A stretch of DNA of 49,087 bases. Source: a virus. Made by a program: the position numbers and the translations under genes. Below, piece after piece: positions 1-49,087 of the stretch. The notes beneath the pieces are model-generated. The model did not search any database. It saw only the letters and a list, made by a program, of their open reading frames with translations, and was not told the DNA's origin. The DNA lies in the IMG/VR virus record IMGVR_UViG_3300039149_000003, positions 1 to 49,087 of that record; one strand, given 5' to 3'. The first letter of the stretch is position 1, and every line of letters begins with the position of its first letter.

Positions 1-165
1 AAGCAGCAGCATAAGCAGCATCAGCAGCAGCAGCAACATCAGCAACATCAGCAGCACAAGCAGCAGCAGCAGCAGCAGCAGCAGCATAAACAGCGGCAGC
101 AGCAGAAGAAGCAGAAGCAGTATAAGAAGCAGAAGCAGCCTTACGCACATCATCAAGAGTTACTT
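1..165. repeat. Terminal overlap, left copy
   Basis: These 165 bases recur as the last 168 bases of the window. The only difference I see is the length of an uninterrupted CAG run: 8 units here (61-84), 9 units in the right copy. The repeat lies within one open reading frame that stays in frame across the join. This marks an assembly overlap of a circular or terminally redundant molecule. Confidence 0.93.
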
Positions 166-460
166 TGTTTTCGCCTTTTGCCCACTGTTCGGCTGTTTCA
201 ATGGCTAACAAGGGGCGCAATTCATCTTTTGGGACGTACAGCAAAGCAAGTCTGGCACATTTACAAGCCGTCAATACAAGCCGCTTTCGCTTATCACTTC
301 CCGGTTCACCAGACAGCTTGCCGATGAGCCACAGCATCCAGTCGCCACGCTTACAATCTGCCCACAGCTCTGTTGATGTCTGATATTCATGTGCCTTTTC
401 CACTGCTTCAGCACACGCATTGAGGTCTTTAAGTTTTCGGATATAAGTATTGATTTCCAT
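1..460 (-). CDS. Imm-5-like alanine-rich protein, N-terminal part (continues at the other contig end)
   Basis: Reading down from the ATG at 460 the frame stays open to base 1 and continues in frame into 48919-48750, giving a protein of about 209 aa once the terminal overlap is removed. The N-terminal about 110 residues are compact and include the motif GDWMLWLIGKLSG and a CARLALLYVP helix, which I recognise from the Imm-5-like putative immunity protein family common in phages. After TLDDVRKAA the protein becomes almost pure Ala with Ser, Tyr, Asp and Val, encoded by GCT repeats, presumably one long helix. The start follows the 39-aa gene at 462-581 by a single base, with GAGG of that gene's last codons as the ribosome site. 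Family assignment is from memory of motifs; the function of this family in phages is not established. Confidence 0.75.
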   Translation of the reverse strand, partial: MEINTYIRKLKDLNACAEAVEKAHEYQTSTELWADCKRGDWMLWLIGKLSGEPGSDKRKRLVLTACKCARLALLYVPKDELRPLLAIETAEQWAKGENKVTLDDVRKAASASYTASASSAAAAVYAAAAAAAAACAADVADVAAAADAAYAAA

Positions 461-461
461 T

Positions 462-581
462 TCAGTCCTCACTTTCAAAATAACAACATATTTTGTCGAT
501 TAGCATCACGATACCACAAGGCAATATCATTATCACACACCAGGCTAAACCTTCTATGAATTTCTTCCAGTAATAGGTCAT
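462..581 (-). CDS. Small membrane protein, 39 aa
   Basis: Too short for usual gene callers. The ATG at 581 overlaps the stop of the 165-aa gene by the ATGA arrangement, and the TGA at 462-464 is one base before the next start at 460. The middle is a single hydrophobic segment (LAWCVIMILPCGIVMLI), flanked by a basic N-terminus (YYWKK) and an acidic tail ending ESED, so it should span the membrane once. Its last codons (GAAAGTGAGGAC) supply the ribosome binding site of the downstream gene. No function recognised; it could be holin-like in size but nothing proves it. Confidence 0.6.
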   Translation of the reverse strand: MTYYWKKFIEGLAWCVIMILPCGIVMLIDKICCYFESED

Positions 582-1075
582 TCTATAATCCCCTTATTTC
601 TTAAATCCTGGAGGCAAATAGCCTCCCAATCCAACACTGGATCCCATTTCCTGAAATTGCCGAAAGTAGGCTCAATATTTAGGCTGCAAAGTACATAAAC
701 CACACAGTCCTTAAACCGGGCCCCATTCATCTTAAAATCACGCCTCAATGTCTTCTTCTGGTCAAGCCATTTCTCAAACTTAATGTCAAGAACTTTGTCA
801 AGAGGAGTTTCAGGCTCTGTCCCCCTGTCCCCCTGTCCCCCCTTTTCTGACAGAGTCTCACTATATGCTATATTCCGACCATTATATCCGGACCTTACGC
901 TCTCCTCTTTCTCAGTACATATATTATCTTTAAGGGGGGGACAAGTAGGGACAGTAGCAATAAACCGCTTTCTGAACTCAGAACTGAGGATTTCCCGTCC
1001 CCCCTTTGGGTCGTTTTGAGGGGGTTTTGGCAGGGACAAAGCGGGGACAACCAGCTCTTTTGTCTCGTTTTCCAT
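578..1075 (-). CDS. Hypothetical protein upstream of the Imm-5-like gene, 165 aa
   Basis: Begins at ATG 1075, one base past the stop of the primase-helicase, so it is co-transcribed with it and may act in replication. The N-terminal half is low complexity, rich in Pro, Lys, Glu and Gly, because its DNA carries several GGGGACA/TGTCCCC repeats. The C-terminal about 75 residues look like a folded domain (from LDIKFEKWLDQKK to the end, with a CVVYVLCSLNIEPTFG core). I do not recognise the family. The repeats in the first half may be selected as DNA rather than as protein sequence. Confidence 0.75.
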   Translation of the reverse strand: MENETKELVVPALSLPKPPQNDPKGGREILSSEFRKRFIATVPTCPPLKDNICTEKEESVRSGYNGRNIAYSETLSEKGGQGDRGTEPETPLDKVLDIKFEKWLDQKKTLRRDFKMNGARFKDCVVYVLCSLNIEPTFGNFRKWDPVLDWEAICLQDLRNKGIIE

Positions 1076-1186
1076 ATTATTCCTCAGCTTTCATAAACTC
1101 AGATTCCAGTTTCATCTTAATCCCAAAGTAAAAATATACCCGCTCATCACCCACTCTTTTGCGTTTTCGCTCATAAAGGGGGGACA
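818..1186. repeat. Cluster of TGTCCCC / GGGGACA repeats (possible origin iterons)
   Basis: Three exact head-to-tail octamers TGTCCCCC start at 818, 826 and 834. Further copies on the other strand lie at 934-943, 948-953, 1033-1038, 1043-1049 and 1178-1186, with a variant (CGTCCCCCC) at 996-1004 and an isolated copy at 2665-2673 inside the primase gene. The stretch around 1008-1046 on the plus strand has four G runs that could form a quadruplex. Position next to the primase-helicase gene is where iterons or a replication origin could lie; no AT-rich unwinding element is obvious, so this is a suggestion only. Confidence 0.45.
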
Positions 1187-3476
1187 AACGCCTCATTATT
1201 GGCTTGAGAGCTTTATCACTTTCTGGCTCAATTCCTCGACCATCACACCACGATTCATAAGCATTTCGGAACACTTTACAAGCCACAGCCAAAGTCCCAT
1301 CATCAGGGTTACATTCATCAAAATTCTCCTCTAAAAACTCAATTGCCGGCAGCACATCTTTTCTGTATTCGATTAGGGCTACTTTCGACTTCTCCGGCAT
1401 GACAAATTCACCACTATTTTTAAGGAGCATACGAGCACCGGTTAGGGCCCACGCGAGCACGCCAGGCATCTCAGTTTTGACGATCTTCTTAACAAGCTCC
1501 CGGTCCATATCGACACCAGCTTTGAACACTCGATTAAATGGGGCAAAGAGCATCCTGGACCAAATTCCCTCAGATGTATCTGTGAATTTGGGTAGGTGAT
1601 TGGTCGATACAACAATCTTTGCAGTTGGATAGGCGCTAAACGCATCGTGATATAATTTCTTAAACTGGAACATTGTTCCACCGGTGAAGGCTTTGAGCAC
1701 CAGCTCCACGCCTCTACCTTTGAGCATCTCCTCAGACTCATCTGAGATATTGAGCATCTTTCCGTAGGACTCAGCCATTAGATGTTTATCGGTAAAATTC
1801 ACCAAGGGCACAGTTGATACATTATGCTGGCCTAATAGATGGGTAAGGATATCAGTATAAACACTTTTGCCTGTATCTGACTCACCATAAAGGAGGAGGA
1901 ATTGTTTCTTGCCACCACGGAACCCAAGGGTATATCCTGCGTACATCTGGAGAAGGTCCGCTACTTCGACATCTCCCTGAGTGACATTAATCATATAGTC
2001 CAGTAGCATCTCCGGCACAATCTCACCCAGCCAATCGAATGGCAAGTAATTATATGTGTAGAAGTTTGACGTTGGTGGGTGTAGCTTAAACGGATAAACT
2101 GACCAATCGAGCAATCCATTCTTTACTGGTATAATGTACTGAGGATCCAGTGATCCGTCCAGGCTGCACGGAGCCGCCTGGTGTTCGCTGAGATGGACAG
2201 ACGGTAATATCCTGAGCTGTTGGAGTAAACTGTTGGTTTTAGCTGTTGACGGTGCGAAAGGTTCGAGCGATTTACCTTGTTTAGCTGCACACTTATTAGC
2301 AAACAGGCATATTTTTGGTAATACAGTGGCCTTTTCAATTACTTGTTGATACTGACCATTCTCAAAGATGGTCCAACCGTCATTGGCTTGGTAGTGCATA
2401 CCCGGATATTGTCGGTCGTATTCCTCGGCAATAGTATTTTGATTGAGGTCTTTCAAAAGGACGATACCCTCACCAGCGATATTATCCTCTGGTTCCGGTA
2501 CAAAGGCAATAGCATCCTTAATCAAGTCGGCAATATCGTTTCTCTCGTTTACATAGTCCTTGAGGTCTTTGCCGTTTTTAGGCGTCACCTCATACGGGAG
2601 CTGGCAGATCATTACTCGTTTGGCTGCAATGTAGAGGTCTTTACAATGTCTCTTAAGGGCTTTTTGTCCCCCCTTATCGGCATCCATAATTATATACACA
2701 ACCTTGTTTTCAAATACCGGCAACCAGGATGGATTGTCTCTAATCCTCTTACTTCCCGCACCACCACTGAAAGCTACGGCGTCATAACCGTCATAGACGG
2801 CAGCGACACAATCGCCCCAACCTTCTGTAAGTAAGATATTATCGTATGGTTTTCGCTTTGCTTTACCGAAACCGAGTCGATGAAGACCAAAAATCGCGTG
2901 TCTCGAACCGAACACTTGAGGATATTTTGTCCCTTCAGGGTGAGCTTTAGTTGGTATTAATTCACCTTCAAGGTGGGCCTGAACAACTCCGAATGTCCTT
3001 TTAAGATTGAGCGGGGAATAAGCGGGTAAATACAAAATAGGTACTTGATAATGCCGCCAGAGAAGTTCACCCGGCGATTGCATTACTTCCCTAAACGCAT
3101 TAACATTTAATCCTTTTAACTCACAGAAGCTATCGACCTCTTTGGCGGTCGCAGCTATCATTCTTGACTTTTTGAGCTTAATAGTAGGAATTATAGGCTC
3201 TGGTTTAGCCTGTACTGGCCGATCATCGGGCATTGCGATACTATACAACCCCAATATTTCCTTAATCTTAGCCGGATCAGTCTCACTTCGCAGTTCTCGG
3301 ATCATTATATATGGATTGCCGGTATGCCCACACTCAACATGATGGCATTTATATAGTCCAGTCTCCTTATTAACGTAGAGCTTTTTCTTACCTCCACACC
3401 ACGGACAATCACAAGTAAATTCTTTTGATCCTTCTCTTGTGACAGTTATACCAAGCGATTCTAAAAAATTCTTCAC
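1077..3476 (-). CDS. Primase-helicase (zinc ribbon, Toprim, SF3/D5-type helicase)
   Basis: A phage primase fused to a replicative helicase, about 799 aa. The N-terminus has a DnaG/CHC2-type zinc ribbon (CPWCGGKKKL...CHHVECGHTG). A Toprim core follows (LLTEGWGDCVAAVYDG, then IMDADKGGQKA). The C-terminal half is a P4/D5-family superfamily 3 helicase with Walker A GESDTGKS, acidic DES in a Walker B position and the motif C-like VVSTNHLPKF, ending in a winged-helix region. I chose the GTG at 3476 because GGAGATT lies 7-11 bases upstream; a longer form from GTG 3512 would overlap the HNH gene. It should synthesise primers and unwind the fork; no DNA polymerase gene accompanies it, so host polymerase is probably recruited. 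Confidence 0.93.
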   Translation of the reverse strand: MKNFLESLGITVTREGSKEFTCDCPWCGGKKKLYVNKETGLYKCHHVECGHTGNPYIMIRELRSETDPAKIKEILGLYSIAMPDDRPVQAKPEPIIPTIKLKKSRMIAATAKEVDSFCELKGLNVNAFREVMQSPGELLWRHYQVPILYLPAYSPLNLKRTFGVVQAHLEGELIPTKAHPEGTKYPQVFGSRHAIFGLHRLGFGKAKRKPYDNILLTEGWGDCVAAVYDGYDAVAFSGGAGSKRIRDNPSWLPVFENKVVYIIMDADKGGQKALKRHCKDLYIAAKRVMICQLPYEVTPKNGKDLKDYVNERNDIADLIKDAIAFVPEPEDNIAGEGIVLLKDLNQNTIAEEYDRQYPGMHYQANDGWTIFENGQYQQVIEKATVLPKICLFANKCAAKQGKSLEPFAPSTAKTNSLLQQLRILPSVHLSEHQAAPCSLDGSLDPQYIIPVKNGLLDWSVYPFKLHPPTSNFYTYNYLPFDWLGEIVPEMLLDYMINVTQGDVEVADLLQMYAGYTLGFRGGKKQFLLLYGESDTGKSVYTDILTHLLGQHNVSTVPLVNFTDKHLMAESYGKMLNISDESEEMLKGRGVELVLKAFTGGTMFQFKKLYHDAFSAYPTAKIVVSTNHLPKFTDTSEGIWSRMLFAPFNRVFKAGVDMDRELVKKIVKTEMPGVLAWALTGARMLLKNSGEFVMPEKSKVALIEYRKDVLPAIEFLEENFDECNPDDGTLAVACKVFRNAYESWCDGRGIEPESDKALKPIMRRLSPLYERKRKRVGDERVYFYFGIKMKLESEFMKAEE

Positions 3477-3478
3477 AG

Positions 3479-3895
3479 CTAATCTCCATAGTAGCGTTTG
3501 TTTTCTAACCACTCACCAAATTCTTCATAAACCTCATTAACATCACATCTCTCGTACCACTCCTCTCCATAAACTTTAGTCGCCCAGCCATTTACTTGGG
3601 CATCATACAGCTTTTCCTCATTCTGTTCTTGTACTCTTACAACTCTTTCCTGGTCAGCGATTTTATGGCATCGTTTACAAAGTACCTGTAAATCTTCCGG
3701 TTCTTCTCTTGTGAAATTCTGGTAAGTTAGATGGTGTACTTCTAATTTTACCTGCTTACTTTTTTTTCTACGGCATTCTTGACACCTATAACCAGCAGCC
3801 TTCAAAGCCGCATTCCTTTTTGCATACCAGGCAAAAGAACTTAGATAACGGATATACTCTTTTCTATGGGCCGCTTTGAAATCAGATAAGCTCAT
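3479..3895 (-). CDS. HNH endonuclease, 138 aa
   Basis: An HNH nuclease with the usual zinc cysteines and catalytic histidine: YRCQECRRK, then LEVHHLTYQNF, then DLQVLCKRCHK. The N-terminal 40 residues are helical and basic and may bind DNA. The C-terminal tail after the domain is acidic and aromatic (GEEWYERCDVNEVYEEFGEWL). It is packed directly between the adenine methylase (stop at 3896) and the primase (3476), so it looks like an operon member rather than an obvious mobile insertion. Such small HNH proteins can be nicking enzymes in packaging or replication, or homing nucleases; this one cannot be separated by sequence alone. Confidence 0.88.
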   Translation of the reverse strand: MSLSDFKAAHRKEYIRYLSSFAWYAKRNAALKAAGYRCQECRRKKSKQVKLEVHHLTYQNFTREEPEDLQVLCKRCHKIADQERVVRVQEQNEEKLYDAQVNGWATKVYGEEWYERCDVNEVYEEFGEWLENKRYYGD

Positions 3896-4750
3896 TTAAC
3901 CAAACAACCCCTTTTTTCTTTGATTACAGATCAGTATTTCCGTCTGCTCTTTCCGCGGCTTCTTTTTCGGCCCGCGAGTAGCGTTTCGAAGAGACGCGTA
4001 GCTCTTCGATAATTCTATAAACTCAAATCCGTCGTACATCGCCCTTACCTGCGGACAGTCGTAATAGCTGACAACTACCCTGGCTTTCGAAAATCTCTTT
4101 AACGAATCCGCAAGACGCTCATGGTCTTCCCCTTCGAAATCATGGACGTATTTATCTGACTTTTCGAAGTACGGTGGGTCGCAGTAGATGGCCGTGTCTT
4201 CGCCGTCTTTGATATTATCAAGGACCCCGAAGCCATCGCGATTTATAATCACTACGCTTCGGAGCCTCTTATGCCAAGCGGGCATACTCGATACAACGCT
4301 CTGCCACCGCGTCGCCCCCTGCCCGCCGCCTCGGCTCCATCGCAGGGCGAACTGGTAATTGCACCGCTCGGTACCTGAAACGCCGTTAAGGCCCATCCAG
4401 GAAGTGACGAAGAACCAGTAAGCCCTGTCAATATCAATTTCGCCGTTAACTTTGGTCTCCGTCCATTTTTCTTTCGCCTCGCGGAACAGGTTCTCGCAGT
4501 ACAGCGTTTTGCAGAGCCGCTCGTACAGCTTAAAGCCGAGCTCTTCGTCCCGGACAACCTTTGCCATGTTTATCAGGTCCCCGTGCAGATCGTTGACCGT
4601 CTCCATCTCGCACGGCTGCTTCGCAAATAGCACCGCCATCGATCCGCAGAACGGCTCCCAGTAGCTCTTGTGGTCGCCGAGGGCCTCGACAATTCTGCCC
4701 GCCAGCTTCCTCTTGCCGCCGAAATAAGGTAGTATCGCCTTGATTTTCAT
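3896..4750 (-). CDS. dam: D12-class DNA adenine N6-methyltransferase
   Basis: Dam-like enzyme of 284 aa that should transfer a methyl group from SAM to adenine in DNA. The N-terminal SAM-binding motif is LPYFGGKRKLAGRI, followed by WEPFCGSMAV; the catalytic DPPY motif is present as AIYCDPPYFEKSD in the second half. Length matches phage D12 methylases. The ATG at 4750 abuts the stop of the small YopX-like gene and its own stop abuts the HNH start, so the three are one transcription unit. Likely role: protection of phage DNA against host restriction, or marking of replicated DNA. No cognate restriction gene is present beyond the HNH neighbour. The target site cannot be read from the sequence. 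Confidence 0.92.
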   Translation of the reverse strand: MKIKAILPYFGGKRKLAGRIVEALGDHKSYWEPFCGSMAVLFAKQPCEMETVNDLHGDLINMAKVVRDEELGFKLYERLCKTLYCENLFREAKEKWTETKVNGEIDIDRAYWFFVTSWMGLNGVSGTERCNYQFALRWSRGGGQGATRWQSVVSSMPAWHKRLRSVVIINRDGFGVLDNIKDGEDTAIYCDPPYFEKSDKYVHDFEGEDHERLADSLKRFSKARVVVSYYDCPQVRAMYDGFEFIELSKSYASLRNATRGPKKKPRKEQTEILICNQRKKGLFG

Positions 4751-4909
4751 TTAGTCCTTTATATAAGCAACGCCGTTCCATCTCTCCGGTTCCAGCTTTT
4801 CATCCCTACATAACTCCCAGAACATGCCAAGAGCAGCTTTCTGGTCAGACTGCCAGTAGATGAACGCTCCGATTTTTTCGGACCAGGCTCGAAATTTAAT
4901 AGGTTTCAT
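4751..4909 (-). CDS. YopX-like N-terminal domain miniprotein, 52 aa
   Basis: Begins MKPIKFRAWSEKIGAF, which is the typical opening of the phage YopX family, but ends after 52 residues instead of about 130. The ATG at 4909 is preceded by GGAGGCAGGGGGATGA, which also contains the stop of the upstream gene. Its stop is immediately before the methylase start. It may be a natural short version or a truncated remnant. The function of YopX proteins is unknown. Confidence 0.6.
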   Translation of the reverse strand: MKPIKFRAWSEKIGAFIYWQSDQKAALGMFWELCRDEKLEPERWNGVAYIKD

Positions 4910-4913
4910 GGTT

Positions 4914-5192
4914 TCATCCCCCTGCCTCCTTTATTGCCTTCACAGCACACCAGTCACAGTACGCCCTGTCCGTCTCTGGTCCCCAACGGCCATCTATCTT
5001 GCCATTGTAGTACCCCTGAGCTTTAAGCCGTTCCTGGGCCTCGTAGGGGTTCTGGACGTAGTTTGGATCAGCTACATATATAATCTCAGCAGGTCGGGCC
5101 TTTAGGTGAGCATTTTGGCAGTAAATAGCAATAGCTATTATGCACAGCAATCCTACTGCTAAGACTCCGATTGTATTCAGCATGTTTTTCAT
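4914..5192 (-). CDS. Membrane-anchored peptidoglycan-binding protein, 92 aa
   Basis: The chosen start (ATG 5192) has AAGGGAAACT just upstream and opens straight into a signal-anchor segment (MLNTIGVLAVGLLCIIAIAIY). The rest matches the start of a PG_binding_1 repeat (AQERLKAQGYYNGKIDGRWG followed by PETDRAY), which binds peptidoglycan in many lytic enzymes. No catalytic domain is attached. With the membrane coiled-coil gene just upstream it may form part of a lysis or spanin-like set, although no endolysin is recognised nearby. A longer reading from 5258 would put a basic stretch before the membrane segment and lacks a ribosome site. Confidence 0.7.
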   Translation of the reverse strand: MKNMLNTIGVLAVGLLCIIAIAIYCQNAHLKARPAEIIYVADPNYVQNPYEAQERLKAQGYYNGKIDGRWGPETDRAYCDWCAVKAIKEAGG

Positions 5193-5213
5193 AGTTTCCC
5201 TTTTCTTACTAAT

Positions 5214-5242
5214 GCCGGGCCCACCCTTCCGATGGGCCCGGC
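5214..5242 (-). promoter_or_regulatory. GC-rich stem-loop before the peptidoglycan-binding gene
   Basis: A perfect 10-bp stem, GCCGGGCCCA (5214-5223) with TGGGCCCGGC (5233-5242), and a 9-base loop. It lies between the two membrane-protein genes, 22 bases upstream of the ATG at 5192. No U-run follows on the minus strand, so it is more likely an RNA-processing or attenuation hairpin than a full intrinsic terminator. Confidence 0.6.
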
Positions 5243-5272
5243 TACTGTTTCTCTGCATTTTTACTACTGTCT

Positions 5273-5815
5273 TTACAACCCCATACTCCTTCGAGCTTCA
5301 CCGGTAAGAGCGTAGAGTTGCGCTTCAGCATCTGGGTTAGCTAATTTTAGTTTGGCCTGACCGGTTTTACTGGCCACATACTTCTTATTAAGTGTCCTGC
5401 GACTCAGTTCTCGAACAACGATCCCGACCAGGCCCATAACACCAACTGCGATAGCATCAGTTCGGTCCTGGCTGCCGCCTTCTTCACTCTTAGCTGTTAA
5501 AACTGTCTTGAGGGTAATAAGAGCGGTCTCATTAATGAGCATAGGCTCATGGAGTGCCTCTTTTTTAGCCTTTGCCAGTGCTAAGGCGTTTGGGTCGGGG
5601 GCCTCAGTGATAGCCTTCTCAGCGGCCTCATACTTCGCCTGGAGTTCTGTCTGCTTGGCTTCCAAGTTCTCTAACCAGCTCTGTAGCGTCTCCCTGGTAG
5701 CGGCACCTGCCCTAAATGCCGGCATGTACTCACAACCCAGACAGCTAAACAATGCCAGCCAGATAATCACACACAATGCGATTCCTGCCAGCAAACCAAA
5801 ATTGATTCGTTTCAT
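5273..5815 (-). CDS. Membrane protein with coiled coil, possible spanin/lysis protein, 180 aa
   Basis: Start chosen at ATG 5815 behind AAGGAGTGCAGTAAA. An N-terminal hydrophobic segment (GLLAGIALCVIIWLALFSCLGC) ends in a lipobox-like LGC, so the protein could be a signal-anchored or lipidated envelope protein. A charged coiled coil follows (LENLEAKQTELQAKYEAAEKA), and a second short hydrophobic stretch lies near residue 140 (AIAVGVMGLVGIVV). The architecture recalls phage spanins, but the second membrane-like segment is atypical. It precedes the peptidoglycan-binding membrane gene with a GC hairpin between them. Function is inferred only from topology. Confidence 0.6.
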   Translation of the reverse strand: MKRINFGLLAGIALCVIIWLALFSCLGCEYMPAFRAGAATRETLQSWLENLEAKQTELQAKYEAAEKAITEAPDPNALALAKAKKEALHEPMLINETALITLKTVLTAKSEEGGSQDRTDAIAVGVMGLVGIVVRELSRRTLNKKYVASKTGQAKLKLANPDAEAQLYALTGEARRSMGL

Positions 5816-5886
5816 TTTACTGCACTCCTTTCTCTCTAAATATTTTTTTAACATCGTTTATTGACCGGGCCACATAAGTTCGGCCT

Positions 5887-6396
5887 TTAGCTCTTTGTAT
5901 TAAACAGATTATCTTTCTCTTTGACCGAATCCAAAACCCTCAACTGATTTTCACTTAACTCGATTTCCCTTACACAGATCGAAACGCCCGGCGGCGTATC
6001 GTTTGTCTCGTAATACTTGTGAGCTTCAATATCGACTATCTGTTTATCATCCTGCCAGATTACTTTAGTCAAGGAATCCTGTATCGCCCGGACCAGTTTG
6101 TCAAGATCTGGTTTTTTAATATGATATTTCGGGGCTGATCCTTTTAAGTTTCTCGCGTTCTTGCCTGTTCCATAATGATTGCCTGATCTTGGCAAATAGA
6201 ATTCAGCCACTAACTTGATCGGTCCCTCAAGCAATATCAGTCTTCCGCCATATTCTTTTTTTGCCGTCCAAGCTACTGAATCCATCCATTTCTTTGTGTA
6301 CTTGCCAGAGTGAACGATTCGGCCTTTGAACGTATTATGCGAACCAGACGTCCGAGCAATGCCTGGGACCCATATTCTGATTTTCTTTTTCTCCAT
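5887..6396 (-). CDS. rusA: RusA-family Holliday junction resolvase
   Basis: A 169-aa protein with the RusA signature: KPDLDKLVRAIQDSLTKVIW followed by QDDKQIVD, the conserved Asp residues that bind the metal in this family. RusA cleaves four-way junctions and would resolve replication or recombination intermediates before packaging. The start at ATG 6396 is used because AAAGGAGTGACACTT precedes it; an in-frame GTG three codons earlier falls inside that ribosome site. It follows the 181-aa gene closely in the early operon. Confidence 0.9.
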   Translation of the reverse strand: MEKKKIRIWVPGIARTSGSHNTFKGRIVHSGKYTKKWMDSVAWTAKKEYGGRLILLEGPIKLVAEFYLPRSGNHYGTGKNARNLKGSAPKYHIKKPDLDKLVRAIQDSLTKVIWQDDKQIVDIEAHKYYETNDTPPGVSICVREIELSENQLRVLDSVKEKDNLFNTKS

Positions 6397-6401
6397 AAGT
6401 G

Positions 6402-6947
6402 TCACTCCTTTAGGGCTTGCTCAGCCTTCTCTGCCCGCTTATTGGCAGCTCTAAGACGAAAACACATATCTTCTCCCCATCTTCGCCAGTGTTTCAAGGG
6501 AGGATTATCATCGGGTGATGGGAACATCCTCATTACATCTTCATCGGTTAGTTCGGGACTTATAGGATTCTCTGCATCAGGCTCTTGGCTCTGGCAGTCG
6601 GGGCAGGGGATTTCTCCATCTGTAAGTGTGTCAAGCCCTGATAATACAGACCCTATTGGTACGGCTTTATCGCCTCTACACTTCTGGCATTGCTCCGGCT
6701 TGAGCAGGTTCTGGATGTCATATATATATCTATCTATTTTAGCTGTATCTTCTTTGTCTAACGAATGCTCATGATCGTGGAAATGTACAGTTAGAGACCT
6801 TGCCTTTTCCAGCAACTTATTCGCTTTCTTTATGTTTTCTTTGTTCATTTCTTCTCCTAACTTCTGTTTGGCTCTATTATCACATAACCATTGATATAGC
6901 TCTTCCTCACTCATGGCGAGGAATTTCTTTATGTTTTTATCGTTCAT
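6402..6947 (-). CDS. Composite early protein with LLEKA and zinc-knuckle modules, 181 aa
   Basis: Unrecognised as a whole but clearly modular. Residues 7-20 (KKFLAMSEEELYQW) match the start of the 109-aa gene at 9424-9753. An internal ATG near 6846, with AGGAGAAGAA before it, opens MNKENIKKANKLLEKARSL, which is shared with the genes at 8037 and 9123. Then comes LLKPEQCQKCRGDK and a second cysteine pair IPCPDCQ, forming a probable zinc knuckle. The C-terminus ends in a helix (RLRAANKRAEKAEQALKE). The internal start may be used to make a shorter second product. The helicase gene overlaps the start (ATGA). Confidence 0.72.
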   Translation of the reverse strand: MNDKNIKKFLAMSEEELYQWLCDNRAKQKLGEEMNKENIKKANKLLEKARSLTVHFHDHEHSLDKEDTAKIDRYIYDIQNLLKPEQCQKCRGDKAVPIGSVLSGLDTLTDGEIPCPDCQSQEPDAENPISPELTDEDVMRMFPSPDDNPPLKHWRRWGEDMCFRLRAANKRAEKAEQALKE

Positions 6948-8047
6948 TTTTTCACAAAATATTTAAGCGTCTTTGCTGCCCTGGTAATAGCCGTATAACG
7001 CCATCTTTTAGCACTCCAAAGCGGGCATTGCTGGTCTATTACAATCACGTTATCCCACTCAGAGCCTTGAGATTTATGGCATGTAATAGCGTAGGCCCAA
7101 TCAGCAACGGCCATACCTCTGATTGTCTTGATAACTGCATGGTCGGCATTCTTTCCAAAGTAACCAGTAAAGACAGGAAGGCCATCATACCCACCCATTT
7201 CATCGTAACAATCAATTTCAAAAACAAACTCACTCTTTTGTGCAGCTTCGTTAACTGTGAGTATTTGGCCATTAAAAATACCAAGCTCCATGTTGTTTTT
7301 GAGAATGATGATCTTCTCGCCAGGACAAACGGGCCATTTAGCTTTATATCCTTGCAGCTCTCGATACCATTTATTTATCCTATGCCGGGTAGCGTTCCGG
7401 CCACATAAGATAATATCAGCTTCAAGGGCCTGCTCTTTCGTCGGCCGTTTACTCTGAATAATCTCAACACTGCCATCGCCTTCATTGCCCTCTCCGTAGA
7501 AGCTCGGGCAATGCCATGCATATTCACCTTTGCGGATATTAGTTGCGAACTGAATAATACCACTGCCGGCAGCCTGACGATGTATTTTGTCCAGTACAAT
7601 ATCCGGGTCCTTCATTAAATTCGGGTCATTACCCACCGGCTCAAGCTGGCCAGGATCGCCCAGAAGGATAACAGGCAGCTCAAAGTGAGTAATATCGTCC
7701 CAAAGCTCTTTCGATATCATTGAGCCTTCATCTATCAGGAAATAGCAACCGTCCAGGTTGTCCTTTACCTTCTTAATAAATTTATCAGTACCAGGGTCAT
7801 AATGATATATCGTTCGGTGTATAGTCTGGGCTTGCGGTAGTCCCTTTTGCCTGAGCCGGTACGCGGCCTTACCTGTAAAGGCACATACCATAGCGCCGGG
7901 ACAGTCCTCTACGATGTGCCTGGCGATAGTTGTCTTGCCTGTCCCAGCGTAGCCACCGATCCGATAGAGCGGTTCGCTGTCCACTATGTGCAGCTTAGCA
8001 GCCTGGACAGCCGCATCTTGATATTCTGTTAGGGTTTCAGTAGTCAT
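6944..8047 (-). CDS. RecD/Dda-like SF1 DNA helicase
   Basis: A 367-aa superfamily 1B helicase. Walker A is IGGYAGTGKTTIARHI; motif II is YFLIDEGSMIS; motif III is ILLGDPGQLEPVG; a UvrD/RecD C-terminal motif is AYAITCHKSQGSEWDNVIVI, followed by YTAITRAAKTL. This matches the Dda/RecD2-like 5'-3' helicases found in many phages, which restart forks and remove bound proteins. It overlaps both neighbours by a few bases, so translation is coupled. All motifs are intact. Confidence 0.93.
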   Translation of the reverse strand: MTTETLTEYQDAAVQAAKLHIVDSEPLYRIGGYAGTGKTTIARHIVEDCPGAMVCAFTGKAAYRLRQKGLPQAQTIHRTIYHYDPGTDKFIKKVKDNLDGCYFLIDEGSMISKELWDDITHFELPVILLGDPGQLEPVGNDPNLMKDPDIVLDKIHRQAAGSGIIQFATNIRKGEYAWHCPSFYGEGNEGDGSVEIIQSKRPTKEQALEADIILCGRNATRHRINKWYRELQGYKAKWPVCPGEKIIILKNNMELGIFNGQILTVNEAAQKSEFVFEIDCYDEMGGYDGLPVFTGYFGKNADHAVIKTIRGMAVADWAYAITCHKSQGSEWDNVIVIDQQCPLWSAKRWRYTAITRAAKTLKYFVKK

Positions 8048-8825
8048 TCGAACATCCTTGAGATAGACGGATCCATTGCTCAGTTAAGTCTCTGGCATAT
8101 AAAAATAATTGCAACACCGCCCCATCTCCGATAAAATCTCTCCACTCTTCACCATATCGCAAACAATGAAGTGAGTGATTCTTCATATAAAAAGTGTATT
8201 TACCATCATAGACGCTTAACTCACTCTGCTCCGGCTTCTCAGGCTCTGCGAGGCGGTCGCTCTTGCCTATTGAGTGTATCTTCAGAGGTATGTCTTTTAG
8301 GGCATTATGTACGACATTACAAGGCTCTTGGTAATCGGGGCAATCAATAGTACAATCTTCACTTTCAGACTCAATTACACAATCTCCAAGTGGTTCTGAG
8401 CAAGTACCACTACCAAACGGCATAGGGACTTGCTGTGATGAATCGATAAAATGCTTACAATTAAATTTCTTTAACTTCTCAGGCTCTTGGCTCTCAGGGC
8501 ATTGCTCGGACTTGAGCTTGTCTCTCAGTTCGTGATTATTTCCCGTAATTCCTCTTGCCTCGAAATCCTTTTTTTGCTCATCTGTCATTTCAGACCATTT
8601 TGCCCTACACCAACAGCCATACTCTCCACATATTGTACATATCGCCGCTCCGCACTGTTCCTCGTACCCATCAGTCCTGTTTACCCAATCGTGGCTACAG
8701 CCTTCTTCCTGTTCGGCATTGAGCAGGGCGATAAGAGCATCAAGAGTTACACAGCGTTCCTTATAATACTCCCCCTTTGCCTTTTCCAGCAACTCAATCG
8801 CTTTCTTTATGTTTTCTTCGTTCAC
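8037..8825 (-). CDS. Composite cysteine-rich early protein, 262 aa
   Basis: Starts MNEENIKKAIELLEKAKG, the same opening module as the 61-aa protein at 9123. A cysteine cluster follows (CSHDWVNRT, CGAAICTICGEYGCWC), then the shared linker SEQCPESQEPEKLKKF, a second Cys stretch (CSEPLGDCVIESE, CTIDCPDYQEPC) and a different C-terminal domain (SVYDGKYTFYMKNHSLHC) that looks folded. It appears to have been assembled from modules that recur in neighbouring genes. It overlaps the helicase start by 11 bases. No function recognised; zinc binding is likely. Confidence 0.7.
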   Translation of the reverse strand: MNEENIKKAIELLEKAKGEYYKERCVTLDALIALLNAEQEEGCSHDWVNRTDGYEEQCGAAICTICGEYGCWCRAKWSEMTDEQKKDFEARGITGNNHELRDKLKSEQCPESQEPEKLKKFNCKHFIDSSQQVPMPFGSGTCSEPLGDCVIESESEDCTIDCPDYQEPCNVVHNALKDIPLKIHSIGKSDRLAEPEKPEQSELSVYDGKYTFYMKNHSLHCLRYGEEWRDFIGDGAVLQLFLYARDLTEQWIRLSQGCSNDY

Positions 8826-9109
8826 TTCTGCTCTCCTTTATTCTTTAATTTAGTTACTACGCCTTTGAGAGCGTTTCTACTGCGAAACAAACGGTCGTTG
8901 CGAAACTCAAGGCGACTCACTTCTGACTGACATTGGCTCAGTTGTCGCTTGTACTTCTCTGCGTCTGTTTCACCTGAGTAGTATTGTTTGTGACCGCTTG
9001 GGCAATAATAGCCTTCGTGGCTATTGCGTAACACTTTCTGATGCTTAACTGTTATCCAAAACGATATCCCACAGGTTATGCAAGATTCTTCAATAATTTC
9101 CACGTTCAT
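8822..9109 (-). CDS. Zinc-ribbon plus coiled-coil phage protein, 95 aa
   Basis: The N-terminus has one cysteine pair (SCITCGISFWI) and a second site GYYCPSGHKQYYSGE. A coiled coil follows (YKRQLSQCQSEVSRLEFRND). This layout, a CxxC, then YCPxGH, then a helix, is a very common phage protein of unknown role, often encoded near replication genes. It overlaps the next gene by 4 bases. Confidence 0.8.
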   Translation of the reverse strand: MNVEIIEESCITCGISFWITVKHQKVLRNSHEGYYCPSGHKQYYSGETDAEKYKRQLSQCQSEVSRLEFRNDRLFRSRNALKGVVTKLKNKGEQK

Positions 9110-9122
9110 TTCTTCTCTCCCT

Positions 9123-9308
9123 TCATAACTTCAAGTGCCGCGGCTCCGGCTTCTCTGGCTCTTGGCTCTCAGGGCATTGCTCCGGCTTGAGCAGGGCGAC
9201 TATTTGATGGTATATTTCAGCTTCTAAAATAACCGTACCAGGAATTAGCTCGAAAGGTTTAGCCTTTTCCAGCAACGCTTCGATTTGTTTTAGTTTTTCT
9301 TCGTTCAT
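9123..9308 (-). CDS. LLEKAK-module small protein, 61 aa
   Basis: MNEEKLKQIEALLEKAKPF followed by a short helix (AEIYHQIVALLKPEQC) and the linker PESQEPEKPEPR. It is the minimal version of the module found at the start of the 262-aa protein and inside the 181-aa protein. AGGAGCAGAA precedes the ATG at 9308. Unknown function. Confidence 0.6.
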   Translation of the reverse strand: MNEEKLKQIEALLEKAKPFELIPGTVILEAEIYHQIVALLKPEQCPESQEPEKPEPRHLKL

Positions 9309-9316
9309 TTCTGCTC

Positions 9317-9439
9317 CTAACTTCTATTTGGCTCTTGCCGCCAATCACAACTAACACACCTTGCCGTTTGAGTTTCTTCATCATACTCAACTGGACTGCC
9401 GCACTTTGGACAATACCCACTTGTTACTTCGTAACCCAT
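9317..9439 (-). CDS. Zinc-ribbon miniprotein, 40 aa
   Basis: A short gene with a clear zinc ribbon: GYCPKCGSPVEYDEE then ARCVSCDWRQEPNRS. Two CxxC pairs about 18 residues apart are typical. The ATG at 9439 overlaps the end of the 109-aa gene in another frame; its stop is 8 bases before the next ATG, and the end of the gene contains the duplicated DNA segment also present near 6850-6870. Confidence 0.72.
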   Translation of the reverse strand: MGYEVTSGYCPKCGSPVEYDEETQTARCVSCDWRQEPNRS

Positions 9440-9753
9440 TTCTTTTTTCCTTTCATAGCTTCGAGGGCGGCGGCTATCCGGTCTATTGGGGCTATGTCAT
9501 ACGCAAGCCATGTAATAAATGATGGCACGCAATCGCCTTTTAACCGAAGCTTCCAGATGGCCGTCAGACAATCAAAGTATCGGGGATTCTTTTTGTTTTC
9601 CATTTGTAGCCTGAAGGCGAGGTCGGCAAGAGATTGATTGCATATCATTTTAATTTCTTTAGGCAAATATTCTGCTACGGCCTTTCTATGCTCATCCTCA
9701 CTCATTCTTTGCTCATCCTCACTCATGGCGAGGAATTTCTTTAAGTCGAACAT
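9424..9753 (-). CDS. KKFLAMSE-module protein, 109 aa
   Basis: Start at ATG 9753 behind AAAAGGAGTAAACAAA. It opens MFDLKKFLAMSEDEQR and immediately repeats MSEDEHR, a tandem 21-base duplication. The opening is shared with the 181-aa protein at 6402. The rest (from AVAEYLPKEI, with a FDCLTAIWKLRLKG core) appears folded and helical. I do not recognise it. Confidence 0.7.
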   Translation of the reverse strand: MFDLKKFLAMSEDEQRMSEDEHRKAVAEYLPKEIKMICNQSLADLAFRLQMENKKNPRYFDCLTAIWKLRLKGDCVPSFITWLAYDIAPIDRIAAALEAMKGKKKWVTK

Positions 9754-9758
9754 TTTGT

Positions 9759-9974
9759 TTACTCCTTTTTTGTAGCTATGTGCCAGCCACAATCTCCGTC
9801 AGCCGGGCAGGTGGCAGGGTCGCAAGGGACTTTGTAGCCCGGCCTGCAATCTATGAAATTTTCCCCTATACAACACGGGGCTAAATCTTCGACCTCACAG
9901 CCGCAATCTTCACAACATAAACCATCATAGCCATTGTCTTTGAGGTATTTAGTTATTATTTCTCGTACAGTCAT
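9759..9974 (-). CDS. Cysteine-rich MTVREI-type phage protein, 71 aa
   Basis: Begins MTVREIITKYLKDNGYDGL, then a cluster of ten cysteines (LCCEDCGCEVEDLAPCC, DCRPGYKVPCDPATC, DCGWHI). This is a widespread small phage protein whose helix and C-terminal Cys pattern I recognise from other phage genomes; its role is unknown. The cysteines probably bind zinc. It is one of a run of tiny genes each with its own ribosome site. Confidence 0.82.
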   Translation of the reverse strand: MTVREIITKYLKDNGYDGLCCEDCGCEVEDLAPCCIGENFIDCRPGYKVPCDPATCPADGDCGWHIATKKE

Positions 9975-9975
9975 A

Positions 9976-10146
9976 TTATCTACTCCTCTCGTTTTTAGCT
10001 TTTCGGAGTTGCTTCAAAATTGCTATGATTTTCTTCTGTGATTTATACCAATTTTCTTTTTTTATTAAAACAACGCCTTCCCCCCAATATGACCAGTTGG
10101 GTAAAATGTTTTCGGCTCTTTCTTCGTAACTTAGTTCTGAGTCCAT
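9976..10146 (-). CDS. Small basic protein, 56 aa
   Basis: Open from ATG 10146 to TAA 9976-9978. Sequence starts MDSELSYEERAENILPNWSY and ends in a basic helix (KSQKKIIAILKQLRKAKNER). The start is preceded by AAGGAGTAAATGATT, an exact copy of the leader used by the next upstream gene. The stop lies one base before the next start. Unknown function. Confidence 0.62.
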   Translation of the reverse strand: MDSELSYEERAENILPNWSYWGEGVVLIKKENWYKSQKKIIAILKQLRKAKNERSR

Positions 10147-10152
10147 AATCAT

Positions 10153-10299
10153 TTACTCCTTGAATATCGAAGTTTCCTCTACATCTTCATCATACATTTC
10201 GCACTTAAAAGTGTTTGGGTCTTCATCATCGTGCCGGTCTGAAACTTGACAAATTGCATCACGATAATTCATACAAGTATAACAACATTCAATAGCCAT
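10153..10299 (-). CDS. Cysteine-rich acidic miniprotein, 48 aa
   Basis: MAIECCYTCMNYRDAICQVS then an acidic segment (DRHDDEDPNTFKCEMYDED). Cysteines in C-C-x2-C order suggest a metal site. ATG 10299 has AAGGAGTAAATGATT upstream; the last codons (TTC AAG GAG) form the ribosome site of the next gene. Unknown function. Confidence 0.62.
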   Translation of the reverse strand: MAIECCYTCMNYRDAICQVSDRHDDEDPNTFKCEMYDEDVEETSIFKE

Positions 10300-10305
10300 A
10301 ATCAT

Positions 10306-10548
10306 TTACTCCTTATCAACTCCCATCATAATCTCAATTACTTGCTCTGCTTTCGCATCTTCATTATATTCGAGGCGAGTTTTGCCAAAATGTTCCTCTG
10401 CTCCAGCCTGAGCAAAGTATTCACCACAATACAGACACCGGAACAGCATCCAAACAGGTATCTTTTGGCCGTCGCGGATGTGTACTTCCCCAGTAATAGC
10501 CGCCTCATTTGTCTGCTTATGTACCCAATCACACAACTTAATTTGCAT
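10306..10548 (-). CDS. Small zinc-knuckle protein, 80 aa
   Basis: MQIKLCDWVHKQTNEAAITG, then PVWMLFRCLYCGEYFAQAGA, and an acidic helical tail. CLYCGEYF with a nearby histidine (EEHFGKTR) resembles a C2H2-type knuckle. It overlaps the end of the ASCH gene by 11 bases, so translation is coupled. Unknown role. Confidence 0.68.
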   Translation of the reverse strand: MQIKLCDWVHKQTNEAAITGEVHIRDGQKIPVWMLFRCLYCGEYFAQAGAEEHFGKTRLEYNEDAKAEQVIEIMMGVDKE

Positions 10549-11236
10549 TTATCAAATCCCATCTGTACGCAAATACCGGATCGTTTCTTTCAAGAGATTC
10601 TTGGCTATGTATGCAGACCCATTCTCTAAGAAATGCTTCTACCGGATTTGTTGTCCAAAAATCATCAAAACCGCAATATTCAAATTGTGGAAACTGTTCT
10701 GTGCCTGAATTTCTTACTAAAATACCCTCATCAATAGCATCTTCTGGAGATATTTCTTTTATCCGTTCAGCCTTAACCTCTGTAATCTTCCCAAAGGTTC
10801 GGGCAAGGCTCTTGTAGAAGAAGCGGCCTGATGTGGGGCGGTAGGGGTATTTGCGGTTTCGTAGTTTAACAGCCTCCGTAAGTGTTAATTGTATCGGCAC
10901 TATTTGATTATCGGTCATATACTTTACTTCGTACAAATTCGCTCGATGGTGGTCGGATAATCTTCGGGTTATCTGATACCCCTCAGCAACGTAAACTTCG
11001 TCCCCGACATTATGCTTAGGCCAATGCCGCCAAGTAGTCTTATCGACCGTTCCATACGGGACTTTCAAACAACAACTACCAAGTCTATCGTAACTATGGT
11101 CAATCCACGCCTTATCCATATTAGGCTCACCGTAATCTTCATGGAGCTTGAGAGGCTTGATTATCCTTCTCGTCATAGTCTTACGGCCTTCCATAGTAGC
11201 AAGGACGTTTTCTTTGGTTAAAACCAATGGCTTCAT
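10538..11236 (-). CDS. ASCH-like domain protein, 232 aa
   Basis: Opens MKPLVLTKENVLATMEGRKT followed by MTRRIIKP, the hallmark of a large phage family with an ASCH/PUA-like fold. Other family features are present: VGDEVYVAEGY, YRPTSGRFFYKSLARTF, then VKAERIKEISPEDAIDEGI, and a WT-NPVEAFLREW segment, ending VFAYRWDLINAN. ASCH domains are thought to bind RNA or modified nucleotides. The ATG at 11236 follows a possible 17-aa leader ORF that begins inside the SNF2 stop. Family recognised by motif; no activity can be assigned. Confidence 0.8.
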   Translation of the reverse strand: MKPLVLTKENVLATMEGRKTMTRRIIKPLKLHEDYGEPNMDKAWIDHSYDRLGSCCLKVPYGTVDKTTWRHWPKHNVGDEVYVAEGYQITRRLSDHHRANLYEVKYMTDNQIVPIQLTLTEAVKLRNRKYPYRPTSGRFFYKSLARTFGKITEVKAERIKEISPEDAIDEGILVRNSGTEQFPQFEYCGFDDFWTTNPVEAFLREWVCIHSQESLERNDPVFAYRWDLINAN

Positions 11237-11237
11237 G

Positions 11238-11291
11238 TCACTTACTCACTTTCTTTATTAAACAAACCATGCAATTGCTTCGTTTGTTCAT
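11238..11291 (-). CDS. Possible 17-aa coupling ORF
   Basis: ATG at 11291 overlaps the SNF2 stop in an ATGA arrangement behind AAAAAGGGGAA. It encodes MNKRSNCMVCLIKKVSK and stops one base before the ASCH start. Its last codons (GAAAGTGAG region) place a ribosome site for ASCH, so it may serve mainly to couple translation. It may not be a functional protein. Confidence 0.3.
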   Translation of the reverse strand: MNKRSNCMVCLIKKVSK

Positions 11292-12667
11292 TTCCCCTTT
11301 TTCAAATAATCTAAAACCAATTTACTGATGTCCCCTTTACGCTGGAGAGTTTTGTATATCATCTCGTCAACTGTCTTATCGGCGAGGAGATAGTAATATG
11401 TTGTACTGTGTTCCTGGCCGATCCGGTGGATACGGTCCTGGGATTGTTTCTGAAGCTCATAAGAGTAGTTCAGGGAGAAATAAACGGCGTACCTGCAGTT
11501 GGTGAAGGTAAGGCCGTGGGCGGCACTGGCAGGGTTAGCAATGAGGTATTTGGTATCACCTTCTTTGAAATTCTTAATTACCTCGTCCCTGTCTTTGTTA
11601 AATTTGGCGTTCAACCGTTTATGTAATATCTGTATTTCTTCTCGGAAGTTGGCCCAAATAATAACTTGGTGGTCTCCAATCTCTTCCAGGAGTCCGTCAA
11701 GCTCTGTGAATTTGCTTTTACCTATTCGGTACGTCTCATTCTCGCCATAAACAAACCCACTGGTCAACTGCCTGAGTTTCATAGCCTCAGTGAGTGCTGT
11801 TTGGGATAATACCATTTCATCCTTAAATCTCAGAACAAGATCATTCTTCATAGTATCATAGGCTTTGCGTTCTTCTTTCGATAAAAACACTTTACGAACC
11901 AAGTGCGTCTGTTCCGGCAAGTCCAGAGCGTCCTCTTTCGAAACGATATGTGTTACCGGCCTCATCGCTTCCATAAACTCCCCTTGCATTGCCCTGTGAA
12001 ACTTAAACATCTTCTGGCCAGTCAAGCCCAGAGGGATAGAAGTGAAATACTTAGACCGGAAAGCGTAGTAATTATCGTGGAAACAACCGTTTCCGGGGCC
12101 TGTAATCATTTTGATTTGTGCCCAATACTCACTTTCATCGTTAGGTGCCGGCGTACCTGACAGAACGTATCTGTGCGGGACAGGCTTATTGGTTGTTTTA
12201 TATTTTGACCTTCTGAACGGGATTCCTGCCAGAGATAGTATCGCCTGGGTAATCTGGCTCTTGGGATTCTTCATCTTTGAAGACTCATCGATAATCAGGA
12301 CCTTAAAATCCTTCTTACAGATAGCTGGATATAATGATTTGAATGTCTCAAAGTTACAAACGTAAATATCCTTATCCTGGGCAAGTCGTTTGTATCGTGT
12401 ATGCGGGTCCTTGGCCCAAAGTGATACGATAGACAACTCTGGTATAAAGCGTTTACAATCTTCTTTCCAGGCGGCTTCAATGATGGATAGAGGACAGACT
12501 ACTAAGGCCGGTCCTTCGCCTTTGGCTTTCCAGTGCCTGATAAGATTGAGAGCTGTTACCGTTTTTCCGGTACCGCAATCATGGAACAGGGCAAGGTTCC
12601 CTTCTCTTGCCCTGGCTAATGCTGCGTTCTGGTGTTTGAATAGTTTCATCCTAAGTGTTTCTCCCAA
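11288..12667 (-). CDS. SNF2-family DEAD/DEAH helicase
   Basis: A 459-aa SNF2-like ATPase. Motif I is ALFHDCGTGKTVTALNLI; motif II is VLIIDESSKMKN; motif III is YVLSGTPAPNDE; motif V/VI is LTFTNCRYAVYFSLNY and QSQDRIHRIGQEHSTTYYYL. This is the compact phage version without extra DNA-binding domains. It probably translocates on duplex DNA during replication or recombination. It sits between the ASCH gene and a 74-aa gene that it overlaps at its 5' end. Confidence 0.93.
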   Translation of the reverse strand: MGETLRMKLFKHQNAALARAREGNLALFHDCGTGKTVTALNLIRHWKAKGEGPALVVCPLSIIEAAWKEDCKRFIPELSIVSLWAKDPHTRYKRLAQDKDIYVCNFETFKSLYPAICKKDFKVLIIDESSKMKNPKSQITQAILSLAGIPFRRSKYKTTNKPVPHRYVLSGTPAPNDESEYWAQIKMITGPGNGCFHDNYYAFRSKYFTSIPLGLTGQKMFKFHRAMQGEFMEAMRPVTHIVSKEDALDLPEQTHLVRKVFLSKEERKAYDTMKNDLVLRFKDEMVLSQTALTEAMKLRQLTSGFVYGENETYRIGKSKFTELDGLLEEIGDHQVIIWANFREEIQILHKRLNAKFNKDRDEVIKNFKEGDTKYLIANPASAAHGLTFTNCRYAVYFSLNYSYELQKQSQDRIHRIGQEHSTTYYYLLADKTVDEMIYKTLQRKGDISKLVLDYLKKGK

Positions 12668-12870
12668 ATTTCTTGGAGCTTTTTGGATTGCAATTCAGTG
12701 AATTCACCTGCCCAATGATCTAAGTTATCAATAAAATCAACTTCCCATTGAGATAAGCCGCTTGAAAGAGACAATAAATCAGTTAATAACTCTCTATCAT
12801 CAATTTCTGGTTCAGGTTTAGGCACTGCTTTACCTGATTCATTGAATTGGCTTTGTCTTATGATTGCCAT
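12646..12870 (-). CDS. Hypothetical acidic protein, 74 aa
   Basis: The start at ATG 12870 has AAGAAGGAATC just upstream; the longer reading from 12909 does not. Sequence opens MAIIRQSQFNESGKAVPKPE and continues into helical LLTDLLSLSSGLSQWEVDFI and KKLQEIWEKHLG. It overlaps the SNF2 start by 22 bases. No family recognised; it could be a partner of the helicase. Confidence 0.65.
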   Translation of the reverse strand: MAIIRQSQFNESGKAVPKPEPEIDDRELLTDLLSLSSGLSQWEVDFIDNLDHWAGEFTELQSKKLQEIWEKHLG

Positions 12871-12972
12871 GATTCCTTCTTTCCAAAAAAGGCAACTGGC
12901 GGGCTTCATGCCCTTTGTTATCTTCGATCCATCCCCTTACCAGTCACCTACCCATACTGCGTGCGGAGCACG

Positions 12973-13275
12973 CTACTTGTCTTGTATAACAATGTTGTCT
13001 GAGGCTGTGGTTAATATCCATCCTGCATCACCAGCAACGCCTTTAACAGTTTGACAGCTTGAGACACAGATACTAAACAACACTAAAACTCCGGTTATTG
13101 CCGCTAATACCCTTGATTTGCCTATTTCCCTGCGATACATTTCCTTTTCAATACCCTTGATTGTTTGTTGGAACCCTCTGCGGTCAATATCGCAGATACT
13201 AAACGCCTTAGCGTTCACAATCAAGTCCCTTTTGTGTTTCAACTCATCATAGCTCATTTCTTTTAAGTTCTTCAT
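12973..13275 (-). CDS. Membrane protein with entericidin-like C-terminal lipobox, 100 aa
   Basis: The N-terminal half is soluble and charged (MKNLKEMSYDELKHKRDLIV). A membrane segment follows (VLAAITGVLVLFSICVSSC) ending in a cysteine, then QTVKGVAGDAGWILTTASDN, which resembles the short tail of entericidin-type lipoproteins. The cysteine is internal (about residue 75), not in a cleavable signal peptide, so lipidation is uncertain. A GCGTGC/GCACGC stem with a 3-base loop begins at its stop codon. Not recognised otherwise. Confidence 0.66.
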   Translation of the reverse strand: MKNLKEMSYDELKHKRDLIVNAKAFSICDIDRRGFQQTIKGIEKEMYRREIGKSRVLAAITGVLVLFSICVSSCQTVKGVAGDAGWILTTASDNIVIQDK

Positions 13276-13320
13276 TTCGTATTCCTCTCTTTTTTTCTCC
13301 GCTCACGAGGTTAATCAATA

Positions 13321-13356
13321 CAGGAGCCTCGGCCTCACACGGGTTCGAGGCCCCTG
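13321..13356 (-). promoter_or_regulatory. Stem-loop between the zinc protein and the membrane protein genes
   Basis: CAGGAGCCTCG (13321-13331) pairs with CGAGGCCCCTG (13346-13356), 10 of 11 positions, with a 14-base loop. It falls in the 101-base gap 13276-13376. No U-run follows on the minus strand, so it may be a processing or partial termination site. Confidence 0.5.
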
Positions 13357-13376
13357 CTGAAATAGGGAAACAACTC

Positions 13377-14252
13377 TTAGATAGGACACTCATCCGAAGG
13401 CGCCATGCCGTCGCCGTCGCTCATAGCGTTCTGGGCAAGTGCCTCGGCGATCTTATTGTACTCTTGCTTCACACCGTCTGTTATCCGGGCAATAATCTTG
13501 GCTTGCTTCATATCCTTAACGCACTCCAGGCACTCGACTTCGAGCGTACTGGCCGAACCGTTACCGAACGTGACGGTATTAAGTGTGAGCTTGACCTTAA
13601 CGAGCTGGAAGTGCTTACCCATACCAGCGGCAAAGCTCATGTTCTGGCCACTGGCCGGGAAGGTCATAATACGCCGTTCGCCAGCTTTCTTGGAAAGGTT
13701 TGTTGCCGCCAGGTCAATGATAGAGGGGAAGGCGTCCTTATCACGCAGGAAATAAATCAGAACACGATTCTTGCATGGCCGGCAACCGAGGTCCTTATCG
13801 TGTACATTCTGCTTACAACCTGCACAAAACTCCGATTGAGGCTCAGTACCGCCGTCAGACTTGATGGCGTTCGCTGAGGTACATATCGGCGGTGACGGAT
13901 CTGATGGGTCATACTTGCCTTCATAGTAAACGTTGTGCGGTTGAATGAACAGGATATGCCCAATAAGCTCATCTTCCGGGATACCGCCGACATTGAACTT
14001 ACCATCATCCTTCTTGATTGTAATCTGTGGCGGTAAAGCTCCGATTGGAATGTCTTGTTCGTCACCGAACAAAGCGTCAGCTTGCTCGGACGGCGCTACT
14101 ATTGTTGTTTCCTCCTCCTCAGCCTTTGCCAGAGCGGTATTGACTTCTTCCGTTGTTGGCGGTTCTTCAATTGGCGTTTCTACTTTCGGTTCCTCCGGCT
14201 CAGTTACTTCGACCGGAACGTTTGTGTTTGCATTTGCATTTTTCTTAGCCAT
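13377..14252 (-). CDS. Putative zinc-containing ssDNA-binding-like protein, 291 aa
   Basis: The first about 75 residues are low complexity and acidic (TEPEEPKVETPIEEPPTTEE). The core has an ordered cysteine set: PPICTSANAI, then FCAGCKQNVHDKDLGCRPC, followed by a beta-rich region (NRVLIYFLRDKDAFP). It ends acidic (SDGDGMAPSDECPI). This C...CxxC...CxxC core recurs in phages at the position of a single-strand binding protein, next to recombination genes, but I cannot prove binding. AGGAGAACAAGAAC precedes the ATG at 14252. Highly expressed codons and operon place make it a good SSB candidate. Confidence 0.75.
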   Translation of the reverse strand: MAKKNANANTNVPVEVTEPEEPKVETPIEEPPTTEEVNTALAKAEEEETTIVAPSEQADALFGDEQDIPIGALPPQITIKKDDGKFNVGGIPEDELIGHILFIQPHNVYYEGKYDPSDPSPPICTSANAIKSDGGTEPQSEFCAGCKQNVHDKDLGCRPCKNRVLIYFLRDKDAFPSIIDLAATNLSKKAGERRIMTFPASGQNMSFAAGMGKHFQLVKVKLTLNTVTFGNGSASTLEVECLECVKDMKQAKIIARITDGVKQEYNKIAEALAQNAMSDGDGMAPSDECPI

Positions 14253-14323
14253 TGTTCTTGTTCTCCTGTACTTAGATATATTGATACTTAGTATTTAGTC
14301 CTGCGATTTAAGAGCTGGCAGGT

Positions 14324-15310
14324 TCAGCTATAGTCAATAGAAACGTGTGGGATTTTATTTTCTTTAATTGCTTCTAAGACCTTTGTTGCTTCCACGTTGT
14401 CAAGGTGACCAGTGCCTGTCAAGCCTTTATGTGCTTCGTCCTCGATTTTATTTCGACGTTTTTTATTAGCAATACGTTTTGCTTCAGCAGCTTCTTCAGC
14501 CTCTTTGCGTTTCTTCTCAGCAAGCTCTTTAGCCTCAGCTTCAGCCTTTGCCTTTGCCTCAGCTTCAATCTTAGCTTTCTCGGCGGCTTCGGCAGCTATT
14601 TGTTTCTCTCTTTCAATACGTTCGGCTTCAGCCTTTTCTCTGGCAACCTTTTCCTCAGCTTCTCGAATAGCTTTTTCTCTGGCTGCAATTTCAGCCTCAG
14701 CTTTTGCTTTGGCTTCAGCTATTTTTGCTTCAGCAGCATCCCTCAAAGCTTTTGCTTCGGCCTCAGCTCTTGCTTTGGCTTCGGCCTTAACTCTTACAGC
14801 TTCAGCATCCGCCTTTTCTTCAGCTTTTTGCCTGGCATTTTCAGCAGCTTCGGCAGCTATCTGCCTTTCTCTTTCTTTTTGTTCAGCTTTAGCTTTTTCT
14901 TTAGCAAGTTTCTCCTCGGCAGCTTTGATTGCTACTTCCCTTGCCTCAATATCTGCGAGTCTCTTAGCTTCGGCAGCCGCCGCCTTTGCTTTTTCGGCAG
15001 CCTTTATTTTTTCCTTTTCAGCTTCTATAGCGTCCAGAGGGTCTTTGTGAACTTTAATCATTTCATCGACCTGGCCATTGTATTCGTTCTTCTTAGCATC
15101 CAATCGCCGACCAAAAGCCAAAGCTTCGGCCTTTGCGTTCTTGTGAATTTCGCTTACCTTAGTCTTAACTCTACGGAGTTGTGCAATGTGACTTCGAGCA
15201 GCTTTTTCGCCTTTTGGAGTATCGTATTCAAAGACCAGCTTCTCGTTTTCAACTTTCCACTCCGCTATAGTTTTGGCTACTTCATCAAATACTACTATTT
15301 CAGTTGTCAT
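14324..15310 (-). CDS. Long coiled-coil protein of the recombination module, 328 aa
   Basis: Residues 1-95 form an alpha-helical head (EYDTPKGEKAARSHIAQLRR, then VKTKVSEIHKNAKAEALAF). Residues about 95-285 are an almost uninterrupted Ala/Glu/Lys/Arg coiled coil with internal repeats (AAEEKLAKEKAKAEQ, EAEEKVAREKAEAER). It ends ATKVLEAIKENKIPHVSIDYS, a terminal motif (KIPHV-I-Y) seen in many phage proteins of this type that are encoded beside RecT/Gam-like genes. The other strand is also open for 316 codons, a composition artefact. Probably a structural cofactor of recombination. Confidence 0.82.
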   Translation of the reverse strand: MTTEIVVFDEVAKTIAEWKVENEKLVFEYDTPKGEKAARSHIAQLRRVKTKVSEIHKNAKAEALAFGRRLDAKKNEYNGQVDEMIKVHKDPLDAIEAEKEKIKAAEKAKAAAAEAKRLADIEAREVAIKAAEEKLAKEKAKAEQKERERQIAAEAAENARQKAEEKADAEAVRVKAEAKARAEAEAKALRDAAEAKIAEAKAKAEAEIAAREKAIREAEEKVAREKAEAERIEREKQIAAEAAEKAKIEAEAKAKAEAEAKELAEKKRKEAEEAAEAKRIANKKRRNKIEDEAHKGLTGTGHLDNVEATKVLEAIKENKIPHVSIDYS

Positions 15311-15370
15311 TTTATGTTCCCCTTTCTGCTGTTAGTGATATTATTTGCATTTTAGGTTCCTTCTTTCTGG

Positions 15371-15481
15371 TTAATAACAATTAGGGTCCATTGAACCACA
15401 TTCGCATTCACTGGCTGGTTCTCCGCATAAGTCGCAAATTGCTTCTATGCATTCCATCGAATCAGCATAATCAGAGTCCAT
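15371..15481 (-). CDS. Cysteine-rich miniprotein, 36 aa
   Basis: ATG at 15481 overlaps the preceding stop as TGATG, and the frame ends TAA at 15371. The protein is acidic with seven cysteines (MDSDYADSMECIEAICDLCG, then ECECGSMDPNCY). It is translationally coupled to the Gam-like gene. A metal-binding micro-protein of unknown role. Confidence 0.6.
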   Translation of the reverse strand: MDSDYADSMECIEAICDLCGEPASECECGSMDPNCY

Positions 15482-16041
15482 CATTCCCCCTTCCTGGCCT
15501 TTAGAAACTTAGCCTTACCATTCCCGGAAAACGCTGTTGTGTACTCATCTGACTTAGCGAAGATGTCAGTATCGAGTTTCTCGCCAAGCTCAATTTGCTC
15601 TTTCATCGTAGCGGTAAGGGTCTGGTGATAGACAACCTCTTTGATAATATCACCGAGTCCGTGACCTCTCAACCAGAGGAACAGCATATCATCATCAACA
15701 CCGGCCGCCTTGAATATCCTCGTTTTAACTTTCGGTTTGATGAGAATGCCGTTATCGAATTTATGACCGTTGGCACAGTTATTGTTTATCAGTAAATGGT
15801 ACATCTGGGTTTTGCAATTGTTGAGTATCTCTTTGCGGGCCTTGAACTCCTTCTCAAGCTCTTTGATTGCGTCGTCCTCGATGGCAATTCTTTCTACCAG
15901 CTCCTCCATCTGGCCCATAACGTCGCCGGAGTTGGAGAAAAGAGCATCGATGTTCTCGTTGCCAACTTCCCGTAAGGTGTCTTGCGGAGTCGGTTCCGGA
16001 CTAAGACCGTTACTGTTAAAATGTTCATTAAAATCATTCAT
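15481..16041 (-). CDS. Gam/recombination-associated helical protein, 186 aa
   Basis: The start at ATG 16041 follows AAAGGGGAAACA. Helical N-terminal region (VMGQMEELVERIAIEDDAIK, then ELEKEFKARKEIL), a middle with CANGHKFDNGILIKPKVKTR and RIFKAAGVDDDMLFLWLRGHG, and a tail GKAKFLKARKGE. The pattern 'coiled coil, then a short beta domain ending near LK' resembles phage proteins that replace Gam near RecT/Erf genes. No strict motif proves it. Confidence 0.68.
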   Translation of the reverse strand: MNDFNEHFNSNGLSPEPTPQDTLREVGNENIDALFSNSGDVMGQMEELVERIAIEDDAIKELEKEFKARKEILNNCKTQMYHLLINNNCANGHKFDNGILIKPKVKTRIFKAAGVDDDMLFLWLRGHGLGDIIKEVVYHQTLTATMKEQIELGEKLDTDIFAKSDEYTTAFSGNGKAKFLKARKGE

Positions 16042-16064
16042 TGTTTCCCCTTTCGTATTTATAC

Positions 16065-16418
16065 TTAAAACCCAAATCTGTTTTTGAGACCTTTCAACGT
16101 GCCGCAAAATGTGCCTAACATAAATGCCGCATCTTCCAGCTGGACATCGGTTATCTTTTCAATCACAGCATTAATCTCCAACGTCAGCACATCATAATTC
16201 GATTTAATAACTATCAACTTATCAAAACAAGTATCACAAGTCCTGACACCATTGACCTCATGCTCGGTATAACAATTCGTGCAAACTTTTTTATCACAGA
16301 TGTGACAAAATTTGAAATTATCTTCTTCGCATTCCTCGCAAAAATGCTTATCACATGACGGGCACGTCACTTGCGTAGTGTCTTGTTCTTCGCAGTTGGG
16401 ACAGTTGTAAGCGTCCAT
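16065..16418 (-). CDS. Zinc-ribbon protein with its own start inside the fused ORF, 117 aa
   Basis: MDAYNCPNCEEQDTTQVTC starts at 16418 behind a strong site AGAAAGGAGAAACAA. It contains a RING/zinc-ribbon-like set of cysteines (CPSCDKHFCEECEEDNFKFC, HICDKKVCTNC, CDTCFDK) and a helical tail. There is no stop between the upstream endonuclease and this ORF, so it can be made both alone and as the C-terminal part of a 307-aa fusion. It was probably an independent gene next to which the endonuclease inserted. Confidence 0.82.
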   Translation of the reverse strand: MDAYNCPNCEEQDTTQVTCPSCDKHFCEECEEDNFKFCHICDKKVCTNCYTEHEVNGVRTCDTCFDKLIVIKSNYDVLTLEINAVIEKITDVQLEDAAFMLGTFCGTLKGLKNRFGF

Positions 16419-16988
16419 TTGTTTCTCCTTTCTAAAATTGGTACAAGCAAATTCCCCAAACAATTCTTTTGCTTTTTTATCATAGGCTTTGGCTGCTTCA
16501 ATCTCAGAATCAAACCGGCCAATAGCTATGCTTTTTTGTTCAAATTGAATTTTTGTTTTCCACTTCTTATCTTTTTTAATCCATGATACCCCTTTGTATT
16601 TCGAGATACCTCTGATTGAATGTTGGTTATGTTGATTTTGTGAGTGAGTACATAATCTTAAATTAAACCTTCTATTATCAAGGCCATTTCCATCTCGATG
16701 GTCTGCTTGTTTGCCATCGTTTAGCTTTAATCCAAGAACTTCTCTGTGCATACGAATCATAATTTGGTGTGGGTGCTTACCAATATTGCGAACAGCATAA
16801 AAATTATTTCCATTTTTAAGAGCGTACCATTTCCATTGATTAATTCGTTTATAATCTTCGGCATCGACAATGGCGTGCTTGCCTTGAGTTAAAGGAATAA
16901 ACCGACCTAAGGCGTGGGAACCTGACGAAAGGTGAGAACACGCCTCAGGCGGTCTTTGGCTTGGTTGAATTAATAAGGTAGTTTTCAT
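16065..16988 (-). CDS. AP2/HNH homing endonuclease, in-frame fusion to a zinc-ribbon protein (307 aa)
   Basis: Residues about 30-110 form the N-terminal part of a phage homing nuclease (GRFIPLTQGKHAIVDAEDYK, then WKWYALKNGNNFYAVR). The HNH core is QADHRDGNGLDNRRFNLRLC followed by THSQNQHN, and an AP2 DNA-binding domain follows (ISKYKGVSWIKKDKKWKTKI, then IGRFDSEIEAAKAYDKKA). The nuclease ends NFRKEKQ and reads without a stop into the zinc-ribbon protein. The ATG at 16988 lies 3' of AAGGA, part of which is in a 14-bp stem. It is the first gene after the early promoter. Mobile selfish gene by family; activity untested. Confidence 0.85.
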   Translation of the reverse strand: MKTTLLIQPSQRPPEACSHLSSGSHALGRFIPLTQGKHAIVDAEDYKRINQWKWYALKNGNNFYAVRNIGKHPHQIMIRMHREVLGLKLNDGKQADHRDGNGLDNRRFNLRLCTHSQNQHNQHSIRGISKYKGVSWIKKDKKWKTKIQFEQKSIAIGRFDSEIEAAKAYDKKAKELFGEFACTNFRKEKQMDAYNCPNCEEQDTTQVTCPSCDKHFCEECEEDNFKFCHICDKKVCTNCYTEHEVNGVRTCDTCFDKLIVIKSNYDVLTLEINAVIEKITDVQLEDAAFMLGTFCGTLKGLKNRFGF

Positions 16989-17002
16989 TTTCGTCAGGTT
17001 CC
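16910..17002 (-). promoter_or_regulatory. Two mutually exclusive hairpins around the endonuclease start
   Basis: Minus strand: GGAACCTGACGAAA (17002-16989) can pair with TTTCGTCAGGTTCC (16930-16917), a perfect 14-bp stem that includes part of the ribosome site and leaves the ATG (16988) at the start of its loop. Nested in it, AGGCGTG (16945-16939) can pair with CACGCCT (16916-16910). The two interleave, and with no spacer between the two 3' strands a full double helix of both is unlikely, so they should compete. This resembles a translational switch. Confidence 0.6.
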
Positions 17003-17032
17003 TTTATTAAATTATCAGTTATTACTATCGAA

Positions 17033-17076
17033 ATTGTACTAAACAGACTTTAGTAAATACAAGATATTTTTTAGTA
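17033..17076 (-). promoter_or_regulatory. Early promoter with dyad operator
   Basis: Minus strand -35 TTGTAT (17062-17057), 18-base spacer, -10 TACAAT (17038-17033). The spacer holds an inverted repeat TTTAGTA...TACTAAA (plus-strand 17037-17043 and 17049-17055), and a third half-site lies at 17070-17076, 21 bp from the middle one, two helical turns. The region lies between the last late gene and the endonuclease that heads the replication block. A repressor binding here would shut off early transcription. No repressor gene is identified in the window. Confidence 0.6.
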
Positions 17077-17136
17077 ACTATCTTGCTGTTTTACTTAAGT
17101 GTAGTGCGGGAAGTGATTTATGTCGCAATATTTTTC

Positions 17137-17415
17137 TTATCGAGTAGCAAGATAATAAGTGATTAGTGCCACAATTCCAAGTTTCAACACATCAACCGTG
17201 TTTTTTATAACAGTATCTTTCCACGTTTTAACGTTGTCTTTGTGCTCCTGAACATGCTCTTCGAAGAAGTGACAGGGCCTTGCAGGTAACTTAATCGGTT
17301 TAGGAATTGCCATTTCAATTTTAGTAACACTTATCCTGATTAAAGTAGTGACTTCTACTAAATCATCAATACGTTTATGGACCTGGTTGACATCTTCTTT
17401 GGTGACTTCGCTCAT
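17137..17415 (-). CDS. Small membrane-anchored protein with coiled coil, 92 aa
   Basis: MSEVTKEDVNQVHKRIDDLV starts an N-terminal helix, a Pro-rich middle (PKPIKLPARPCHFFEEHV) follows, and the C-terminus is one membrane segment (VLKLGIVALITYYLATR) at the very end. This tail-anchored layout is like XhlA-type or holin-accessory proteins, but the middle is atypical. It follows the 620-aa gene with a 4-base overlap and is the last gene of the late set. Role uncertain. Confidence 0.6.
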   Translation of the reverse strand: MSEVTKEDVNQVHKRIDDLVEVTTLIRISVTKIEMAIPKPIKLPARPCHFFEEHVQEHKDNVKTWKDTVIKNTVDVLKLGIVALITYYLATR

Positions 17416-19274
17416 TTGGATTTTTCCTTTAGCTGTTCTTTCATAGCATTAACAAGCTGCTTTTTACCTTTATGCGGACGGCCTTTAATAATCCCCTTAC
17501 TCCTGGGAAATTGAGTCTCTCTGTAAGTATTCGCTTTAATTCCGTTCAGAAGCTCTTTTCTCGTCCATGTATCCAGTGGCTTGCCATAAGTCTGAAGTCC
17601 AACGCCAAACATAACAAGTAGCGACATTGCCATTGCTGGGGCCACGTCCTGGTCAAGGAATGCTTCATAAATATCACGATATGCTAATGGTACGACTAAT
17701 CGAGGCCCGACATTTTTGAGATTAACTTCCTCACCAACTACATTCTCGCCTGCCAGAAAATCAACAACAGTACTGAGCATTGGTGAAAACTTAGTTCTCA
17801 GAAATCTGGCCCCAACATCAAAAGTGTCGCTACTACCAAAAGGAACGTCTTTACCTCGCAGCGGTTTAAGCTCGCCTTTGGAAGTCTTTGTTTTACCTAA
17901 TGCTATTCTGGATAAGACTACCGCCGTTTGAGATAGTCCGAATAATGGGTCAACTCTTGTCTTACCGAATCGTATTTTTCCGAAGTCAGCAGAACGCGGG
18001 TCCTCTTCGATATCGCCACCGACCATTTTGCCGAGAAGCATTACTGCGAAAATACCAACTAATGCTCTGGCATACTCACCGCCGATTATTTTCCGAGTGT
18101 TTTTTGTTCCCTGCCATAACGGTTGACCGAGTAAGAGTTGGAACCGGCTGACAACGTAACGAGGAGCGAAGAAAACAGTATTAAGGCCAACTGCCGCTCT
18201 CTCGAGCGCACCGAGATTGCCCCTGCCTGTATTGACATTGATATAATTACCTATAGCTTTGAGTTCATCTATATTAGCAATACCGTTCTTATCAACTGGC
18301 AAGGTTCGATTGAGAACATCAAAGGAGTTGGCCCTGAGAAGATTTAGAAACGTAATGCCCGCTCTCTGGAAATTCCTGATAATCGGAATATTCTCAATCC
18401 AATGTGACATATAAACTTCTTCGAGCTTTGTTAATTTTGCAGAGCCATCGACAGGGCTGATATGAATTCCTGCCTTAGCATACAAAGGAGCGTTCGGCCT
18501 GTTATTAAGGTCGGTATTAATTTTGTCGGCAGCCTGCTCGTTACCAAATGCCTTAAACATGCCTGGAATTGATTTGATAGCGACGCCCGGCCTTGATACC
18601 GCCGTCCATCCCCCTTGTCTGAGTACCAAACTAAATTCACCACCTGTCATTAAGGCTCGGAACATATTCCACGGCTCAGCTATTTTCTCCCAGATAGACT
18701 TCGGTTTCATCATCTGGATTTTGTTGCGGATTTGGTTCTGAAGCTTCTTCTTCTCAAAATCCAATCGTTCCAACTGTTTTGTCTCTGCCGGTTTAACTCT
18801 GGTCTTAGGTAGAATATCACCAGAGGCAATACGTTCTTCCAGAGTAGCAATACTTTTTTTAATACGTTCGGCCTGAGCGCCTTCAGAACGATTTAGCTGT
18901 TTCTTTAAGCCGTCTCGTATTTCTCTGAGATGCTCGATTGCGTCCGGAGCTTTTTTCTTTTTTCTGACTGATTTTGGGAATTCGCCGGTTTCAAGAAATT
19001 GCTCCAATTCAGATATTTTCTGCTTTAGCCCCTTTTCGGTTCGAGCTTCCTGGCGAATTGCCATGAGCTTCTTAGTAAGTTCGTCCGATTTAGCTGATTG
19101 GCCGGTAGTAGTCTCTACAATAGCATCAACCAAATCTTCCCGTTTTAATAATGGAAAATCTTTCTGAATACGAGAGAGAACATCGTCCAGGTTCTTAATA
19201 TTTGGATCGGACGAATGGATCATCGCCATTTCAGTTATGAGTTTCGATAATTCTGAGCAGTCAACCTTAGCCAT
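17412..19274 (-). CDS. Polyvalent-protein LPD38-like C-terminal unit, 620 aa
   Basis: The first 190 residues are helical coiled coil. The rest contains a block I recognise from the large polyvalent protein-associated domain 38: RALMTGGEFSLVLRQGGWTA, then GNYINVNTGRGNLGALERAA, FFAPRYVVSRFQLLLGQPLW, FGKIRFGKTRVDPLFGLSQT, and LSTVVDFLAGENVVGEEV. Two long hydrophobic helices (LVGIFAVMLLGKMVGG, AMAMSLLVMFGVGLQTYG) are part of it. Start at ATG 19274 overlaps the upstream 1285-aa stop (TAATG), suggesting one original protein split in two. Such proteins are thought to be cargo delivered with the DNA; not an obvious virion enzyme. Confidence 0.8.
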   Translation of the reverse strand: MAKVDCSELSKLITEMAMIHSSDPNIKNLDDVLSRIQKDFPLLKREDLVDAIVETTTGQSAKSDELTKKLMAIRQEARTEKGLKQKISELEQFLETGEFPKSVRKKKKAPDAIEHLREIRDGLKKQLNRSEGAQAERIKKSIATLEERIASGDILPKTRVKPAETKQLERLDFEKKKLQNQIRNKIQMMKPKSIWEKIAEPWNMFRALMTGGEFSLVLRQGGWTAVSRPGVAIKSIPGMFKAFGNEQAADKINTDLNNRPNAPLYAKAGIHISPVDGSAKLTKLEEVYMSHWIENIPIIRNFQRAGITFLNLLRANSFDVLNRTLPVDKNGIANIDELKAIGNYINVNTGRGNLGALERAAVGLNTVFFAPRYVVSRFQLLLGQPLWQGTKNTRKIIGGEYARALVGIFAVMLLGKMVGGDIEEDPRSADFGKIRFGKTRVDPLFGLSQTAVVLSRIALGKTKTSKGELKPLRGKDVPFGSSDTFDVGARFLRTKFSPMLSTVVDFLAGENVVGEEVNLKNVGPRLVVPLAYRDIYEAFLDQDVAPAMAMSLLVMFGVGLQTYGKPLDTWTRKELLNGIKANTYRETQFPRSKGIIKGRPHKGKKQLVNAMKEQLKEKSK

Positions 19275-22200
19275 TAGTAACATCCTTTTTCAAGTAAGGT
19301 GCTCATTCTGTTCTTTATCCCGTCAAGCCGAAGATTTTTCTGTTGTGCCGTCATTCTACCGAATTGCTTCAAGCCGCCTTTTCTAACAAATCGAGTTGCA
19401 TTAAGCTCATCTATTTCTCGCTGCATATCATCAATTTTCTCAGTAGCTTTGTCAAGTTTTTCAGTTAACTCCTTAAAATCAGCCGACTCTTTTGCCGACA
19501 ATTCCTTACCTTTAGCCGCTTTTGCTCTGGCCTTAACCGATATCAGGTCGAAGTTACGGTCGATAGTGAGCTTCTGAGATACCAACGCTCTGCCCTTCTC
19601 TGTACCGGATATATGCAATGCCCTTGTAATAGCGTTAAACTCCGACTCTATCCGGCCAATTTCAGCCGATTGTATCATAATATCAGCCTGGTCGGTTGTG
19701 TCCTTTATCTTCCGGATAGCTTTTCGATGCTCAACTTTTAGCTCAGTGGCCCTGATAACAAGGCCCGCCGTTTCTTCGTCATTCAAAGCTCTGGCCGATA
19801 CGTTTATCTCAGTAGCTAATCGCAAGGCTCTGTCCTGAATATTCTGGTCTTTGGCGTTCTGTAGTGACTTTTGCCATGACTTACGTTCTGTTGACGGCAT
19901 TGCCTCCAGGCCCAGAGCTTCTCTGTCATCAGCTAAGTCCGCTTGCCTGGCCGATGTTTCTTCCAGAAGCTCCTTTGTCGCGGTATCGACTTCCTTGGCA
20001 GTATTGGCTGTGGATATCGGCTGTGTTACTTTTTTCTCTTTAGTTACAGTTTGCTCAGCAACTTCTTTAGCCGTCTTACCTTGCTCAAACATACTTTGGA
20101 TAAGCGGCCACGCCGACTCTAAATGAGGCTCTACCCAATTACCCAAGCTCTCTACCATTTTCCTGGACCATGCCGCGAATGTCCGGATGCCGCTCTCGAA
20201 ATGATAAGCGCCTACAGTAAATAGGTCAGCCATGCCTTGCGGGTCCACGCCGATATTTAGCTTGTTGCGGTCGGTTAATCGTTTTTTAGCCTTTTCATAA
20301 GCATCTTTTGTGATTATCCTCTTTGTAGGCTTTGCTTTCTCCTTTGCTTTAGTCTCTACTGTAGGCTGAATATTTGCATATTTATATAAAAACTCTTTTT
20401 GCTCTGAATCAAGCCGGTTTTGTGATGCTTCAATTTGTGTTACAATATCTCGTTTGTTGCCACCCTTATCAATTAAGTCTAATGTGCGATTGAAAGCGTC
20501 CGTTCTTAGATTAAGAGGTATTTCCCCCTTCCCTTTCCCCCCTTCTTCTGTTATAGGTTTAGCAGATTCTTTGACAAGTGAATCGGGTTTAGCTTTTTCC
20601 CAAGCATCGCCTTGAATTAAACGTCTTAAAGTTGAACGAGAGAACCCTGCATAGTCAACACCTTCAGCATCAGTGAATTTTATGGAATTTTTTTCTATCG
20701 CCCTTATTGTTATAGGGTCGGCCATATTGGATTGGCCTTTTGTATTTATGACATCTCCGACCTTAAATTCTTCCTTTGCGGATATTCTTTTCTTTGCAGC
20801 TTTTTTGGAAACTTTAGAGGGTTTCAAGTCTGGATATTCTGCTAATACTTCGGGGGGGACGGGCTTGCCTTGCTCTAATGCTTTTCTTATATGTAATGAA
20901 TGGTTTTGTATCTGGTTTAAGTCTGGTGTAGGCGTAGTAAATTCTCGCCATATATCCATTTTCTTCACTTCTTCCCAAGCATCTTCCCTGTCCATACCCT
21001 GTTTTTCACGCTTTTTAACTTCTTTATTTACCTCTTTTTGTAAACGATTGCTTTCTTCTACGTCTCTATGAATTGCCCTATTTACATCCGACAACTTTAG
21101 CCCGCCTTTGTAGCCTATTTTGTCGGCTATTTCTCTTCTCGTCATTTCCCACGGCTGTTTCTCTGCGGCCTCTGGGGTGGGGGTGAGTTGCTGTGTCAAT
21201 TCTTTTAATTTCTTTTCTGAGTTTGCTATTGAACGCTCAACAGCCACCCGTTTATCTCCAGATATTTTGCCTTTTAATATTGTTTTTCCCTCATTTATTG
21301 AATCAATAAGGCGCATTTGTTCGGTAGTTAAATGTGGTTCTCTTGGAATAGGCTCTGTTGTTTCACTTGGGCCGAACCCTTCCGGTGTTACATCTTCAAT
21401 CGTAAAGCCTTTTTGTTTTTCAATGGCCTTTGCTCTATCGGCGATTATTTGTAGATGTGGAGGCAATTTCCCCTCTCCTGAGGCCTCTGGGGTAACTTCA
21501 TCGATAATCTGGTTTATCTTATCGACCTTTTGCTCATCGGTCATTTGCTTCCATTTGCTGTAACCAATGGCCTTTACGCGGTCGTAAATCTCCCCGCTAT
21601 TCTCGGAGGCCTTGACCCTGTTCTTGGCCTCTACAGCACCTTCGCCCCTAACAGACCTCAGAAAGCCGCTAACGTCCTGCTCGGTGGTCTCACTCCGTAC
21701 TGTTTCCTGTGCCGTCTGGCTCGCTGGCTGTGTTTCAGGGGCCTCCTGAGTCCTATCGGCCACAGGTTCCGGAGTTCGTGGCTCTGATGGCTTCTCAGGA
21801 GCTTTTTGCTCTTTTCCACCAGTTTCGGCTGGGCCAATTGTTCCAATAGCTACCTGCCCGGCCATAGGAGCGGCCAAAACAGTCAATTCAACGGCTATGT
21901 TCTTAGGTTTTAAGTCCTGTTTAACAGCAGCTTTGAGTCTATCAATTACATTCGCATCTTTGCCAGCTCCGAAGTCATCCACATCAGTCAATGCCCTGAG
22001 AAGGTTCCCCAGACGCTCCTCACCATACTCACCGATGATATTGGAGTAACCGCCAGCAGTTAGCATTTCTCTGGCAAAATCACCGGCTTTCCCGCCAGTG
22101 GCCGCCATCCAACCTTTTCGTAGGCTATCCACGAATTTCCGACCGAACTTTGTCTCATTCAGAACCTTTATTGGTATGCCGGTAAGGGCATCGCCAGCCG

Positions 22201-23131
22201 TCTCAGAAGCCGACTCAATCACGATATCACCCCACGCTTTAGCGAAAGATGTAGCCCAGCCTTCCTGGTCGGCGCCAAGGATCTGAGCCTGAACCTGCCT
22301 TTGTCCCGCTTTTTCAGCTATTCTGGGGGCTAATCCCAGAGTAGCCCTTGTTATGGCGCCACCGGTCCATCCCGCGGCTTTCAATGCTGTTTTGCCTGCC
22401 GAAGTTTTAGCCCAACTCTTGAGCAGCTTCTCACCGGCGTTCTTCGCAGCAGCGCTACCCAGATTGGCAAAGCCGCCAGTCATAGCGAATTCAGCCATCC
22501 AGGTCGGTAGGTTTAAGAGGCCCTTAGCTACTTGACCACCGAAAGTATGCCCTCGCTCCTGTTGTTCCTGTGTACGAACAAGTAAATCCTCAATAAGTCC
22601 AACATCAGCCTCTTTTGTAGTGAACCTTGCTGGCACAGAACCAATCGCTCCAGCTCTTATTTCTTCCGGACGAATTGGTTTTGTGTAATCATAGTCACTT
22701 CTGAGCCTGTTAGCAGCGTCAAGATACAATAATTGTTCAGCAGCTCCGACAACACCACCAACGCCAGGGACAAACTGAGCACCTTTAGCCGGTGTAGTGA
22801 CTTCCTCTTTTAATGATTCTTTGAAACCAATACCGGGCTTACCTGGTACTTTGGGAGTAGGTAAGCCTTGCGGGTCAGCTATCTCCGGTATGCCAACTCC
22901 AGGCGGCTCAGCTACAAACGGCGGGGGTAACGCGGCTACCTTGGTCTGTTTAACCGCATCCGTATCACCGGCCAGCTCAGCATCGATAAGTGTTCCGAGC
23001 TTTTTCGGGACTGGAGGCCCTACGAAATCACTCTGGGATGAAGCCAACTCCCTATCGACCAAACTGCCAAGAGATGAAGCCTGTTTCTTCTGACCGAGTT
23101 CCTCGTCTAACAAGTCACCTAATACGCCCAT
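19274..23131 (-). CDS. Large polyvalent/internal virion protein, 1285 aa
   Basis: The N-terminus has three similar units (LGDLLDEELG, LGSLVDRELA, LGTLIDAELA). A hydrophobic amphipathic region follows (FVPGVGGVVGAAEQLLYLDA, then GGQVAKGLLNLPTWMAEFAM). A long low-complexity linker (PEKPSEPRTPEPVADRTQEA) and charged helical segments fill the middle, with a helical C-terminus. No catalytic motif is seen. Together with the downstream 620-aa LPD38 unit it forms a split polyvalent protein of about 1900 aa. In podoviruses, very large proteins at this position are ejected into the host with the genome; that is the likely role. Confidence 0.75.
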   Translation of the reverse strand: MGVLGDLLDEELGQKKQASSLGSLVDRELASSQSDFVGPPVPKKLGTLIDAELAGDTDAVKQTKVAALPPPFVAEPPGVGIPEIADPQGLPTPKVPGKPGIGFKESLKEEVTTPAKGAQFVPGVGGVVGAAEQLLYLDAANRLRSDYDYTKPIRPEEIRAGAIGSVPARFTTKEADVGLIEDLLVRTQEQQERGHTFGGQVAKGLLNLPTWMAEFAMTGGFANLGSAAAKNAGEKLLKSWAKTSAGKTALKAAGWTGGAITRATLGLAPRIAEKAGQRQVQAQILGADQEGWATSFAKAWGDIVIESASETAGDALTGIPIKVLNETKFGRKFVDSLRKGWMAATGGKAGDFAREMLTAGGYSNIIGEYGEERLGNLLRALTDVDDFGAGKDANVIDRLKAAVKQDLKPKNIAVELTVLAAPMAGQVAIGTIGPAETGGKEQKAPEKPSEPRTPEPVADRTQEAPETQPASQTAQETVRSETTEQDVSGFLRSVRGEGAVEAKNRVKASENSGEIYDRVKAIGYSKWKQMTDEQKVDKINQIIDEVTPEASGEGKLPPHLQIIADRAKAIEKQKGFTIEDVTPEGFGPSETTEPIPREPHLTTEQMRLIDSINEGKTILKGKISGDKRVAVERSIANSEKKLKELTQQLTPTPEAAEKQPWEMTRREIADKIGYKGGLKLSDVNRAIHRDVEESNRLQKEVNKEVKKREKQGMDREDAWEEVKKMDIWREFTTPTPDLNQIQNHSLHIRKALEQGKPVPPEVLAEYPDLKPSKVSKKAAKKRISAKEEFKVGDVINTKGQSNMADPITIRAIEKNSIKFTDAEGVDYAGFSRSTLRRLIQGDAWEKAKPDSLVKESAKPITEEGGKGKGEIPLNLRTDAFNRTLDLIDKGGNKRDIVTQIEASQNRLDSEQKEFLYKYANIQPTVETKAKEKAKPTKRIITKDAYEKAKKRLTDRNKLNIGVDPQGMADLFTVGAYHFESGIRTFAAWSRKMVESLGNWVEPHLESAWPLIQSMFEQGKTAKEVAEQTVTKEKKVTQPISTANTAKEVDTATKELLEETSARQADLADDREALGLEAMPSTERKSWQKSLQNAKDQNIQDRALRLATEINVSARALNDEETAGLVIRATELKVEHRKAIRKIKDTTDQADIMIQSAEIGRIESEFNAITRALHISGTEKGRALVSQKLTIDRNFDLISVKARAKAAKGKELSAKESADFKELTEKLDKATEKIDDMQREIDELNATRFVRKGGLKQFGRMTAQQKNLRLDGIKNRMSTLLEKGCY

Positions 23132-24102
23132 TATTGCCCCAGACTTTCCTTAATGAGCTCAACCGCTCGCTTATTGGTTATCCTACCCTTACGAATAGCG
23201 TCAAAGAGCTTTTTGTATTCTGCCGGGCTCTTATTAACCTCTTGTCGAAGGTCCATGTCCGGTAGTGCCTTCTGGAGCTGGGTAAATTCCTCCTGGTCGG
23301 CTGCCGAGGTCATGCCGAGGTCACTAAATGATTTTGGAGTTGTACTTTCCAAATTGACTTCGAACGGGTTGGTACCGCCAGAAAAGAAATCGGCGAACCG
23401 TGGGTCCTGTTGGACTTGTTCCTGAAATTGACGAGAAACTTCCGGAGGCTGGAAATTGCCTTCCTGATCTGCACGATTACCGGGCCCGCGAAATGGAGCT
23501 GGTCCGGGTCCAGGAGCCGGTGGTCCAACAAAAGCGGCTGCTCGGTCTCTCTCTGCCGCCCTTTTACCAATGTTAGTTGTCGGCTTCTGATTTACAGGCG
23601 TTTCTTCTGGGTCCAGCTCCGTAATGGCCTTGTTATAACGTTCCTCGTCTTTGGGATTGAGAAAGTTCCCTTCCTCGTCTGTAGCGGCGTCAAAGAAAGC
23701 CTGTGCCGACTTCCTGTTCTTCGTCCGGGCATCCAGCTTATCGAAAGTAGTACCCTGTTTTTGGCTCGCCGCCCTCGATTTTGCCCTAACTACAGTATCG
23801 GCACTTGGCTTAATGCCGCTCTTTATCTTAGCGGCCTTTTTCTGCTGTTTGGGACTGAGTACATCTCCATCGGATGGACGAAAGGCGTTCTGATCGGCGG
23901 CTTTGAGTTTGTCATACACCGCAGGATTTACCGTCTGGAGTATCTTCTGGGCAGCGGCCTCTTTAGCCTCCCGTGAAAAATCGCCCTTCATAATAGCAAA
24001 GCTCTCAGCAAGTTGGGTTTGTCGGCCTGGACCGAATGTGAAATCAGCTACACCTTTTGCGGCGTTACCAACTCCCTGAAAAATATTTTCTAAAACAGCC
24101 AT
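23131..24102 (-). CDS. Putative internal virion protein, 323 aa
   Basis: Opens MAVLENIFQGVGNAAKGVAD, a hydrophobic-glycine start often seen in ejected virion proteins. The middle is rich in Lys/Ala/Asp; a Pro-rich linker (GPPAPGPGPAPFRGPG) precedes a C-terminal helical domain (SDLGMTSAADQEEFTQLQKA, then KRAVELIKESLGQ). Sits between the 1285-aa gene (stop overlaps its start) and the 296-aa gene. Function inferred from location only. Confidence 0.72.
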   Translation of the reverse strand: MAVLENIFQGVGNAAKGVADFTFGPGRQTQLAESFAIMKGDFSREAKEAAAQKILQTVNPAVYDKLKAADQNAFRPSDGDVLSPKQQKKAAKIKSGIKPSADTVVRAKSRAASQKQGTTFDKLDARTKNRKSAQAFFDAATDEEGNFLNPKDEERYNKAITELDPEETPVNQKPTTNIGKRAAERDRAAAFVGPPAPGPGPAPFRGPGNRADQEGNFQPPEVSRQFQEQVQQDPRFADFFSGGTNPFEVNLESTTPKSFSDLGMTSAADQEEFTQLQKALPDMDLRQEVNKSPAEYKKLFDAIRKGRITNKRAVELIKESLGQ

Positions 24103-24116
24103 GTGTATTACTCCTT

Positions 24117-25007
24117 TTAAGCGGGAATAAGCTTACTACCAAAATTCTGCCCACCTTGACCCGCGGCGTTACTTGCAAAAGTATAACCAAGTCCCGGCCC
24201 CGAACTACTACCTATACTCACCTGTGAACCAATTCCAAGCAGTGATAGCAATATAGACAAGTTCTCCGGGTCGGTTATTTCGTTCTCATCCATCCACTTG
24301 GCAAGTTCTCCCTGCAACTCAGTTTGTTCCTGTGTCTGTTCTGCCGTTCCGAACCCGAACAAGTCTTTAAGGCCCTGTACCTGACTGGCTGCTATCTCAA
24401 GGTTCTGCATTGCTAACTTAGCCGGCTCGCTGCCAAACGCCCGGCCTTCTGATAACCCTGACAGCGTTCGGCCTGCTTTGGCCTCTGCAATATCCTGATT
24501 CCGCTGGAGCTGACCGATCCGGAACGCTTCACTTCTCTCGTTAACGCCTTCCCGTACCCTTCTGGCCTCATCCAGAATAGCGTTACTCCGGCCTGAGCCA
24601 AAGAACCCAGGCCCCGCAAACGCCTCATCGATTAACGGTTTGTCCCGTTCGAACTGTGCGTATGCAGGGTCCCTGATTCCCCGATCGATGAACTGATTAA
24701 TATCCGTATCAGATAATGGAGTAGCGCCTGTCTGCCCTGAAAGAATGCCCCGGGTAGCCGCTCCAGTCTCAGCGTTAAGAGGTTGTCCAACATTCTGAGG
24801 GTCGGTATAAATATTGGCGAAATTACCAGCACCGGCAATAGCCCCTGTCTGGAGCGGAGCGAACGGAGCTACTGTTTCGCCAGGATAAACTTTGTTCTGG
24901 CCTAATGTCTGGCCGTAAAGATCGACAGCCTTATCCAAGGTCGCCGTTTGTTTCGCCGTTTTACTTGTAGATGTTTGTTTGCTGCCACCACTATCGAAGC
25001 ACCCGAT
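24117..25007 (-). CDS. Virion-associated protein with unusual start, 296 aa
   Basis: Open frame runs upstream of the in-frame TTG at 24938 through GSKQTSTSKTAKQTATLDKA. No ATG, GTG or TTG precedes it within the coding-like stretch. An ATC at 25007 has GAGG 6 bases upstream and would give IGCFDSGGSKQT; one base change (ATC from ATG) would make it MGCFDSGGSKQT, a typical opening for this class. The rest is polar and Gly/Gln-rich (AGNFANIYTDPQNVGQPL), ending QGGQNFGSKLIPA. The insertion of an HNH gene just upstream may have damaged the start. Structural role by neighbourhood. Confidence 0.6.
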   Translation of the reverse strand: MGCFDSGGSKQTSTSKTAKQTATLDKAVDLYGQTLGQNKVYPGETVAPFAPLQTGAIAGAGNFANIYTDPQNVGQPLNAETGAATRGILSGQTGATPLSDTDINQFIDRGIRDPAYAQFERDKPLIDEAFAGPGFFGSGRSNAILDEARRVREGVNERSEAFRIGQLQRNQDIAEAKAGRTLSGLSEGRAFGSEPAKLAMQNLEIAASQVQGLKDLFGFGTAEQTQEQTELQGELAKWMDENEITDPENLSILLSLLGIGSQVSIGSSSGPGLGYTFASNAAGQGGQNFGSKLIPA

Positions 25008-25047
25008 GATACACCTCGCTTTCTTTGAGATATATTTTATTTCTTTA

Positions 25048-25076
25048 TTGCTAAATAGTACTACGTACTGTATAAT
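25048..25076 (+). promoter_or_regulatory. Promoter of the plus-strand HNH gene
   Basis: TTGCTA (25048-25053), 17-base spacer, TATAAT (25071-25076), a perfect -10 box. The spacer contains the palindrome AGTAC-TAC-GTACT (25057-25069), so a dimeric regulator could bind. Ribosome site AAGGAGATAAAA follows before the ATG at 25106. Points rightwards, against all neighbours. Confidence 0.72.
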
Positions 25077-25105
25077 TCCAAATAAAGCCTATAAGGAGAT
25101 AAAAA

Positions 25106-25581
25106 TGCCGTCTGGAGTTTATAAAAGAGTCAAAGATGCTACTAAATATATTACTAAGAAATGTCCTGCATGTGGACATAATTTTAATTCTTATATTCAC
25201 GCAAGCCGTAAATATTGTTCTAAGCCATGTCAAAATAACGTACCTATAAGCAAGGAGCATCGCCGAAAGTTGTCTGAATCGCACAAAGGGAAAAGAGGGG
25301 TCAAAGCTTCGAACTGGAAAGGTGGAAGGCGAACACATAAAGGCTATATTCTCATTTACTGTCCTGATCATCCTAATACCATAATGCGATTTTATGTTAA
25401 AGAACATCGGCTTGTTATGGAAAAACATCTTGGTCGTTATTTGAAAAAAGAAGAAGTTGTACATCACATAAACCAAAACAAAGCAGACAATCGCATAGAA
25501 AATCTGCAATTGTTTGCAAATCACTGTGAACATATGAAATTTCTCAATCATCACAAAAAATCTCAGACTTCGCTTATATAA
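25106..25581 (+). CDS. Free-standing HNH homing endonuclease, plus strand, 158 aa
   Basis: The only plus-strand gene. Starts MPSGVYKRVKDATKYITKKC behind AAGGAGATAAAA. An N-terminal zinc site (CPACGHNF...YCSKPCQNN) is followed by an NUMOD-like segment (ISKEHRRKLSESHKGKRGVK, then ASNWKGGRR) and the HNH core (FYVKEHRLVMEKHLGRYLKK, then VVHHINQNKADNRIENLQLF) with a C-terminal HCEHMKF. It was inserted between the 296-aa gene and the acetyltransferase, overlapping the 3' end of the latter by 19 bases. A longer reading from 24979 is not supported by a ribosome site. Typical selfish insertion. Confidence 0.9.
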
Positions 25582-26027
25582 CTCGATTCGAAATGTTTCA
25601 TATTCATTTTCTGATAAAGAGTACACACTTTATCATGTAAATCACTGGCCAGATTGGAAGCGTTCATAATGAGATGTGAACATCCCTGTCCTTTAGCCCA
25701 TTTCCTGGCCTCTATCAGTAATCGCAAGCCGCCAGCTCCACGAGACTCCGGACGAACGTAATAATTATGTTCGTTTGCTATGAGCTGGTCGGATATAGGG
25801 CTTTTGAAAGTAGAAAGGCCCATGTAGCCGACAACTTCATCTTTGTCATTCTGGAGTATAAGTAAATCATTGCCATCTTGATAAACCATATTATTAAGCA
25901 TATCTTTCAAGTGTTGCTCTACATCAGCCTTTAATCCAAACGAACTGGCATTAGATTCTGCAAGCCACTTTTCTGCTAATGGCCTCAAAAGTTCCGTATG
26001 ATTGTTTTTACAAATAAGTACTTTCAT
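25563..26027 (-). CDS. GNAT N-acetyltransferase, 154 aa
   Basis: Acetyl-CoA-binding motif is YYVRPESRGAGGLRLLIEAR, followed by GCSHLIMNASN and the C-terminal LYQKMNMKHFESSYI typical of GNAT enzymes. Its substrate is unknown: candidates are a virion protein, a glycan amino group, or a host factor. It starts at ATG 26027 overlapping the tail-fibre stop, and its 3' end overlaps the convergent HNH gene. Many tailed phages encode similar acetyltransferases in the structural block. Confidence 0.85.
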   Translation of the reverse strand: MKVLICKNNHTELLRPLAEKWLAESNASSFGLKADVEQHLKDMLNNMVYQDGNDLLILQNDKDEVVGYMGLSTFKSPISDQLIANEHNYYVRPESRGAGGLRLLIEARKWAKGQGCSHLIMNASNLASDLHDKVCTLYQKMNMKHFESSYISEV

Positions 26028-27364
26028 TAGTCCACCTTCTCATAAAGCGTCTCAATATCCTGTTTCAACTGCCGTAAATGCTTTTCTACATACTTCGCTA
26101 TCTCAACATTCCACGCCTGAATATTACCTCGGAACTGAGGAAACTGCTCTATTTCACCCGATATAATATTCTGGAGAAACGTTAAAACCTCAGAGGTCGG
26201 GGCATCTGTCATGGCAATCGTATCAAAGACAATAGCTTCAAGTGTTCCTAATGGTATTGCGGCATTGTCCACAAGATTGATACTATCAAAGACATCTGCT
26301 TTTAATGGTGTAATGCGGGCATCGGCGTTATCAGCCAGACCGATACTGTCATAGACAATAGCTTCAAGTAAACTAATAATTTTCTGAGCTGTAACATCTT
26401 CGGTCAAACCAATAGAGTCAAAGACCTCTGCTTTATAAAAACTGAGCCGGGACGTGACACTTTCTGCCAGGCCGATAGTATCAAAAACAGATGCTTTGAG
26501 AGGACTGATTCTGGCCGTGACGTCCTCAGTCAGACCGATAGCATCGTTAGGAGATGCTTTGAAAGGACTGATTCTGGCCGTGACGTCCTCAGTCAGACCG
26601 ATAGCATCGTTAGGAGATGCTTGATACGGGGTGACCCCGGCCGCTGCCCCGCTCTGCAAGAGAACTCTATCGCCCTTTTCGAACATGCGGAACGGCTCTC
26701 GATAGAGTAAGGCTATCTCTGATGCGGATAAGCCTCGGTCGTAAGCATAAAACCATTTCATGTCCCCTATAGCAGCAAATGGAGCGCCGTTATTGGCTTG
26801 ATTCCCTATTTTAGGTGTGGTGGATTCAGAGGCCGTACCCGCAAGAGTGTCGCTGTCTTGAAGGTTACCATTTACATATAGGCGTATATCAGAACCCACT
26901 CTTGTCAAAGCAACTACATAATCGCCAACAGTGCTTGCAGTAGTATCTTCAAGTTGTATCTCAGAGCCTGTATCCACAACAGCATGGAACCCGGCTCCCG
27001 GCGCAATATTCCAATAAAAATCAATTCCATTACCTGACCCCGCCCTCGTATCAAACAGTGTACCGAAAGAAGCGACACTGTTAATCCTTATCCCAGCTAT
27101 TAGTGTAAAATCCCCGCTTAATTTATCTCCAAATCCGACCGGTAATAGTGCATGAGAAGTCCCCGTAAAGTTAATTCCTTCAGCTATCCACGTCGGCGAA
27201 TTTGTGAGTACAGCACTAACGCCATTCCCACTCAAGTCATTGACCATATTGCCTGAGCCTTCGTTCATCAGCCAGCAGCCGAAGAGACCATCCTTTGACC
27301 AATGTCTGTCTGGCCTTAACGGTATTCCAGTAACAGGTTTTTGTGTGTTATGGCGAGTGTACAT
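26027..27364 (-). CDS. LamG-domain tail fibre or lectin with tandem 21-aa repeats, 445 aa
   Basis: Residues about 25-215 form a LamG/ConA-like jelly roll (WSKDGLFGCWLMNEGSGNMV, then FTLIAGIRINSVASFGTLFD and IRLYVNGNLQDSDTL), which binds carbohydrate in many adhesins. From about residue 240 there are seven repeats of about 21 aa with consensus KA-VFDSIGLTEDVTARISPL, and the last about 60 residues are helical (NIQAWNVEIAKYVEKHLRQL). Two of the repeats are identical over 59 bases of DNA. Likely receptor binding; downstream of the 197-aa structural protein. Confidence 0.82.
   Translation of the reverse strand: MYTRHNTQKPVTGIPLRPDRHWSKDGLFGCWLMNEGSGNMVNDLSGNGVSAVLTNSPTWIAEGINFTGTSHALLPVGFGDKLSGDFTLIAGIRINSVASFGTLFDTRAGSGNGIDFYWNIAPGAGFHAVVDTGSEIQLEDTTASTVGDYVVALTRVGSDIRLYVNGNLQDSDTLAGTASESTTPKIGNQANNGAPFAAIGDMKWFYAYDRGLSASEIALLYREPFRMFEKGDRVLLQSGAAAGVTPYQASPNDAIGLTEDVTARISPFKASPNDAIGLTEDVTARISPLKASVFDTIGLAESVTSRLSFYKAEVFDSIGLTEDVTAQKIISLLEAIVYDSIGLADNADARITPLKADVFDSINLVDNAAIPLGTLEAIVFDTIAMTDAPTSEVLTFLQNIISGEIEQFPQFRGNIQAWNVEIAKYVEKHLRQLKQDIETLYEKVD
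26501..26622. repeat. 63-bp tandem repeat inside the fibre gene
   Basis: Bases 26501-26559 and 26564-26622 are identical over 59 positions with a 63-bp period, encoding the first two of seven protein repeats. More diverged copies continue towards 26200. Recent in-frame duplication is the simplest explanation; copy number may vary between isolates. Confidence 0.88.
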
Positions 27365-27957
27365 TATTGTATTTCATAAACCATTGGCATAAAGACAACA
27401 TGAGATTCAACTTCATCGGCTTCAAACGCATCACCAGATTCATTTTTGACGATTAACTGACCGTAACGGGTAGGCGGTGAGAATGTACCTACAAATCCAG
27501 TTTGCACGCCACCGTCTGCATGAACAGGCAGGTTGCCGATAAATATACAGAGCTTCACAAACTCGGCCAAAGTAATTGAGTTTAACGCCCCATCAGGACA
27601 GGCGGCGTCACCACCTGAGTTTCCCGCGACATTTCCATTGGCGGCTGTGCCGGATGTGGACGGTGCCCAGTAAAATTCAACAGCATCACCATCCGTAGGA
27701 GTTTCACCCGTAAAGTCTATTGAGGCCATAACATTATAGTACGGCGCTCTGGTAGCTCCTAAATCGGCTTTGGCACTTTGCACCGCGGAACCATCGGCCA
27801 CACCAGATAAACCACATTCAACATCAACAGTATCCGTCCCAATGTCATCAGTTAAGTTTGTTGCATCATCCGCAGGGTCTAAGCTCGCATTTGCACCAAA
27901 GACAATAGGATTCAGACTGCTACCTGCTGCATCTTGAATTAAAATTTCGTTTGCCAT
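27364..27957 (-). CDS. Structural protein, 197 aa
   Basis: MANEILIQDAAGSSLNPIVF, then a Gly/Ser/Asp-rich body (SGTAANGNVAGNSGGDAACP), with LAEFVKLCIFIGNLPVHA and a C-terminal VVFMPMVYEIQ. This resembles virion surface or tail proteins seen between fibre and connector genes. It starts at ATG 27957. No catalytic motif. A good candidate for a fibre base or a decoration protein. Confidence 0.65.
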   Translation of the reverse strand: MANEILIQDAAGSSLNPIVFGANASLDPADDATNLTDDIGTDTVDVECGLSGVADGSAVQSAKADLGATRAPYYNVMASIDFTGETPTDGDAVEFYWAPSTSGTAANGNVAGNSGGDAACPDGALNSITLAEFVKLCIFIGNLPVHADGGVQTGFVGTFSPPTRYGQLIVKNESGDAFEADEVESHVVFMPMVYEIQ

Positions 27958-27967
27958 TATTATCTCC

Positions 27968-28684
27968 TTACGGATATTGTTTGCCTGTGCTCAAATCTAT
28001 ATGCTTACAGAATATATTTGTATCGCACAAAAACGGATACTTCTTTTTGCCAATCTTCGGCCAACCTGCTCTATGTAATACATTCTCTCGGATAACCCTG
28101 TGACACCAATTCAAGTCACTCGTACCCTGAGATGAGCTGTATGATTGAGTATCTGGGTGAAAATGGACCTGGGCGGGCGTCTCGAATACTTTTTTAGCCT
28201 TCAAGCCGCCACAAACCGTGTACTCCTCGCTCTCGTTATACATGAGCTTTATGACGGATGAATGAATAAGCAAAAAGCCGGTCGGAACACCGTCAGCCCA
28301 GACCTTATCGCCAACTTTGAAGTTCTTATAACAGCTATTACCCAGACCGCGGTAAAGGATAGGCTCCGAGTATGTTCCCTTTGTGAAATACAGTCCGCTA
28401 ACTACTGGAATTTTCGGATCGGAAATATACCTGTTCAATTTGAGAAATGCATCGAGCGGCGGAATAACATCATCTTCCCAGAGCAAGAACCATTCGAAGT
28501 TCTTATTAACCACCTCTGCACATCCGAGGTTCTGGGCGTCAGCTACCAGGTAGTGCATAGGGACGTAGTTACCTATCCCGAGAGTTGCTGAACTGGCTGA
28601 CCAGTTACACGGAGTAGCCTGGCCATAACGATGGATTGACCATTCAATACGAACAACGCCGAGAGTGGGCGTGACAATAAGCAT
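27968..28684 (-). CDS. GT-A-type glycosyltransferase, 238 aa
   Basis: Start chosen at ATG 28684, where MLIVTPTLGVVRIEW opens the nucleotide-binding fold behind GAGGAACAGG; a longer reading from 28744 adds a basic tail. A metal-binding acidic motif is FEWFLLWEDDVIPPLDAF (EDD), followed by PVVSGLYFTKGTYSEPILYR and ADGVPTGFLLI, the acceptor-side loop of GT-A enzymes. Other active-site candidates include HFHPDTQSY. Donor and acceptor cannot be deduced. It partners the methyltransferase upstream, and possibly modifies a virion glycan or host surface sugar. Confidence 0.82.
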   Translation of the reverse strand: MLIVTPTLGVVRIEWSIHRYGQATPCNWSASSATLGIGNYVPMHYLVADAQNLGCAEVVNKNFEWFLLWEDDVIPPLDAFLKLNRYISDPKIPVVSGLYFTKGTYSEPILYRGLGNSCYKNFKVGDKVWADGVPTGFLLIHSSVIKLMYNESEEYTVCGGLKAKKVFETPAQVHFHPDTQSYSSSQGTSDLNWCHRVIRENVLHRAGWPKIGKKKYPFLCDTNIFCKHIDLSTGKQYP

Positions 28685-28706
28685 CCTGTTCCTCGGATTG
28701 CCTTTC

Positions 28707-29321
28707 TTACCGCTTTTGATTATTGTTATCTGGTTTTCCTGCATTCGCTTGCCGGTCCTTGTCTTTGGTTATAACTTTTACTACGTCATCAGGCATTGCT
28801 TCGTTGTTTATACTTATAATTGATTTACCTTCACTGTCTTTTCGAGGCTCTAAAATGACCTCAATAGTACCTGTCACATTTACATCGTTACGAATAATCT
28901 TCCAAGGCAGCGGCTTCTTATATGAACATGCCTGCCAGAAGTGAAAATCAGGATCGAAGAACTGGAACGTTCCCACGTTCGGGCACATATAATGAGCCGG
29001 ATGAGCAGACTCCAGATAACTGCCTGCGTGCGGGCAGCAGATGAAAAGCTGGCCATCGTACCTGCAAATTCGCCATAGTTCGTCCATTACCTCAAACCGA
29101 TATTTAGGCTCGATGTGCTCCCAGATATGACTCATTAAAATCTGAGAACAGATATTATCAGGGACCGGCCAGGGGAACGTCTGAATGTCGTGGACAATAT
29201 CAATGTTTGGATGGTTCATTATGTCTAAACCAATAAAACCTTTTTGCTTAAAAAGGCCCGCCCCTATATCGAGCTTTATGCCCGCGGCTTTCTGGAATAG
29301 TTCTTGATTATATTTTGCCAT
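28707..29321 (-). CDS. Class I SAM-dependent methyltransferase, 204 aa
   Basis: SAM-binding motif I is IKLDIGAGLFKQKGFIGLDI, with a later DIQTFPWPVPDN and a FICCPHAGSYLES segment near motif IV. The overall pattern (short, with HIWEHIEP and ELWRICRYDGQLFICCPH) is a phage-type methyltransferase often next to glycosyltransferases, so a small-molecule or sugar target is more likely than DNA. C-terminal tail is charged (KDKDRQANAGKPDNNN). Translation overlap depends on which start is used for the glycosyltransferase. Confidence 0.82.
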   Translation of the reverse strand: MAKYNQELFQKAAGIKLDIGAGLFKQKGFIGLDIMNHPNIDIVHDIQTFPWPVPDNICSQILMSHIWEHIEPKYRFEVMDELWRICRYDGQLFICCPHAGSYLESAHPAHYMCPNVGTFQFFDPDFHFWQACSYKKPLPWKIIRNDVNVTGTIEVILEPRKDSEGKSIISINNEAMPDDVVKVITKDKDRQANAGKPDNNNQKR

Positions 29322-29365
29322 AACCAGTCAAGACTTAAATTAAATAATTTATTTTCATAACTTAA

Positions 29366-29824
29366 TTATGAAGTTGTGTACCGAATTTCATATGTGGCGT
29401 TGATATCCTGGTCGGTAGCCAGAGCAGAAGAAGCAAACGTCTTGCCACAAAGCAAGGAACCTGTCGAAGCCACCAATAAGCCCATATTAGCAAACGTACC
29501 AGCTCCAAGCGTACCATCAAAAGAAGCACTTACCCTGGCTGTCAAACTGCCAATAACAGACGAATAATCAAACGCTGCATAATAGTCTGTATTACTTCCT
29601 GGCAATGAAGCCGTTGTAGATGATGGGTTTGTACCAGAGCCGAGTATAAGACCGGCAGCTTGGACGGAACCGGCGCCGATAGGAGCGCCTACAAAGCAGC
29701 TCTCCAGACCATAATTAGTGATCTGGTTCTGCATCCAGCCACTATCACCTTTGACTCTTTTGGTTTTTTTATCGACTATCTGGACTCTGAGAAAACCTTT
29801 TAGCTTAATACCATCATTAGCCAT
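29366..29824 (-). CDS. Virion protein (tail), 152 aa
   Basis: Start at ATG 29824 with AGGGAGATATATAAA upstream. MANDGIKLKGFLRVQIVDKK opens a beta-rich protein with Gly/Ser/Ala-rich middle (GAPIGAGSVQAAGLILGSG) and NATYEIRYTTS at the end. This resembles small tail proteins found beside gp10-like genes. Its stop lies in a short hairpin (TTCATAA/TTATGAA). No catalytic motif. Confidence 0.68.
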   Translation of the reverse strand: MANDGIKLKGFLRVQIVDKKTKRVKGDSGWMQNQITNYGLESCFVGAPIGAGSVQAAGLILGSGTNPSSTTASLPGSNTDYYAAFDYSSVIGSLTARVSASFDGTLGAGTFANMGLLVASTGSLLCGKTFASSALATDQDINATYEIRYTTS

Positions 29825-29825
29825 T

Positions 29826-31508
29826 TTATATATCTCCCTGTAATTGAGGTTCCTGAATAACATAATTAGACACCGACCAGTCATCGGCGGTATGATGAAA
29901 TTTGAATTGAATCTTCTTACTGGTATCGTTGACTACCAAAAAGTAATCGGCAAACTCACTTGTCAAAGCGGTTGTTCCCAAGGAAGTCCAGCCTGTCCCT
30001 GTTGTCTCAAAACTCGTTGTTCGATAACTTACTGTGATATTCGTACCTTTAGCTGTTATGTGAAGGCCAGGCCAGAGCTTACTTTTGGCAGGCTCGCCGC
30101 CATCTAAAACCTCTGTGATATGAATTGTTGGGATATCAACACTATCATCCTGGGTAGCTGAGCTATCGTACTGATAAACATTGCCGCCATTATCACCTAA
30201 CGCTAATCGTTCTTTAGCAAGAGTAGTCTGAACAAGCTGGCGATAGGTTGTACCGGCAGTAACCAACTGAGCATAAGTCTGACCGGTAGCCAAAAGTTCA
30301 GCATAAGATTGACCGGATTCCGAGGTACTGGCACCAACAAGAGCAATGCTGGTAATGCCGCCTGTAGGCCATTTGTGAAGATAGTCACGCTTCATCCACT
30401 TACCCGTAACCATGTCAATACCGTAAGCCTGGGTAATGTAAGTGCTGTTATTAGGAACGATGAACAGCCAGAGCCTCGAGTTCTCAGCTCCCATTGCTAT
30501 CCAGCATCTGTCCTGATAAGCTGTGTCAAGGTCACGTTCAATGTACCTTTGAATACCTCTGGAAATAATCTCGGTATTAGCCCCGCCGTAATACCGATAT
30601 AGATTGTAGTCATTGCCGAGGAAATAATGAACATTCCGCTTCGAATATACCAAATGAGGAGCAAGCAAACCCAAATCCGGCATCTCTAATCTGACACTAA
30701 AAACAGATGTCCCGCCAATATGATTAAGCGAATAAATCGAGTTGTTCTGATAACAGATGAGCTGGTTACCCAGATGGGCCGTCCACATATTATAGCCGCC
30801 AGTATCAACCAGGTTCGTATTACCCGCCGTCTGACCTGACCATAATTCTAATTTGCCGGAAGCCGACCATTGCAACCGCTGGTTATTCTCTACCAGATTA
30901 TTCGCAGCATTCGCAATTTTAGGGTTCATCAGAATTACATGATTGTAAAATGAAATCACCTGGCCTGCAAAATGTGTTGTCCGGCCACTTGCCGCATCGT
31001 GATAACCATCGGCGCCGGCAAGGTCTGCAAAATTTGTCTCAAATTTACCCGCCCATCGCTGGACAGCAGTAACGCCGCCATTACTGACCAAGCAATGATG
31101 ATACCAGTCGTCACCAATACCATTAAGCTTTATTCCGTCCGTATGAAGGATAGAAGCAAAGCTGATCGGATTAAAAATATTAGCACCAAGAGGAACACCC
31201 GATTGAGTCAAATCGTCCCACTCCGAATTTTGCGTATCACGTTTTTGAATTGTATCATTAGTAACAGCTAAAAAATGCTGAGTTTTGTCAAGCTCAGTAT
31301 ATGGGTACATACCAAGAACAGGATTACCACTATCAAGAGGTAAACTACCCGATTCGACTTTATCAAAACCAAACGGAGTTTTGATAGTACCTCTGGAGTA
31401 AAGAACGTTCTGAGAGCCATCGGCGGCACTACCGCTTTTGAGGTCAGCAGCGTCCCGGGCCCTGGCCCAGAATCCTTTATCTACTTGTCTTACAATTATA
31501 TCAGCCAT
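29826..31508 (-). CDS. Tail hub/nozzle-like protein, P22 gp10-like, 560 aa
   Basis: Opens MADIIVRQVDKGFWARARDA, then a beta-propeller-like series of WxxG/GxxW strands typical of podovirus tail stabilisation proteins (for example YYGGANTEIISRGIQRYIER and GIDMVTGKWMKRDYLHKW). Between residues about 410-440 there is a triple decapeptide repeat (GQSYAELLAT, GQTYAQLVTA, GTTYRQLVQT). The C-terminus is a beta domain (ITAKGTNITVSYRTTSFETT). It is encoded next to the 328-aa fibre-like protein and the connector. Assignment to gp10 is by layout and size, not by strict homology. Confidence 0.72.
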   Translation of the reverse strand: MADIIVRQVDKGFWARARDAADLKSGSAADGSQNVLYSRGTIKTPFGFDKVESGSLPLDSGNPVLGMYPYTELDKTQHFLAVTNDTIQKRDTQNSEWDDLTQSGVPLGANIFNPISFASILHTDGIKLNGIGDDWYHHCLVSNGGVTAVQRWAGKFETNFADLAGADGYHDAASGRTTHFAGQVISFYNHVILMNPKIANAANNLVENNQRLQWSASGKLELWSGQTAGNTNLVDTGGYNMWTAHLGNQLICYQNNSIYSLNHIGGTSVFSVRLEMPDLGLLAPHLVYSKRNVHYFLGNDYNLYRYYGGANTEIISRGIQRYIERDLDTAYQDRCWIAMGAENSRLWLFIVPNNSTYITQAYGIDMVTGKWMKRDYLHKWPTGGITSIALVGASTSESGQSYAELLATGQTYAQLVTAGTTYRQLVQTTLAKERLALGDNGGNVYQYDSSATQDDSVDIPTIHITEVLDGGEPAKSKLWPGLHITAKGTNITVSYRTTSFETTGTGWTSLGTTALTSEFADYFLVVNDTSKKIQFKFHHTADDWSVSNYVIQEPQLQGDI

Positions 31509-31512
31509 GATA

Positions 31513-32499
31513 TTATTTAGTCGGTTTACTCAACGTTCCGATTGAACGCCAGTTAATTACAGTTGTCACGCCACCGGTGTTGTCTGTTACCGTAAATGTA
31601 TCGCCGCTTGCTACTGAGAATTGGCCTGATACATGGTTGTCGGTTGAAGCGGCATCAGATAGTGAACGTAGTACAGTTGTTACTCCACCACATACAACGG
31701 TAATTTTGAGCTCACTAACAGGAGTTTTAGTTCCATACACCTGTAAAAAACCATCCGATGTAGCAGTGTAAGTAGTTCCATCATCCACCATTGCAGCAGA
31801 ATCCGCGTCCTGTGTAGTCCAGGCACTTAGAGCTTTTGCTGCCGTTATTTGATCGTCAACATATTTCTTATTAGCTATTTGAGCATCAGCTGACGGTGCT
31901 GCTGTCGTCTTCGTTACCGACTCATCAGCTAAGGTAGCGACTCCAACACTCTCAAACGTGCCGCCTACAGATGTATTTCCCGTAGCCCCCGCTACTGTGA
32001 ACTTATTTGTGTTGATAGTAATATCCGAAGTGGCTGAACCAATTAAATCGTCACCGGCTCCAAGCGTAACGCCGCCATTAGCTGTTAAGAGGCCGGTAAC
32101 AGTAAGAGCATCTCCAAATGTTCTGGCTGAGGCCAGTAATGTCGCTATGATATTGACTGAAATAGGCGTCCATGTCGGAGTTGTAGCCGTGAGGATACTA
32201 AGCTCATTATCTATTGCAGAGTTGGAGTCAACCCAAAATAGCCCTAAATCAGTAGCAGCTAAAGCATCACCATTAACCTGAGTAGTCGGAGCTGCATCCT
32301 GAAAGAAGGCACGAGCCGAGCCTTGCTTATGGACACCACCGGCAGAACTGGTAGCCAGAGTTGTGTGCTCTTTGTTCATCCTAAGAGCGATACCTTTGCG
32401 AAGGTCGTATATTTCTTTGAACGCGTTACCTGCCGGTTGGCCATCATCTGGCGAATCATCGTCCCACGCCGTACCGAGCCAAGGGTCATTTGTTCCCAT
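31513..32499 (-). CDS. Tail fibre-like protein, 328 aa
   Basis: MGTNDPWLGTAWDDDSPDDG starts a short globular head. The centre is beta-helix-like (LGAGDDLIGSATSDITINTN) and contains AQIANKKYVDDQITAAK, a motif very common in phage tail fibres and needles. The C-terminus (VSGQFSVASGDTFTVTDNTG) looks like a small beta domain. It sits between the connector and the gp10-like gene; a side fibre or needle is the likely role. Confidence 0.72.
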   Translation of the reverse strand: MGTNDPWLGTAWDDDSPDDGQPAGNAFKEIYDLRKGIALRMNKEHTTLATSSAGGVHKQGSARAFFQDAAPTTQVNGDALAATDLGLFWVDSNSAIDNELSILTATTPTWTPISVNIIATLLASARTFGDALTVTGLLTANGGVTLGAGDDLIGSATSDITINTNKFTVAGATGNTSVGGTFESVGVATLADESVTKTTAAPSADAQIANKKYVDDQITAAKALSAWTTQDADSAAMVDDGTTYTATSDGFLQVYGTKTPVSELKITVVCGGVTTVLRSLSDAASTDNHVSGQFSVASGDTFTVTDNTGGVTTVINWRSIGTLSKPTK

Positions 32500-32507
32500 A
32501 ATTCACC

Positions 32508-33176
32508 TCAAAATTCAATATAAGCTTCTTCGTTTTGCATTTGATTATAGTCTTGATACTCACCAAGCCATTTCTCGAACTTTAGCATTACTTTTAGTGC
32601 CTTTGTTTCCAGTCTTGGCGCCGACAAAGCCATTTCATCGTAACATCTGGCCTGGGCGAAGAATCGCAAACCTTCATCTGAGTTAGATAATACACTCGTA
32701 CCAGCTCCATCCGTTAAAGCCGTTGCCCATTTTGTATAATCCATTCGAAGATACAGGCCATTATAATCAGAACTCACCGGGCGATTGAAATAAAGCGTAT
32801 TGCCGAATCGCGTATATTGCCACGGCTCAGTAGCCGACTGTTGAGCAATAATAATATTCTGCCTGAAAAACTCATCTTTAGGAATGAACTCAAGGCCCCC
32901 TTTTCTCGTCTCAGAACCGTTAAGAATCCATATCTTATCAATATGAGCTGGATTGAGGGAGCTGATATCAACTGTTGTATCGTTAGTAGCTATCGTGAAG
33001 GTGGTCGTATCGATAGTCACAAGGTCTATCAGGCCCGGTGATCTGCGAACTATCTGCAACTGAGCTTCATTAAGCTGAGTCAAAACAAAGGCCCTGCTAA
33101 TCAGAGCGGTATCGTTTGGCCTACCAGCTCTGGCCTTAACTTCTGTTATTAAATCGGAAGTCGCACTATTCGCCAT
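32508..33176 (-). CDS. Head-tail connector/adaptor, 222 aa
   Basis: Starts MANSATSDLITEVKARAGRP with LTQLNEAQLQIVRRSPGLID, and has the VDISSLNPAHIDKIWIL and LYFNRPVSSDYNGLYLRMDY segments characteristic of gp4/gp6-like adaptor proteins that join the portal to the tail. Acidic C-terminus (EKWLGEYQDYNQMQNEEAYI). Location between the portal side and gp10-like protein agrees. Overlaps the radical SAM gene by 11 bases. Confidence 0.78.
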   Translation of the reverse strand: MANSATSDLITEVKARAGRPNDTALISRAFVLTQLNEAQLQIVRRSPGLIDLVTIDTTTFTIATNDTTVDISSLNPAHIDKIWILNGSETRKGGLEFIPKDEFFRQNIIIAQQSATEPWQYTRFGNTLYFNRPVSSDYNGLYLRMDYTKWATALTDGAGTSVLSNSDEGLRFFAQARCYDEMALSAPRLETKALKVMLKFEKWLGEYQDYNQMQNEEAYIEF

Positions 33177-34038
33177 TTTTTTGCTCCATAGTATCGAGAC
33201 TTTTAGCGATATCCTGGTAGACTAATTTTCCATTCGCGTGCCAGCTTTTACCTTCACAAATTTGACAGGGATACTCATCTTCCGGCAAGAGTAGTCCCTG
33301 ATACAAACTGAATAACTTACCCGTAGTTGCATCTATTTTGCCAAGCATTGTCCCTTCGTGGGGCCCGTAATCGCTACGAAGATTGCAGCATGGAGTCACT
33401 ATACCATTGTAATTGATACCGATATACTGGACTGGCTCGCCACAAGTGAGCATTCGTTTCTGAGGTTTACGAACTGAGACATCGCAACGATTATGACCAA
33501 CTTTGTGCCAGTCCTTTGCGTAGGCATGGATAATCATGCCGTTAATTCTGGCATAGAACTGGCCCGGAATTGGCTCTATGAATTTTATGCCTGGTAATTT
33601 GTTTGCAAGTTTAATGTACTTCTCACATATAGCTTCTCTGGTAAACTCCTCATCCTTGTCAAAATAGAGTTGAGCCTTAATAACGTCCATGCCTGCTTGA
33701 GCAGTTTGTTCGACTAATTCAGTATTCAAGTAGTCCGTGTTCGTATTCGTCATAAGGAAAGCGTTAGGAAGATTTTTCCTAACATACTTAACACGCCCAA
33801 CAAACTCCATTCCCTGACTAAACGGCTCGCAATTACCTGAGAACGTGATAATGTTATCGTAGTCAATAAAAGCTAAATCATTTAGCACTTGGCCGAGAAC
33901 AAACTCATCAAGCCACTGAACAGGGCCCTGTCGATCAATGAACTGGTTTGGGCAAAACCAGCATTGACGGTTACAATAAGAATGCATCTCCAGTTCAACC
34001 ATCCTTATGTTAGCTTTGAATCTCTGGGCATCTGTCAT
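33166..34038 (-). CDS. Radical SAM protein with SPASM-like C-terminus, 290 aa
   Basis: CNRQCWFC at residues 22-29 gives the CxxxCxxC iron-sulfur motif. A GGEP-like ITFSGNCEPFSQG follows, and the TIM-barrel pattern continues to about residue 200. The C-terminal part contains RMLTCGEPVQYIG, VTPCCNLRSDYG and YPCQICEGKSW, cysteines that could hold auxiliary clusters as in SPASM enzymes. Such enzymes modify peptides or sugars. It lies in the tail operon between the connector and the GT-B-like gene, so a virion protein or glycan is the likely substrate. No precursor peptide was found nearby. Good confidence on family, none on substrate. Confidence 0.88.
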   Translation of the reverse strand: MTDAQRFKANIRMVELEMHSYCNRQCWFCPNQFIDRQGPVQWLDEFVLGQVLNDLAFIDYDNIITFSGNCEPFSQGMEFVGRVKYVRKNLPNAFLMTNTNTDYLNTELVEQTAQAGMDVIKAQLYFDKDEEFTREAICEKYIKLANKLPGIKFIEPIPGQFYARINGMIIHAYAKDWHKVGHNRCDVSVRKPQKRMLTCGEPVQYIGINYNGIVTPCCNLRSDYGPHEGTMLGKIDATTGKLFSLYQGLLLPEDEYPCQICEGKSWHANGKLVYQDIAKSLDTMEQKNGE

Positions 34039-34047
34039 ATTTTTTCC

Positions 34048-35358
34048 TTATGCTAAAACACTTTTGTCTGGCTTGCGAATTTGATTTTTCGCAATACCAC
34101 TACCCGTCCGTTCAACCGCCATTCCGCAAAACGGACAATCTGCTATTGTAACTTTGTGTTCTGTCCACCAACGATTTTTGCATGCTGGACATAGCCATTT
34201 AGGTAATTTATTTTTTCTCTTTTTTGGCTCAGCAATCATAACGTCATCTGTTAAGTAAAGAGCTTCAATCGGCCATGTGTCCGGGATGTTGGTTTGAATA
34301 TCTTGCTGGTCGATATTCTGATGTATTACATGAGCTGCTCTCTGGCAAGCCGTACCGTCAATACTGCCATAAAGATGGTTCTTCAACTCGTAGAAAATAC
34401 TCCAATTGACGTTTGTACTCTCAACGTCAATTGTTCGGAACGCATCCTCGATAAGTTTGCCATCAGACGACTGAGGAGAGAGATTAGCCAATATTTTGTC
34501 TGGATTAATATTTCTGAAATTGAACGCCGGAATTTTAAGACAATGTGCTTCCATCGCCATTGTTGAACCGCAATGTATGAGCATGTCAGTATCTTTTAAT
34601 GCTTCGTGAGCTGAATATGTCTGAGGATAAACTTTAAGAATATCGCCAAGTTTTTCGACATACTCAGTAACTCGCTCACCCGGCCGAACTTTAAGTGAGA
34701 AGTCCCATGAATCTTTGAACGTCTCATGCCATTCCCTGATTTTTTCAATCCAAACCGCCCGGGCCTTTGTATGCTTCTCAGCCTGTTTCTTATGAAACTC
34801 TGCATCTTTCGGCAATCCACATTCACAGTAATCAACTAAACTATCAGCCGCCGAAAAGCCGGTAGCAAAAAGCACCATTTTCTTTCTATTCCGACTTCGC
34901 TTCATATCTGGCTGAAAATAGATATCGAACGCAAAGGCTCCGCAAGCCACTATCTTATCCGCGGTAACGTGGCCTTTCTCGGCGACAATTTCACCGAACT
35001 CCTTACCCCAGACAAGTTCAAGGTCAATGTAAGGATCATAATCCCAATTTCCGAGCATTATCGTCTGTTCGGAATATGTTAACGAGTCGAACACGGTCCT
35101 CGAAGCGCCTGCCTCACCACGCCGGATAATGACCTTGCATCCCCACTCTTTGCACTTCTTCAAAAAGTCAATTTTATATTGACCGCCTGGGAAGGGATGA
35201 ATAACAACATCCGGCTTCATGTACGGGACCGATTGCCGGCCAACGTCCATGTATGGATGAACATGGACCTCGTGACCGAACTTTCTTAGGTGTTCAGCAA
35301 TGAGATTATCTACAATCTCATCCCTCTGGCCTGTCAGATATAGCATCAGAATTTTCAT
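34048..35358 (-). CDS. GT-B-like surface-carbohydrate protein with C-terminal zinc ribbon, 436 aa
   Basis: Start at ATG 35358 after AAGGAACCAAAAC. MKILMLYLTGQRDEIVDNLI and VHPYMDVGRQSVPYMKPDVV look like the N-terminal Rossmann half of GT-B or surface-carbohydrate synthesis enzymes; the second half has TDMLIHCGSTMAMEAHCLKI, the G-S/T-xxxE donor-site pattern seen in such proteins. A zinc ribbon is appended (KWLCPACKNRWWTEHKV, DCPFCGMAVERTGSG). It overlaps the methyltransferase upstream by 41 bases. Activity not proven; it may be a CDP/UDP-sugar transferase. Confidence 0.72.
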   Translation of the reverse strand: MKILMLYLTGQRDEIVDNLIAEHLRKFGHEVHVHPYMDVGRQSVPYMKPDVVIHPFPGGQYKIDFLKKCKEWGCKVIIRRGEAGASRTVFDSLTYSEQTIMLGNWDYDPYIDLELVWGKEFGEIVAEKGHVTADKIVACGAFAFDIYFQPDMKRSRNRKKMVLFATGFSAADSLVDYCECGLPKDAEFHKKQAEKHTKARAVWIEKIREWHETFKDSWDFSLKVRPGERVTEYVEKLGDILKVYPQTYSAHEALKDTDMLIHCGSTMAMEAHCLKIPAFNFRNINPDKILANLSPQSSDGKLIEDAFRTIDVESTNVNWSIFYELKNHLYGSIDGTACQRAAHVIHQNIDQQDIQTNIPDTWPIEALYLTDDVMIAEPKKRKNKLPKWLCPACKNRWWTEHKVTIADCPFCGMAVERTGSGIAKNQIRKPDKSVLA

Positions 35359-35974
35359 GTTTTGGTTCCTTCTTTCCATAAAATAGCGGTGCGAATGTTT
35401 GTTTTTCGTTTTGAGGGTACATGTTATACAATCGAACAATCTCCCAACTGAAATTTGGGAGGTAAATAGTCAATTGATTGAGCCACCAACCGACACTCTT
35501 GACACATAAATGCAACGGCGGTTCACCGGAGCAAGCTACTTTCAGGATGATGTTCTTAGCAATATGGTCCATCGTTTTAAGTGCAATCGGTACCTCTTTT
35601 TCAGATATATGCTCTAAAACATCAAAAGATATACAGTAATCGTACTCATTCTTTTCAAGTGCTAATTCGCACACGTTTTGAGTAATATCTGCTATTGCAA
35701 ACTTATACCCTTCACGCTCATAAGGACCATCCGCAATGTCAATACCCGTCACATCAAACGTCAAACAAGATAGCAAGTGACACAACTTACCGTTACCACA
35801 ACCAATCTCGATAACCGAGATTTTCGGCCTCTTTGACCACGGCTCATAAACTGTACCATCCTCGTACCTGAGCAAATGAAGCCAGTCACAAAGGACAGCC
35901 ATGCCCTGGTTATTGTTACGATACCCTGGATGAGAATAGTGCATCGTTTTATAAATACTTTCTTTGGTTGTCAT
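35318..35974 (-). CDS. Class I SAM-dependent methyltransferase, 218 aa
   Basis: Start at ATG 35974 behind AAGAAGGAAAAACT. Motif I is ISVIEIGCGNGKLCHLLSCL; motif II FDVTGIDIADGPYE; post-motif YDYCISFDVLEHISEKEVPI. These are typical of ubiquinone/small-molecule or sugar methyltransferases, not DNA methylases. It overlaps the GT-B-like gene and forms a set with it. The gene is the first after the tandem-hairpin region, so its translation may respond to that RNA. Confidence 0.85.
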   Translation of the reverse strand: MTTKESIYKTMHYSHPGYRNNNQGMAVLCDWLHLLRYEDGTVYEPWSKRPKISVIEIGCGNGKLCHLLSCLTFDVTGIDIADGPYEREGYKFAIADITQNVCELALEKNEYDYCISFDVLEHISEKEVPIALKTMDHIAKNIILKVACSGEPPLHLCVKSVGWWLNQLTIYLPNFSWEIVRLYNMYPQNEKQTFAPLFYGKKEPKHENSDAISDRPEG

Positions 35975-36061
35975 AGTTTTTCCTTCTTTCATGAAAATGT
36001 ATTGTTATTCCTGTGTGCTATGAATGTCATTACAAGCATAACCAAACTTCTCTAACCTTCA

Positions 36062-36149
36062 TACAAGAGCAGTCCCACTAAGGAACTACTCTTGTACGAA
36101 AGGATTTTCTTTCAAGGGCAGCCCCGACAAGGAGCCACCCGTGAAAGAA
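36062..36149 (-). ncRNA. Two tandem covarying RNA hairpins
   Basis: HP1: 36062-36073 with 36085-36096 (12 bp, one C.A mismatch). HP2: an 8-bp outer stem 36107-36114 with 36142-36149, a 3-bp stem (36116-36118/36138-36140) and an inner stem. On the minus strand both share the core GTRGYTCCTTRKYGGGRC; the inner stem changes from T-A to C-G in compensatory fashion and the 11-base loops agree at 8 positions. They lie in the 187-base gap 35975-36161, upstream of the methyltransferase and downstream of the minor head gene. The loops expose CCTT, a possible anti-Shine-Dalgarno. Function unknown. Confidence 0.6.
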
Positions 36150-36161
36150 GGACTATACTGA

Positions 36162-36440
36162 TTAAAAACCTATTGCAACGTACTGAATTGTATCAGCACT
36201 TGTCACTATAGGCCCATAACGAGTAAAGGTTATTGTGCCTGTACCGGCCGTCAATTTTCCCGTTGTAGCAAAAGCTACCAAGCCGTCAGCTTGCATAACA
36301 CCAAAACCCGCTATCACTCTACTGAACTTCGTAGCTACGGTAAAATCCTGGCCGGAAACACCGCCAGCCACAACTTTGCCCGTCTCTATTCGCACCGGGG
36401 GTATGTGCGAACGCTTCTGTATTGTCGAATCCCAAGCCAT
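36162..36440 (-). CDS. Minor head protein, 92 aa
   Basis: Start at ATG 36440 behind AAAGGAGGTTTTGGC. MAWDSTIQKRSHIPPVRIET and a beta-rich rest (TGKLTAGTGTITFTRYGPIV), ending IQYVAIGF. No enzyme motif. It is the last gene before the hairpin region and follows the 183-aa protein; a capsid accessory or decoration protein is likely. Confidence 0.68.
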   Translation of the reverse strand: MAWDSTIQKRSHIPPVRIETGKVVAGGVSGQDFTVATKFSRVIAGFGVMQADGLVAFATTGKLTAGTGTITFTRYGPIVTSADTIQYVAIGF

Positions 36441-36486
36441 GCCAAAACCTCCTTTCAAAAAGGTTAAAGGTTATTGTTTTGACATT

Positions 36487-37038
36487 TTAGGCCGTGGTAT
36501 CAGCAGCAAGCGCGAAGGCAGATATCATTGTCAGCTCTGAGCCTGTTATGACCTCGAACGTGTTCAATGAACTGGCAGCTACAAGCTTCATACCAGCACC
36601 AGCAGCAACGGAACCATCGGAAGGATAGATACCGTCAAGGCCGGAAACCAGGTCCACCGGACAAACACCACCACACCAGAACCATCCGTAATATGCGTCC
36701 ACGGTCGTACCGAGGGCCACACATATCGGACCTGTACTCATGCTCTCATCAGTGGTATTTGAAACGTTACCCCATGCACCAGCAGTTGCTACACTGGCAG
36801 TACACAGACCGCAAAGACCCTTAACAGCGGCAACCGCGGCAGTACCTTTCTGGAACTGCAGGTAAATCAGAATCGACCAACCGTTATTCGTAGTCGAATA
36901 AATCGCTCGTTTCTCGCCTACATTAAAAGCGGCAGCGGCTGTATAAGCTGTCCAGTCATCGGGGTTTGCCCCATTCGTGGGGACACCGGGGAAGTTATCT
37001 ATGAGATAAAACTTCCCATCATCAATTCCTACTGTCAT
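36487..37038 (-). CDS. Head decoration-like protein, 183 aa
   Basis: MTVGIDDGKFYLIDNFPGVP, then YTAAAAFNVGEKRAIYSTTN and beta-rich, Ala/Gly-rich sequence with ASVATAGAWGNVSNTTDES. No catalytic residues. Directly after the capsid gene, so a head accessory or decoration role is reasonable; the family is not recognised. Confidence 0.68.
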   Translation of the reverse strand: MTVGIDDGKFYLIDNFPGVPTNGANPDDWTAYTAAAAFNVGEKRAIYSTTNNGWSILIYLQFQKGTAAVAAVKGLCGLCTASVATAGAWGNVSNTTDESMSTGPICVALGTTVDAYYGWFWCGGVCPVDLVSGLDGIYPSDGSVAAGAGMKLVAASSLNTFEVITGSELTMISAFALAADTTA

Positions 37039-37105
37039 TTTGTCGTGCTCCTATTAAAAACACATTAACATTAAAACTCCAAAGAAGTCACTATTACGAA
37101 CCACG

Positions 37106-38191
37106 TTACGGAGTAACGTTTTCGTACATAAGCTGACGGTTGGGATGGAAACAACAAAGGTTTCCAGCCCATTTGATACGGGCCAAATTAAAGTCTGAAC
37201 CGTTCGCAATTTGAGACTGGTCGAAGAAACCCGACATTTTGAAATTACGCTTCGGATGAATGAAGAACTCCCAGTCTCTGAGATTCAGGCAATAAAGCCT
37301 TCTCGCCAGGGAACCAGCAGCATCATTCGTAAGACCTTCAGCGGAATTGTACCGATTCGACAGATACGGGTCCTTGAGAACCCTGCGGCCGTCAATAACC
37401 ATCTCATGGAAACCCTGGGTAGTCTTACCACCCTGAGAGTTCAAACGGTCCGGCATGATCTTGTAAGGTGTTCCTCTTGCCTCAGCTTCCTCGATTAAGG
37501 ATAACCACAGAGCACCACCAACGATGGTAATCAGGTCCACGTTATCCGTTTCAAGATCTTCCAGGGGTTCAAGTTTCTCCCTCAACCATGCAATTGATAG
37601 GACTTGTGCAGTTGTACTCTGAGTTGTAGTCGTCAAAGTATTATCTGCCGGCTGCCAGTAATTGGCAATATCAGAGGCCGTTGTCCGCGTTTTCTGGCCA
37701 TAAGTATGATCGACCGTCAAAGCATTATTAAGGCCCTGCATATACCTGTTACTATCAGTAGCCGCCGAGGCATGACCGGTTCTACGGTACATCAGAATAC
37801 GGAGGTACATCCGAAGGCCCTCATTAGCCTTGCGTACACGGAACTTAGCTAAGTTGTGCAACTTTGTACCATCCGCAGTCTGACTTGCGTTTTCCAGTTC
37901 CTCATCCTCATCTATCTGGACGGGGAACTGAATTTTCTTGCGAATAAACGTTATCCGCTCAGTTGAGTTCACGACGCCATGTGTTAAGGTGTCATTCTGG
38001 GTGTAAGACTGAGCAAGTGACTCGTGGGTTCCGGTATCAACTTCACGGTAATACTGTTTACCACCTCTGAACTGCAAAGTCTTACGCTCCAGCATTAACG
38101 CCAGAACAGGGTTCTTTTTGATATACTCAACTTCCCAGGTGGCATCGTGCATGTCCCTGGTAAGGTTGTCTAAATCTTGATGAAACGACAT
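37106..38191 (-). CDS. Major capsid protein, 361 aa
   Basis: MSFHQDLDNLTRDMHDATWE, then NPVLALMLERKTLQFRGGKQ, TFIRKKIQFPVQIDEDEE and NVDLITIVGGALWLSLIEEA, with a C-terminal FNLARIKWAGNLCCFHPN. Length, position after the scaffold and this pattern agree with the HK97-like capsid type of podovirus-like metagenomic phages. The stop lies inside a small GTTAC/GTAAC hairpin. It is preceded by a strong site AGGAGTAAC. High confidence by gene order. Confidence 0.85.
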   Translation of the reverse strand: MSFHQDLDNLTRDMHDATWEVEYIKKNPVLALMLERKTLQFRGGKQYYREVDTGTHESLAQSYTQNDTLTHGVVNSTERITFIRKKIQFPVQIDEDEELENASQTADGTKLHNLAKFRVRKANEGLRMYLRILMYRRTGHASAATDSNRYMQGLNNALTVDHTYGQKTRTTASDIANYWQPADNTLTTTTQSTTAQVLSIAWLREKLEPLEDLETDNVDLITIVGGALWLSLIEEAEARGTPYKIMPDRLNSQGGKTTQGFHEMVIDGRRVLKDPYLSNRYNSAEGLTNDAAGSLARRLYCLNLRDWEFFIHPKRNFKMSGFFDQSQIANGSDFNLARIKWAGNLCCFHPNRQLMYENVTP

Positions 38192-38206
38192 AAGGTTACT
38201 CCTGTT

Positions 38207-39016
38207 TTATGTCTTTTGAGCAGCAAGTACTTGGGCACTTACCTGCTCAAGTGATCCGGGTGTCAGTTTTGTTCTACGCAGATTCACGTTAGGGCCTCCG
38301 CCCCCGGAACCTGAGTCGAGATCAATACCACCGTCTTTGGCTTTTTTGTCGGCAGCGGTTTTTGCGTTTTTATAGCACTTTTCCAACATCCGCGTAGCTT
38401 TGGCGGGATTGCCTTTCGGCGTTTTACCATCTTTTACAAGCTGGTCCCATTCTGCTAATGCGGCATTACGATGTTGAGCACCATAATCACCATCCAGTTC
38501 AGTAAGCAACTCATTGAAAACTTCTGTTCGCTGTCTTTGAGCTGCCTCAGTCTGGGCCTCCGCTTCCATTTTAGCCTTGGCTTTGTCGAGGTTATCGAGA
38601 CGCTTGGAGATCACATCGTTCGCTTTCTTCTGAGCTTTAATAGCTCTTACTAAGGCGACATCATCGCCGGTGTAATTGCTCTCATCAAGCTCAACGTTCT
38701 CAATACCCTGTTCCAATGCCTTAGTTTCGAGGTCTGCTAATTTCTGTTTATTAGCTTCATTCTCCTGAGCAATTTGGTCACGCTGCTGCTCGGCCTGGGT
38801 AGCTCTTACTTGAGCTGCCTCAGCTTTAGCCTGGGCATCGTGATACTTTTGCTCATTAGCGGCTTTTTGGTCTTTGGCTTGACGTTCTTTGTCAAAAGTC
38901 TCAAAGCCTTCTTCGCCCTCAATGGGATTACCATCCGCATCCGGGAAGAATCGCCACGACATCGGATTGCCAAAACTATTACCAATAACTTTACGCTGGT
39001 CCTTCAATCTCAACAT
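38207..39016 (-). CDS. Scaffolding protein, 269 aa
   Basis: Start at ATG 39016 behind AAAGGAAACAAA. MLRLKDQRKVIGNSFGNPMS opens; a long coiled coil follows (YHDAQAKAEAAQVRATQAEQ, then QRDQIAQENEANKQKLADLE), and the C-terminus has a charged helix (QRQRTEVFNELLTELDGDYG) and LTPGSLEQVSAQVLAAQKT. Highly charged helical proteins just before the capsid gene are scaffolds. No protease domain is seen. The terminator at 39134-39176 lies upstream, so expression may need antitermination. Confidence 0.82.
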   Translation of the reverse strand: MLRLKDQRKVIGNSFGNPMSWRFFPDADGNPIEGEEGFETFDKERQAKDQKAANEQKYHDAQAKAEAAQVRATQAEQQRDQIAQENEANKQKLADLETKALEQGIENVELDESNYTGDDVALVRAIKAQKKANDVISKRLDNLDKAKAKMEAEAQTEAAQRQRTEVFNELLTELDGDYGAQHRNAALAEWDQLVKDGKTPKGNPAKATRMLEKCYKNAKTAADKKAKDGGIDLDSGSGGGGPNVNLRRTKLTPGSLEQVSAQVLAAQKT

Positions 39017-39133
39017 TTTGTTTCCTTTCGTTTGAGCACTTGTCTCTTTCTGGAATTTAGTAAGGCTTGTTTTTCCGCAAGTTTGGCTCTTGTCCCTTTT
39101 TGCGTAGTACAAGCCACATTATTAAGTCAGTCC

Positions 39134-39176
39134 AAAAAAAAACAGAGGCATGTTAAGTTTCCTCAACATGCCTCTG
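39134..39176 (-). terminator. Intrinsic terminator between portal and scaffold
   Basis: A perfect 12-bp stem (CAGAGGCATGTT 39143-39154, AACATGCCTCTG 39165-39176) with a 10-base loop, followed on the minus strand by nine T (39142-39134). It lies in the gap 39017-39262 between portal stop and scaffold start, a textbook rho-independent terminator. I see no obvious strong promoter after it in the rest of the 246-base gap, so some read-through or antitermination should feed the capsid genes. Confidence 0.92.
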
Positions 39177-39262
39177 CAATAGGCGTGTGATTTGCAGCAC
39201 TATCAGTGGAAGCAACGCCACCTAATGCCTGGGTTTTTGGACTGGATTAAACTAAAGTTTTA

Positions 39263-41422
39263 TTACGCAGCTCCTTTCGATTGCGTAGGCGGCTGTATCT
39301 GTAACTGGCCGGCCTGAACCATTAAGTCATAAACCGGCTTAAGCTCCGGTATAATTTGTAAAGCAGCCTCAATTTCTTCCGGTTTAACATTCTGGAGTAA
39401 TTGAGCCAACTGAATAAACTGAGCAAATAATTGTGTTCCCTGATGTTTGAGCAATATCTTCTTGCGATTAGCAATACCAAGGACCTGCAAAGTCTCTTCG
39501 AGCATCGGCTGAGGGGTCGGATTAGAAGTCAGTTCGTGTGCCTTCAAATATGCCGCTTCTTTTCGCTGTTTATCGAACGGCATAGTCGAACCAGGCACAA
39601 TATTAACATCAAACCGCATATCCAGTAAATCCTGTGTTAATGCCGCCATGCTCCGCTCTTCATTGCCGCTAATAATGCGAACCTTACGACCTTCTGAATA
39701 GTTATTTTGAACAATCTCGGCAATGAGAGTTAACGTATTATCAATCCAGCCATCCAAGAATATCGATTGCATAGCAGTATAGTCATGACTGTTAACGTCA
39801 ATTTTTGCCGCCTCGGTAGCCGTCATTTTGCCGGTACCTTTTTGGAGCGGGGTTTTATTACTGCCAGCTCCACGAGCTGTATCCTGAGAGAACATGGAGT
39901 CATCCATATCCTGCTTAATCATCTGACTGAGTAATATCGTTGCCGGGTCCATCCGGCCATACTCCATGTTCTTAATCTTATCAATTGCACCTTTAGCAAC
40001 GATAATGATTTTGCCAAGTCCTCTCGGCTTGACCATCCTCACTTTGCCTTTGCGGTCCCGGGCAAGGGCGTTCTGTTCCATGAGCCGCTCTGGGTCTGCG
40101 GTAAGCCGCGTCCTGTGAACCAAAGTACTGACTGTAAGATTGAGCATGTCCTGATTATTACGAACCATCTCGACTGCATTACCGCCCTGCCACATATGAG
40201 GCAGGATATGATACGGCATTACATGGAACGGCCAGCGACTGTACTTGTATTGCTGGGCACTAAAGTCACCATCCACTTCCGGATTAAGAATATTCCGACC
40301 AATCCTCAACACAAACCGGCCATTAGGGAATCTCGGCTTATCGTATTCTTTAATAACCTGCATCGGCCATTTTGCCGAGTCAAACTCCTCACCTGTTTTC
40401 GAGTCAGTATGTATCCCGGTTTCTGGGTCAGTAACAATAACTCCCTGGTCATTAAGAACCTTCGCTGGTACAGGGTCCTCAATTTTGATATGATCTGTTG
40501 TGTAATCCTTCCAGTATGTCTCCTCGATATTGACGTACTTCTGGTCATTAGTAAAGGACATATCCTCTTTGAATTCCTGATTACCAGCCCTGCCGAGAAT
40601 AAGGTCAACAAGCCGGTTGAACCTCAATCGTGGATTAGCTCGGTATGTGTCCCAATCCGTCCCGGCCTTTTGGCTGTCGTAATTTATCTGCTGCCCTTCA
40701 ATGTACTGAGGGTCGTCAGCGGTATAAGACTGTTTCTCGATTTCTACCGCATACTCCGGCCATCGTGCCTGTGCCCATTCCATTTTCACCCGGCGCTTAG
40801 TGCCACAACTCTCCGCTTCCTCCATCGTCTCTGCGGTTGGGTCTGTCCAGAAAGTAGCAGGGTTAATAAATGAATGCCTGACATTACCGACCCATTGGCC
40901 TTCGTCACCATCCCAGGTCACTCGACTGTCCCAATGAGTCTTACCGACCATATAACCAAATATAGCAGCGTCAAGAATGCCGTAAATAAGTTTGAGTCTC
41001 ATGGAAAGCTCATATTGAGATTCCCAGATATATTGCAAAATGCCCGCCCATTGCTCAGCAAACTCCTGAACACCTTCCTTATCGGCATCCCACGGAAAGG
41101 CAAGAACTTTAGGATTATTTTTAGCTAACTTCGATACAGTCGAGAACATTAGCGGGTAAATACGATTAAGGATAATGTAATTCCAGTCATCCCTCGGCTT
41201 GATATTCTGGAGCTGACGGCCCCAGACATATTTGAAAGCAACGAACCACATATTTCTCCATTGCTTTGTAACATACATACCAGCGTCACGCTTCTTATCA
41301 AGAAGAACGTTCAGTTCTGGGAATTTGTCCTCGGCGAGATGTATCTTATCAACATCCGTATCAATGTTGACATCACTCCGGCCAGCATGTTGACTATAAT
41401 TTTCTGAACTACCTGACGGCAT
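39263..41422 (-). CDS. Portal protein (P22-like), 719 aa
   Basis: Starts MPSGSSENYSQHAGRSDVNI. The body has a portal-type pattern: MYVTKQWRNMWFVAFKYVWG, IILNRIYPLMFSTVSKLAKN, RHSFINPATFWTDPTAETME, FHVMPYHILPHMWQGGNAVE, and GKIIIVAKGAIDKIKNMEYG, with a long helical C-terminus (FAQFIQLAQLLQNVKPEEIE). Large size (719 aa) matches P22-type portals rather than siphovirus portals. It sits between the 172-aa gene and the terminator. Portal forms the DNA entry ring. Confidence 0.9.
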   Translation of the reverse strand: MPSGSSENYSQHAGRSDVNIDTDVDKIHLAEDKFPELNVLLDKKRDAGMYVTKQWRNMWFVAFKYVWGRQLQNIKPRDDWNYIILNRIYPLMFSTVSKLAKNNPKVLAFPWDADKEGVQEFAEQWAGILQYIWESQYELSMRLKLIYGILDAAIFGYMVGKTHWDSRVTWDGDEGQWVGNVRHSFINPATFWTDPTAETMEEAESCGTKRRVKMEWAQARWPEYAVEIEKQSYTADDPQYIEGQQINYDSQKAGTDWDTYRANPRLRFNRLVDLILGRAGNQEFKEDMSFTNDQKYVNIEETYWKDYTTDHIKIEDPVPAKVLNDQGVIVTDPETGIHTDSKTGEEFDSAKWPMQVIKEYDKPRFPNGRFVLRIGRNILNPEVDGDFSAQQYKYSRWPFHVMPYHILPHMWQGGNAVEMVRNNQDMLNLTVSTLVHRTRLTADPERLMEQNALARDRKGKVRMVKPRGLGKIIIVAKGAIDKIKNMEYGRMDPATILLSQMIKQDMDDSMFSQDTARGAGSNKTPLQKGTGKMTATEAAKIDVNSHDYTAMQSIFLDGWIDNTLTLIAEIVQNNYSEGRKVRIISGNEERSMAALTQDLLDMRFDVNIVPGSTMPFDKQRKEAAYLKAHELTSNPTPQPMLEETLQVLGIANRKKILLKHQGTQLFAQFIQLAQLLQNVKPEEIEAALQIIPELKPVYDLMVQAGQLQIQPPTQSKGAA

Positions 41423-41431
41423 AATTCTCCC

Positions 41432-41950
41432 TTATGATGTTCTTTGGTATCTGAAAATCGGCAGCAAAATTCCACCAATACTCGCAACGCTCGTTTTAGT
41501 CGTAAATTGTAAATGAACATCGTGGATACCCGGTAAGTCCAACATGAGGAACGCATCAGTATCGTCCGCTGCCTCGTTACGAAGTGTCACATCATACGGA
41601 CCTTCATCATAAACACTGGTAATCGTGTCTGCCCAATAAGCCGTAAGGGCCGCTCCCGTAATCGGGTCATTAGTCACTACCCGAGCGCCAAGAGTTACTA
41701 CTCCTGTCCATAAAGTGAGGATCGGCCCATTAGCGGCAGCCCTACCATATAACCCCATTGTGGCCGCTTCGTTCTCAGCGTCCGTACCATAGAACATAAT
41801 AACCGCAGCATTCGACTCTATGGGCATGTCCACCTTCCGGGCTATATATGTCGAATTACTATGCTCAAAAGTGCTGATAGCAGATACTGTATCCAATAAC
41901 GCATTGCCATGTAATGGCTCCCATTTGTTATGTTTATGCTGAGAGTACAT
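41432..41950 (-). CDS. Virion protein next to portal, 172 aa
   Basis: Start at ATG 41950 behind AAGGAGATTTC. MYSQHKHNKWEPLHGNALLD and beta-rich sequence with YIARKVDMPIESNAAVIMFY and VYDEGPYDVTLRNEAADD, ending SIGGILLPIFRYQRTS. Not recognised; position suggests a head-completion or tail-interface protein. Confidence 0.66.
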   Translation of the reverse strand: MYSQHKHNKWEPLHGNALLDTVSAISTFEHSNSTYIARKVDMPIESNAAVIMFYGTDAENEAATMGLYGRAAANGPILTLWTGVVTLGARVVTNDPITGAALTAYWADTITSVYDEGPYDVTLRNEAADDTDAFLMLDLPGIHDVHLQFTTKTSVASIGGILLPIFRYQRTS

Positions 41951-41959
41951 GAAATCTCC

Positions 41960-42205
41960 TTAATCTTCACTCATTATGTTTGTTTGTTCTTTGTTCATCT
42001 CCTCAGCTACTTCGAACTCCTGACCATCATCCTTCACACCCAAGAGGCTCTTGTCATCATCCTCTGGATTGCCGCGTATCTGGTAAGAGGCCTTAAAACC
42101 GAGTTTGTAACCAAAGATAGTCAGCTTTACACCGACATAAATACCAAGAGCAAATAAGAACACCGAACCCAACATTGCAGAAATAAGTGTGTAGCCTTCT
42201 GGCAT
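41960..42205 (-). CDS. Small membrane protein, 81 aa
   Basis: MPEGYTLISAMLGSVFLFAL continues GIYVGVKLTIFGYKLGF, one N-terminal membrane segment, then an acidic tail (NPEDDDKSLLGVKDDGQEFE). Its ATG overlaps the previous stop as TAATG. Possible holin-like or membrane adaptor, but the tail is long. No family recognised. Confidence 0.62.
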   Translation of the reverse strand: MPEGYTLISAMLGSVFLFALGIYVGVKLTIFGYKLGFKASYQIRGNPEDDDKSLLGVKDDGQEFEVAEEMNKEQTNIMSED

Positions 42206-42483
42206 TAAGTATCCTCATCAGCTTTCTCGTTGGCAACAACTGGCTTTTCTTTGTCCTTATCGTAAATACTCACTCCACCATCAGCGGCCTGAATAGCTTT
42301 GCCGAATCTCATTCTCGCATCTTCAAGAGCACGATACGCAAGTACAATATTAGCTCTTGCCTCCTCTAAATTCTCCGGACCACACTCAATAACACAGTCC
42401 ATCATATTCTCACGGACGAACTTTTTGCCCTGCTCAATCTCACCCCTCATTTGGTGACAGTTGTTTTTGAACTCTTGCGACAT
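42205..42483 (-). CDS. Possible Acb2/Tad1-like helical hairpin protein, 92 aa
   Basis: Start at ATG 42483 behind GAAGGAGAACGAAA. The core ARANIVLAYRALEDARMRFG followed by KAIQAADGGVSIYDK recalls the helix-turn-helix and the SIYDK segment I associate with proteins annotated as Acb2/Tad1 hairpin domain, which sequester cyclic nucleotides of CBASS and Thoeris defence. N-terminus is helical with two cysteines; the tail is acidic. It lies in the late block near TerL. The link is from memory of sequence patterns and is the weakest part; the helical hairpin itself is plausible. Confidence 0.5.
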   Translation of the reverse strand: MSQEFKNNCHQMRGEIEQGKKFVRENMMDCVIECGPENLEEARANIVLAYRALEDARMRFGKAIQAADGGVSIYDKDKEKPVVANEKADEDT

Positions 42484-42584
42484 TTTCGTTCTCCTTCTTT
42501 TTTTCGTTTCCTTGTTTTCTGCCCTTTTAACACTTTATCGACCGGCCAGCCACCTAAAAACCACAATTTCTTTACTTGACCCAT
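42447..42584 (-). CDS. Small basic protein, 45 aa
   Basis: ATG at 42584 with TAGGGTAAAAATT upstream. MGQVKKLWFLGGWPVDKVLK then a strongly basic GQKTRKRKKEGERKCRKSS. It overlaps the hairpin protein by 37 bases in another frame. Basic tail suggests nucleic-acid contact. Could be a spurious frame, but the ribosome site and composition argue for real use. Confidence 0.45.
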   Translation of the reverse strand: MGQVKKLWFLGGWPVDKVLKGQKTRKRKKEGERKCRKSSKTTVTK

Positions 42585-42594
42585 AATTTTTACC

Positions 42595-43098
42595 CTACCT
42601 TATATCAAGAATCGGCTTGCGATTTATCTTTTTAACGTCAATAAGACCGGTCCTGGAATCACTCTGCGGAGGCGCTCCGTTCGGGTAATGAACGACAACA
42701 CCATTAGCATCTTCGACATAATACGATACCATCCCATTCGGATCTTCCAAAAAAGTGAACCCAGAATACAAAACCCTTTGCTCAGTACCGGCACGAAAGG
42801 ACGCTATATAGTTGTGTATCCGAGACACTCCATCTGGATCGTTAGGGTCAACTAACGTCCCGACATAAGTTATCGTGAAATCAGGGTCATTACAGGTTAA
42901 CATTCCGTACTCACCGTCAAGCTCAGTGACTTTCAATGGAATATAACTAACCGTATTAGACGGCCTCACATTAGTTGCGAACAGTATATCCGATGTGACT
43001 TGATTGGGATCATACGGAAACAGAACAGTCGGCTCAGGCGGCCGTACAGGGTTATACAGATACATTGTTATAACCGCTAATGTCAGCAACTTAATCAT
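42595..43098 (-). CDS. Exported or membrane-anchored protein, 167 aa
   Basis: Start at ATG 43098 behind AGTAAGGAGAATAGAA. A signal-like N-terminus (MIKLLTLAVITMYLYNPVRP) and a beta-rich rest with DPN motifs (FPYDPNQVTSDIL, LVDPNDPDGVSRIHNYI, FTFLEDPNGMVSYY). The end is basic (KKINRKPILDIR). No enzyme motif recognised. Lies directly after TerL, so late expression; may act at the envelope. Confidence 0.65.
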   Translation of the reverse strand: MIKLLTLAVITMYLYNPVRPPEPTVLFPYDPNQVTSDILFATNVRPSNTVSYIPLKVTELDGEYGMLTCNDPDFTITYVGTLVDPNDPDGVSRIHNYIASFRAGTEQRVLYSGFTFLEDPNGMVSYYVEDANGVVVHYPNGAPPQSDSRTGLIDVKKINRKPILDIR

Positions 43099-43115
43099 TT
43101 CTATTCTCCTTACTT

Positions 43116-44909
43116 TTAGTCCTCATAATCCTCAATATCAGCATACAACAACGAATTTTCCTCCTCCTCGTAGTCCATATCACTATCATCATCCACCTGG
43201 CCCATAACAGTCACATGAGCCTTTGGCTTTTCGGTCTTATTGAGCCAGCTAAGATCCTCAATACCCATTTCACACCTTTGGTGAAGCTGAATTAACCCGG
43301 AAAGCATAATAACACAATCGTCAAATTTACCTACATCGGCCTGTGGCTTACCGTCCTTACCATAAATAAACACTCGGAACTCGTCAAGTACCCTTTGGTC
43401 ATAAATTCTAAGCTCACCCTCCTGAGTAACTTTGTCAAGGTCGGCTATCATCGGTTTTCTGGTCAATGTAGTAGTCCGCCACCCGAGCAGTGCACCCGGT
43501 TCCGTGTACTCTGTTTCCTCTTTCTGCTCTCTCTGGTAAATGAACGGATAACTGGCTTGCTTGAAGATATTAAGAACAGCCAGACCAATTGAGTTCATCT
43601 CCGGTGACGCCCATGCCATATTAAAGAAGATCGCGGCCATAAGCATCTGCTGACCGTACTCAATAGTATCAGGACGGCCATAATAGACCATAGGTAAATC
43701 GAAAGCATTACGGTCCAAAACACCCGCCACCGATCTATCTGGATCGCTGCGTTTGTCCGTGGGATCGCAGAGAATACCCTCGGCAACATCACCAAACACA
43801 ATGTAGCTATGATTGGGTTCTGGTAACTTCCAAACGGCCCAGCAGTTCTCTCTTTTATTGACCTCTCGATACTTGACATCGAATTTACCTCCATCGGGTT
43901 TCATATAAAACTCAATGTGCTTCGCCGGCCGGCAGCAATGTTTCTCCATCTTATCCAAAGCACTCGGCAGGAACACCATTCGACCGGTACCCTGAAATGC
44001 TTCTTTTGCATTGGCCGGATATTCCTGCATGAACCGCGGCAAGTCATTTTTGAAATCGTTTGTTATCACCCACCGACGCCAGTACAACTGAGTAGGCGTG
44101 CAGTTGTACTTGGCGATAAGCTCCAGCTCGTCACCATATATCTCATGGTCCGATTCCGGCTCAAGCAAATAGTCCTTCGGTATCGGCATCTGATAATCTG
44201 GGAATATCTGCCAGGCTAAGAACACCGGAAGGAAGCCATTATAATCTCGAATCTCACCGTGAAGATTGAGCTGGTCCCTCACAAACTTCGTAGCTATCTG
44301 GAACCTGTCGTGGAACTCACCTGTAGTGCCGAACGCCGTGGACTCAATAACAATTGATGTGTCCGGGGTCTTAGGCACTTCCTGGAATAAGCCGTAACAT
44401 TGCTTCGAGGCATGAGCCCAGAACGCCAGCTCCGTAACGTGGAGCTTGTGGTTCATACCACCACGGCCTAATATCTCCTTACCTGCTGTCTGGCATAAGA
44501 TACTCGAATGATGTGGCGGTTTATACTCGATCTCTTTCCTGCTCGAATAGAGCGGGTCTCTCCTAATGTTCTTCGGAACCTCATCCTGGAACCGCCTAAT
44601 CATCTTCCAAACCTTAGCTGTACTATCCGTATCTGCTGAGATAAGAGTTGCTATCCTGTTCGGTCTGCGATTAACATCCTCGAACATATCAGCCGCCTCA
44701 CCAGTCGATACGCCCTCTTGCCTGGCCTTGAGTACTATCAACCGAACAGGCAGGTTACGTTCTATTTGCAAGCGTTTGGTATTGTGAACTTTGAGTTGAG
44801 CTATGTTATGGTCAAGCGGAACCGTGACGCCGGCCTTATTGACAATCTTAAGATTGTCGTATTGCCAGCCAAGTGATGTGGAGTCGGTTAGGGTTTCAGT
44901 GGTTTGCAT
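43116..44909 (-). CDS. terL: Terminase large subunit, 597 aa
   Basis: N-terminal ATPase with Walker A-like RLIVLKARQEGVSTGEAADM and Walker B-like DTSIVIESTAFGTTGEFHD; the C-terminal RNase H-like nuclease has YIVFGDVAEGILCDPTDK, RSVAGVLDRN and GKFDDCVIMLSGLIQLHQ, carrying the acidic metal ligands. Size and order match phage TerL. It powers DNA packaging and makes the cut. Its start overlaps the 79-aa gene by 14 bases. High confidence. Confidence 0.94.
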   Translation of the reverse strand: MQTTETLTDSTSLGWQYDNLKIVNKAGVTVPLDHNIAQLKVHNTKRLQIERNLPVRLIVLKARQEGVSTGEAADMFEDVNRRPNRIATLISADTDSTAKVWKMIRRFQDEVPKNIRRDPLYSSRKEIEYKPPHHSSILCQTAGKEILGRGGMNHKLHVTELAFWAHASKQCYGLFQEVPKTPDTSIVIESTAFGTTGEFHDRFQIATKFVRDQLNLHGEIRDYNGFLPVFLAWQIFPDYQMPIPKDYLLEPESDHEIYGDELELIAKYNCTPTQLYWRRWVITNDFKNDLPRFMQEYPANAKEAFQGTGRMVFLPSALDKMEKHCCRPAKHIEFYMKPDGGKFDVKYREVNKRENCWAVWKLPEPNHSYIVFGDVAEGILCDPTDKRSDPDRSVAGVLDRNAFDLPMVYYGRPDTIEYGQQMLMAAIFFNMAWASPEMNSIGLAVLNIFKQASYPFIYQREQKEETEYTEPGALLGWRTTTLTRKPMIADLDKVTQEGELRIYDQRVLDEFRVFIYGKDGKPQADVGKFDDCVIMLSGLIQLHQRCEMGIEDLSWLNKTEKPKAHVTVMGQVDDDSDMDYEEEENSLLYADIEDYED

Positions 44910-45135
44910 CCTGCTTTTCTTTTTCTTCTCGCTCCATCATTAATCTGAACATGTGCGTTTCAATATTTTTGTATGTTCTTTCTAAAGCTTTATATTGACC
45001 AAGCCAAAACTTAGAATCATCATCATCATCCCTCTTACCCGTACAATACGCCGTTCCAGCATACCGCTCTATTATTGTCATGTCCTCAAATATTTCATCG
45101 GTGATTTGCTTTAGTTTTTCTTCCGTTTCAATCAT
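44896..45135 (-). CDS. Helical protein between TerS and TerL, 79 aa
   Basis: MIETEEKLKQITDEIFEDMT, then GTAYCTGKRDDDDDSKFW and ERTYKNIETHMFRLMMEREE. Mostly alpha-helical and acidic. It overlaps TerS by 4 bases and TerL by 14, so the three are coupled. Not a recognised family; a terminase accessory is a reasonable guess. Confidence 0.66.
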   Translation of the reverse strand: MIETEEKLKQITDEIFEDMTIIERYAGTAYCTGKRDDDDDSKFWLGQYKALERTYKNIETHMFRLMMEREEKEKQDANH

Positions 45136-45632
45136 TCTCTATTAATCCCATCGCCAGCAGCCTTTATTTTCTTAATCTTCGCTTCCATTTCCGGTATCGT
45201 CATACGCTTATCTTCGACCGAAACAATCTCAGTGGCTTTGCCCTCCTGTAATTGCAGTCGATTGAAAATATCCTTCGATAATTTGCATAACTCTTTAATT
45301 GCATCAGCGCTAAGCTTCGACCTGCCCTCAAGTAATGCCTCAAGGTTCCTGAGATTAATAGCGTCAATTATACTTAGTGAGCGCCTGAGCCTGATATGAA
45401 GAAAACACTCTCTGAGCTTCTTAGTCTCCTCATAATCATCCGGCCTTGTTCGCATCATACGCCTGACTGTAACTTCAGGACAGCCGAGGTCGGCGGCTAT
45501 TACACTTACCGGATCGCCCATTGCATAACGACTGTAAATCTCGGCAAGAGTATTTTGTTTTGCGTCACCGAAAATGAGAGCGTTATCGTGGTTGATAACT
45601 GAGACGTCGACTTGTTGAGGCTGTTCGTCCAT
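45132..45632 (-). CDS. terS: Terminase small subunit-like protein, 166 aa
   Basis: Begins MDEQPQQVDVSVINHDNALI. A helix-turn-helix is visible (LAEIYSRYAMGDPVSVIAAD, LGCPEVTVRRMMRTRPDD), followed by helical oligomerisation segments (RRSLSIIDAINLRNLEALLE, KELCKLSKDIFNRLQL). Location upstream of TerL, with a helical accessory between, fits TerS. Sequence identity to known TerS could not be checked. Confidence 0.78.
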   Translation of the reverse strand: MDEQPQQVDVSVINHDNALIFGDAKQNTLAEIYSRYAMGDPVSVIAADLGCPEVTVRRMMRTRPDDYEETKKLRECFLHIRLRRSLSIIDAINLRNLEALLEGRSKLSADAIKELCKLSKDIFNRLQLQEGKATEIVSVEDKRMTIPEMEAKIKKIKAAGDGINRE

Positions 45633-45646
45633 AATATCCTAATCGG

Positions 45647-45791
45647 TTATTGAATATAGATATCTTCATTCTTGATAGATGTAACAACCAATTTACCATG
45701 TTTTTTAATATCCCAATGAGGTATGAACTCTCTAAACTCTACTATTTGCTCACAATATAATTTAACTACTTCATCCCATTGCTTCTGACAT
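45647..45791 (-). pseudogene. Frameshifted small gene (about 47 aa)
   Basis: An ATG at 45791 opens MSEAMG and stops at TGA; one base fewer in the GGG run would continue into DEVVKLYCEQIVEFREFIPH, ending NEDIYIQ. The downstream part has a protein-like pattern although it lacks a start in its own frame (it follows the stop of the 130-aa gene in frame). Either a real one-base insertion or a sequencing error. Confidence 0.5.
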
Positions 45792-45793
45792 AA

Positions 45794-46186
45794 TCACTTT
45801 TGTTGTCTGTATTTTGCACATTTCACAAAATATTTTGATTCTTCATCACATACCATCCATTGATATCCTTCTGGGAGAGGATGCTCTTTTGTAGCTTCCT
45901 TCCACCAATTCTCCATCTGTAAATTACACCATATCGCGGATTGAGATACCATTTCAGAAGTAAAGTCTTTCTTATTCTGATGATGAAGCTGAAGAAGAGT
46001 AGGCTTAAAGCCGTTGTATCTTTTGACAATTTCGTTAATAACAGCTTCCAACTGTACCACAGGGTCATTCAGATAGCATTTTGAGGGCGAAAGTAAAACA
46101 CGCTCAACCCCGTCAGGCGTAAGCAATTCTACAATTTCGTAATCTTCATTTACTCTTAATTGATGAGGCAATTCTCTATTTTCCAT
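45794..46186 (-). CDS. Hypothetical protein, 130 aa
   Basis: MENRELPHQLRVNEDYEIVE, with DGVERVLLSPSKCYLNDPVV and a middle (AIWCNLQMENWWKEATKEHP). Ribosome site AAGGAAGAATGT lies within the tandem KEEC codons of the upstream gene. Not recognised; acidic, with Trp-rich middle. Confidence 0.65.
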   Translation of the reverse strand: MENRELPHQLRVNEDYEIVELLTPDGVERVLLSPSKCYLNDPVVQLEAVINEIVKRYNGFKPTLLQLHHQNKKDFTSEMVSQSAIWCNLQMENWWKEATKEHPLPEGYQWMVCDEESKYFVKCAKYRQQK

Positions 46187-46412
46187 TACATTCTTCCTTA
46201 CATTCTTCCTTACACTGTTTCATGAAATCTTTTGTGATTAATTTACTTGGCACTTTTCTCAAAGTTAGCATATAAATACTCTCGCACTTTGGGCAAAACA
46301 TAGCCTTTGATAATAAGCCGTTTGACACTTCCCTCAATGTCTCGCCGCACTTACAATAGGCGTGGTGAATATAAGGGGTTGCTCCTATTTGGAAGTTATT
46401 AAACATTACCAT
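46176..46412 (-). CDS. Zinc-ribbon protein, 78 aa
   Basis: HHAYCKCGETLREVSNG then AMFCPKCESIYMLTLRK gives two CxC/CxxC pairs. The tail repeats KEECKEEC, a 12-base tandem duplication that includes the ribosome site for the next gene. Small metal-binding protein, function unknown. Confidence 0.68.
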   Translation of the reverse strand: MVMFNNFQIGATPYIHHAYCKCGETLREVSNGLLSKAMFCPKCESIYMLTLRKVPSKLITKDFMKQCKEECKEECNGK

Positions 46413-46433
46413 ACAATCTTACCTTCCTTTGAG

Positions 46434-46763
46434 TTAGGTGTTCGTATCTGAATGACATTGCCCTACCCTTCGATGACAAATATTAAAATTTGGTGACCAA
46501 CGATTGAAGTGTATAATTCTACCGCAACCACCAGCACAAAAACAAATATACATCCCACAATTTGCAACCTTTTGTAATTTTCCATTCCATAAATATCTAC
46601 GTCGCCAAATGACTCCACTTTGAGCAAGTTGTTTTATTTCCCTGTCCGAGTACACTTCCGTTCGTTCAATATTTATCTTTCTAAGCAATTTGTGTTTCTC
46701 TCTATGGACTATAATTGCGTAAGAGTCAAAACTGTACCTTTTGGCAATCGGGTGATAGGCCAC
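46434..46763 (-). CDS. Cysteine/histidine-rich small protein, start uncertain (up to 109 aa)
   Basis: The frame is open from GTG 46763 but the first about 20 codons overlap the 95-aa gene; a TTG start near 46688 may be used instead. The folded part has ERTEVYSDREIKQLAQSGVI, VANCGMYICFCAGGCGR and IIHFNRWSPNFNICHR, with five cysteines. Likely zinc binding; family not recognised. Confidence 0.58.
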   Translation of the reverse strand: MAYHPIAKRYSFDSYAIIVHREKHKLLRKINIERTEVYSDREIKQLAQSGVIWRRRYLWNGKLQKVANCGMYICFCAGGCGRIIHFNRWSPNFNICHRRVGQCHSDTNT

Positions 46764-46996
46764 TGAACATTTTTACTTTCTATTGCAAATCCACTGTTAC
46801 TCAACCTTACCAATCCAGTCGCAGCAGAACTTCTGACAATAGATATGAAAATTTCACCTTTACCATCTCTGAATATCTCTCCTGAATCAAACTGTTTTGT
46901 TATTGATATATTTGAATCACAAATTTCGCATTTTTCATGATACTTTTTTAACTCTTTAACATCCACACCACTTGGTAACACACAGTCAATTTTCAT
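46709..46996 (-). CDS. Small protein with zinc-finger-like start, 95 aa
   Basis: Start at ATG 46996 with AAAGGTTTAAAA upstream. MKIDCVLPSGVDVKELKKYH, then KCEICDSNISITKQF, and beta-rich remainder with VRLSNSGFAIESKNVQWP ending GTVLTLTQL. Possibly a single zinc knuckle. Not recognised. Confidence 0.66.
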   Translation of the reverse strand: MKIDCVLPSGVDVKELKKYHEKCEICDSNISITKQFDSGEIFRDGKGEIFISIVRSSAATGLVRLSNSGFAIESKNVQWPITRLPKGTVLTLTQL

Positions 46997-47017
46997 TTTT
47001 AAACCTTTCAAAATACA

Positions 47018-47047
47018 CCCCTGCCTCAGTGGGTGCGGAGGCAGGGG
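47018..47047 (-). terminator. GC-rich stem-loop after the SEC-C gene
   Basis: CCCCTGCCTC (47018-47027) and GAGGCAGGGG (47038-47047) form a perfect 10-bp stem with a 10-base loop. It lies between the SEC-C gene and the 95-aa gene. On the minus strand the stem is followed by TGTATTTTG, a weak U-tract, so termination is probably incomplete. Confidence 0.6.
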
Positions 47048-47086
47048 TTACATCGGCAACGTCAACCGAAAGCAGGGGATTTTTGC

Positions 47087-47866
47087 TCATCCTATAATTT
47101 GGTTCGCCTGCTCGTTAACTTGGTCTGGAGGCTCATTCAGGAAATCAGCATCCGGAGAACCACCGCCACTGTCCTCGATAGGACCGTCACCTTTTGGTTT
47201 CGTTCCCTGCTGTGCCGGCGTCCCTTGACCTGTGCTGCTCATCGCCTGTTCGACTACATTATCATTTTCCAATTTACTATCTCCTTTCTCTGGATTGTCA
47301 CTTAAACCTTTTTTCTCAAGTTGTTCCAAGATTAATGACTTCAATGACTTCGGCTCTGCATCTACATCTCCCTGTCCCAGAACAGAACGCAGAGCAATTA
47401 ACGTTAAAAAGTTTGTCCGATTAAAACCGGCCTGTTTAGAACGTTTTGTAAACTCGACAATCTGGGCCTCGACATCAGTTAGTGACGGGCCACGCTCCGG
47501 GCATGGCGGCAAGCTCTGAATAGCCATCTTTAGTGCCTGGAAGTTCTCGATGATGTCAGCGAAATATGCTTTGTCCAGTTCGCCCATATTGTAAGTTGTT
47601 TCCAGTTTAGCCAGTAATATCATCTGGTCACGGCGCACCAGCTCCGGACCGGGTATGCCTTCGTATGGATTGACTTGCTTACGGAAATCGTTCTTGAGTA
47701 CTTTCTGTGCTACAGCAGTATCCAATCCAGGGCCCTGAATAATCTTCGGCTGCTGATTGCCCGGCTCCTGGTCCTTACCACAGCATCGCTTGAACTTCTT
47801 ACCTGACCCACAGGGACAGGGTTTGTTGCGAGCTGGCTTCTTGGTTGTTGTTGCTGTTTTGCTCAT
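47087..47866 (-). CDS. SEC-C motif protein, 259 aa
   Basis: N-terminal PARNKPCPCGSGKKFKRCCG is a SEC-C zinc motif (CxCx8CC). The middle is helical (RDQMILLAKLETTYNMGELD), and the C-terminus is low complexity (PDADFLNEPPDQVNEQANQI). SEC-C is found in SecA and in many phage proteins, probably for nucleic-acid or protein contact. ATG 47866 follows AAAGGATGCAAA. Role in this phage unknown. Confidence 0.85.
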   Translation of the reverse strand: MSKTATTTKKPARNKPCPCGSGKKFKRCCGKDQEPGNQQPKIIQGPGLDTAVAQKVLKNDFRKQVNPYEGIPGPELVRRDQMILLAKLETTYNMGELDKAYFADIIENFQALKMAIQSLPPCPERGPSLTDVEAQIVEFTKRSKQAGFNRTNFLTLIALRSVLGQGDVDAEPKSLKSLILEQLEKKGLSDNPEKGDSKLENDNVVEQAMSSTGQGTPAQQGTKPKGDGPIEDSGGGSPDADFLNEPPDQVNEQANQIIG

Positions 47867-48026
47867 TTTGCATCCTTTCGTAAATTAATATATTCAATCC
47901 TTATCGCATAACCACATATAACACATATCGGCGTTTGTGGCAACCATTTAGGAGCTAATTGCCTCGGAACCCTCGCAAGCTCCTTTTTGCATCCATCACA
48001 GTAGGCTTATTTACGCACAAACTCAT
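47863..48026 (-). pseudogene. Frameshifted zinc-ribbon gene
   Basis: A frame without a start codon encodes AYCDGCKKELARVPRQLAPK then CVICGYAIRIEYINL and ends RKDAK at 47863. The two CxxC pairs are typical of a zinc ribbon. An ATG at 48026 gives MSLCVNKP in another frame; adding one base near 48004 would join them (MSLCVNKPYCDGC). The open frame continues directly from the stop of the 77-aa gene, so stop read-through is an alternative. Confidence 0.5.
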
Positions 48027-48240
48027 CGTATTTCTCCTTTCTCCGTTCTCCGTTCTCTATCTTAACCTGTTCTTCTTCTCTTGAAGTTAAACCCACTGGA
48101 TTATTACATGAAATAGGTATGGTTTTATAACCACCACACCGCACACATGGATTTCCATTCTTCAAAACATACCCTTGTGGCCTTCCGCTGCCGTAACATA
48201 ATCCACATCGTTTAGTATCCGCACTTTTTTCTTTACTCAT
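48007..48240 (-). CDS. Zinc-ribbon small protein, 77 aa
   Basis: MSKEKSADTKRCGLCYGSGR then NPCVRCGGYKTIPISC and a helical tail (SREEEQVKIENGERRKEKYD). Two CxxC pairs. The stop is directly before the frameshifted zinc-ribbon gene. It overlaps the previous gene by 4 bases. Unknown role. Confidence 0.68.
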   Translation of the reverse strand: MSKEKSADTKRCGLCYGSGRPQGYVLKNGNPCVRCGGYKTIPISCNNPVGLTSREEEQVKIENGERRKEKYDEFVRK

Positions 48241-48623
48241 CCCTTCAAATCCTCCAACATCTCAACACAATACTCACTACTCAGCCCGCCACGGTCAACA
48301 TCTTTGATAGGCTTGATGTACTTGAGCAGCTCCTTCCAATGCTCTACCAAGGCAGCTAAAGACGCTGCGTGTTGGGCTGTGATGGTGACAACTCTCTGTG
48401 AACAATCTGGTAAGTGAGTACCTGATACAGTTCCACACTCTGAGCATTGATTAATAATTTTAATATCTGTAATCTTCATGTCTGGCTTACTCTGACATTT
48501 AGAACAAGGCACGTCTGGAACATAATGTGTCTTACAACTACTTAGTTCCGGGTCAACCTTAGTCCCCTTGCACCTGTCACACTCCGGCACATACTCCAAA
48601 CTCTCAAGTTTCTTTGTGTCCAT
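48237..48623 (-). CDS. Zinc-ribbon protein, 128 aa
   Basis: Start at ATG 48623 behind AGTGAGGACTAAAATT. Several CxxC sites (VPECDRCKGTKVD, VPCSKCQSKPD, NQCSECGTVSG), then a helical half (AQHAASLAALVEHWKELLKY). Start preferred over GTG 48638. Not recognised as a family. Confidence 0.68.
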   Translation of the reverse strand: MDTKKLESLEYVPECDRCKGTKVDPELSSCKTHYVPDVPCSKCQSKPDMKITDIKIINQCSECGTVSGTHLPDCSQRVVTITAQHAASLAALVEHWKELLKYIKPIKDVDRGGLSSEYCVEMLEDLKG

Positions 48624-48627
48624 AATT

Positions 48628-48690
48628 TTAGTCCTCACTTTCTAATAAAGCCCCTGCGCCAAATATATTTTCTTCTTTTGGCATTTTCAT
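48628..48690 (-). CDS. Possible 20-aa coupling ORF
   Basis: MKMPKEENIFGAGALLESED, ATG 48690 behind AAGGTGACATT, stopping 4 bases before the next ATG. It ends ESED just like the 39-aa ORF at 462, and both use GAAAGTGAGGACT as the ribosome site for the next gene. Likely a translation-coupling mini-ORF rather than a protein with its own function. Confidence 0.35.
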   Translation of the reverse strand: MKMPKEENIFGAGALLESED

Positions 48691-48749
48691 AATGTCACCT
48701 TAATCTCTAATCAACTAATTCCCTATTTCCCAATTTCCTTCTGTATAGC

Positions 48750-49087
<338 letters not shown>

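Follow-up and report, generated by a model that had tools for sequence, protein, structure and literature searches.

The capsid-adaptor interval

The stretch of DNA analysed here, which we call the window, comprises 49,087 bases of the IMG/VR virus record IMGVR_UViG_3300039149_000003. Its sole radical SAM match is an open reading frame (ORF) on the minus strand at 33166-34038, which starts with ATG and encodes 290 residues, predicted to form a BtrN-like Twitch enzyme. Directly downstream of this gene lies that of an SU10-type head-tail adaptor (32508-33176; PF24175, E 1.4e-10), and upstream, all on the minus strand like the adaptor, are genes for a glycosyltransferase-like protein (GT) of GT-B fold (34048-35358; the ORF opens at 35439, with the likely ATG at 35358), a class I SAM-dependent methyltransferase (MT) of 224 residues (35318-35992; Pfam Methyltransf_23, E 9.5e-10), a small conserved protein, p8, which forms the upstream flank of the cassette site (36162-36458), a further conserved protein, p7 (36487-37038), and the major capsid protein (MCP; 37106-38191; phrog_9953 major head protein, E 1.3e-7). 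The last three have the same place in related phages. An earlier note, made from the sequence of this stretch, had put the radical SAM gene inside a tail operon; it sits instead among the head-neck genes of the late block, with the gene for the major capsid protein on one side and that for the head-tail adaptor on the other.

A gap of 9 bp separates the GT stop from the radical SAM start, and the adaptor gene begins 11 bp inside the end of the radical SAM gene. Because the genes are so tightly packed, the cassette genes would be expected to be co-transcribed with the adaptor gene. Around the cassette, sites that resemble promoters were fewer than shuffled sequences would give (8 versus 14), and we claim no separate promoter for it. 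A strong terminator-like hairpin of 16 pairs followed by eight T (39142-39177, minus strand) separates the portal gene from the gene that precedes the MCP.

The neighbouring GT resembles the TIGR04396, TagF/TarL and capsule GT-B enzymes in its fold and in family matches at E ~1e-21, the NCBIfam scores being E 3e-21 for the BFO_1060 glycosyltransferase and E 5e-21 for the surface carbohydrate protein TIGR04396; it differs from them in falling below both NCBIfam cut-offs and in carrying an extra, zinc-ribbon-like C-terminal tail. Its AlphaFold2 model (pLDDT 82) matches UDP-GlcNAc 2-epimerases, TarL, TagF and capsule polymerases with Z of 17-20. The C-terminal ribbon (CxxC...CxxC; window 34048-34200, minus strand) has cysteines C390, C393, C408 and C411 that are invariant in 8 sequences, a feature unusual for this GT family.

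A predicted BtrN-like Twitch enzyme

The Pfam Radical_SAM model matches the ORF at 33166-34038 with E 3e-5, which is under its curated cut-off, so the annotation rests on relatives, on the BtrN profile and on the predicted fold; PHROGs holds no family for this protein, and Pfam and NCBIfam alone are insufficient to name its family. When the PDB was searched with the single sequence, the only significant match was BtrN (4m7s, 4m7t; E 3e-8), the 2-deoxy-scyllo-inosamine dehydrogenase of butirosin biosynthesis. A profile built from a 41-sequence alignment of the family, most members of which are 26-38% identical to the window protein, raised this match to E 2e-43, with the next entry at 3e-4, and the match covers two stretches, the radical SAM core and the Twitch domain. 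The AlphaFold2 model computed from the same alignment (pLDDT 87.6, pTM 0.89) has a partial TIM-barrel radical SAM core, and its top structural matches are radical SAM enzymes: Foldseek ranked BtrN first (E 5e-12), and VIA-align superposed the model on BtrN 4m7t over 228 residues with Z 22.4 and an rmsd of 3.0, the best non-BtrN entry reaching Z 14.0. SpeY (PDB 7wzv, 7x0b) is likewise a Twitch radical SAM dehydrogenase and was matched by Foldseek at E ~1e-5, but its Z of 12.7 is no better than the superfamily background.

The cysteines first pointed out in the earlier note are all present: CNRQCWFC (C22, C26 and C29, the SAM-cluster ligands), CGEP (C199), PCC (C217 and C218) and CQIC (C258 and C261). 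Each of them, together with R184 and G212, is invariant in all 41 aligned sequences, a conservation far beyond chance. In the profile alignment the auxiliary set C199, C217, C258 and C261 falls on BtrN C169, C187, C232 and C235, and R184 falls on BtrN R152, the likely active-site base of that enzyme. The numbering of the 4m7t chain follows our own count of a 20-residue tag offset, fixed by the SAM-cluster cysteines C16, C20 and C23 of BtrN (PMC9012708). The arrangement C199-x12-G212-x4-C217 ... C258-x2-C261 agrees with the Twitch auxiliary motif, C-x9-15-G-x4-C ... CxxC (PMC6231123), in which four cysteines hold one cluster, and it lines up with the BtrN ligands. The seven-cysteine SPASM motif (CX2CX5CX3C gap C) was not found, there being zero cysteines from C261 to the C-terminus at 290. 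A radical SAM enzyme with auxiliary-cluster cysteines thus stands, whereas the label SPASM-type gives way to Twitch; neither of the observations that would have spoken against the assignment, loss of the cluster cysteines in relatives or a different fold, occurred.

BtrN catalyses the two-electron oxidation of 2-deoxy-scyllo-inosamine and carries a four-cysteine auxiliary cluster (PMC9012708, PMC6231123), which is a proposed, unproven electron acceptor (PMC9012708). The two proteins share the radical SAM core and Twitch domain, the three SAM-cluster and four auxiliary cysteines, the R152 equivalent and the CNRxCW(Y/F)CPN, EP and NR motifs, but they are only ~19% identical in the structural alignment, BtrN has F in place of the family-invariant C218, C70 and C185 belong to the subgroup of the window enzyme, and an antibiotic-biosynthesis context stands against a phage head-neck cassette. 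On the evidence of sequence profiles and the model, assignment of the window enzyme to the BtrN-like Twitch enzymes, and with it the class of chemistry, is well supported.

The cassette in related phages and the wider family

Viral contigs scanned with the radical SAM protein, the MCP or the GT as single sequences gave no match, nor did 50,697 phage records searched by tblastn with the radical SAM protein, the MCP and the portal protein; the phage is therefore of a type without a close named relative among those records, and its relatives were reached only by alignment-based scans. Comparison of the site by tblastn of the window proteins on these related phages, combined with ORF maps, gave eight distinct phages that span the interval from GT to adaptor (the window, L020/L019, L021, L067, L072, L074, L075 with its near copy L076, and L077). 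Their gene order is fixed: MCP, p7, p8, [MT], [B12-type radical SAM], GT, [Twitch radical SAM], adaptor, where brackets mark genes that may be missing, and the MCPs of the relatives are 51-67% identical to that of the window. The GT is present in all eight and the MT in seven, with no match in L077. The Twitch enzyme occurs in three (the window, L020 and L021), as does a B12-type radical SAM enzyme (L021, L072 and L074), which is also found in L071, a sequence cut inside the GT. L021 thus carries both types, and L067, L075 and L077 carry neither. The MT and GT thus form a conserved core, to which the radical SAM enzymes are optional tailoring additions. In L072, two antisense ORFs with CxxC motifs that resemble HNH homing endonucleases (10041-10556 and 12426-13046, both minus strand) flank the methyltransferase and B12-type radical SAM genes of the cassette, which hints that the site is mobile or recombines.

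Members of the radical SAM family were found at 47 viral and 12 bacterial loci, in addition to plasmid matches. Among 96 genes next to the more remote viral members, Pfam recognised GT61 most often (13), followed by NAD epimerases (6), DUF6065 (5), GT1 (4) and 2OG oxygenases (4), along with sulfotransferases and GT2. As a control, 94 ORFs lying farther off in those viral islands yielded one GT61, eight GT1 and five GT2, with 2OG-oxygenase also present. Because the distal ORFs are themselves rich in GT1 and GT2, enrichment by proximity is strong for GT61 alone (13 versus 1), and the islands are glycan-rich overall; given this control, we use only GT61 adjacency and synteny at the structural-gene site as arguments. 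The bacterial relatives lie in polysaccharide loci, where their neighbours are methyltransferases, GTs, ABC transporters and epimerases. In a tree of the family the three cassette enzymes are united (SH-aLRT 99) on a long branch, and their deeper placement is unstable because of long branches, so we name no donor.

Several loci of the wider family have features of their own. In L023, a 1062-residue fusion protein (4820-8008) joins a B12-type radical SAM part, with 54% identity to the L021 protein, to a Capsule_synth domain; its gene lies directly upstream of a Twitch radical SAM gene. On L003 and L004, two plasmids of one Edwardsiella tarda strain, the radical SAM relatives (9947-10900) adjoin acyltransferase, sialidase-family and patatin genes, and a truncated relative lies on a third plasmid, L005. 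In L060 (7025-8825), a radical SAM gene with a Pfam SPASM match overlaps an adjacent one, a member of the BtrN-like family, by a few codons.

Proposed reaction and destination of the product

We consider it probable, at roughly 60%, that the enzyme, by analogy with BtrN, converts a hydroxyl group on a sugar or cyclitol into a ketone and thereby carries out a tailoring step of a small glycan pathway encoded by the phage. In such a reaction, the [4Fe-4S] cluster held by C22, C26 and C29 would cleave SAM, the 5'-deoxyadenosyl radical would take a hydrogen from the carbinol carbon of the sugar, and R184 would aid deprotonation of the hydroxyl; the resulting ketyl radical would hand an electron to the auxiliary [4Fe-4S] cluster on C199, C217, C258 and C261, leaving the ketone. 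The adjoining GT-B enzyme would transfer the sugar (or sugar-phosphate) unit, and the methyltransferase would cap or decorate it. A point against this pathway is that the 49 kb record has no recognised gene for nucleotide-sugar biosynthesis, so that the host, or genes outside those recognised, would have to supply the sugar. The reaction and the substrate are what we infer, and likewise the virion destination of the glycan. The earlier note had proposed either a virion protein or a glycan as substrate; the glycan is favoured, and direct modification of a virion protein is not, on the basis that BtrN acts on an aminocyclitol and that the neighbours are a GT-B enzyme and a methyltransferase.

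As to where the glycan goes, we favour the virion over the host surface and give it about an even chance of ending up there, since the cassette keeps its place between capsid and adaptor genes in phages with MCPs 51-67% identical to that of the window, although its position in the operon is a weak argument for a virion target. One could instead envision modification of the host surface late in infection, of O-antigen, capsule or a teichoic-acid-like polymer, for example to block rival phages or the adsorption of progeny to debris. The bacterial relatives do lie in surface polysaccharide loci, the GT matches the surface carbohydrate protein TIGR04396 and, by fold, TagF, TarL and capsule enzymes, and the authors of a pelagimyophage study favour O-chain modification for the GTs there, in a region with variable radical SAM cassettes (PMC7029224). 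Against this stand the fixity of the site inside the capsid-adaptor block over the same range of MCP divergence and the lack of a recognised flippase or export gene next to the cassette, and we regard a host-surface target as possible but rather unlikely. A broader proposal, which we put forward only tentatively, is that phages of this lineage decorate their own virions with a methylated sugar that has been oxidised or epimerised, and exchange alternative radical SAM enzymes, BtrN-like Twitch or B12-type, at a glycosylation locus of fixed position beside the capsid genes to change the chemistry of the glycan.

Within sugar oxidation and its near relatives, the subgroup residues of the cassette enzymes may bear on the outcome. 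The three cassette enzymes have G68, C70, T101, L124, F126 and C185 where the other relatives mostly have R, N, G, Q, L and G or T, respectively; C185 lies beside the conserved arginine R184, and C70 beside the conserved EP motif, in all three independent cassette sequences. These are likely pocket positions, and the substrate, or even the outcome, may therefore differ from that of BtrN. At the level of sequence, the changes suggest a substrate different from that of the other relatives and leave open a thiol hydrogen donor, that is, epimerisation. An enzyme of the same class could then be a redox-neutral, NeoN-like sugar epimerase, in which a cysteine thiol returns the hydrogen from the other face. 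Candidate donors would be C70 and C185, which are nearly absent from the other relatives, and C218, which adjoins the ligand C217 and is invariant in the family (41 of 41) yet replaced by F in BtrN. However, the subgroup cysteines are known from only three independent sequences, C218 may be structural because PCC is frequent in the radical SAM superfamily, and the dehydrogenase match is much closer than any epimerase in the fold list, where no sugar epimerase ranked near BtrN, a list that cannot exclude one. We see epimerisation as rather improbable beside oxidation to a ketone.

Most described SPASM/Twitch enzymes modify peptides, and the enzyme has weak NCBIfam matches, confined to the core, to peptide and protein maturases; both would fit a direct maturase, RiPP-like or acting on a virion protein. 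That a precursor peptide is missing, as first remarked in the earlier note, was borne out by gene spacing, by the search of the p8-MT gap and by the relatives: the gap of 9 bp to the GT and the 11-bp overlap with the adaptor leave no room for a precursor beside the window gene, no same-strand ORF of at least 20 residues lies wholly inside the p8-MT gap, and no conserved neighbouring precursor peptide was found in the relatives. The tight spacing thus argues that this is not a peptide-maturation locus. The kinship to peptide-maturing SPASM enzymes that had been supposed does not hold either, since BtrN, the closest fold and the nearest characterised relative, acts on an aminocyclitol rather than a peptide, and the neighbours in phages and bacteria alike are glycan enzymes; we hold peptide or protein maturation to be very unlikely. 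A role in hypermodification of DNA or nucleotides (glycosylated bases), or as a viperin-like nucleotide enzyme, is the least probable of all, for although phages use glycosyltransferases on DNA and viperin appears in the fold list (Z ~13, as expected from the shared barrel), the window genes scanned included no recognised gene for a hydroxymethylase or for base hypermodification, BtrN reaches Z 22.4 with the Twitch domain included, and the cassette sits with capsid genes rather than replication genes.

The enzyme class is known already, and radical SAM genes of phages have been reported before, 12 of them in one T4-like marine genome (PMC5332604), while radical SAM cassettes vary in a GT-rich host-recognition region of pelagimyophages (PMC7029224). 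The window cassette shares with those genomes the presence of phage radical SAM genes but belongs to another phage type and occupies a fixed MCP-adaptor site, whereas the relevant passages of those sources give the genes without subfamily or mechanism (PMC7029224, PMC5332604). BtrN together with phage was not found in the open-access papers searched, and as far as these go, neither the BtrN-type assignment nor the fixed head-neck site nor the exchange of radical SAM types at that site seems to have been reported. Radical SAM genes in phages usually go down as auxiliary genes without explanation; the one in the window falls into a defined subfamily and has a testable reaction and a small, defined pathway attached to it, and close relatives with none, one, another or both radical SAM enzymes at the site offer a natural series in which function is directly testable. 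Should the glycan be on the virion, this would be radical-chemistry tailoring of phage glycosylation, no case of which was found in the open-access papers searched.

Elsewhere in the window, a second group of modification-type genes lies in the tail region (25563-29321, minus strand). It consists of a methyltransferase-like gene (28707-29321), a gene for a 258-residue protein with a WEDDV motif that resembles GT-A glycosyltransferases and has no Pfam match (27968-28744), one for a LamG-domain protein (26027-27364) and one for a GNAT acetyltransferase (25563-26027). Also on the minus strand are a gene for a protein of 1285 residues that matches DarB-like antirestriction proteins (19274-23131; PHROG E 9.5e-17) and lies near the DNA ejection protein, one for a D12-class adenine DNA methyltransferase (3896-4750; PF02086, E 1.2e-21) and one for a protein with HNH and AP2 domains (16065-16988), which is probably a homing endonuclease.
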